A stretch of 47,500 nucleotides of DNA, from NCBI RefSeq assembly GCF_000091045.1, contig NC_006682.1, forward strand, positions 557,501 to 605,000, written 5' to 3'. The notes beneath the pieces are model-generated. The model did no database searches. It was not told the DNA's origin and was given only the letters and a program-made list of their open reading frames with translations. The DNA comes from Cryptococcus deneoformans JEC21 (taxonomy: Eukaryota > Basidiomycota > Tremellomycetes > Tremellales > Cryptococcaceae). Positions 1 through 47,500 of this stretch are shown in pieces (position 1 is the first letter of the stretch; each line of letters starts with the position of its first letter). A program made the position numbers and the translations under genes.

Positions 1-407
1 AGGTGCCAATTATTGTCACTTGTGCTATCGTGGTCACCCCCAGCATTTCCCATATGAAGAAAGGGGGAAGGTGGCGGCATGTTCGATGGCTGTGGGTACA
101 AGTTTACAGACGCCAATCCGTATGATGGGTCCACAAGCTGAAAGCTGTTGCAGTCACTGTAATCTTGTGGATAGTTGCCTACAGAGGGGTCTTCATAATA
201 AACACCTACGCCGTATGAAGGGTCGCTTTGGCTGCTTGCAATGGAAAAATATGATGGGTGTATGGGAGCAGTATTGGGCCATTCAGTATTGGGCCGTTGA
301 TAAGAACTGTCGTATTCTGGGACCCGCGGGTCCTCGGAAAAATAATCGTCAGGTAGTCCCCAGTGAGATGGATCCTGATTTTGATTGCCATAATTGTTGT
401 CTGACAT
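1..407 (-). CDS. Unidentified protein, N-terminal part (runs off left edge)
   Basis: An open minus-strand frame begins at an ATG whose last base is at 407 (protein start MSDNNYGNQNQDPSHWGLPD) and stays open for 135 codons to the window edge, so only the N-terminus is visible. It is rich in Asn, Ser, Pro, Tyr and Asp with no structured domain, as in the disordered N-termini of many fungal transcription factors or RNA-binding proteins; I cannot name it. The plus-strand frame over the same bases is poor in such bias and looks like a shadow. No intron is needed. The start is chosen because the frame has no earlier ATG nearby. Confidence 0.5.
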   Translation of the reverse strand, partial: MSDNNYGNQNQDPSHWGLPDDYFSEDPRVPEYDSSYQRPNTEWPNTAPIHPSYFSIASSQSDPSYGVGVYYEDPSVGNYPQDYSDCNSFQLVDPSYGLASVNLYPQPSNMPPPSPFLHMGNAGGDHDSTSDNNWH

Positions 408-1141
408 CTTCAGTGAGTTGCTTCAACGAAGGCGAGTAGCGTTGTTTGAAGGTGTTTGTAAGTACGATCAGATAGCCAAGAATAAGGTAGCTTATATAAT
501 GGTTGGACGGCCGTGGAAATGCGACGGTGGGGGATTAAATGTAGCTGAAGGGAAAAGTTGACGACAGTCGATATGATGCAGCATGGTATTCCTACAGCCA
601 ACATACAGTTTCCAGCAACAAAGGTCTATTTTTGCCCTCGCTACGGGCAAAAAGGAACGTCTGCAAGAGGCTTCTTCAGCTTTCTTTGAAACATAGAGCT
701 ATGAGCATCGGAGGTTGAAAGCTTATTGCATTAGACATTCTGATGCGAAATAAGAACAGCGTTGGCGCCATCGCGTTGACATCTAATTTGAGCACTATGA
801 GTACTTTCTGCAGTTTGCGTTAATCAACTCAGACATTTCTTCTGATACTCCCCAAGCAGTAGATGATATTTGTGCCACTCCACGTTCCGTTATATCTTCA
901 CAGCATCTCCTCGTTCTGGTGAAGATTGATGAGGTTTTCCAGTCCTAAAGCTTTGAGCGGAGAGAGAGACGAGGTTCTGTCGAGGCCACGTAGTTTGTTC
1001 CGCAGGGAAGAAGAACAAAGCGCGCAAGGCACTTGTCCACACCTATTACTCCGTACCTTGGCACAATTAAGACATATGCCTCCTCACCTGACAATTCATA
1101 ACAATCGAGAACAGCTTGCGCACATCAACAACATAGCACTT
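408..1141. other. Intergenic: upstream of edge gene, downstream of ORC4
   Basis: This gap holds the promoter side of the left-edge gene and the 3' side of ORC4, both on the minus strand. I see no coding frame with fungal character, no tRNA-like B box and no repeat. Confidence 0.5.
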
Positions 1142-3993
1142 TTACGCATGCCCACCCATCATTCTCCCCCAATTCCCCATCTCCACCCCCAAAACATCCT
1201 TTCCCTCCCCCTTAAACCAAGCTACAATCTCATTGGGCGCTAACGCACATCTCACACGAGCGAATTGGGGTTGTTGCCTGTTGAGAGAGGATGATGATGT
1301 GGAGGTGGTAGGGATGAGTAGGGAGAGGTTTTGGAGGTGATCAAATGACTAGTTGTGCGGTTAAGGGAAGGGAAGCGTCAGTGGTTGGCTTGTAATAAAG
1401 AAGGAACAGGGAGAAAGGAGGACCTACTCGCTTCAATACGCCAATGGGCCACCTTACTTTCCCGCTACCAACCAACCTCGTCCTCGAGAAACGCATATAC
1501 TCTTCTTCAACCTGCGCAAAGTTGAATTCATCGCGGCCTGCATAGGCGAGATGTTTGGCTATGATCAATATACCCAAGGCAGGGTGTGGGAGGCCTAAGA
1601 GGATTTAGAATGTATGAGACGTGTATCCGTACATGTCGTTTAAGAGAAGCAGGGCTATGATAGACGTACCGCGAAGTTTGGAAGATTGCAAACCCCAACC
1701 AGCCCATTCCACTTGATTAACAACATTGTTGAGAATTTTGTCCAATCGGAGATATTCTGTTTTCCCATTAATGACATCTATCAGGGGTTCAATCTACAAG
1801 ATCGAACCAGAGTATATGATTGAGGGAAAATCAGCATGGTTAGCTATTCATCAGAAAGTGAGACGAAAACACGCACGAATGGGCGGTAAATATTTCTCAC
1901 ATCTGTCGTTAGACTTGCCAGACGATCAAAATTCCTTTGTATCGTTGGTTTGCGAAGTATTTCCTACGTCACACCATCAGCATCTCGGGATAGTTTGAAC
2001 ATTATAGCTGGCGTACATCGACAGAGTACTCCCAGTCGCCCTTCCACTTTCCAACTTCATCGTCCACCTCTCCTTCTTCAGTCTTCCAAAGTACTAACGC
2101 TCTTTGTACTAATCTCTTCCATCCCCCTTCTTCCTTCACCCCATTCGTTCCATCCGTTCCATTTGTTCCGTTTATTGTGTTAGACGCAGCGATAGAGGCA
2201 AGGGGCGAGGTTACTCGCCATATTCGATGTGAAAACCTCGATTTGACACGTTTTTCAAGAAGTAGCAATGTATCCACTCGCGTGGTGAGGCCGAGAACTG
2301 CTATTCCCCTGGGAGTTGATTCAGTGGGGCCAGTCTTGACACTCTGGACCACGTCGACTATTCAGTGTGAAGTCAGTGATATATAAGGAAAAGGTGAAAG
2401 AAAATACAAAATGCGTACAGAGGCAGTAAAGGAGGGCTTGACGAGCATGTTCGGTGAAAAGGTCAAATTCTTCAAGGATGATGATGATCGCTCGTGGGGA
2501 AGGGGCAGTCAGCAAAGCGAGGAGATGGGAGGGTAATGTTGTAGGCGCATAATCCTGCTCAGCCATCAGCGCCGATATCTAGTGTATGAGAAACAAACCT
2601 CGTCATCATCATCATCGACATCTTCGCCCTCATCCCCTGTCCCTTCATCACCATACTTCCGTCCCTCCGCCTCTGCAATCTGTCGTCCCACCTCACGAAT
2701 CGCCAACTTATCGTTGGTCTGCGCGTGACCTGAAAGTCTCACGATGATCGGAGAGGTAGATGATGAGCAAGGTAAAAGGTTGAGAGCACGGGCGACGGTA
2801 CGTGTCTTTCCACTACCTCGCGGGCCCACAACAATGGCGCTATTTCCTTCTCCTCGTTCGACAGTACCTTTCATAAGATTCAGGACGCCTCGTAGAGTCT
2901 CGTTATGATCTTCATCTTCGAAAGGTGGGGGGTTGATGGAAACGTTCTGAGAGGTCAAGGTGTTGAGCATAGCTTGAAGGTAGGTTCTTTGGAAGGCTGG
3001 GATGATTATGGGAGGGGAGGAAGGTTCTTGCGTTGAAAGAGGCAAAGGTTCAGAAGGGGTAATCAAAAGCGGCTCAACTGGAACGTCAGGTATAACGGGA
3101 GCCTGAGGTGCCAAGGGGTTCTCTTCCTCTAATCGAGGACCATACTCGTCCATTTCTTCATCTTCATCACCCTTATCCTCGTTCACTTTGACCAGTGCCC
3201 GACCACTCCTCATCATTCTCGGTGCATTCGCTTCACCTTCATAGGTGAAATTTCTCGCTTCTCTCTGCTTCTTCAGCCGTTCGTTAGCCCTAAATACCTC
3301 CGTGGAAACGACAACACCATCTTTCCCCTGTTCTTGCTCGTCGTCGGGATCGGAAAAGATGCCATTATCGAAATCAAGCGTTTTGGCAGCAAATTGATTC
3401 AGCCTGGGACGTTTGCGAGCACTTCCTTCTAACAAAGCAGGAGACGGGGTGGGAAGCGGTTTGGAAATACTGGACGCAAGAGTGGGAGTACTATTGACAA
3501 GGCCTTTGGAAGTGGAAGCTGAAGCCTTCGTGGCTGGTGTGCGAGCAGGTGTCTTGAGTTTGCGGCTGGATTTATTAGAGTTGATAGAAGCTTTCAATAT
3601 TGAACTTGTTGGCTGTTCTTCGCCTTCTGGCACTTCTTTGGCCTTCCCCTTGCCTTTCCCATTTGGTGTAGGTGAAGGCACATCATTGACCATTCGAGTC
3701 CTTTTCGCCGTCATTGGTGTCTTTGCAGGTGTCTTTACGGGAGTCTTGACGGGCGTTCTTTTGGAAGGACTGGAAACAACCGTTCTCGATCTCAGACGAT
3801 GAGCCGGTACGTCAATCTCGACAACAGCTTGCAATCGAGTTGGAGTCGGTTTGACGGCGTGCTTTCTCGGAGGCGGGTTTTTGACGGTGATTTGTTCCTC
3901 GAGCGGTGTGTCGTCGTCGTCACTGCCATGTTGACTCATTGATAGCGGATCCGGGGATTGGGAATGGCCTGATGAAAGTTTTCTTTTAGGCAT
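1142..3993 (-). CDS. ORC4: Origin recognition complex subunit 4
   Basis: Predicted 818-residue AAA+ subunit of the origin recognition complex, acting in the nucleus to license replication origins. Exons (minus): 3993-2599, 2554-2419, 2357-2017, 1963-1877, 1793-1670, 1594-1428, 1348-1142; all phases close. Walker A GPRGSGKT is at residues 390-397; Walker B region ends LEEFD (about 492-496) and is followed by the family-typical run LFTEHARQALLYCL. The C-terminal winged-helix part matches the family pattern (FDHLQNLSLL; then VRCALAPNEIVAWF). Human and yeast Orc4 are about 430-530 residues; the extra length is a roughly 330-residue basic, Ser/Thr/Pro-rich N-terminal extension with repeated K-T-P steps. 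The start MPKRKLSSG is preferred over an in-frame upstream ATG (4122) because it begins the basic, NLS-like segment. Intron 1 is only 44 nt. The 83-nt intron (1876-1794) was placed by alignment to the family and is the least certain junction. Confidence 0.92.
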
Positions 3994-4372
3994 TGTGGTT
4001 GCTATAAAGTTTGACGGGATGAGGTGTACTGAAGTACTAGCGAATACGAGCAAAGAGACGCGCGGAGTTGTGGTTTTCGACTTGAACGCGTCGAGCGAGA
4101 GTTCCAAGAGTCGGCGATTCAAGATTTATCTTTATTATGGACACTAATAATGTAGTTTTATAACCCATTTTCAGAGCATACTCACCTTTCACCCTTCACT
4201 CTAGTATATGGCCTACAATCTACATGCATATATTAATGGCCTACAAGTCTCCGACTTCGGTGATCTCTCAACATCAATCACGTGATCTATCCGCTATGTA
4301 AACAACGAAATCGGCCCCATACTGAAGCACATTCGTTGATCGTTTCGTATTATCCCCTATAACCTACGTACA
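3994..4372. promoter_or_regulatory. Divergent promoter, ORC4 / coiled-coil gene
   Basis: A 379-bp AT-rich stretch lies between two divergent start codons and must hold both core promoters. It contains one ATGCAT palindrome (4224-4229). No coding frame is evident. Confidence 0.6.
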
Positions 4373-6534
4373 ATGGCCCAAACTCCTTCAAAAATACCCC
4401 TCCCAGCAAACAAAACCATACCAAAGTCCCTCTCAAATTTGACTCTCAGCGATTTGCAATCTTCGTTAAGAACAAGTCCAGCGCACGACAGGTCTAGTCC
4501 GGTCACACCTGTAGGAGTTGGTGGTCGGAGACTCAGTTTGATCAATGGTCATGGGTCTGGACATCCGCATAGTTACTCGACCAGTGGCATGAATGGGAGG
4601 ACAAATAGGTCTAGCAAGAGCGAGAGTATCAGCGAAAATATTGCTGTGCACTCTGATGATCCAGGTAAGACGCATGAACGTCTGGTGATGGGAGACTGAC
4701 TGGTTGACCGTAGTGATTCTGCGAACCCAGATAACGTCTCTCAAGGCTGCATTGGAGTCTGCAAAGAAGAAACTGTCAGAAGTTGAAAATTATCGTTCTG
4801 ATTCGCCCGTCTTACCAGATATTCCATTCGTCACGCCTCTCAAAGTTAGCTTGATCGAAGAGACTGGAGAAAATGGGCAGACGTCTCCCTTGGATTATGA
4901 ACGTGAGTTCGGTCATTACGATAAAGTTTCATTTTAGGATGTTAACAGCACAGCTGCATAGCCCCGACAAGCGGCTCTCGTCCTTCGTCAAGAGGTCTCC
5001 CGTATTCAAAGGGAAGTTATGATCTTAGATGCCGGGCTAGCATACCCAAATCCGACGGCCGGAGTCGTGAGCCCGTTTCACCTGCCTCTCGTATGCGTCA
5101 CGCTGATAGGTCAAATATTACAGGAATACCGCAGGCAGTAGTCTCGCAAGCCACAGCTCTTCATCCAACCCCGTCCATTTCGTCCCCACGTCAATCCTCT
5201 GCCTCTTCTCCCTCTCATTCCTCAATTCCCAATCCTGACAGCTCTCTTCGCTCTCCATTCTTCCCGCCAGGCTCTCCGCAATCGTTTGGAGAATGGCCCA
5301 GCCCTTCACCACAGCCTTCGGCTCATGAAGGATATAGTCTCAGTCCCGGATCGGCGGGGAGCGGGAGAAAGGTCAGCGGGTCCGCTGCGAGCACGAGGGT
5401 GATTGATTCATTGCAGACGGAGCTGTTGAGCGTGAAGAACCATTTGGAGAGAGTCAAAACTGAAGTGCGGGCGGGGCAACGGCGGGTTGAGCAGGTAAGT
5501 TATATACATTCCTCAGGCTATTGAACCACGCCTGTATATCTTTGCGGCTATTTCAGACGCTGAAAGTTCATTTGCGACACCCATAGTTAACACGACAAAA
5601 AGAAGATTTGCAAGAGACAAAAGAACGAATGCGTGTAGAAAATGACTCCCTCAACAATGTCATCGCCCGTAAAGAACGTCTTCTTCAAGAAATCCTTGAA
5701 CGTGCACGGACGGCTGAAACTTCCCTTAAGGACCTACAGCAAACCCACAAATCGCTGGAACAAGCCACAAAAAAAAAGATCCAGGAGATGAAACAGCAGA
5801 TGAACGATGCGAGGGTGGAGAAAACAAAGGCGGAGAGGGAATGTGTGAGTTTAAGGGATGGTGTGAAGAGTTTGAGAGATGTTTGGGCAAGAGAGGTGAA
5901 GGCGTTGAAAGAGGAGATACGGAGAAAGGAAGAGGGAGACAAGAAAGAGATGGAGGAAGCGGTACGTCTCATCTAATTTCGCATATACTGAAGCCCGAGC
6001 TAACGCAGTTGCTATATCATAGAGAAATAATTACATTGCTCTAGCAGAACTCATAGAAGCTCAATCGTAAGCAGTTCTTCTCTCATCCTGAAACAGGGTA
6101 ATGCTCATACAGCTCAACTCAGTGCCGAAAGAGCCTCTACTCAAGAACTCATTAACAAAACCCTCTCAAACTATACGGCACTCCACGGCCACTTCGAGAC
6201 TGAAACTTCATCGTTGAGAGCACGAGCTAAAGAGCTGGAAGACATAGTGGATAAACAGGCAAAGGAAAACGCCAGTGCTTTGCAACAGGTTGAGTGGGTT
6301 TTTTCTGTTTCTCCAAGACTTGTTTATTTAGCATCTACTAACGAACTGCTTCGGATAAACAGGAAGTTGGCAGGAGAGTTGCAGAGGTTGAGACGACTTA
6401 TGCGGGAGATGCCGAGTGAAGAGCTGGATAAGGCCATGACCGCTGGTAATAAAGTCAACGACAGGAGCGAGGAGACGGACGAGGAGAATCAGGCCGGCAA
6501 AGTGAAAAGCCAAAACGCAACGAAAACAGGATGA
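4373..6534 (+). CDS. Coiled-coil protein of unknown function
   Basis: Predicted 591-residue protein; exons 4373-4664, 4714-4902, 4962-5494, 5587-5961, 6023-6066, 6123-6293, 6363-6534, all phases consistent. The N-terminus (MAQTPSKIPLPANK) is Ser/Pro-rich, then come a short helical segment (exon 2), a second Ser/Pro-rich linker (exon 3), and a long Glu/Lys/Arg-rich coiled coil from about residue 300 to the acidic C-terminus. This layout resembles spindle-pole, septation or polarity scaffold proteins, but I recognise no specific family and infer no function. The last intron uses donor GTGGGT at 6294, chosen over GTTGAG because it keeps the heptad-like frame. It is divergent from ORC4 and convergent with the CCDC43-like gene. 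Confidence 0.82.
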
Positions 6535-6969
6535 AAACGACCAAGAGCAACCTTTACCAAGCATATATCGATTTCCTTGGAACCCTTTTCCCTTTCATCA
6601 TAAAGACTTACCCTTTCTTTGTATATACAATGTTTTGCCTTCACGAATCTTCCACGAGTTTTCACGATTCACAGTAATGATTCTCTCTCCTCTTTCATTG
6701 TGCATAGATTTTTAGAGCAGAAAGTTGTTTCTTTTCGATTTTTCATTTGTAATGTAGAGTAAAATATCTTGTAGCATCTCCCGGCGGGCGGTTGAACAAT
6801 TGGCGGCAGACATTGGTGAGAGATGAATACATTCAACTTTCAAGATTAGCACATCTAAACTCCTGTGCGTAAACTCCTATGCGATGTGTATAACATCATC
6901 TCCACCCGACTCCTTGGATAGATCCCAGTCTCTCCAAAGGAATACAAAGCACAGAATCGAGACTCATGC
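6535..6969. other. Convergent 3' intergenic region
   Basis: This stretch separates two convergent stop codons and should contain both polyadenylation regions. It is T-rich, with no gene-like frame or notable repeat. Confidence 0.5.
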
Positions 6970-8082
6970 TTACGCCCGACGTTCTTGCTTGGCAGCTCTC
7001 TTCTGCTTGTCGGCCTTTGCTTTCGCTTGATCCGCCCTACAACAGTTCGGTTAGACTGGGTATATTCTGCGCTGAAAGTCCTGCTACTGACCTTTGCTTC
7101 TCCAAAGCCGCCCTATCGCGGTCCTTCTTTTCCTGAGACGCCTTTTTCTGTGCTTCTCGTTGCATTGCCATGACATACGTCGCTTTCTCCTTATTCAAAT
7201 TTGGTGCCAGCAAGTCCACTTTTGATATCATCAAGTCGGGATGGCATGTCAGCTTATGCCTATAATCTGATAAACGATGGGTGATAATGGCAACGTACTC
7301 TCGTCATTCTTTCTGTGTTTCTTCTTCTTGGAATCCTTCCGCAAAGCGTCCTCAATCAACTTCCTTCTTTCCTCAGCCTTTCTCTTCTCCTCATTCTCGG
7401 CCACCTTGCCTCCCTTTGGAGGCGCTCCCTCAGGCCTGCCTTCTCCACCAAAAGGCGAGCTTACTGGGGCATCATCTGGGGAATCGACGTACGCGTATTG
7501 CCTTAACAGCGCCTGGCGTCGGGCAGCAGCAAGTTCTTCGGGAGTAAGCGTAGCCAGAATGTCGTTGACTTTGGAGGACTCTGGGGATGGTGAACGAGCG
7601 GATTCTTCCTCAGCGGCTGCACGGTCGAGGTCGAGTTGGTGAAGACGAGCTTGTTCGTCGATAATTTGGTTGAGGACTTCGTCTATACCCTCCTCAGGGA
7701 GGACGCCCTGTTGGATTTCAGTCAGTCAGAGTTTTATCATCCCGAACCAAAGGGTACAGAGAGGAGGCTATGGTGTACACAGTGTACTCACACCTTCGAC
7801 AACGCCTTCCAACATGCCCTTCACACCCTCTGTTTTCTCATCCCGTTCCAATCCCTCCTCTTCCACAAATCTCGCCATCATCTCGATCTAACAGAAACGT
7901 CAGAGGATCATATTATCAGCAGCTGCAAATCTCACACACAAATCGAATGCCCATAGATTACCTACGTCATCTTGGGGTGCGGAGAGTGAAAGGGAAGAGA
8001 GCTGCTCGACGATGTATCGCTCGAGAGCTTGGCCAGAGGATTCAGCGGTATCAGAGGGTTCAGGGGACTTGCTCGGAGTCAT
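6970..8082 (-). CDS. CCDC43-like coiled-coil protein
   Basis: Predicted 271-residue protein; exons (minus) 8082-7966, 7887-7792, 7707-7299, 7218-7092, 7036-6970. The order of segments matches the CCDC43 family: a short helical N-terminal domain (ALERYIVEQLSSLSL), an acidic helix (EEEGLERDEKTEGVKGML), the marker LLRQYAYVDSPDD near the middle, and a long Lys/Arg/Glu/Ala-rich C-terminal helix (EKATYVMAMQREAQKK) ending in a basic tail. The family is widespread in eukaryotes and its biochemical role is poorly known, so none is claimed. The start at 8082 is the first ATG of the conserved frame. The frame stays open upstream without an ATG, and another ORF in the leader looks non-coding. Confidence 0.8.
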
Positions 8083-8510
8083 TTCTTCCAGTTGATGAGA
8101 TTCTGCAGTAGGTTCCACCGTTTGGCGTACAAAAGTGATGAAAAAGGAATACAACGGACCAATTTAAAGATTGACGAATGAAGGAGACGAAAGCTACTTC
8201 CGGCGGAATTGTATCGGGTGGAGGTTGCGCGAGTGATCAATCGACAAGGAGACTGAGTTGTTAGAAAAAGACGGTCGTCAAGAAGATACTTTTGTTTCGT
8301 TGACGTTACTGATGCTTTTATTTCGTTTACGTTACTCATAAGAAAGATCATACATACTCATACCTGAGAGAAATCTAATATGACAACTATTACGGACGTA
8401 TTCGAAAAGCTACCAACATCCCAGTTAAGAAATCAACGCTTCTCATCTCGACCAACTTGAAATACACGAGACCACTCATACAAAATACGGGGTCCGGTAG
8501 AGTAGGATTC
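8083..8510. other. Intergenic between two tandem minus-strand genes
   Basis: This gap contains the promoter of the CCDC43-like gene and the 3' end of the transporter gene. No additional gene is supported. Confidence 0.45.
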
Positions 8511-10477
8511 CTACTCTTTTTGAACACTCATAACCTTGGCAATATTCCCTTCAAACTTCTCATCCGTGGAAACTTTTTCCTTCTGGTGCATATGGTGTCC
8601 CTTGGGCAAAGCGGCCCCTTCAACTGCGTTACCTTCAACGTCCTCGACCTTTACGACACCCTCGACTTCGTAATTAGTCTCATTTGCTGTCCAGAGGACA
8701 TATCCGCAAAGAGGGAGAGATACCAAGAGGATTATCCAGCTGACAAGATGCTCTGTGAGGAAAGGTGTGGCAACAGCGTCCATGCCAAAGGATACGGCAG
8801 CCCCGGCAGATTGAACACCCTTGTAGTAACCCGCCATACGGGCAAGCCTGAAAGGGTCGTTGGTGATACAGGACATGGTATAGTAGGCAAGACCTTGGAA
8901 AGCAGCGTCACCAATATAATCTGCCGATTGTCAGTCAACAACTTCTCACCAGAATGAGATACTTCACGTACAGCTCATAAGCAATATAATTGGTCCGGTA
9001 GCAGCTCCATCACTCCAGTCCCAGACTGCGTGGTCTGTGGAGCGAGTAAACTTGACTTGGAAAACCAACCCGCCGACCCAGATAACGATGTTGAGGACAA
9101 CCACTGTTAAACAGCCAACCATGGAACGCTTTCTTCTGGAGAGGGGAACACGGTCGAGGACTACGCCAATAAGAATAGCGCCAACGATGGCACCAAGCCC
9201 GGTAAGAAGGGAAACGAGTGCACGGGTACGACCGTTGAAAAGGAAAGCAGTGATGGCTCCTTGATAAGCATAGACTGCGATTCTGTCAGCTGAATGATCA
9301 AAAGCACAGGCACATGTCAACACACAGTAGTTGGAAGCAAAAAACATGGGGCTACGGCCAAAGTGAATTAGTTGCGGTTTTGCTATACCTATATAGCATA
9401 CTCACAAAAGCATAAGCATTCTCCAGTCCTTGAACATCTTGAGGAAGTGGCGAGCCTCTTCTTTAGGGCTAATGGCATCATCAAGCTTGACAATTGTACC
9501 ATCACCTCGCACAACAAGATCTATACCAAATTAGTCTATCTCCCCTGCGATACGAGATTGACAAGTACTCACGAGGAGGCAAGATAAGCCAACTGGTAGC
9601 AATTGCGGTCAACTGAATGATCATGAAAGCCAAATATACACCGGTTGAGACTGAAGGCAGTGTGCTATGGGCCTGAATTCCAAGAGCGATCGCAGCACCA
9701 ATCAAGGTACCCATTTGGAAAATGGACCAAAACAGAGAGAACGCTCGGCCCTTGTCCTTTTCCAACGAGTAGGACATCATGATGGAACCTTGGGCAGACC
9801 AGAGGAGGGCAGCGGTGACACCAAGAAGACCACCGGCAAGAATGAGGAACCACCTAGTACCATGCACTTGGAATGCCCAGAGCGCCTAAGCAATAGGTGA
9901 GCTTGGGGTAAATCTGATGGTTGGAGGATTAACCTACTCCGACATAGAGAGAATAACCTGTGGCACCAATAGAGAGTGTCAACCTTGGACCAAGGACGTT
10001 CTATAGGGTCAGGTTAAACATATGCTGTAAATCCCACTTCCAGTAATAGGACTCACATTGATGGAACCGGCAAAGATACCCATGATAGCAAAGACTCCGT
10101 AGAGCACGGCGTTCGCGGTATCTGATAGAGCTGTGTCTTGGGTACCACTGTAGTCGACAACATGGCAATCAGTCACTGTACTTCTTAATAGAAGCTTTCG
10201 AGACTTACCCAGCACCGAGGCCACTGACTGCACTGAACATGCCCACACTGCAGAAACATCTGTACGTGAATTGCTTCAGTTATCATCCCCCATCGCATGA
10301 CATGTTCCGCTGCCGTAACTTACACAAAACCGACAATGATTACTTGTGTCCAGGGCGAATTGTCTAATAACGTCAGTTGGTCAGTTTATTGACGTTTCCC
10401 CCCGGTACATTGAGGACAAAGAACTTACATCGAGCAGCGCCCACGCGCAGCTGAGAGAGACGGCTTAAGACAGTCAT
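8511..10477 (-). CDS. UNC93/DUF895-type MFS transporter
   Basis: Predicted 486-residue polytopic membrane protein with ten exons (minus): 10477-10429, 10363-10324, 10259-10209, 10147-10057, 10000-9938, 9885-9573, 9520-9406, 9351-9326, 9274-8972, 8920-8511. Family landmarks read in order: PWTQVIIVGFVCF opening the first membrane helix, SGLGAGGTQD, an MFS-like loop after helix 2, ALLWSAQGSIMMSY with KGRAFSLFW, the mid-protein PMFFASNYFYAYQGAITAF, and a basic cytoplasmic loop LDRVPLSRRKRS. About 11-12 hydrophobic segments are visible; the tail is hydrophilic and His/Lys-rich. The substrate cannot be read from sequence; fungal members are numerous and mostly uncharacterised. It is divergent from the oxidoreductase and lies near GlcNAc genes, which suggests a sugar or amino-sugar substrate (inference). 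One exon is only 26 nt. Confidence 0.88.
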
Positions 10478-11772
10478 ATTGGTACGACTTTGATAGTGTT
10501 GTAAACACAGGTGATCAGACGAGACTTTGAAGGTCGGCGATGGATTGTAAGACAGTGATAGTTGGAAAGGTGGATATAAATGGAGATATTGAAGCTACCA
10601 CTAGCTTGGGTTGTGTTGATAAGAGTCCTTTGGTCGCTGGAAAACAAACAAAAAGACCCTACAACGGGTAGATAATATATTCGAAAGAAGTCCCAAGAGA
10701 TCCTCCGCCACACAGATTTGCATACGGCTAGTGCACTTCAATGCCGGTCTTGCCCATGCGGGTCAAGGGCCAACGCACTTATCAGCTGATGAACTGTCTA
10801 CTATCTTTTTGTGAGCTAAAGAAAGGCATTTTGGGTTTGGTGCGTTATCCGCTGCTTAAAGACCCTGAACGAGCGGCAAGAGTCGTGTCTAGTGTCTTTC
10901 TCGGTGGAGATTGCGGAGTGTATCAGGAGGGGTGGGGGTACGAGATAGGAAATGCCGAGAGCTGGAGATAAGATCCTCTGTGTGGTTGGGGTCAACAAAG
11001 CATCATAAAGGATGGTGGCAAAGGATGTTTATCGTCGTCACCCCACTTCCATTATTTTCTCCTCCATAGGCAGATCCAGTCCCTGGTCAAAGATCTGCAC
11101 CGGTGGGCGAACCATCCCAGTAGAACTAATGCACACCGTATCATCCAGTGAACTTTGACGTGCGTCAGAGGCGCGGGGAAATCGGCGCGAATAATAACCA
11201 TATGGATTCCAGCCTTTTACGCACGCCTCGGCAGCCAACGGACTTCGACTGCTTCCCTTTCTGTCAGCCATCTGTGATCTGCTATCTGCTGCCATCTCTC
11301 GGCCTGGTCGGCGGGCTTTCTGCATTCTTCGTTCCTTTCCGTCCCAGTCGTTGTTCTCATTTTATTCTGGTCGGACTGCCCGATAACTCTTGTTCTGCGT
11401 TCTGGTGTTCGGCATGATCGGACATTAAAATACTTGTAGAAAGCAAGCCTCAAACTTGATTGGGAAGTCACCATCTTCTGCCCCCGCTGGGAGCAAAGCC
11501 GGTGACAAAGTGGGGGATGAGTAATAAGTAGTTAAAAAAAAGTGAACAACGGATATAGCCGAAAAAAATCGTTAGTGTGACAACAATGTAAATTGCAAGC
11601 CAGGTGATTGGGCGATTACTTATCCAACTAACAACCTCCCACCGCTTCGTTTGTGCACATATATGACAACATCTTTGCGCATTGAGAGATCCATAACATA
11701 TTCCCCTAGAATAAGATAAGGCCAAACACAACTATCGCCTTTAGTGATTAAAATATCGAAATCCAACGCGAC
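10478..11772. promoter_or_regulatory. Divergent promoter, transporter / oxidoreductase
   Basis: This 1.3-kb non-coding stretch separates two divergent start codons. Several short ORFs occur on both strands but none shows family similarity or a convincing splice pattern. It holds an inverted CGG triplet (see separate entry) close to the oxidoreductase. Confidence 0.5.
11550..11561. promoter_or_regulatory. CGG-N6-CCG inverted triplet
   Basis: The 12-mer CGGATATAGCCG is an inverted repeat of CGG with a 6-bp spacer. This is the classical half-site arrangement for dimeric Zn2Cys6 regulators. It lies about 210 bp upstream of the oxidoreductase start. A site this short can arise by chance, so the regulatory role is inference. 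Confidence 0.25.
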
Positions 11773-13706
11773 ATGACGGCTCAAGTTCGGACACTCCCCA
11801 CCGAATCCACATCTCTCTTCTCTCCAGCTGCTGTACTCACCGAAATAGATGAACCTGAGTTTAAGAGACCCAAAGTCAGCAACAGCGATTCTCTCCAGGA
11901 TCTGGCGGAATCTAAGACTACAAAACATGTGACTGTAGCTGTCATTGGCGCTGGTCAACGAGGTCTGGTACGTTTACATTAAAGTCTCGGCGTATAGGGC
12001 AAGAAGGTAAGAAACGCTGACTGGTTCGTTGTCGGTAAAGGTATACACTTCATACGCTCTTGAGCATCCTGAGCTGGTCAAGGTTGTTGCCGTAGCTGAA
12101 CCCCGTGCACACAGGCGAAAGGTCATGTCCCGTCTTCATTCGTGCGTCTCTCATCTCTCATTTCTTTCCCTTTCCGCTTTGAAGCTCACTCCTGCACCTA
12201 TCAGAGTACCTCCAGAGAACCAGTACGCCAGCTGGGAACCTCTCCTTGCCCGAGGCCGAATTGCCGACGCCCTACTCATTACTGTCCTTGACGATCTCCA
12301 CGCTGAGCTGGTAAGCGCTTTCGCACCCCTAGGCTACCACATACTATGCGAAAAGCCTATGGCAACCTCGGTACAAGATTGTGTGAAGATGGTGAAGGAG
12401 GTGGAACTGTCTGGAGCAGGAATTTTTGGGATTGGTCATGTTTTGAGGTATTCGCCGTATAATAGGGCTGTCAAGGAGGTTATTGATTCTGGAGTATTGG
12501 GGGAGATTGTGAACATCCAAGTGAGTTGGGAGATTATATTAGATGGGAATATTTTGATGAGAATGTGACTGTTATATCGATCCATTACAGCATATTGAGC
12601 CTGTAGGAAACGTATGTCGCCGAAATTGATCACTTGTCTAGCTCATGACTGATACTTTCTGGTAGCAACACTTTGCTCATAGCTTTGTTCGAGGCAACTG
12701 GAAGAAAGAGTCTGAATCCACTTTTGCTCTTATGGCCAAAAGCTGCCAGTAAATCCCATTCGCCTCTACATTTACCATTAAGCAGATAGCTGACATGGCA
12801 TCTATAGCGACCTTGATATCCTCTCATTCTATCTCTCCGGTCTTGAACCTCGGAAAGTTCATTCCTTCGGCTCTATACACCACTTCAAGAACTCGAAGAA
12901 ACCAGCGGAAGCGGGGGATGCTAAAAGGTGTTTAGAATGCGCGTTCGAAAAGGACTGTGTGTGGAGCGCAAAGAAAATCTATATTGATGGTTTAAAGGAT
13001 GAGGGACACAAGGTGAGACCTATTTTGCGAGCAGCAAAGCCAGGATGTGGTAAGAGCAGAGTTGACAAAGGACGGAAAGTGGGCTCAACACATTGTTGAT
13101 GCGGATGTTCTCGATATCGAAAACGTGACTGATGCGTTGAAGACTGGTCCTTTTGGCGTTTGTGTCTACGAAGCAGGTAATGATGTGGTGGACCATCAGG
13201 TAGTGAATATCGAATACGAAGGAGGAGTCACCGCGAGTATGACTATGGTTGCTTGTGAGTAATCGTCTCCTTGGGATCCAGCCCTGAGTTCGTCTTACAC
13301 GTTGATATGTAGTTACCGAGGCCATTTGTGATCGAGGTACTAGGATCCAGGGGACCAAAGGTGAACTGATCGGCAATATGGCTTCCTTTGTAAGCATGTG
13401 CCCTCACTCCTGCCTCCTACCATCATTAACAAAACCTTTTTGCATTGAAAGACTGTCTTCGATTTCCTCACTCGTACCAAAACTCAGCACACTCCCAAGT
13501 CGCTCCCAGGTAACCATGGTGGAGGCGACGCAGGTCTTTCAGAGACATTTTTTGAAGCTGTTAGCAAGTCTGATCAGAGCGTACTGGGTGTAACACCGGA
13601 AGAAGTATTGAATTCGCATTTACTTGCGTTTGCTGCTGAGCAGGCCAGAAAAGAGGGGAGGGTGGTAGATTTCGCAGAGTTTAAAGATAAGGCTATGGCG
13701 TATTAA
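11773..13706 (+). CDS. Gfo/Idh/MocA family NAD(P)-dependent oxidoreductase
   Basis: Predicted 481-residue enzyme with nine exons: 11773-11967, 12041-12141, 12205-12520, 12591-12611, 12666-12748, 12808-13012, 13062-13254, 13313-13389, 13452-13706. After a roughly 50-residue extension (with basic KRPK) the Rossmann start TVAVIGAGQRG appears, then ADALLITVLDDLHAE and the family-typical EKPMA. The C-terminal alpha/beta domain is recognisable by DIENVTDALKTGPFGVCVYE, DVVDHQVVNIEYEGG and HGGGDAGL. Such enzymes oxidise or reduce sugars, inositols or amino-sugar derivatives with NAD(P); the substrate here is unknown. Exon 4 is a 21-nt microexon. The junction 13013-13061 was chosen for its GTGAGA donor and frame, and is uncertain. 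Location beside GlcNAc genes suggests amino-sugar metabolism (inference). Confidence 0.88.
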
Positions 13707-15177
13707 AGGTAGTCGGCGAAAAATGATATGTGTACAATCTTAATTGTATTATTGTAAATGGGAATTTGCTAGTTTTGTATTGAATCTGATTGTATGGAAG
13801 AGAATCACAAATGAAACTTGAGTTGCAGCCAGTCCATACAGGGTTGAGAAACCTACAGTCCGTAAAAATAGAACAGTCAGCGACGTTTCTCACTTGACTG
13901 TATTCTCTCCTCCTCGCCCTCTCTCCTGGCATTACCACTGCCGCCGCTGATGTTGATTGCTTTGACCTATATTGACTATGATGAACGATCGTTCCTGTCG
14001 TTAAGACCATCCTAACCTCCCAAGCTGTTTTTGGCTCCGGCACCTACTGCCGTCTTTACTGCTCCTGCTGCTGGTTAGCACTCATGGCCATTATTTTATT
14101 GAACCACGGGATGATTATTCGTGCTTAAATTCCCCTTTTTTCTTTTCCCCCTCCGGGTTCTTTGAGGCCATTTCACATTCAGCTGCATATCTGCCCCTTC
14201 CGGCTGGTTATTGGCTCATGAGCCGAGCTTCTAATGAATGGAGTTTCGAGAACAAAAACAGAAACGGCTGCGGTGGACGACAAAAGGAAGGTGATCGAAC
14301 ACGGATCATACCGTTGCTGGATGTATATGAAACACCACACAGGAAGTGATCTACGTGTAGCGTAGCTCAAGGTATGAAATGTTCGATCGTGTCTTTGGCT
14401 ACCCCATTTTTTCCTGGCTCTTTTGCCTTCTGCCTCTTGCCCGGTCTCTGACATCCAGACCGCAGGAGAGCTGAAGAAGGGGCTGTCGTTAACTGCTACT
14501 AGTAGTAAGTGCTGACCTGCTCGAATTATTGGATGCACACAGACAGCAAAACCGGAAGTTAAACTTCTGCGTTGAATTCCAACAGCGAATGGATCTTTTT
14601 GCTTCTGTCAGTAAAAGGTGCCAAAAGTGATAAGCAATGCAGGACAACAATACAGATAAGCAATACAGGGCAACAATACGAATGCAAGCTTGGTGAGTCT
14701 TACCCTTTCTCCATTCTTCGCTCCTCCTTGAAATTCTGGGCCACTTATTGGACGGAATCAGATGCCATTAATTAGGTTTGGGAACGGAGCTGAAAGTTTC
14801 CCGTCCAGGGTAAGGGCCCCAAACCCCCAGGCACGATTTTCAGGGCGAAAATCCCAAGCCTCATGGATAAGGGGAGAGAAGTTTCCGGGTCTGGCGAGTC
14901 TTGTTATCAGCAGATGAGGTCGTCACATCTCCCATCGCATTCCTTGTTCTTCAGATCTTTGTCCGCATCCGCTTTTACATCTATATCTCATCCACACACG
15001 CTATCATCCCTGAAGGTTCAGACTTTCAAAAATCACTTGGAGAAGCCACAGCAAAGCCACACGAGGCAATCGGTTTTTTCCCTGCCTCAACTCGCCGGCT
15101 AATGTGGTTACGCACTTAATCTGTACTCTCTTTACTCACATCGGATCTCTCTAAACAGTCACTGGTGACAACCCGCC
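13707..15177. other. Intergenic, upstream of Zn2Cys6 regulator
   Basis: Nearly 1.5 kb without a supported gene lies between two plus-strand genes. The right part is pyrimidine-rich and probably holds the regulator's promoter and 5' leader. It contains one 26-bp tandem duplication (separate entry). Confidence 0.45.
14629..14680. repeat. 26-bp tandem duplication
   Basis: Two head-to-tail 26-bp copies (14629-14654 and 14655-14680) beginning GATAAGCAAT differ at only three positions. They lie about 500 bp upstream of the Zn2Cys6 gene. Confidence 0.8.
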
Positions 15178-18100
15178 ATGTCTCTACCCCAACGTCTACC
15201 CATTCTTACTCCACCGAACCATGGTCCACCCCCTCTTTCATCACACCCCGCCTCTGCTCCAATGCACCAAAGCCGAGGACATCACCAGCAGGCAATGTAC
15301 TTCCATTATCCCCAATCAGCGCATCCTTCCCAGTTTCATTATGTCCCTCCGCCACTTGTAGCTCCCGTACTAGAGACTCGCCCTTCCAATAGCCATCATA
15401 CCAATGGTAATAACGCTGATGGTGATACTCCATGGCTTACCAGGGACTTTCCTCCGAACAGCCATATGCACCACGCGGCTAGCCAGTCCCAGGCCGGAGG
15501 ACCTTCGCACCCGCATATCCCAAGACGCATGACGTATCAGCCATCGCCATCGGATCCAATGGTCGAGTATGATCAATGGAAATCAAGCAGACGAAATTCA
15601 CAGATCTCATCTGTGCCACCACGCTATCTAGAGCATGAACCGCATGGATGCGAAAAGGAGCGGGGACATAAGAATGAATTCTCACAGCCAGAGTCTTCTG
15701 CTGCTGAATCACAAATCAAGTGGCAAAAGAAGCGTCCTCGTACTACATCGATGTCCCAACACGAATCGATAATGAACACGACACAGCAAAGCAAACCGCC
15801 TCAACAGAGTGAACAAGGTTCGAGTACGGCAGAGAAACTGGTCTATCCTGCTGTTCTGACTAGAGAAAAGAAGCAAAAAGCGTGTGGTAACTGTCGAAAG
15901 GCAAAGTTAAAGTGCATGTTGGAGCCCGATGGGAATGTTTGCGTGAGATGCAAGGCGAGAAAAGAGAAATGCGCATTCTATCCGAAAGGCCATGTAGGTG
16001 TGCTAGATTCTGAACAGAGAGGAGTGTAGACTGACTGTTACTAGGACGAGGATTGGCAGCAAACTCTTCAGTCCGATTTGTACGCCGCCACCAACCATTT
16101 ATCCCAACTGTCAGCTGCTGTGAACCACATGCTCAGCCATCTCGTCTCTCAAAATATCATACCACCCTTTTCACCTCCTCTGAAACATTATGAACATCCA
16201 GACCGAGATGCTGTTCTTACCTATATGGAAAACACGAAAAAGAACTCAATGACGGAAGGGGGTTCTACGGAGGAAGGGACGAAGAAGAGTAAGAAAAGGA
16301 AGGGGTCAAAATCAGAGGACTCAGCCGAGGACGGCGGGAGTGTACCCTTGGCCAACAGCCCAGATGGGACGGACAAGCCCCAAAATTCGTCTTCATCAGA
16401 GATAACAGTTCCGCAACCTATGCAGTCCCACCCAGAGCAGTCTTCGCATGAGCTCCCAGATACCCTCTTCCCATCCTATTCCCCATCTGATATTATTCCA
16501 AACCAATCTCTTCCCTCTATCAGCAGTCAAATGTTCAGCCCAACTTCTTCTTCCGCCAGACTCGGACCTACGCAACAGTCTTTCAGTTTGCCACCCCTCC
16601 ATTCTGACTGTATGGCGACTGCTCAAGATCAAAGAGTCACGCCTACTTCCTTGCAGAACCATAGCCCCACTTCTGGCATCTCGTCCTCGCCACCTCAACC
16701 GACTCTACCTCAGTCAGACGATGCCCGTCAAATCACCTCGTCTGTCCCTCCTGAGTATGCAGGAGTAACACATGCACCTACTCAGGAAGAGTACGGACCA
16801 CAATCCCAGGGTGGTGGTTATGCACAGTCGGGTACACAGAGACATTTGACTTCTTCTTTACGCGATGAGCCGATAAAAGGTCAATATGAAGTGGAGGGGG
16901 AGTATGAAGATGAGAATGGGATGGAAATTGTTCTTGGATCGAAAGATCCTAGACAAGATATTATCAAAAAGAATATCGTGAAGAACAAGGATGCTTTGAT
17001 ACTCGTTAATTAGTAAATACCCCTCTTTTCTCACAAAATTTACTGGAAGCTAACAGCCATCTCAAGTTTCCACGGCCATCTGAGCAGTTTCCTCTATGGC
17101 TACCGCCTCCAATTCCGTAAATTCCCATACCTCGAAGGCGGCCCATCAACTATCACCCCGCTCATCCTCGCTGTCCTTTGCCTCATCTCCTCTGAGCGAT
17201 TCGCGATCCATCAACATTACCGTCTCCCTCTCATCGACGAAGTCCAAGCTCTACTAGGTACTTCACCCGCAGAGAGCTGGCAGAGTTTTGAAGGGGATCA
17301 GTCGAAAGGGTTTGGGGATGTGGAGGCAGATGATCCGTTAGATGCCGAATTTGGACTGGGACCAGAGGAGATTGTGGCGGCGTGTGTGTTGGCGACGTAT
17401 ATGGTGGATAGGAGGGAAGGGGCGCTGATTGCAAGGTTCGCGTTCAGATGGGCAAGGGGTTGGATCAGGGTGAGATTGTTTTTCTTTTGTTGTTCGGCCG
17501 AGATCTGATGGGAAGAGCTTCAGTTGTTGTCGTCGACGCCTCCAAGGGTGACGTTGGCTGAGACAGCAGGTTTTGTACCTCCTGAAAGACAAGCTACAGC
17601 ACAGGATATGGCCAGAGTCTGGCTTTTATGCTACGCAAGTATCATTTCACTGTGTATGGTGCGACTTTGTCTAATTTGTTATTTTATTTTATTTTCAGAT
17701 TGTCGACAGCACCGAGCGTCTTCAGTTTACCGATATCCCCGCTCCACTCTCACGTGATGCGTTATCCTACTGCAACCTCCTTATCCCCCCATCAACCTCT
17801 TATCAATCCCCCTTCTTCTCCCCTGGCTCTCCTCCCCGTCCTGAAGACGCCCCAGACCCACACGATATCCTTCTCACCTCTCACGCCAGACTCATGACCA
17901 TCCTAAACGAATGGAGACACCGCCTCGAACAAATCGACGTACCCGGTGCGAACCGCCAAGTGTATGTGGCGCAGTTGAAGAGGTTGGCGGGGAAAGTGAA
18001 TGGGGAGTTGGAGTGGTGGAATGCGGGGTATCAAGCGACGAAACCGTCGTATGTAAACGGTAATAATGGTGAAGAAGGAATAGGGGAAGGGAAGGGGTTA

Positions 18101-18668
18101 CGATGGAGATATACGGAAATGACGTGGCTGTTCGTCAAGATGCTTGTCAACTCTACCGTGTCTAAAGCCCTTTCCCCTTCTCCTGCCGTCGCTCCTCATA
18201 CTCGGCCACTCGTCCCTTCTGTTACATCTACATCCGCTTCGAATAATTCTACAACACTCTCAACCTCCGACTCTAAACTGCGCGAAGCCTCCATAGCGCT
18301 AGTGGTAGACTGTGCACTCGAGATTCTGGAGATGTGTGCGAGGTGGGTGCCGAGAGAGGAGATTACAAACTTTGGTCCGACGTATTTGTATTTCATAACG
18401 CTCGCGGGGAGCGAGCTGGTTTCTGCATTGGGTGATGGTGGAGGCGAAGGCGTTGTGTCGATTGATGAACGTAATTTCACCTTTTTTTAATACTTTCATG
18501 ACAAAAAGGGAATATTGCTAATGGCGACTAGTGATAACTTTGTTTAGGACCGTTGGAGAAGCCCTTTTCATGGGAGAGCTGCATGAGCAGCACGTAACGA
18601 GGATGACGGGAAAATCATTGTTCTACAACTGTGATCAACTGGGCATGATGAAGTCTTGGAGACAGTAG
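15178..18668 (+). CDS. Zn2Cys6 binuclear-cluster transcription factor
   Basis: Predicted 1068-residue nuclear regulator; exons 15178-15993, 16045-17012, 17067-17469, 17524-17634, 17699-18470, 18532-18668. The DNA-binding cluster is at residues 236-265 with spacing C-X2-C-X6-C-X8-C-X2-C-X6-C (CGNCRKAKLKC then CVRCKARKEKC), preceded by a 230-residue Pro/Ser/His/Gln-rich tail. A Leu/His-containing helix right after the cluster (DLYAATNHLSQLSAAVNHML) may serve as dimerisation linker. A KKSKKRKGSK run may be an NLS. The C-terminal half carries the fungal transcription factor middle homology region (NYFHGHLSSFLYGY, LAVLCLISSERF, RVWLLCYIVDSTERLQF). The intron after exon 4 is GC-AG. It sits between the oxidoreductase and the deacetylase, which makes it a candidate local regulator (inference). 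Confidence 0.9.
17635..17698 (+). other. GC-AG intron in Zn2Cys6 gene
   Basis: The donor reads GCAAGT and the acceptor TTTTCAG. Splicing here joins LLCY to IVDSTERLQF in phase, as expected for the fungal transcription factor domain. The nearby GT (in GCAAGTATC) would break the frame. Confidence 0.8.
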
Positions 18669-18838
18669 TTACAAAATATGAGAGGGATATGAGCCCCAGA
18701 TCTTTGCTGTGGCTGTATATCATGGTTCCTTCTTATCGCAGATAATTGTAATCATTTTATGTACTTGGTTGGCAAGCATGTTCATAATGTCAAGCTCGTA
18801 AATGTACCTGAAACCCCAGATTCAACAAGATTGATCTA

Positions 18839-20433
18839 CTATGGCCCATCTCCACGACCATCCACCCATCCTTCCCCATCCTTCCAAATTTCCTCACCCA
18901 TAATCCAAACGTCCTTAACATTCCCCTCCCAATCAAACACACATAAATCCGCATCAAACCCTTCTATCAACTGCCCCTTGCGCTTGGCCACTTCCCCTCC
19001 CAGACACTCTGCTGGGTGTTTGGTCGCACAGACAAGAGCCATGGGGAGCGAGATGGACGCGAATTTTGCGAGATTGTGAGCGAGTGGTGCGAGGGGTGCC
19101 GCGCTACCTGCCAAGGTAGAAGTGCCGTCCACAAGGACTTTGAGACCTTCTTTCCTAAACCGAAGTCCTGGTCGCCAGTCGATGACTCCATCTGGCTGCG
19201 AGGGGTCCATGATACTTTGCGCTAAAGTATGCCATTCAACGATCAGCAACAATTCCATATGATGATCAATCGAGGAGGTGATGAGGTGCTCACCATCCGA
19301 AACAAGGACACAACCCTCTTCACAAGCACCATAAGCGATTCGGACAGTATTGGGATGAGAATGTAAGCCGTCGACGATGATCCCAAAGTATGGGCGACGG
19401 TTAGGGTTGCCGAGCATGCCGACTACACCCGGATCACGATGATGGATTGGTGGCATGGCACTAGAGGGACGTCGTTAGTGTAGGAAGAAAGGGATGGAAA
19501 AAGTGTGAGGAGACACGTACTTGAACAAATGGGTAATCATGCGAGCGCCTTTGTCAAACGCTTCTTCGACTTGCTCTAATGAAGCGTCACTTACACGGAC
19601 CTTGTCAGTTATCTGCCACCAAACTTCTCTGGAAGGGATAATAGGGGCTCACCTATGCCCTACGGAAACCACAACTCCTCGTTCTACCAACGGTTCAATA
19701 CAATCCATAACCCCATCTACATCGGGTGCCAAGGTGATGATCTTTACACCTTGCTGATCGAGCCCTTCTTTACCGTAGACAATCTCGAGAGCTTTCATGG
19801 GTGAGGTATCCGACGCCCCAGGGGGGAATATGGGAGAGGTGGAGGAGGCGGTCAATAGGAGGGTTGAAGAATGGGCGCCTTTACGGATAGGGGAAAGGAA
19901 AGGGCCTTCGGCGTGGTAACCTAGGATATGGGAGGAGCCAGGAGGGGAGCGCGGGCAAAGAAGTCGAAGAAGCTACTCAATGTCAATAGCCACATGTAAC
20001 AAAATATCTTGGGGCTCACTTTGCTATAAAGCTCTTGATGCTGAGTGATGATGGTCGGCACAAAACTTGTGGTTCCATATTGCGCCAACCTCCTCGCTAC
20101 CCTCTCCAGCCCCTTGATATACTTTTTCTCGCCCTCTTCCCCTGCTTGAACATCCAGCTCTGAAAAGTCTACGCGCCAAGCACCGTTGATCTGAATATCG
20201 ATCAAGCCTGGCGAGAGAAGATTGCCTTGCAAGTCGACTGTCCGACATGGGGAGTGGTTGGAATAGAAGGAGGATTGGCCGGAGATGATCTTGCCAGAGG
20301 AAGATGAGATGTAAAGGTCTGCTTTGACGGCCTACAGAGTGTGAGAAGAAGAGCGCATGGAATGTGATGGAGCACATACTGTGCCGTCTGGCATTGCCAA
20401 GTAGCCATTGGTGAACCTGACTATATCCGACAT
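18839..20433 (-). CDS. N-acetylglucosamine-6-phosphate deacetylase
   Basis: Predicted 434-residue amidohydrolase that removes acetate from GlcNAc-6-phosphate to give glucosamine-6-phosphate, normally cytosolic. Exons (minus): 20433-20380, 20331-20020, 19972-19653, 19589-19521, 19460-19294, 19221-18839. NagA-family landmarks: LLSPGLIDIQINGAWRVDFS in the first strand region; GYHAEGPFLSP with metal-ligand Glu144; SVGHSDA with His228; MITHLFNAMPPIHHRDPG with His249; CVLVSDA with the catalytic Asp307; and VDGTSTLAGSA. Length is close to the family's 380-430. It is divergent from the GlcNAc kinase across a 1.17-kb shared promoter, so the two consecutive steps of GlcNAc use are paired. In Candida albicans the equivalent gene is DAC1/NAG2. 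It has the same overall exon style as its neighbours and no broken motif. Confidence 0.95.
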
Positions 20434-21603
20434 GGCTGGCAGCTGCGATCACTACTAGTCAAGACGTGGGCACCCTTCTATATATACGATGTGCGTACTT
20501 CTGGCCAGGAAACCAAACAAAGGACGAACGAACAAAGGTGAAAATGTCGACCAGGCGCCGATCTGTTCTACCAGAAGGACAACAGTGAAGCCAAGAAACC
20601 AGAGAAAAGGCCGAAGGCTGGAAAAGCGTCATAACCATCCACGCATCTTTCAGGTCCCATCACACACCGTCTTCGGGCAAATCGCCGCGCGCAATCGACA
20701 GGCCGCTCTTACGGCACGCACCATTCTGCGTGTGGGCACCGGGGAAAACGCCGGAGCGGTAACTGGATGAGGTAAAAGAATTCTCCCAAATCGCACGGTG
20801 GTGAGTCGCCAGGGTTGGTACGCCGATGTGTGCGAGATCGTAGCGAACACCAAACTATGCATGCATGCATGCGTCCATAGGGAACGTGGGCGGTAAATCT
20901 GGCCTAACTCAAGATAGGCGTTGTCGGGATGCATGGATACTCGACAGAGTTCACTGAGGGACTGGACGACTGGAAAGAAGACGAATCAGACTCCTGCTGT
21001 CGTTACCCGCTCTCAGGTGACAGAGGCACACCGTGGTCGGATTAAGTTGCCCTGTTTGAAGTTTGACAGACGTATAAATCCATTCATATCTTTCTTCCAT
21101 CTTGTATTCATCCGAAGATTTCTCACAATCCATCTCCACAGCTTGTGGTCTTGCTGCACTCCACTGCAGGTCCGATAAAAGCCAAAAAAAGCAACCAAAA
21201 CGCCACTAACCAAAGGAATCTACCATCCTTTGTGTGATCGACCCGCTGTATCTCCTCTTGCAATTCCGTCCCTGGTCCCTCCCAGATTACCAAAAAAAGA
21301 AAGACAAAGTAAAAAGGAGCATCGCTTGCACCTTGGCACCATTGTCCATTTGCTTGTCAGTACCTGCACTTCAGAGATCCGTCGGCCAATTAGCGACGAG
21401 GGAAGCCAGCCAGCAAGCAACGAATCAGACGACAGACCAGCATCGCTCCAGAAGCCTACACCCTCATACACCGACATTGCACTCACACACACACTTACGA
21501 GGGCTAGCCGGTGATTCAACGTCAACGGAATCAACAGTCAACAGTCCTCAGATCATCTAGTTATTTATTTTTCAGTTAAGTCGAAAGCAAGATCTATATA
21601 ACA
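20434..21603. promoter_or_regulatory. Divergent promoter, GlcNAc-6-P deacetylase / GlcNAc kinase
   Basis: This 1,170-bp non-coding region separates the two start codons. It contains a CGG-N8-CCG inverted triplet (20740-20753), an (ATGC)4 run at 20857-20872 and another ATGCAT at 20929-20934. The 100 bp before the kinase start are AT-rich. The arrangement fits co-regulation of both genes. Confidence 0.55.
20740..20753. promoter_or_regulatory. CGG-N8-CCG inverted triplet
   Basis: The 14-mer CGGGGAAAACGCCG is an inverted CGG repeat with an 8-bp spacer, a possible Zn2Cys6 site, inside the divergent GlcNAc promoter. It may be fortuitous. Confidence 0.22.
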
Positions 21604-23444
21604 ATGTTGCAAGAGAATGGAAGTGGTTTAGTATCCGATCAACCAACCGTCACTGGCGATCAGGTATCAGACGTCGCTATGCCTACCAGGCTGCCCACTC
21701 CACCAGCTTCACCCACTGTCCCACAGCTCATCCTCTGTGCTGATGGAGGGGGTTCCAAGGTGTGTGTGGTGGTTAGGAGTGCGGATGGGTTAGAGGTCAG
21801 AGGCACTGCTGGGCCCTGTAATGTGTGAGTTATTACACTAATATCACTATCGCAAGAACTGAGCAACTCTCTAGTCAAAGTGTTGGGTATGCAGCGGCTA
21901 CTCAGTCACTCCTTTTGGCCACCTATCGTGCCCTTGCCCAACTACCTCGCTCTCACATCCCACACAACCTCCTCATGCCCTCGATTGACCTTTCTGACAG
22001 CACGCGTTCATCTCCTCAACTTCAAGCCGTCCCCATGATACTCAAAAACCAACTGCCCTCACCACCTTCTTCCATTGGTTCAAAATCTGTGGTGATTCAT
22101 AATCTTCCATCTGTCATGAACAACCTCACACTCGAACCGCCTTCTGCTTCTTCTTCCTTCTCCTCTTCCTCTTCCCTCCCCCCTTCATCATCGCCTTCTA
22201 CAACCCATTCGTCTCCCACGTCAATCCCCTTGACGCACCTCTCGTCATACCCGACCTTGACGGACAAATCAATATCCACGCCAAACCCAGGCAACCCCAC
22301 CCCTCGCACGCGCTTACCGCCCCTTAGTGTACCGATCTTTCAATACGCGTGGCTGGCGTTGGCTGGAATATCGTGCAAGGCAGATGAACAAGCTTTTGCA
22401 AAGGTCGTCTGTGGAGTCTTGGGTTTAGATATGGAACGGCTCAAAGTTACGAATGGTAGGTTCCCATAGCGTTTCAAGATCTTTTTTATGACGCAGCTGA
22501 TACGTGTGTGGAAAGATGTAAACCTCTTGGCGGCACCAGCACTCGACCTTCCGGACATAGACCATGTAATTGCACTTGTCGCTGGGACAGGGACGGTAGG
22601 ACGGGCGATCAAAGTTGGCGATAAGAAGCGAGGGTTGCCTCTGGAAGATGTTGCCATGTCCCGAGGTTGGGGTTATTTGTGAGTGATTTATTTTTTTGCT
22701 ATTCTTAGTAAAACTCAATAAATGTGCTGACTGTGATGCAGATTATGCGATGAAGGATCGGCATTTTGGATCGGTCGGTTAGCTATTAGAGCCCTTTTAT
22801 CTCTTTCCGACCGCCATGCTTCATCGGGCATCTATTCCTCCCCTCCACCGCCTTTCCTGCCCCTTCACAACGACCTCCTAGCATACTTTGGAACGTCCAA
22901 CCCCCTCGACTTGATCAACGTCGCATCGCTCACTGCGTCAGGGATGGCAGAGCCTACCGAAAGTGTGGGCGAAGCGACGAGCCGGAGGAACGCTTTACTA
23001 GCAGGTGCAGCGAGGGTGGTGTTCAAACACGCTTTCCCAGGGGATGTTAGTCCCCGCCCAGGATTCCTTACGCCGCCACGCAGTACAGATGGAGGTGCTG
23101 ATATGGATGAGGATCATGAAAGCACGTCGAGTCCTCGACAGCCGGAAGAGTTGAAGCACGATGGTATTTTGGATCACGCGTCCCACCTTGAAGCACTCGG
23201 TATCGCACGTCAGGCAGCCGCGCCGCTTATTACGCTTACACTCTCGCTCCTTGGCGACCGCACAATCGTCAGACCTGAAAGGTCAGCGTTAACACTTGGA
23301 GGCGGGCTGATGATGAGCGAGGGATACAGAGAGATGCTCTTGGATGGATTGAAGAAGGAGGGAGTGAGCTTTGGACGGGTGATGGTGGTGGGTGACGCTG
23401 CTGGTGAAGGGGCCCAGGCTCTTGGTAGAGTTGAGTTTGAGTGA
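21604..23444 (+). CDS. N-acetylglucosamine kinase, BadF/BadG-type ASKHA fold
   Basis: Predicted 555-residue ATP-dependent sugar kinase that would phosphorylate GlcNAc to GlcNAc-6-phosphate. Exons: 21604-21824, 21875-22455, 22516-22678, 22742-23444. ASKHA motifs: phosphate-1 loop LCADGGGSK (residues about 44-52), GPCNVQSVG, a TND step with candidate catalytic Asp268 (its codon is split by intron 2), phosphate-2 loop LVAGTGTV (to residue 295), DEGSAFWIGRLAIRAL, and the adenosine region LTLGGGL near the C-terminus. Typical NAGK is about 340 residues. The excess is a Ser/Pro-rich insertion of roughly 120 residues (about 105-225) inside the first lobe plus a 45-residue N-terminal tail, both probably disordered. 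The stop is 0.4 kb before the next gene. Many ascomycetes use a hexokinase-like enzyme for this step instead. Confidence 0.9.
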
Positions 23445-23857
23445 GAGATGTCTCTGAACTGGTATTATTTGTGTCTGCATTTGTAGTAGCTGCTCCTGGA
23501 CGCTATTATAATCCATACCATAGCGAGCTATATATTTCTATATACCATGCCTGTCAGGTTACTTACCGTCGTCATCGTTTTGGTCTTTGGCGCTGTCACC
23601 CACGTTGTACGACGAGTTTGCGTATGAAACGATGGATGGTGTTCTTGTCCGTGAAACACGTCTCTGTGCATGTCGTCGTTCATCCTCGGAGAGGGGTACT
23701 TGTAACGCTGCGGGATGCATTCCAAGTTTCCCATGTACATGCAACGTACATGTGCTTTTTAGACACTATCGTCACCGAGGAAAAATCTCGGTACCAGCAG
23801 TTCCCCGTCGCCGTCGCCGCGGATGTTGCAAAGTCCCATACCGACATTCTTTTCTTC
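23445..23857. other. Intergenic between GlcNAc kinase and large protein
   Basis: This is the 3' region of the kinase and presumed 5' region of the next gene. Open frames here have no protein-like composition. One ATGCAT lies at 23715-23720. Confidence 0.4.
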
Positions 23858-26800
23858 ATGTCAAATTACTCTCCGCCGCTAAATATCGTCAACCTCTCTC
23901 CTCTCCCCAAAAATCTCACAGAGTCCCTTCATACCACTCTCTCTCCATCACCTCTGTCCTCTCCTCCACACCCTCTACCCCCAGCAGCCTCCCCACGCAC
24001 TCCGTGGGATCGACGAAAGCAAGGCCGAGCTTCCCGCCTCCTTCAGCGTACATCGGCCATCGACGGGAACGGAGTAAAGAGGTACTCCAGCACCTGTCTG
24101 TGCTCGCCCCGGCAAAGGAAGCGTACGTTTAGGACGAAGCCAAAAATCGCACTCGGCACCGAAATCGTCAAGCACTGGGGGAAAATTCAACGACCGGCGG
24201 GTCGATGAGAACGGAGCGAGGACCCAAGCCGACGCCCGAAATGAGCACAAATGGCCATGCACCAGCCCCGGTGCCTCAGCAGAAAAAGGGATTCTTCAGG
24301 CGATTGTCACTTGCATCGGGCGGTAGTAACAGCACGGCGCAAGTCCAGCCTTCGAATAAGCTAGGAAAGCGAAACAAGGAGAAGGAGACGCAGGTCCAAG
24401 GTCAAGCGTATGAACAGCTGGATGCGGGGTCTGCTCCGAGTGGCTTCAAAGTCACGGCGGATATGAAGCGCACAAAGAGCAAAGATCGAGGTTTCTGGAG
24501 TAGAGGTGACAAGAGTAAGTCCCATCTCGTCTGCGCCATGAAAAATATACTGAAGGACTATGTAGGTACAACCCCCACCCCATCTCTTGCCAGCCAATCC
24601 TCCAAGCCGCCAATTCCACCCCCTGCAACTTCGTCGTACATCCGTCCATCAGCATTCCCAGAGCTGGATTCGTCTTCTGGGCCGTACCCGAGTTTCCCAA
24701 CTGCAAACCCCTCTCACCAGCAGCAGCAACAGCATTCACAGCAGTCATACAGGCAACAACCCTCTTTTGGTGGCTTTAGCCAGGAGGGACCTTATCCTCA
24801 AATACGACAGTTTCCTCAGCCGCAAATCCATCAGCCTCGAGCCCAGTACCCTCAGCCGCAGCAGCAGCAGCAGCCACAGCAGATGTACCAGCAACAAAAT
24901 CAATTCAAACCTTTCCGCACGCCGAGCCAGAATCGTGCACCTGTTCATCCAGCGTTGGCTTCTTCGCCTTCCCCAGTTTCGACCACTACCGCATCTCCTG
25001 CGCAGAAGGCGGACCCAACAGGATCGGGATCAGTAAGGTCGCCTTATGGATCTCCGCAAGATGGGAGGGCCCCACGTGCTTTTGGAGGACCTTCATTAGG
25101 GCAGGAAAATGTGAGACCGGTGAATGGTAGGGAGGAAGGAGCGAGAAAGGTGTGGTTAAACGGTGAAGGTGAGTGTCGCCTGTGATCTTTTCTCTGAAGC
25201 GTTCCTTCTAATATTTCATATATGATTGTAGAGCCTAGAGCCCCACCCCAATTGCAACCCATAAATCCGGCACCTCGTTCATCGAGTCGAACATATCCTG
25301 TTATGAGATCCACACCCCCTCCTGAACCTTTTGTATCGCCTCCTCCGCGTGCACCCAATCCTCCTTCTGGAGAACCGAGTATGCCAAACTCGGCAAACGT
25401 GGCGAGCCATAACCCTAATGCCAACTCCAATGGGGAGGGAAGTTGGAAGATGATGGCGCCCATCGCTGCAGCGCGAGCGGAAGCAGGAGTAAATGGGAAT
25501 GCGGGTGTATCGCATACGCGAGAGCGGAGCGGTAGTTTACGACCTCAGCCACCACCTCTTATCATACCGTCTGACCCCCGACAACCTCAGACTCAAGCCC
25601 AATCATATCCTCCTGTCCAACCTCCCCCTCGTATTCAACCCCAGTCTCAACCTCAACCTCAGCCTCAATACCAAGCTTTACCCGAAACCCAGAACATTCA
25701 ATCATCCCAATCTCAATCCTTTTCCCAACCACAAGCCCAAATACAAGGACAAATCGAACGTTCCCGCCGAGCCGAACAGAAACTACAAGAAGTTCAACGG
25801 GGACGGAATCAGAATCGGGATAGCAGGTTTGAAGATGCAGAGCATTTCGAAATTCCTCGAGAGGCGCCACCGGCTTATACGCCTTCGCCGGCGAGGGAGA
25901 GGGTCGTTTCGCCTGTGGCGAGTTTGAGCTTACCGCCTGGGGCGGCACCGGCGCAGGTTGGAGGGCAGTCATCGCAGGTACAGCAGCAACAGCAACAGCA
26001 ACGGCATCAGCAGCAACAGGACTTTACAGTGGCAGCTGCTAGGCCGAAAGAGGTAAGTCTGATGTTCGAAATACCATGTCATCAAGCTGATCAGTTATGT
26101 GTCGCAGCCTGAATCTCAATCCCAATCTCAAGCTCAGCCTCAAACGTTTATGCAGCCCAATTCCTCAACTCAATCTCAAATCCCAAGTCCTATTACCCCC
26201 CGTCCAGCTCCTCCTATACCCTCGAACTCTTCGCCCACCGTCCTTACCCGCGCCACTCAGTCCCAACCCCATCCACAAATTCCTAATCAGCCTCCTACGA
26301 CACCCATTCGCCCACGCTCGGAAACGCCTAGACGAATGGACAGAGATGGTCGAGAGCCGATGAGCGAGGCGAGCAAGTATGCACGTGCGGTGGCTGTTGC
26401 AATGAGGAGCGATAGCGTGTCTAGCTCTGAGACTGGGGCTCGTCATGCCACTGTTACCAGCCGTGGTGTAGGTGCAGGCGCAGGTGTCTGGGATATTGCG
26501 GCGGAAAAACCGTCCACGCCGAGTAAAATGGAACGCCTTCATACGCCCAAAGCATCAATGAACTCGCCTGTCGGGTCGGAACAAGGGGACGGTTCACCGA
26601 GGAAGAGAGCATTGCCTCAAGTGCCTGGAGGTGGAGCATCGGTGGGGCCCGGGGTGGGGGTGAATCAGAGAGGAAGCATGATTGTGCCCAAGGGTGGCAA
26701 AGCACCGGCCCAGGTAGAAAATCAAGTGGAGACGGAAGGGACGCCTGATAAAAGGTTCGAAAAGGAGATACGGACGGAGGAACCGCCCATGATTAGAGAG

Positions 26801-29411
26801 GAAAGGCCGGTGCCTGTTGAAAAAATGGAGAAAGAAGCGCCGCCCTTACCACTGGAAAAGGATAACCTTCGTCCGCCAGAACCGATCGCCAAGTCCCCCA
26901 AGATAGATCGGCCTGTGTCTCAAACATTAGCTTTCGAGTTCCCTCGCTCACCTACTCTACCTCCCCTTGTCGACCCTCGTAATGCCCCTCCGTCTTCGAC
27001 GACGTCACCACTCGCGACCCCCTCTGCTCATCAGGGTAGCGAACAGGAGCACGACCCGATTTCGAAATGGGCGGCAGGGATGGAGAAGAACAATGAGACT
27101 GTTAAGACTAGTGGCACGCTTCTGATGCCGTCATGGGGGGGAGATGCGCCGCCACCAAGGGGATCTTCGATGCAGGGGCTTGGTGTGCCGTCTGGGTTGA
27201 GCCATCCGCCTCCTGGGAAAAGAACAGTGTCTTCGCCATTGAGCGGCAGGTCTAGCCCCATGTTTATGTCGCCTATCGGTGGCATGCCCAGCCCCCGTGC
27301 GCCAATCCAGAATCAATTGCAATATCCAAACCAGAGTTCTCGCTCCGTTTCGCAGCCATTACCGACGTTGCCCAACAGCAATTCTATCCCGACCCTCCCA
27401 CCTCTTCTTCCTAGTGAACCTATCCCCGAATTAGTCCCACGGGGTCCTAGACCAAAGGCGACGATCACGTTTATTCTTGCCTATCCATCGATTCAGGCTG
27501 CGCTATTACCGTACCTGCCCATCAATTCGTTCTTGTCTTTGACCGGATCCTCTGAACAAGTGAGAAGGAGATTCACAGGTGAGATGGTTGGGAGATGGGT
27601 CATGAGAGAATGGGGGATGGCGGTTGCAAAGGAGAAGGGCGGGGAAGGTGGGAAAGGGGGATGGCCAAACCTTACAGTTTGGGAGGGATTCTGTAAGTGC
27701 AATTTGTGGTGGGCACGCTGGAATTGTACAGCTGAGCGTTTGCATAGTGGAATCACTCTTGCACGATCCCGCGAGTTTCAGTACTTATCCCGCTCAATGG
27801 CATTCGCTCCTCCGACATCTGTGTCTCTCGCACACTCTTGTTACACTTCACCTCCGTTCTCTTCCTAACAACCTGTTCCCAAACCCTCCGCCCATGGCAT
27901 TTGAGGATGATTTTGCCCTTGCCGCGCCCAACTTACCATTCTCGTTATCTCACAACAGTCTATCCAACCAGGGACGACCAAAGTCTAGAGTAAACAGCTT
28001 CGTGGGCTCAGATAGTGGGAGTGTGACCGCGCCGGTGACTCCAAGTGGAGGTATGAAAATGCCAAAGGCGGAAAGGCTGGTTGAGATTGTCATGCCGGAA
28101 CCTCTCGCTTCTCGTCCGGCTGATGAAGTCGACTCTCCGGTTTCCCAACGATTCCCGCCCAGCGCAGGATCCAACCAAATCCGTCGTCGCGGCTCTAATG
28201 GCTCACTTGCGTCAACAGTCTCCATGCCATTCATGCGTAAGAGACCTAGTAGCTCAGCGATGAGCCTTTCCGAAATGCCACTCCATCGATCGGCTGCTCC
28301 TATGCCAGCGTCTGGCAAGGCCAATCTGCCGCCTGTGAGTTATCCCAGCGCCAAGCGCTACGGGTTCAGACGGCACGGTGAGCCCTCCAGGTCGCGCACG
28401 AGTCTGAACGATGGCGCGAGTGGTCGTGCGGGATCCATCTTCTCTGTGGCGAGCAGCCCATCGATCCAGAATGCGAGGATGTGGAGTGCGGCTTCTTCTC
28501 GAGCGTCGTTTGCGGTAAGTAAGAATGCTCCGCCTGTACCCGGTTTCCCAGGTGCAGCGGATTTGCCGATGCCACCCCCAATAGGAGGCGGTAAGCGCGG
28601 TAGTTTCTCCTCATTGAGCGAGCATGGAAGGTCGAGTCATAGTGGCAACTCACCTGTGGATGCGATGGGTAAGCGGGAATTGTATACACCTTCCCCACCT
28701 GTTAGCAAACGGATTGAACCGGCGTTCGACAAGCCCATGCCTTACTCGTTGGAGAAAGCACCGCTTTTGAGGGTCTTTGTGCCACTGACAGAAGTTGTGC
28801 AAAAATGGCCTTCCGCAGAGGGCGCTGCGGCGGCGGTGAGGGAACTGGAGAAATGCGGGGCGATGCGAAAGTTGAAGCTGGGTGATCTTATCATCAACAC
28901 TGCCATTCGAGCGCCAAAGACGACGGAGCATGTCTTGATCTACGTGCCTTTCACTCAGCATCTGCTCTTACCCCTTTCGTACACATTCTCCCCTACTGGA
29001 CATCTCCCACCCCTTGTTAACGCGTTCCAACTTCCTCCATCGTATTATTATCCCTTCCTTCCTACCCCCCAGATTGTCTACCTCGATCTCGCTCCCTTTG
29101 GAGAAGAAGCTCTCGCCTCGTTGCGTTTGGCGTACGATAGAAGGGACATGATCGTTGCCAGTGGTGCCAGAGTGAGTGCAAAACGATACTTGCATGTTGC
29201 CGGCTTCCAAGTGAAATCTGGAGATGGGACTGAGCCAGGATGGGAAGGGTTTGTGAGCTTGGAGGGTGAAGGTACGGCGGAAGGAAAGAGGGATATTGAG
29301 AAGAGGCTGGTTGGAGCGAGAGGCGGTAGGCCGATTGTGGGACCTTGGGAGGTGGTGAGAGATAAGTGTATGGTGGGGAACATCTGGTTAAAGTTGGTGA
29401 AAGAAGAGTAG
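23858..29411 (+). CDS. Large conserved-looking disordered protein, unknown function
   Basis: Predicted 1756-residue protein; exons 23858-24073, 24133-24514, 24566-25168, 25232-26052, 26108-27692, 27748-29411. The first exon is inferred. It starts MSNYSPPLN, and a 59-nt intron (donor GTAAAG, acceptor GTTTAG) joins it in phase to the frame before the ATG at 24205. If wrong, the protein starts at 24205 or 24241. Residues about 160-1180 are Pro/Gln/Ser/Arg-rich with poly-Gln and Q-P repeats. A structured segment follows (TITFILAYPSIQAALLPYLP, then SFLSLTGSSEQVRRRFTGEM) that faintly resembles an F-box-like helical fold. After another disordered stretch, a compact C-terminal domain of about 220 residues starts near APLLRVFVPLTEVVQKW and ends IWLKLVKEE. 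I do not recognise a named family. Confidence 0.8.
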
Positions 29412-29433
29412 AGCAGAGTTATAGACCAGTGGT

Positions 29434-29544
29434 GATGTTTAAGGCTCAGAGTAATCTTGATACGATTGATGATGTTTAAGGCTCAGAGTAATCTTGATAC
29501 GATTTTGATACGGCTCAGAATAACCTTAATACGATTTGATACGG
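29434..29544. repeat. 37-bp tandem repeat
   Basis: Two nearly identical 37-bp units (29434-29470 and 29471-29507) starting GATGTTTAAGGCTCAGAG are followed by a third, degenerate unit (to about 29544) that keeps GGCTCAGAATAACCTTAATA. They lie just after the stop of the large gene, probably in its 3' UTR. Confidence 0.85.
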
Positions 29545-30991
29545 ATTTTCACGGACACTTTACTGCTTTTATTATACAATTATTGGCATGATCATGCATG
29601 ATATCATGAAGTGGACTACATACTGAAACGCTGGGTGATTCAGGACTGAATTGCTGCGTATTATTGATGATGACTGCGCTCATTCACAAGATACAACAGA
29701 CGCGACGCGTAGTAGAAGAGACTGTGCGATAGATGGCAAAATGGAAGAGGATGGTCGCGTCGGACACATTTACCGCATGCGGCTATGCTAAGACATCCTC
29801 CAACCTTATGCAACATACGGCACTGAAAGGATGAAATGTTACGGATTAGGAGAGAGTGTTACATGATTTCTGGAGGTCAAAGTTTGGGATAAGCTCGCGA
29901 TGTACGATAACATTATTACGGTAATGTCTTATTCGGTCGCCGGAGACCGTCGTGGGTCCTGGGCCGAAAAGATTGGTTAATTAAACCTTCTTGCCTCCTC
30001 AGGTTCTCCAAACTCGTGCTAACTACGTCCTGTTTACCCGTTGCTTGATGTTTGCTTATATATTATTGTGGCTTTGTGGCTTGTGGGTTGGGTATATGGG
30101 AGAAAGAAACGTGTAGATAACAAGCAACGAGATAGAACAAAGGTAAAAATGCTGGCATATTGGGTGGTTGTTTTCGCGGCGATCTAGTCGGCAGGCACAG
30201 AGGATAGCACTCGTACGTACTGCAAGGTATCCATCCGTCATTCTTGAAGAACTTGCTGAATATGCAAAGCCGTACTACGCGCCGTGTTTCGGGCCTGCTT
30301 TAGTGCCAAGTATACGACGACGAAACCATAAGATTTGCCGGCCCTTTTTGCTATGAAACGGCGCGTCGGTCGCAGTCTTTCCTCCTGTGGACAGTGGACA
30401 CACAGCAGCGATTTCCTCCTCCTTCTTCTTTGCAAACTGTTGTCTTGCAATGCACAGCTGCATCTCAAGCTGACTCCATCCCTGTCGTTCCCGCTGCGTA
30501 GCGAGTATTTCTACTATGGCGGCAGAGGGCGTTACGCAACTGCTGCCTATTCCCGCTAGTAGACTGCACCCGAAAACTAAGGCAAGTATTATGCATGTGC
30601 GTGTGATGGAAAATCTGGACGCCGTTCAGCTGTCGCGGTGCATCCTTTCCTTTCCTTCGTTTCATTTATCCATCAGCACTCAATTTCAACCCCGTTTGAA
30701 CACAAACAAAGATCTAGTGCTGATCTAATTAACTTATACCGTCGATCACTGCGCTACCTGCTCCATGAACATGCTAAAAAGAGGCCAAGAAGCACTTGGC
30801 TTGGCCAAGCGTTTTTTCTCGCGTGCTTTTTCAAAAACTTTCACGCAAAATTGATTCCGTCTCGACAAATCTCGGCGAGTGTCATCATTTTCTACGCTGG
30901 ACGTAAAAACGCCATGTCTTCTCTCCCGAGTGTCAAAAATATCTCAATGTCTTCCCAAAATAACAAGAAAAAATGAATCGAGATTTGCAGG

Positions 30992-31007
30992 AACTCGTCG
31001 ACGAGTT
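30992..31007. repeat. 16-bp perfect palindrome
   Basis: AACTCGTCGACGAGTT is identical to its reverse complement, with no spacer. It is in non-coding DNA 1.7 kb upstream of CRK1; function unknown. Confidence 0.8.
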
Positions 31008-32724
31008 TCTCGTTCAGCAGATCATCACGTGGATGGATTCATTCCTTTAAAACGTGCAGCACGTGGAAAGCGATCAATTTCTTGCATTTTCCGATTATTC
31101 CTTCGTCGGGCGTCCTTTTGAACCTTGTTGGATCGTTCCGTCCATTCATTGGTGCCCGCCGACCATCTTTATACGCTACGCATAGTGCATAGCCCCATCA
31201 ACCCAATCTCGTTACCTTTCATCAGAGGCCGTGTGCTAGTATGAAAAAATGTAAAGAAGTAAAGTATTAGCGGATACCGGAGCATCGCGCAGCTATATGC
31301 TACGGCAGCATGCATCATTCATCAACACCACGGTTATGTACATCATACGGACGTTTGCCACTCCTTCCTTTCTACCTCCTCTGCCGGATACCGCCATTAC
31401 TCGGCTCACTGTCACTCCACCCAGATTACGAGCAATAGCGTATGACTGCGGGAACCAAATACCCTGCGATGGCAGCCATCATGAATCCACGCGCAGAAGC
31501 CCTGCCGCTTGTTTTACTGCCAACCCCACATCTAACTGTCGCTACAGAATTTCAGCAGTCAACAGCCAACTGTGCCCCCCCGAATTGAGTTCCTCCGGCC
31601 AACGAACCAATATCGTCGGCACGTCCTGAAAGGAACTCTGGAACAAAGGGAATCAAAACCACGCTAAAAGTGGACCTTTACGTGTGCACTCTTATACTGA
31701 GGGCGAAGCCCGAGCTCTTTTTCGTCTCTTTCTCCTTCCTTCCAACCAGACGAGCAGCCTCTGGGATGGACACTGCTCTCAATGGAGGCATGGATGGGGC
31801 GTGAATGCATCTCATTCAACCTGCAGCATGAGAAGTATTAAATGAAATGTGGAGGGTCGAGTCTTCATTCTGTTCCCTCGTCTTTGCCTCTGGGTTTCCG
31901 CCCTCCCGCCGGCTGCCGCGATGCCCGCAACGATTCTGTCACCTCGTTCCTGTCGCCTACGTACAAAGTTGACCAGCCGAAAATGCTCGGTCGTTAGAGT
32001 TCCCTGTAGCCATCGACGGATCGGTGTGCAGGGATGTGTGGGTGGTTGAAAGCCGATGCATATAGAACGAGACATCGTGGAGTTAATTCCAGACGATGAG
32101 TATGCTTATATAGCTCATATGCATCGGAATACGCGGAAAAGAAAAGGTATAGGCGTATGTGAGTTACGTGGCGTAAAATGAGATTTGGACATTAGGATTA
32201 GTCGGATTTTAGTGTTCCTGTCTACTCTAATTGTCTCGTCGACCGTCAATATCGTTCCTTCCAGTAGCGGGCTCATTTTCCCACAACCAGCCCTCGCCCC
32301 GCCTCCTTCTTCCGTCCTTCACCCTGCCCAGCGAGCCCATACGCTTCTTTCCACCCGTTCCACTGCCCGAAGCCACCGTCGGCCACAATCCGCTTCCGCG
32401 CTAGTCACCGTGCCCACCGGGCTGTTGAGTGGTGAGCGCGGCTGCTGATACTCGCAGCGGGGAGGAAGCACTGCTCACACCACTTTAGCGTTAGAGACCA
32501 CAAAGGGCATCCTATCCAACAGATGCTGCAGCGGCAAGAACCAGCATAGCTTCCGACTCTCTTTCAAATATACGTAATCTTTGCCCTCGACGTCGCCGCC
32601 CCTATAACACTCCTTCCAACAACAACCTGCAGCGCCATACCCCGGCCACTTCCTTAGTCGTAGCAGTCTCCACGAGCCAGTCCACGGCCTTCCTGCCTAC
32701 CGTTATACACCCTTTCCGGGTAGG

Positions 32725-35700
32725 ATGACCTCGGCGCTCCTACCCACTGGCCAGACTCTTAAAGGTTCCGCAATAATGTCCCAAGACTTTAGCATCTATC
32801 GCGAGCCTGCAGATTACCATCATTCCCGTCTGCGTGACAACATTAGCACAGGTGGAAGCCATTATGCACGTTCTGCGTCGCACGCTTACTCGGAGCCGGC
32901 TTCGTCACAAAACTTTGCAAATTCCTCACCGTCACCGTATCCGGCGCAGTATAGAACTCCGGAGGAGTATATCGCGACGCCAGATAGTACAGTTCCAATA
33001 CAGCAACAACAACAAGCCGTGTATAGCAGACAGGCGCAAGCCCAAGCCCAACAGCAGCAACAGATGTACCAGCAACAGGTCTATGCTCAATCTGGTCACC
33101 CCTTGTCATCGCAGGTCGCCGGTCCGTCATCATATAGAAAACCGTCAGCAAACAGTGTTCCGTCTTCATCGACAATACCGGAATACCGTGACGGGCAAGC
33201 TTCAGGAAACATGTCAATAATACAAGGTGTCAATGGCCATGGAGGAGTTGAGAGACGGGATAGGGGGAATCGAATGACTGATCCTGATGCGGAAAACGAT
33301 GGGCGGGTCGGAGTAGAAGACCCTCGTAAGTTCTTCTTAACGTTGGGTATTCGGCTTTGGCTGATGAGCATTAAGGGGCCGATCGAGTGTACACTGAACT
33401 CAAGTGCTTGGGTGACGGATCGTTTGGGACAGTTTGGTTGTGTGATTGGCATTCACCTGTAAAGCCTGATGTCTTACTATCAGCCATGCAGTGTGGAGCC
33501 GGAGCGAGACCGGAATGGTCAGGAAAGAGGCTAGTCGCATTGAAGAGAATGAAGAGGGTTTGGGAGGGTGGTTGGACTCAGGCTAAGAGTTTAGGGGAAT
33601 TAGTAGTGAGTGTTTCTGGCGGCATGGGTGTTTCAAATATATCTGACGAGATTCAGTCCCTACGGAATATCCCACCCCATCCCGCTATCATCCCATTATA
33701 CGACGCTTTCATCTCCCCCAAATCCCGCGAGCTCTACTTTGTCTTTGAGTGTATGGAAGGCAACCTTTATCAGCTGACGAAATCTCGTCGAGGACGACCA
33801 CTAGCTGCCGGCCTCATCGCTTCCTGTTTTCACCAAATATCCTCTGGCTTATACCACATTCACGGACATGGCTATTTCCATCGAGATATGAAGCCTGAAA
33901 ATCTGTTAATAACGACAACAGGACTGGCAGATTATCTTACGGCTGAAGCTTTGGCGGAAATCAACATGGCTGGAGGAGATATCAACCGAGTAGGAGACTT
34001 GGCGTACGAAAAGGACGTCTCTGTAATCGTCAAGCTTGCCGATTTCGGTCTCGCCCGTGCGACAAACTCCAAACCGCCTTACACCGAATATGTCTCGACA
34101 CGATGGTATCGTGCGCCAGAAGTACTCCTTAGGTCATCAGAATACGGTCCTCCCGTAGACATGTGGGCTTTAGGAACAATTTTGGCAGAGATGTTGAATC
34201 TCAAACCATTGTTCCCGGGAGTGAGCGAGATTGATCAGGTCTATAGGATCTGTGACACGATGGGAGACCCAAGCTCCGAGTATGGAGTGGATGAGAGAGG
34301 GATGACTATCGGTGGTGGCCCATGGAATTCGGGTATCAAGTTGGCCAAGAATGTTGGATTTTCCTTCCCCAAGGTGAGTAAAATTAACAGGTCTTTTGAC
34401 CTGGACAGTTGCTAACAGTAGCAGCGAAAACCGGTGAGATTCCGAAGTCTCTTCAATGACAGCGTCCCTCAGTCACTAGTCGACTGTATCGCCGATCTCT
34501 TACGGTATAATCCTAAATATCGTATGACTGCCGCGCAATGTATCGATCACCCATACTTTCACGAAACACTTCCTCACCTTCAGCAAACTCTGCCTCTACC
34601 TCGAATACCCTTTTCCGCTGGTCAACCCCCGCCACATGCCATCCCGCGCCCCACTCTCTCCACTGTCCCTATGCCTCCACCACCAGATGTTTCAGTGCCT
34701 GCACGAAAGTTACCCCCTTCGCATGCCCACACACCTCGCGAGGCCAGACCCGCTTTTGCCAACGGCGATATCCGTACTCTTCCGCCACCGATTGGTACAC
34801 CCGACAGCCAAGCTTCGTCACAGCGAGCGTTTTTCCCTCAGCACATCCCGCCCCATGTTTCTTCCTCTTCACTTGTCCATCAACTCCGAGAACTCGACTT
34901 GCCAACGGACGATCTTGGGAGTTATGGTCAACGTCCCCCGGAAGCCGCAGCTGCCGACGCCAGAGCGGCGCAGTATGCGCAATCCCCGGTGCAGCTCCAC
35001 CAGTGGGTTGGAGACTTGCAGATTGATTCTCGTAAACCGTCGGCAGCTCAGTCTATGATGTATGACAGTTCAGTGACTGAAGAGTCTCAGGGCGGGAGAT
35101 CGAACCAGTCTCTACCCAATTATTCCAATGTCTCGCTGGAACAGCAGCCACAAGTTCAGGTCCCACCGCAATCTGGGCAATCCGCTCAATCCTATGGCAG
35201 GTCCAACATCAGCGTCGCTGCGTACGTGCAGCAACAACAGCGCTATGCCCAAGAAGCGCCCGCACAGCAAGTGACTGCTCCCGCGGCACCACCTCCTATT
35301 GAGCCAACTGTTGGTGCGGCACGAGCTGAAAAGTTGGGTGTGACGAGCAAGAAGAAAAAATGGGGTTTGAGCTCAGTGTTCGGTGGTGCCGATAAGAGTA
35401 CTGCCAGCTTGGCGGCTGTTGATGAGCATGAGTACAGTGGAACTTCACTCAAACGGACCCAGTCGGGTCACAGGACTATCGACAGGAATCCGTCTGTTGC
35501 AGGATCATCTCTTACTCTGGGTGTTCCCGCTCTGGGCATGAACTCGAGTGCTGGTGCGTCTAGCATATCGGTCCTGGATGATCCGAAGAAGGCGAAGAAG
35601 GAAGCCGAGAGGCAGGCCAAGGAGTTGGCGAAGGCTCAACGTGAAGCGGCGGCATTGAAGCAGAAAGAAAGGGCGAGGGCGGTCATGCAGAAGCGAAACC

Positions 35701-36372
35701 AGCTCATTGAGTCTAGGAGTCAGCTGAAAACCAAAGGGGAGATTGAATACTCGTCTACGAACCTTGCGTCAGAGGCACCGACACCTAATCAGGATACGAG
35801 GTCCATCTACGCTAGCTCGTCAGCCAGTGTCAATCAAATGCGCAACTATGCTGCTTCTCCAGTGAACCAGTCTTTACAAAGTATTCGTTCGCAGGACTCT
35901 GGACATTCTGGACATTCTGGGCACTCTGGACACTCTGGTCACTCTGGTAGGAGTGGAAGGAGTGGAAGGAGCGGGCTTAATGCAAGCGCGCTGGCTGATT
36001 TGGATGAGCATGGAAGGTGGGATGAGATGAGGCATAAGGCGAGGAGGAGGGACGATGATGATGATCACTCAATGTCTAGCTTTGGGCATAATCCATTGAG
36101 GAGCAGGAGTGTTTTGACTGTTGGGACTGTGGACAGCGAGTGAGTAACTTTTTTCTACCGTACTAGGACGTAGACTGACATTGTATAGCCCCGGACCAAG
36201 GCGGCGCTCGGAGTGGGCTGATCCTCTTTTGCGTCGCGACAAGCGCACAACATCCGCATCTTCAGCTTCACTACAGTACCAGCAATCCGCTCAGACTCTA
36301 CCGTCCTTCTCCGATATCGCCAACTACGCCTTTGAAGGCCGAAATAAACAGTCTCAGCCTCCACAACAATAA
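32725..36372 (+). CDS. CRK1: Crk1/Ime2-like CMGC protein kinase (RCK/MAK group)
   Basis: Predicted 1165-residue Ser/Thr kinase; exons 32725-33325, 33376-34373, 34425-36139, 36189-36372. A 200-residue Ser/Tyr/Gln-rich leader with poly-Gln precedes the kinase domain (about 205-590): Gly loop LGDGSFGTV (212-220), Lys257 in VALKRMK, FHRDMKPENLL with Asp371, KLADFGLAR with Asp423, activation loop TEYVSTRWYRAPE (Thr437, Tyr439), DMWALGTILAEML, and the C-lobe end after intron 2. A long C-terminal tail has basic and Glu/Lys segments and a Gly-His-Ser repeat. Ime2/Crk1/MAK kinases regulate meiosis, mating and morphogenesis in fungi, and the Thr-X-Tyr loop is typical of the group. The domain carries unusual insertions (see findings). 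An alternative start at 32779 (MSQDFSIYRE) is possible. The symbol rests on family similarity only. Confidence 0.88.
35896..35974 (+). repeat. 9-bp coding repeat, Gly-His/Arg-Ser
   Basis: A run of 9-bp units of the type GGACACTCT, then GGAAGGAGT, encodes tandem Ser-Gly-His and Ser-Gly-Arg steps in the kinase tail. Variable copy number between strains would be expected. Confidence 0.85.
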
Positions 36373-37305
36373 CCTTGTTTCCTCGCGCTCTTCTGAGAAG
36401 AATCAACATAGACAAACATACATTTCTAGCATATACGAAACGTTCCTCGGAATTTATATTCTTCACACACAACGAATTCCACAATCACAAACAACTGCAT
36501 AGACATCAAGTTGGGCCTTCCTAGCAAAATATAATAAGTATTTTTCCTATTACTCCATTACAAGTATTCATCAAGCATTTTTTTGTATAACAAGTATCTT
36601 TCGTCATGATTATTCTTTATCTATAGCAAGGGCATGTTACCTTATTTTGTACAGCGCATGTCACCTTATTATGTACACGCTGTACATGTAGAGGCGGCAG
36701 TTGCTTGATTGTGGCAAGGGGGATATCATCATTGTACTAATCACTATTACTTACGCTGTCCAGTATCCTCGATGTGAAGGTTATCTTCATCCCGCTGATC
36801 ATTTGCGTACGTCCAATCCGTCTTGTCAATTTTACCCTTGTAAGAGTTGACGTTAGGAATCAATAGGTGCGGATATAACACCGCCAAAGGACGCCGAATT
36901 TCTTACCCGTTGATAAAGTTTGATCGGTCACGCGCTGGTCTTTGGACTTTTAAACGTTGTCATGGCATTCGCAAACTTCTCTCCGGGCGTATCTCTATCA
37001 AATAATGCGGATACATGAACTAAAACTTGCAACTTGCATCCCATACCGTCCACGCTAAGGATATACAGGGAGCGGTGGATACTTTGTTGTTCCTTTCCGA
37101 CGTTTGCCAATCCATTACCGCCGCCACCGTGTGTGTGTTTTTTTTGCCCTATATCCTCTTTATCCGCCCTCTCTCTTGATCCGCCCGGATATCTCTACGA
37201 TATTTAATTCCATTTGCAAACCATGGGCATCTTGACTATTTTCGAACCACCATTTCTCTCCATACTCGCATACTTTGGACTACCACCACACCGGCTAACC
37301 CCACC
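36373..37305. other. Intergenic, CRK1 3' side and next promoter
   Basis: About 930 bp, AT-rich at its left part, with a T-run near 37138. No gene, tRNA-like element or clear repeat is visible. Confidence 0.45.
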
Positions 37306-38900
37306 ATGTTCATCGCCAATATAACACTGAAGGAGGTGCTCGAGGCTCAAAAGAGGCGCTACTCTGATGAGGCCCACTTGAACTTGTGCCGCTCACAAAA
37401 GAAGCGCGTCCCATTTAGGAATACTGGCCTTTGGATTACTATCCCGAAAACCGCTAGTCCGTGGTTCGTCCAGATGGGAAAGCAGCGGGAGGGATCTCAT
37501 GGAGATCTAGCCCCTCACTTCGGAGCGCCTCACCATCCGGTTCATTGGAAGTGCCAGGTATGTGAGCGCGGCGAGGGGGGCGACACCACAAAATCAAAAC
37601 AAGTCAACAGGCGGCGTAAAGCGGCAGAGTCGTCCAGGTGGTCGTATTGTAATTATACCACGACAACTGAGCCTTTGGCCGAGGATGAGCAAGTGGAAGA
37701 AGAGGAGCAGGTCCAGATTGTTTACCCCGTAGCTCCTCGACGCTTCCCACCCCGGGACACTGCTTTTCCACGTCCAAGAAGGACTCTACATGTCCCGCAT
37801 TATCCGGCTTTACCTGAGAGGGACTACTTTGGTACGCGGGCGACTTGGTTGTCTGAGGAAGGGTACTGCGATGCCAGCGGTCATGCCGTTGCTGTAAGTG
37901 TCATGTTCCTTGCTTGAATTAAAATTGTCTTGTTTTTAACGTCAGGAGATAGACAAGTGCGCGATGTGAAGCTCGTAGGGTTTACAACGACTCTCTGGAC
38001 CTTGAGGCGACCACGCCTTCACCTGCTACCAAACCATCCAGCGATCGACTTGTACCCGGAACACGTTCTTTACCCAGCAACCAGTCATCGTGGCAGCCTG
38101 CAGATTACGACGCTGTCGTCTTGAAAGACGATTCTTCATTCTCTGAATCTACTTGGTATAGCTCGAGCATGTCTGCCTCTCATGGGTCTCTAGCGAGCAA
38201 TGGAGATGAAGATGAAAGCGATGAAGAAGAAGACGGCGACGACGATTTGTACGAGTGGAACGCAATCAACCCCGACGCTCCTGACCAGGAATGGGAGCAT
38301 CTCAAAGCGAGGGTGAATATCCAGCAGATGGATAGGGATGCACGACGACGGCTCCGACTCGGAAGAAGAATAGAAGAGCGTGATGAGTGGGATGAAGGTG
38401 GCTACCTAGTGGGTGGTGGTGGGGTGGGGGATCGTCATCATCATGGCGATGGTATCCCGGTGGAATTGAAAAGGATAATGGTGGAGATGTCGGGGGGTGA
38501 TTATGTGTATGCGGCCGGGCACGGCACCAGGTTCGGAGAGGGATACGGGATCGGGAGCGACTCGACCATATCCGAATGGCGACAGAACAGCAGCAGCGAC
38601 ACCAGCCTCTCACCATGGAGTAATCGAGCGCCTTCTCTTTTACCCCCGCTAGGCACCCATTGTTCTGTGGACGACCTTGTTCATCCGGACGATAGTATGA
38701 GCAGATGTCGCTCGCCCATTGATCTCGATATTCCCGATACTCCATGCATTCCAGCTCCTAGAGGATCTCCGGTCGCTCGACAGCAGGCTGAGGGTTCGCC
38801 ACCTACCTTTGATTTCGATGAGGTTATGGAAGAAGTGATGGATAGTATCTGGGCATCTGAAGGAGTGAGATGGGTGTACCCCGGTTCTGAGAGTATGTAG
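37306..38900 (+). CDS. Unidentified acidic protein
   Basis: Predicted 511-residue protein from two exons, 37306-37893 and 37953-38900; the intron acceptor must be at 37952 because earlier AGs leave a stop in frame. The N-terminal part (MFIANITLKEVLEAQKRRYS) is basic, then Pro/Arg-rich. A CQVC pair followed by a basic stretch (KQVNRRRKAAESSRW) is present but no full zinc-binding motif. The C-terminal half is Ser- and Asp/Glu-rich (an acidic run of ~15 residues near DEDESDEEEDGDDD), followed by a helical segment (WEHLKARVNIQQMDRDARRR) and a Ser/Pro-rich tail ending FDEVMEEVMDSIWASEGVRW. I recognise no family. A tempting GTATGT donor at 37559 would introduce a stop and is rejected. It may be lineage-specific. 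Confidence 0.68.
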
Positions 38901-39060
38901 CTTTGGGAATGAGAGATGGTTAGATGGTTAGACAAGGGTATTGTTATAAAGGACAATAGGATGAGGTTCAGTAAATGCACGTTTGGTCAAGATGGTGTTG
39001 TGATGCAAATGGATTAACTTTTACATTTCTGCATCCTCCAGCCACGAACCATGAGTCTGG

Positions 39061-39100
39061 CTGGCAAATTAGTCCCCCTGCTGGCAAATTAGTCCCCCCT
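39061..39100. repeat. 20-bp tandem duplication over a stop codon
   Basis: Two adjacent 20-bp copies beginning CTGGCAAATTAGTCCCCC lie at the 3' end of the NCBP3-like gene. The second copy contains that gene's stop codon (39089-39091), and a related TTGGCAAAC continues into its last codons. Confidence 0.8.
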
Positions 39101-40550
39101 GTTGGCAAACATTTCGTCCAATTCTAAAGTACTTTCCATCAGCACATACCTCGAGAAGAATCCAAAGCATTGCCTACCTCGATCAAGATCATCTTTCCCC
39201 ACCTTCCCCTTTCCTCTTGATCCAGCACCACTTTCACCTCTGGCCGTCCTGAACCCTCGTCCCTTTCGTCTCGGCATGTCATGGTACGACTCCACATCGA
39301 TATCCATGCCTCCTCCTTCTACTTGTCCTCGGGGCGTCACGCCCGAACGAAGAGATTCAAGTTCGCGATCTAATTCTTCTTGGGTTACCATCCCCCTTGT
39401 CCTGCCGCTGCCGCCCGAGCTAGGGAGGGAACGTGCCGGTCGATCGTACGGTTTCCGTTCCCTCCCCAGCCTCTTTGCTAATTCCTCTCCTCCCGCTTGC
39501 CCATCCCCGTCCCCCTCCCCACTCGCCCACCCGCCCCGCTCGCCCCTCGCTGCTTTTGCGAACGGCCGCCTGACGAGCCCGCCGCCGAGCCGCTCTTTCC
39601 CGGCTTCAAACCCATGTTTCTTATACCACCCACTCTCCTTGCCCCTCTGGCGGACGGTCATGTCCTCTACAAGGGCGAGGCGGAGGGCGATACGTGCCAA
39701 GGGGTTGACGCCGTCTTCGAGCGGGATGGACTCGAGCAGCGCGGTGTTGTCGTCGTCGTAGGATGATCGTAGAGAGGGAGAGGGACGGTCGGGGAGGGCG
39801 AATTGGCCGCGGCCGCGTTTGGTTACAGTGTCTGTCCCTTCTTCAGGCGTTAGAGCAGACGTTTCGATAGGCTGTTCGAGCAGTCTCGCGGGTTTACGCG
39901 GGAGGAGGGAGAGTGGGAATGGGTGGGCGGAGCGTTCTTGCAGTGGATCGTCGCGTTGTGTTTCTGCGCCTTCTTCTTCTACCTGCCCATCGTCGCCAAG
40001 GGCGAAGCCTGTTTTGGAGAGGAGAGAGAGTGCGAGGATGGACAGCTGGGGAGTGGGAAAGAGGATGTGAAGCGCAGTGTCGTTGATCCATTCGATCCCT
40101 GTCGGTAGATTAGCAGATGCACGATGAGCATACGGCGGACCCACCCATGGGCTCTGCGCCGAGACCGGTGGCCCAGGAAAAGATCTTGCTGGTCGAGAGG
40201 TGCTGTATCAGCTCCGAGGAGAGATACACCGCGTTCGCCTTGACTGTGACGCCGCGCTCGCTCCCGACGCCGTCGAGCCACGCGTGCACGCCTTGGTCGC
40301 CCATCCTGTCGAGCTGCTGCACGAGACGGCGGACGGGGCGCTCGCGGCGCCGGGCGTGGCCGTCGAGGTGCAGGACGGCGGGGGACTCGTCGACGAGGTA
40401 GACTTTGGCGGCGGACATGCGGGCGACGAGGGACTGGACGTGGGCGGGGACGGCGGGGGAAAAGTCGTCGAGCGGGCGGTCGAGGGCGTCCTGCGGGGCG
40501 GGGGCGGGGGCGGCCTCGGGGGGCGGCGTGGCGTCGTATGGGAGGGCCAT
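39089..40550 (-). CDS. NCBP3-like nuclear cap-binding protein
   Basis: Predicted 453-residue protein; exons (minus) 40550-40145, 40098-39178, 39123-39089. It matches the order of motifs in nuclear cap-binding subunit 3 (C17orf85): a N-terminal RRM-like segment with ANAVYLSSELIQHLSTSKIF, then GIEWINDTALHILF, and downstream a conserved DGVNPLARIALRLALVEDM followed by GKESGWYKKHG. The remaining C-terminal part is Arg/Gly/Glu-rich and ends ELDEMFANRGD. In animals NCBP3 binds the m7G cap with NCBP1 and links to mRNA export; the fungal role is inferred. Intron 1 uses donor GTGGGT. Intron 2 (39177-39124, 54 nt) is a multiple of three and stop-free, so retention would add 18 residues without changing the frame. 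The gene is GC-rich and divergent from SEC9. Confidence 0.82.
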
Positions 40551-40770
40551 CGTCGGTGGGGGAGATGGGATGAGATGCGGATGCGAGATGCGGATCGCTG
40601 CGACGAGGCGTTTATGCATGCACGGGATAGAGCATGGTGGTATGCATGGGACGAGCGGCGCAGGCGTGCCGGCGATGCATGCTCGATGCATGTGGGACAG
40701 GACATGCATATATACGCTCCATTCATCGCATCTCGCCTCTCCATCGCATCTCCATCTCATCGCATCCACA
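40551..40770. promoter_or_regulatory. Short divergent promoter with ATGCAT cluster
   Basis: Only 220 bp separate the start codons of the NCBP3-like gene and SEC9. Within 96 bp there are five ATGCAT cores: 40614-40619, 40642-40647, 40675-40680, 40686-40691 and 40704-40709. This is far more than expected for a hexamer in such a short stretch and suggests a shared regulatory element. Confidence 0.6.
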
Positions 40771-41985
40771 ATGGGCTTCTTCAAACGCAAAAACGCCCCG
40801 CTCATCCCGCCCGTCGCGCCCACCGCCGGCCAGCAGCCCAACGCCGACCCGTATGCGGCCCCAGCTGCAGGCGGGTACGGCGGCGGGGACCCGTATACCA
40901 AGTCGAAACCGAGGCCGGCCGCTGGCGAGTCCACCGAAAAGGGCGGCGGCGACCCGTACGCAGCCACGCCGGTATACGCAGCAGGCGGCGACCCGTACGC
41001 CAAACGCAACCCGGGCCCACGAGCGAACCCGAACGCCGCCAACGACGCCGCCCGGGCCGAGCTCTTTGGCGGGTACAAGGCGGCAGACGTGCCTGCTGAG
41101 CGCAAGTACGGGTACGAAGGGCGGGAGATGGAGGAGGATTTCGACGAGGACGAGGAGATTGAGGGGATCAAGCAGGAGATGAGGGGCGTGAAGCAGGACA
41201 GTCTGGCGAGTACGAGGTGCGTCTCCGGGTTTCCGGTGGGCATCGACTGATACCATCGCAGGAATGCAGTGGCGCTGGCGAGGCAGGCTGAAGAGTCGGC
41301 GAGGGGCACGATCGGCAAGCTCGCTGACCAGTCTGGTGAGTCGTCGTCTCGTCGTCGACAGGACACACAGAGTGACGCCCGGCAGAACGTATCGCCAACT
41401 CGGAGCGATACCTCGACATGGCCAAAGCCAACAACCAGCGTGCAGAAGACAAGACGACAGAGCTGAAAGTGCTCAGCAGAAGCATCTTCCGTCCCGCCAT
41501 CGTCTGGAACAAGGTATGCATCTTTGCTATTGTGTGTGGGCATATATATAAACACGGCACAGGAATCCAAACGGCAGGCGCAGGAAGACAAGATCAACGA
41601 GCGCCACGCCATGGAACGTATGGACCGCGCCAAAGCGCTCATGGACGTCCAGGACACCCGCAAACGACTCGGTGCAGCTGCCAACCCGTCGCCACACGCC
41701 TCGTCGCCCGCACCCGAGCCCATGCCGGGCCAGCAGAGGGCGCGCAAAGACGCGCGCTCGCGGTACCAGTTTGACGCCACCGCCTCGGACGACGAGCTGG
41801 AAGATGAGCTGGACGAGAACCTGGACGAGACGCTCGAGGTGACGAGGCGCCTGAAGGGGCTCGCGACGGCGATGGGAGACGAGGTGTCGGGCCAGAACTC
41901 GAGACTGACGAGGGTGACGGACAAGACGGAGAACTTGGAGTTTGCGGTGATGAAGAATACGGAGAGGCTGAGCAGGATCAGGTAG
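40771..41985 (+). CDS. SEC9: Plasma-membrane t-SNARE Sec9/SNAP-25 family (Qbc)
   Basis: Predicted 356-residue Qbc SNARE for fusion of secretory vesicles with the plasma membrane. Exons: 40771-41216, 41262-41335, 41386-41513, 41563-41985. The N-terminal ~135 residues are Gly/Pro/Ala/Tyr-rich with repeated GGDPYA steps. The Qb SNARE helix runs from about residue 145 to 216 with zero-layer Gln172 (LADQSERIANSERYLDMAKA). A linker with KRQAQEDKINERHAMERM follows. The Qc helix occupies the last ~65 residues with zero-layer Gln327 (MGDEVSGQNSRL). There is no transmembrane segment and no Cys palmitoylation cluster, as in yeast Sec9. The frame is open upstream of the chosen start and contains further in-frame ATGs created by ATGCAT motifs, but MGFFKRKNA is the expected family start. 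Confidence 0.93.
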
Positions 41986-42021
41986 GGTATTATTGTATAG
42001 TGTATCATGTAAATGTTTTGT

Positions 42022-42056
42022 GTTGTTGTTGTTGTTGCTGTTGTTGTTGCTGTTGT

Positions 42057-42146
<90 letters not shown>

Positions 42147-42227
42147 CGTCATCGTCGCCGTCGTTGTCACCGCCATCGCCGCCGCCATCGCCGCCGCCAT
42201 CGCCGCCGCCATCGTCCGCGCCATCGT
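42022..42227. repeat. Compound microsatellite (GTT/GCT)n-(GCTGTC)14-(GCCGCCGCCATC)3
   Basis: A three-part simple repeat: imperfect GTT/GCT triplets (42022-42060), fourteen perfect GCTGTC hexamers (42061-42144), degenerate units, then three GCCGCCGCCATC dodecamers (42178-42213). It fills most of the 359-bp gap between SEC9 and the arrestin gene. It has long stop-free frames on both strands, which I regard as artefacts of the repeat. Confidence 0.95.
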
Positions 42228-42344
42228 GTTCCGCGCCGCGCCAGACTTTCCACTTTCCATCTCATCTCATCCACCATCTCATCCCCATCTCATCCCCATC
42301 TCATCTCCACAGGGAAGCACCAGACACGCGTGACAGACCGCCCA

Positions 42345-45300
42345 ATGACAGACCGCCCGCCGTCCTACACGCCCACCCTCCCGCAGATCCTCGTGCTCCC
42401 CCTGCCAGACGCCACATCCTGGTTCCAAGGGCCGTACGTCCAGGGCGAGGTGTTCGTCAAGGGTCTCGGCGACGGTGCCGGTGGCGGGGGCGCAGTCGGT
42501 GTAGAATCACTGCAAGTCTTCCTCTTGTGCTACAAAACGCAAGCAAACTGATACATTCACATAGGACGATAAAACTGAACCTGCAGAGCTCTCTCCCCGA
42601 CTATCCCACCCTCGACCTGTTTGATTTCCCGTCTTTGCAGCTCTACCCTCCGCCGCCAGCGCTACGTGCCGACGCTGGTGCCACCGAGCTGCAGCCAGGA
42701 CAGCGACAGGGACAAGCGAGCAGACACCCGTTCCCGGCGTCGCAGACGTTCAGCATCCCCCTCCCACCCCGCATCCCGCTTCCCTCATGGGCCCAGCAGG
42801 GGGAACACGGCGGACAAGCTCGGCTCCCCGGCACGCTCAACCTCGCAGCGTACAATAAAGGCCAGATCCGGTACGCTCTCACCGTCCTCCTCGTCCTTGC
42901 CTCTGGCCAAGTCGTCTCGCATTCTATCCCTGTTGAAGGCACGCCCCAACTCGTGCCCTCTGACGGCAACGACAGCCCCGCGCGAGGCGATGGCAAGGAA
43001 GAGGTGGAAGAGGTGTTGCGGAAAAGGGGAGTGATGACCCGTCTGGTACTGTCGACCGCGCGACCGAGGCTGGGCCGTTTGCTCCATCTCGGCGTCGAGA
43101 TCAGGCGCGAGGGAAGCGAAAGCGGCGACGGGGAAAAGGGGATAGCAGAGGGAGAAGAGGAGGAGACGAGGGCGGCGTTGAGGCGCATGAGGAGGGTAAC
43201 CGTCGAGCTCTTTCGACGAGTCATCATCCATCCTCCTCCCAGCGCCGCCAACACCGACACGATCACACACCAAACCCTCCTCCACGCATCCGGCAAATCC
43301 CTCCGCTACCCCGGCCCGTCACGGGCAAACCCTCCCCTCCGCCTGCTCTTCACGATCCCCACGATCCCCAACCCCTCGTCGTCCACCACCACCACACACA
43401 ACGGCACGGGCGAACAGAGTTGGGGGGAAGTGAGTATGGTGGGCGGGTACCACCAGGTCACGTTTGGCCTCCGGGTCGGGGTCGGAGGCGGGGTGATGGG
43501 AGGGGGTATAGGCCTCGGCGTGGGCGGAGCGGCAGGACGGGCAGAAGGCGGAGGATGTGATGAAAATGATTTCGTGGTGGAGAAGGAAATTGAAATCTTG
43601 CCCAAAATATGGTCGCCCCTTGCCCCTCGCCCTGCCCCTGCCCCTGCCCCACCTCCCACCCACCAAACCCAGTACCAACTCCAAACCCAAGATGGAGTCG
43701 AATTCGACATTCCCCACGAACTCGCCGCCGAGCTCGCCCTCGTCGACTCTTCATCCCCACCCTCGGCTTATCCGTCTTTCGATCCAGCAGCCACCGACAC
43801 GCTCTCAGCAAGGGAAGCATACCGTCTCAAAGGCCGGGATGTCGTAGGTCCCTCTGGCACCACCCGTCTCCCTCCTTCTTCCTCTGGAAACGCGGACAGA
43901 GGCGGAGACGGAGGTGAAGGTCAAGGTGAAAGGGAAGATGATCTTCCGCCCCCGTTTGAGAGCTCGACAGTAGATTCGACATCTTTGGGCCGAGGTCCTA
44001 GTGAAGAGTATAGTGAAGAGTACTTTCTCAGTCCACCAGTGGATTTGGGAGAAGAGCCCGTTCCTTATGATGATCACCACCACCACCACCACCAACCCGG
44101 CACATCCACCGCCGTCAGTACTACCCATCGAGCAGATCCTCAGCCTCACGCTCAAGAACCAGATCAAGTCCAAAGAGACGATCAAGGCGAAGGACAAGGT
44201 AGTGGATTACCGACTTTCCTGGAGAGTGAACAGCAGGAAGAAAGGCGGGCGAGGGCGAGGGCAGCGAGTCAGTCGGATGCTTTTGCGTTTGCGTTGCGCG
44301 GGGCGAGGGGGAAAGAGCGTGAGGCGAGCGCGGGCCGGGGCGTTGGTATCGGCGCGAGCGCTCGCACCGACGAGGGCGCGGGCGAGGGCGCTGAATCTCG
44401 AGGTAGAGATGGAGCGGCAGTGCAAGAAAAGGGACAAGGACAAGCAGAAGAGGGAGAGACTGGGGGATGGAGTGATGATGGCGAGATGGGTGTAGGGAGG
44501 GAAGGGCTAGGCGGGGAATTGGCTACTTGGATCGAGGTATGTCAAACCCCTTTTTTTCCTTCTCTATCCGAAGCAAAGCAGCTGACGCACTCTCGCTTCA
44601 ATTGGTACAGTACGACGGCTATGAAACATTCTCCCAACCACCCCCTTCGCTCGCCGCATCTCTCCACGCCAGAGGCAGTATGGACCCTCCCCAAGAAGGG
44701 GAACAACCCTTGGCTTTGGCCGGCGGAGTTGTAGGTGAAGTAGCTGCCAGGTTGGGGTTCGGCGGGGTCGGGGTGGGTGTAGGCGAAGAAGGGTTGGAGT
44801 TGATGGAGCATTTGGGGTTGGGCGAGGGGACGCGGATTGTTGATTTACAGGTATGTCTTACTTTGTTCAACCAAATCGTTCTTGTGGTGATATTGATTTT
44901 AAATAGGACGATCTTCCGCCTGGGATCGACGAACCTTCCCTCCCGGCATTACCTTCCTTCACCAACGACTCCCATTCCCACTCGCATTCCCATCCACATT
45001 CCCCATACACCCCTCCCCCACCTCCTCATCCCGAGCACGTACACGAACAGAACATCATGCCCATCCCCGCCTCCCCGCCACCTCCTCATCCTGATGCCCA
45101 TGCCCATGCCCACGCCCACGCCCACGCCCACCCACGTGACGAACCACCAGCACACGACCCCCCGAGTTTCGATGCTTCCCAAGCCGCTTCTGCCGTCGGC
45201 GTCGCAGCTACCTCTGGGCCACCTTCTATACCTCTTCCCCTTGGTCTTGCGGCCCATGCGCCTCCTCCTCCGCCATCATCAACATCATCATCATCATCAT

Positions 45301-45488
45301 CATCATCAACAACATCATCACCTCCTCCCCCTCCTCCGGCTCATCACGCATCTCATCATCCAGTTCATCAGGGTGTCGGTGTCGCCGTCGCGCCTTCTCG
45401 GTCTGTAGGTACAGTTGAAGTAGGCGAACAGGAAGATGCGCCGCCTGATTATGAGAGAGGCGGGTTACCGCCGTATAGCCAGGGATAA
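42345..45488 (+). CDS. Alpha-arrestin-like PY-motif protein
   Basis: Predicted 986-residue protein; exons 42345-42511, 42565-44536, 44611-44850, 44907-45488. The N-terminal half has arrestin-like beta-strand patterns (GPYVQGEVFVKGL; VESLTIKLNLQSS; FSIPLPPRIPLP; RYALTVLLVLASGQVVSHS; YHQVTFGLRVG; VEKEIEILP). PPxY-type motifs lie at both ends: PPSY (residues 5-8) and, in the last 16 residues, PPDY and LPPY. These are typical ligands of the WW domains of Rsp5-type HECT ubiquitin ligases, so it likely works as an adaptor for ubiquitination or endocytosis of membrane proteins (family knowledge). The rest is disordered: acidic, Glu/Gly/Arg-rich, and His-rich (a six-His run near 44075 and His-Ala repeats near 45096-45133). 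Intron 1 is GC-AG. The ATG at 42345 is the first in frame after the microsatellite. Confidence 0.85.
42512..42564 (+). other. GC-AG intron in arrestin gene
   Basis: The donor reads GCAAGT and the acceptor CATAG, with CTGAT branch-like sequence before it. Splicing joins VESL to TIKLNLQSS in frame and restores an arrestin strand. The alternative GTCTTC donor shifts the frame into a stop. Confidence 0.8.
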
Positions 45489-47368
45489 TAAGTGGTTAGG
45501 TAAATAAGGGAAAGGATTTAGGGTTGGTAGGATAGACAGGATAGAGAGGTAATGAAGAGAAGACGATGATTATTCCATATAAATATGATGTATATAGCCT
45601 CTCAATTGATCGATTTGAATAAGCATGCACGTCGACAGATCCAGATTTAGCTTATACCCGAAGAAATGTTGATAGATGTATAAGAAATAGACTACGGTTA
45701 TTACAACTGGATTGATAGGCTGGTACCACATTAGAAGAAGACCATACGTCTTAGCCTACTCATACTATTAAACTAATTGTTTTTCCTCGCATCAACTTCA
45801 TCCGTTCTTGAGGTATGTGATGTAAGTGAAAATCTTGAAAAACGTAATGTATAGATAGAAATGATAATAATAAAAAAGTTGGAAAAGAGAAAAGAAACAT
45901 GAGAAGAAAAGGAAAAGAAAGCAAGCTCACTGAATATGGAACACCCCGTTTTTGTCGGTAATCCATAAAGGTGAATCCTGATACCCAGGACCCCCAAGAT
46001 TGAGATATACCTAAGCTTGAAATATAAACCATAAAAACCCCAATGATTCACAAAGCCCAAGATACAAATATTGATAGATGTTGAAGGGTAGCGTGTTTAA
46101 GATACGACGAGAAAAGTGTCCCAAGCCCGGAACCCGTAACTTGAAAGTCCAAAAACAAAGTCCATTTAAACCCAAGATAGATAGATGTTGGTAGGGACCG
46201 GTAGATGTTGTTTGATCCAAATTCGAGATGAAAAGTTGATCAATGATTCAGTCGCTCATTTTCATATCTTGATGATTGGATTGAGTTAATCTTTTGTGAA
46301 ATTCTTATAAAACTGTAGAGCGCTGAGAAAGCAAAGAGATGGAAGGCGCAATGATCCAACATCTGAAAGAGTTCCTAGTACATGGGTCTACTTGAAGCCC
46401 TTTTCCAACCTTGGGAAGGAAAAAAAGAGGTTATCAGCTCGTAGCGTGTATTTTCGCCGTCGCCTCCGTTTTGTTTTCGCTGCTGCACTTATCATGCAGT
46501 TGCTTCAATATTACCGACAAGAGTTTTGGTCGATCGTGTAATGAAAGTGGCCAGGTGGTTGACACTGGTAATGGCGCTCACTTCTGTTGGCTTGAAGTCT
46601 ACCGAGATGACTTGTTCGCTTCTTTTTTTCAGGGTTCCTTAAGGCTTTCTAAATAGTTAGCACCATGCTTCATTTATAAACCTTGGCAAAAGTGAAGAAA
46701 CAAAATAAAGAATGAAAGAAAAAAAAAATAAAATCCGGATGAAAGAAAGAAATGCAAAAGTGCCCACCCTTTATACACGAAAGACGAGATTGAAGATATC
46801 GCATAACCGCCCACTGGTTCTATATCCGACATGCGCTCTTCTGACTATCCAGCGATACACAAAAGATGAGGATAGGTTGGGCCTACCTTGCAATGGCTAG
46901 TGCTTGTATAGTTTGGCCGCTATAATGTGCGGATATAGTTTTAATTCCCGCCGAGCCTGCCATGTTCGTTGAGACGCAGGACGAACGAAGGCGGATACAA
47001 CTTCCTCCCAGCAGGCAGAACGTGGGGCCTTGATGCGCCGACTGAATGCAGGACCAATGTAGACAGCGTTTAGATAGAGCATTGTAGTTGGATGTCTCGA
47101 CACGGCAAGGAGTGTGCATAAATGGATAGCTGAGAAGCAAAAGATTGGAAAGAGGCCAAATGGGGAAAGAGGAATGGAGGGAAGCGTCGGACATGACCGT
47201 AGTCCATCAACAGTTCATCACATTTACTGCAGCATGCTCATACCACATATTTGCTGTATGCATGGATAAGATATGAACAAGGGATGTATGCATAGGTATG
47301 GGAAGTGGAATGGGCCTGTTCCATGCATATAACGGTATTATTGGCTCTATTCACTACACAGTGATGTG
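45489..47368. other. AT-rich gene-poor stretch
   Basis: Almost 1.9 kb after the arrestin gene with no supported gene. It has purine-rich and AT-rich parts and several dispersed copies of GATAGATGTTG-like sequence (around 45669, 46073, 46178 and 46202). Three ATGCAT palindromes occur within 71 bp (47258, 47288, 47323). Short ORFs look random. Confidence 0.5.
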
Positions 47369-47500
47369 TTATTTCTGGTGACAAGATGATCTTCTTCTTC
47401 TTCTGCTGCTGATGATCGGTTGCAGCTCAAGAAAGTTGAGCGCATCTTCAACTTTCAAACTATCCACAAGACCTGCTGCAGCAACACTCTCCGCCTTTCT
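47369..47500 (-). CDS. Possible C-terminus of an unidentified gene (runs off right edge)
   Basis: A minus-strand frame is open from the right edge to a TAA at 47371-47369, giving about 43 residues that include VAAAGLVDSLKVEDALNFLE and a basic tail with five Arg. The composition is more protein-like than the other frames, which contain early stops. Too little is visible to name a product or confirm the frame. Confidence 0.35.
   Translation of the reverse strand, partial: RKAESVAAAGLVDSLKVEDALNFLELQPIISSRRRRRSSCHQK

Follow-up and report, generated by a model that had tools for sequence, protein, structure and literature searches.

A probable GlcNAc utilization cluster with a Gfo/Idh/MocA oxidoreductase and a candidate Zn2Cys6 regulator in Cryptococcus deneoformans

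Introduction

Work on N-acetylglucosamine (GlcNAc) signalling has mostly been done in ascomycetes, where the model rests on RON1/Rep1 and a hexokinase-type kinase. A locus of Cryptococcus deneoformans JEC21 raises the question whether a basidiomycete yeast uses other components. Here, a GlcNAc kinase gene and a GlcNAc-6-phosphate (GlcNAc-6-P) deacetylase gene, physically linked as in fungal GlcNAc catabolic gene clusters, lie beside genes for a transporter, a Gfo/Idh/MocA oxidoreductase, and a candidate Zn2Cys6 protein. We asked whether these neighbors belong to one utilization pathway.

Results

Gene content of the locus

We analyzed a window of 47,500 nucleotides (NC_006682.1, positions 557,501 to 605,000) and built intron-exon models for all five genes, each an uninterrupted reading frame from its ATG to its stop codon once the GT-AG introns are removed; the remainder of the window was inspected through its reading frames. 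The complete models place all five genes where the initial annotation had located them and confirm its two divergent pairs, transporter/oxidoreductase and deacetylase/kinase. In window coordinates, the features are as follows.

8511..10477, minus strand: UNC93/DUF895-type major facilitator transporter (10 exons, 486 aa)
10478..11772, no strand: transporter-oxidoreductase divergent promoter (1295 bp)
11174..11187, plus strand: motif CGGGSAAANCGSCG as CGGGGAAATCGGCG, in the transporter-oxidoreductase promoter
11773..13706, plus strand: Gfo/Idh/MocA oxidoreductase (9 exons, 481 aa)
15178..18668, plus strand: candidate Zn2Cys6 transcription factor (6 exons, 1076 aa, model TF_f)
18839..20433, minus strand: GlcNAc-6-P deacetylase (6 exons, 434 aa)
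20434..21603, no strand: deacetylase-kinase divergent promoter (1170 bp, two motif copies)
20674..20687, plus strand: motif CGGGSAAANCGSCG as CGGGCAAATCGCCG, in the deacetylase-kinase promoter
20740..20753, plus strand: motif CGGGSAAANCGSCG as CGGGGAAAACGCCG, in the deacetylase-kinase promoter
21604..23444, plus strand: BadF/NAGK-type GlcNAc kinase (4 exons, 555 aa, low-complexity insert)

Core enzymes and transporter

The deacetylase matched Amidohydro_1 in Pfam (48.1 bits), and its best solved match was the GlcNAc-6-P deacetylase 7nut, which we take to be human AMDHD2 (223 bits over residues 4 to 421, a full-length homology). Against TIGR00221 it scored 212.9 bits, just below the NCBI cut-off of 225.65. 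Judging by gene order, it would be Dac1 (CNAG_06190). The kinase, taken as a single sequence, fell below the Pfam BadF cut-off (22.3 versus 31.5), while its family profile matched a MurNAc/GlcNAc kinase (2.2e-12) and NAGK 2ch5 (8.7e-7), the solved-structure matches being 2e2n, 8zo3, 2ch5, and 2ch6; several relatives among the matches listed carry the name N-acetyl-D-glucosamine kinase. The proposed GlcNAc kinase thus stands at the level of the family profile, as a BadF/NAGK type, and not at that of the single sequence. These profile matches also agree with the view that it differs from the hexokinase-like kinase of known fungal clusters, and the Hexokinase_1 matches found in the genome lie at two other loci, on C2 and C8. 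Its position suggests that it is the gene called Hxk3 (CNAG_06191), though it is not hexokinase-like.

The transporter matched UNC-93 (PF05978) with 77.5 bits against a cut-off of 22.9, and also PF07690. The initial annotation had treated it as an alternative to Ngt1, which our comparison did not bear out: by gene order it would itself be the Ngt1 of the Cryptococcus literature (CNAG_06186 in C. neoformans).

As had been reported, the window holds no glucosamine-6-P deaminase, but there is one on the cluster's own contig (C13:315622-316516), separated from the cluster's nearer end by some 250 kb; it was found with TIGR00502 and matched 1ne7 at 350 bits. The sole locus matched by PF01182, C4:919152-919913, reads as a 6-phosphogluconolactonase (motif read by eye) and was rejected. 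Since the PF01182 search missed the true deaminase, exon-wise searches can miss genes. The transporter and the oxidoreductase, each the only match of its family found by such a genome search, are therefore only weakly indicated to be single.

The oxidoreductase

In Pfam, the oxidoreductase matched GFO_IDH_MocA (63.5 bits) and two C-terminal domains. We used the fold predicted for its C. neoformans ortholog P0048 (mean pLDDT 80.4, residues 1 to 49 poor). By Pfam, alignment, and this fold, the Rossmann domain, the EKP lysine, the C-terminal domain, and the overall fold are those of the Gfo/Idh/MocA family. The EKP lysine, a CHD motif, and the three cysteines of a CxxC-x5-C pattern are invariant in 16 aligned fungal relatives. 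In structural comparison, many sugar dehydrogenases and NAD-dependent glycosidases tied at the top, and the substrate is therefore not readable from the predicted P0048 fold. A profile search of solved structures gave the sialic acid oxidoreductases YjhC and RgNanOx among the nearest relatives, and GH109 (2ixa) as a weak profile match. YjhC and RgNanOx share superfamily and fold with the fungal protein, with 19 to 22% identity in structural alignment to the predicted fold. According to the parts of PMC7535918 and PMC7315737 available to us, both regenerate N-acetylneuraminate from anhydro forms, RgNanOx working via a keto step.

The candidate regulator and the promoter motif

Seven variants of the regulator's last intron were tried, of which two stay open; one of these was chosen (TF_f). 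In this model all six cysteines are present with the spacing CxxCx6C followed by CxxCx6C, the pattern of the zinc cluster. The Zn_clus domain scored 14.5 bits, under the Pfam cut-off of 21, and PUT3 and GAL4 were weak matches among solved structures; beyond such weak zinc-cluster matches, Pfam and the PDB gave no named relative. The Zn2Cys6 assignment made earlier is hence carried by the cysteines and the PUT3/GAL4 matches, with the domain score falling short. The counterpart by gene order, CNAG_06188, appears under GO "regulation" terms, and the protein is probably the local regulator of the cluster. A genome search with the Ndt80 profile (PF05224) found no match, but the control search likewise matched nowhere.

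The 14-bp, CGG-containing motif CGGGSAAANCGSCG was derived by eye from the same promoters in which it was then counted. It has five sites in the 19-Mb genome, against two for a reversed-pattern control. Four of the five lie in the promoters of transporter/oxidoreductase, deacetylase/kinase, and the distant deaminase, and the fifth within a long coding frame. The score of the real four-site motif, devised after the double site had been seen and thus partly post hoc, was reached by none of 500 shuffled sets and by 20 of 500 natural segments, nearly all on simple repeats. With a simpler score based on three sites, 4 of 300 shuffles did as well as the real set, as did an AT-rich word; alone this score is not convincing. 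The motif is absent from the regulator's own upstream region, even with one mismatch allowed, and was not found at the GH20 locus; CGG/CCG triplets are not enriched in the cluster promoters. We consider CGGGSAAANCGSCG a likely, putative site of the Zn2Cys6 protein.

Linkage across fungi

We read linkage from locus tags and shared contigs, recognized by their equal lengths, using the best 47 kinase, 120 oxidoreductase, and 120 transporter matches. Among the matches listed, one contig carries both kinase and oxidoreductase in 8 of the 9 species that could be compared, at a distance of 3 to 5 gene numbers in the four with ordered tags. For transporter and oxidoreductase on one contig, the count across Tremellomycetes and Ascomycota is also 8 of 9 comparable species (adjacent gene numbers in 4/5), and none of nine Agaricomycetes has them paired. 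The pair is also linked in some Sordariomycetes, for which the matches listed include no kinase of this type, and in Vanrija, whose kinase gene sits on a separate contig. Kinase and transporter are unlinked among these matches in three Cutaneotrichosporon species and in Vanrija albida.

The distribution is patchy. For twelve of the 14 Kwoniella species with a kinase, the best 120 oxidoreductase matches and the best 120 transporter matches contain no entry. Among the matches listed, Tremella mesenterica and C. depauperatus have the transporter and no oxidoreductase, Cryptotrichosporon argae has the reverse, many ascomycetes have just one of the two, and four species have two oxidoreductase copies, the second located on a different contig or numbered in a different tag series. 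By gene counts, the regulator would likewise keep its linkage with the core genes in several further Tremellomycetes. Conserved synteny beyond close relatives, on which the initial annotation had made its cluster depend, was thus found in other genera, and together with the gene families it supports the amino-sugar cluster. Membership of the oxidoreductase is backed by linkage and promoter motif; that of the regulator would follow from linkage.

With Agaricomycetes taken as the outgroup, Ascomycota nest within Tremellomycetes in all four oxidoreductase and transporter trees, whose sequences were chosen among the best 120 matches. For the careful transporter tree, P0229 and seven ascomycete and three agaricomycete sequences were dropped (59 to 48), and for the careful oxidoreductase tree P0092, two smut sequences, and the chytrid (51 to 47). 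In two trees, Tremellomycetes formed one clade in 0% of 200 bootstrap trees, and holding them together was not rejected (p-AU 0.278 and 0.198). By these sequences, horizontal transfer of the pair is suggestive only.

Bacterial relatives of the oxidoreductase

Three of 30 bacterial loci with oxidoreductase relatives (L138, L141, and L145) hold an AgaS-type SIS protein, a BadF kinase, a tagatose-type aldolase, and a PfkB kinase within 7 kb, with NagA in L145; this set is missing from the other 27. In control loci, BadF or SIS occurred in 0 of 76 and NagA in 1 of 76. A Pfam scan of 142 of 166 neighbor proteins, from a list in which the oxidoreductase frame is present in 25 of 28 loci (the galactosamine-set count used 30), gave ABC permeases, ROK (3 of 52), GH20 (2 of 68), and much housekeeping, with no single dominant partner among the 25 commonest families listed. 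Compared with the aga-type GalNAc operons in the available part of PMC3668189, these loci and the fungal cluster have in common the BadF kinase and the oxidoreductase relative, and in L145 the NagA-type deacetylase; the operons differ in their AgaS-type isomerase, tagatose-6-P-type kinase and aldolase, and, in L145, ABC transporter parts.

Discussion

The core of this cluster is not new. The portion of PMC10218983 available to us credits Nag1, Ngt1, Dac1, and Hxk3 to Ye et al. 2022 as the C. deneoformans GlcNAc pathway and describes these four core genes as a co-expressed and clustered utilization pathway. By gene order, Ngt1, Dac1, and Hxk3 would be the transporter, deacetylase, and kinase described here, and Nag1 the same-chromosome deaminase; neither the Zn2Cys6 gene nor the oxidoreductase is one of these four. 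In the accessible text of PMC4950302, the Trichoderma reesei cluster comprises hxk3, dac1, dam1, ngt1, nag3, and ron1, and thus resembles ours in its chemical route and in keeping kinase, deacetylase, and a transcription factor gene close together. However, T. reesei has a hexokinase-type kinase, the Ndt80-type RON1, and a GH3 gene, whereas Cryptococcus has a BadF/NAGK kinase, a Zn2Cys6 protein, a Gfo/Idh/MocA enzyme, and an unlinked deaminase. Candida albicans, as far as covered by the same text and PMC2636803, likewise has clustered kinase and deacetylase and an MFS GlcNAc permease (Ngt1), but its kinase is hexokinase-like and its deaminase lies within the NAG cluster.

We favor, with a probability of about 0.65, a Tremellomycetes GlcNAc utilization cluster of which the oxidoreductase is a functional member and the Zn2Cys6 protein the probable local regulator. 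The UNC93-type permease (Ngt1) would import GlcNAc, the BadF/NAGK-type kinase would convert it to GlcNAc-6-P, the NagA-type deacetylase would yield glucosamine-6-P, and the unlinked deaminase fructose-6-P. A related N-acetylhexosamine may enter through the same permease and, itself or as a derivative, be turned into the kinase's substrate by the NAD-using Gfo/Idh/MocA enzyme, whose reaction and substrate we infer. The Zn2Cys6 protein would act via the 14-bp motif in the three enzyme/transporter promoters.

It is rather unlikely that transporter, kinase, and deacetylase alone serve GlcNAc, with the oxidoreductase and Zn2Cys6 gene nearby through shared promoters or chance. The four genes credited in the available text of PMC10218983 would fit this, as would the motif-free regulator promoter and the kinase and transporter of Tremella and C. 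depauperatus, with no oxidoreductase among the matches listed. Textbook GlcNAc breakdown, too, has no oxidoreductase step. Yet the oxidoreductase shares a motif-bearing promoter, stays linked to the transporter in Vanrija and some Sordariomycetes apart from any listed linked kinase, and has bacterial relatives in amino-sugar operons (3/30 loci). Those galactosamine-type operons, the closeness of YjhC and RgNanOx by profile, and the NAD-dependent glycoside hydrolases at the top of the fold comparison would suit a substrate other than free GlcNAc: a different N-acetylhexosamine, or such a sugar in anhydro or glycosidic form. The oxidoreductase would then be the entry step, and the GlcNAc enzymes would finish. 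We find this improbable: many other sugar dehydrogenases tie with those structural matches, and the fungus has a true NagB deaminase whose promoter carries the motif as well, which points to the glucosamine route.

Least probable is that kinase and deacetylase mainly recycle internal chitin or glycoprotein GlcNAc. In animals, salvage is a known role of NAGK-type kinases, 7nut is the nearest solved match of the deacetylase, and most Kwoniella species listed retain the kinase with no UNC93 transporter among the matches listed, but kinase and deacetylase are clustered with a permease and, in the available part of PMC10218983, the four genes are co-expressed as a utilization pathway.

What looks new is the linkage of the oxidoreductase and, by our reasoning, of the Zn2Cys6 regulator to the core genes in several other Tremellomycetes; the transporter-oxidoreductase pairing kept in some Sordariomycetes and in none of nine Agaricomycetes among the matches listed; CGGGSAAANCGSCG as common to cluster and deaminase promoters; and bacterial oxidoreductase relatives within N-acetylgalactosamine-type operons (3 of 30 loci). 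A bolder and doubtful extension is that in basidiomycete yeasts the uptake of amino sugars is controlled via CGGGSAAANCGSCG by a Zn2Cys6 regulator of its own and not by RON1/Ndt80, and that permease and NAD-recycling oxidoreductase might form a mobile two-gene module, lost jointly in most Kwoniella, passed linked between Tremellomycetes and Sordariomycetes, and feeding several N-acetylhexosamines through one permease into the GlcNAc route.

Overall, this basidiomycete cluster departs from the ascomycete model in its kinase family and in the class of its candidate regulator. With its short, defined motif and its unexplained oxidoreductase, it offers simple tests of pathway rewiring, and through the enzyme pair the use of amino sugars by fungi would gain a step that has no assignment yet.

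Layout and identity of the cluster genes

The amino-sugar cluster at window positions 8511 to 23444 is real, and its core is already published. After splicing, all five genes could be read from start to stop in our rebuilt gene models, and the five genes and two divergent pairs stand as the initial annotation had them:

Transporter (UNC93/DUF895 type), minus strand, divergent from the oxidoreductase, with a promoter of 1295 bp between them
Oxidoreductase (Gfo/Idh/MocA type), plus strand
Zn2Cys6 gene, plus strand, between oxidoreductase and deacetylase
Deacetylase (NagA type), minus strand, divergent from the kinase, with a promoter of 1170 bp between them
Kinase (BadF/NAGK type), plus strand

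Among the matches listed, the closest relatives of the kinase, oxidoreductase, and transporter were Cryptococcus neoformans proteins (89%, 93%, and 95% identity, respectively). PMC10218983, citing Ye et al. 2022, gives the GlcNAc pathway of this species as CNAG_06098 (Nag1), CNAG_06186 (Ngt1), CNAG_06190 (Dac1), and CNAG_06191 (Hxk3), and describes the four genes as clustered and co-expressed, with Dac1 adjoining Hxk3. PMC6687208 places CNAG_06188 among genes under regulation GO terms. By matching gene order, we infer that the transporter corresponds to 06186, the oxidoreductase to 06187, the Zn2Cys6 gene to 06188, the deacetylase to 06190, and the kinase to 06191, 06189 being without counterpart. 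Given this gene order and the published CNAG numbers, the transporter, initially presented as an alternative to Ngt1, is therefore most likely Ngt1 itself. Among the papers that our literature search covered, none could be identified as dealing with a GlcNAc role of either the oxidoreductase or the Zn2Cys6 gene; Ye et al. 2022 may cover them.

The deacetylase matched the solved GlcNAc-6-P deacetylase 7nut at 223 bits along almost its entire length, and its sequence clearly identifies it as this enzyme. The kinase is divergent, carries a low-complexity insert, and fell below the Pfam cut-off as a single sequence. A family profile of 13 aligned relatives matched the hexokinase 2e2n, the MurNAc/GlcNAc kinase 8zo3, and NAGK (2ch5/2ch6), and several of the listed relatives bear the name N-acetyl-D-glucosamine kinase. 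Two Hexokinase_1 loci were found in the genome, both away from the cluster.

The deaminase lies on the same contig as the cluster (C13:315622-316516), about 250 kb from its near end and 260 kb from the deacetylase. The 286-aa model matches Glucosamine-6-phosphate isomerase 1ne7 at 350 bits. A genome search with PF01182 overlooked this gene; the sole locus it returned, C4:919152-919913, was rejected as a deaminase, as it reads as a 6-phosphogluconolactonase.

Elsewhere in the window, an exon of a CMGC-type protein kinase was read by eye at 33375-34415, outside the cluster, and a long hexanucleotide-like repeat at 41808-42551 has frames open on both strands (RC, SL, TA, and DS pair runs).

Relatives of the oxidoreductase

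All 16 aligned fungal relatives of the oxidoreductase share the EKP lysine, a CHD motif, and three cysteines without variation, and a genome search found one copy and one weak match. A profile comparison ranks YjhC, glucose-fructose oxidoreductase, and RgNanOx as the nearest relatives of solved structure. For the C. neoformans ortholog, the predicted fold matched several groups equally well, among them NAD-dependent glycoside hydrolases as well as YjhC and RgNanOx. According to PMC7535918 and PMC7315737, YjhC and RgNanOx regenerate N-acetylneuraminate out of anhydro forms, the RgNanOx reaction passing through a keto intermediate with recycling of NAD (PMC7535918).

In one bacterial phylum, 22 of 398 genomes held a relative at 1e-70. 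Three of 30 bacterial loci (L138, L141, and L145) were operons with an AgaS-type SIS protein, a BadF kinase, a tagatose-type aldolase, and a LacC/PfkB-type kinase, and NagA scored above its cut-off in one of these three galactosamine-type operons. According to PMC3668189, AgaS was proposed and assayed as the enzyme that serves as galactosamine-6-P deaminase/isomerase in the GalNAc pathway of E. coli. At control loci with other members of the superfamily, BadF or SIS occurred within 7 kb in 0/76 and NagA in 1/76, a rough contrast since these loci come from other bacterial groups than the tested ones. Because bacterial relatives of the fungal oxidoreductase are contained in such GalNAc-pathway-like operons, the analogy supports a role on N-acetylhexosamines, without naming a reaction. 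At another locus (L027, 5654-9197), the gene for a clostridial relative immediately follows one for a GH94 phosphorylase; upstream is a frame that looks GH20-like when read by eye and had no Pfam match.

A candidate operator in the promoters

By reading three promoters, the two divergent ones of the cluster and the deaminase upstream region, we saw a shared pattern:

CGGGSAAANCGSCG, 11174, transporter/oxidoreductase promoter, one copy
CGGGSAAANCGSCG, 20674 and 20740, deacetylase/kinase promoter, two copies
CGGGSAAANCGSCG, 213 bp from the deaminase ATG, upstream, one copy

Across 19,051,922 bases on 14 contigs, the exact pattern, which was derived from the very promoter sites it scores, occurred at 5 sites versus 2 for the reversed control, the fifth lying within a long coding frame on contig C1. 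With up to one mismatch there were 90 sites versus 60, and therefore just the exact form stands out. Because the pattern had been picked from these same sites, sets of 14-mers were scored blind. With three sites, 4 of 300 shuffles equaled the real score; with four sites, none of 500 shuffles did, and 20 of 500 natural triples did, nearly all of them simple repeats. The pattern is likely, but not proven, to be a genuine shared motif. Its two CGG-like halves would suit the candidate Zn2Cys6 regulator, and we regard it as a candidate operator of the cluster. The promoter of the Zn2Cys6 gene itself lacks the motif, and the promoters that carry it show no enrichment of simple CGG/CCG triplets.

Linkage and patchiness in other fungi

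Synteny was assessed from locus tags and contigs of equal size (taken as the same contig) in protein listings, comprising 47 kinase matches and the best 120 each for oxidoreductase and transporter, with comparisons kept within one strain and annotation version of a species. Among the matches listed, kinase and oxidoreductase shared a contig in 8 of 9 comparable species: Kwoniella newhampshirensis, K. shandongensis, Cryptococcus sp. DSM 104548, C. wingfieldii, Naematelia, Kockovaella, Cryptotrichosporon argae, and, at a distance not given by the tags, Cutaneotrichosporon oleaginosum; they were on separate contigs in Vanrija albida. The tag gap was 3, 3, 4, and 5 in the four species with ordered tags, and 3 in the window. 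Exactly two genes separate the pair in both linked Kwoniella species; because this gap equals that of the window, the regulator would have its place there too. Kinase and transporter shared a contig in 4 of 8 species among the matches listed (K. newhampshirensis, Tremella, Naematelia, and Kockovaella, the others being Vanrija albida and three Cutaneotrichosporon). The initial annotation had named a lack of synteny outside close relatives among the grounds against its proposal; the same-contig linkage found in other genera shows that such synteny exists.

Oxidoreductase and transporter shared a contig in 8 of 9 comparable Tremellomycetes and Ascomycota among the matches listed (K. newhampshirensis, Naematelia, Kockovaella, Vanrija albida, Sarocladium strictum, Cordyceps javanica, Mariannaea, and Coniochaeta; separate in C. 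oleaginosum), and in 0 of 9 Agaricomycetes. Their tags were consecutive in K. newhampshirensis (001259/001260), Vanrija (007668/007669), Sarocladium (4744/4743), and Cordyceps (010135/010136), and 8 apart in Coniochaeta. For the pairs with consecutive tags in Sarocladium (P0067/P0206), Cordyceps (P0090/P0216), and Vanrija albida (P0075/P0233), no kinase linkage was seen. The pair may form a module of its own. In the trees of both genes, the ascomycete copies are nested among Tremellomycetes. Taken with the retained pairing, this nesting hints that the two genes may have been transferred together; a topology test did not reject an ordinary history for either gene.

In 12 of 14 kinase-bearing Kwoniella species, neither oxidoreductase nor transporter was among the best 120 matches, although far less similar proteins appear there, as though the two genes had disappeared jointly or had both never been acquired. 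This joint absence fits a module, but the species are related to one another and the count covers the best 120 matches for each gene. Also among the matches listed, Tremella mesenterica and C. depauperatus have the transporter without the oxidoreductase, Cryptotrichosporon argae has the reverse, and many ascomycetes have just one of the two. A second oxidoreductase lies on a separate contig in K. newhampshirensis, Naematelia, and Cryptotrichosporon argae, and in a different tag series in K. shandongensis. Given this scattered presence and absence, the cluster, as judged from these sequences, is linked in several genera yet patchy. The oxidoreductase and the Zn2Cys6 gene are probably two overlooked members of it.
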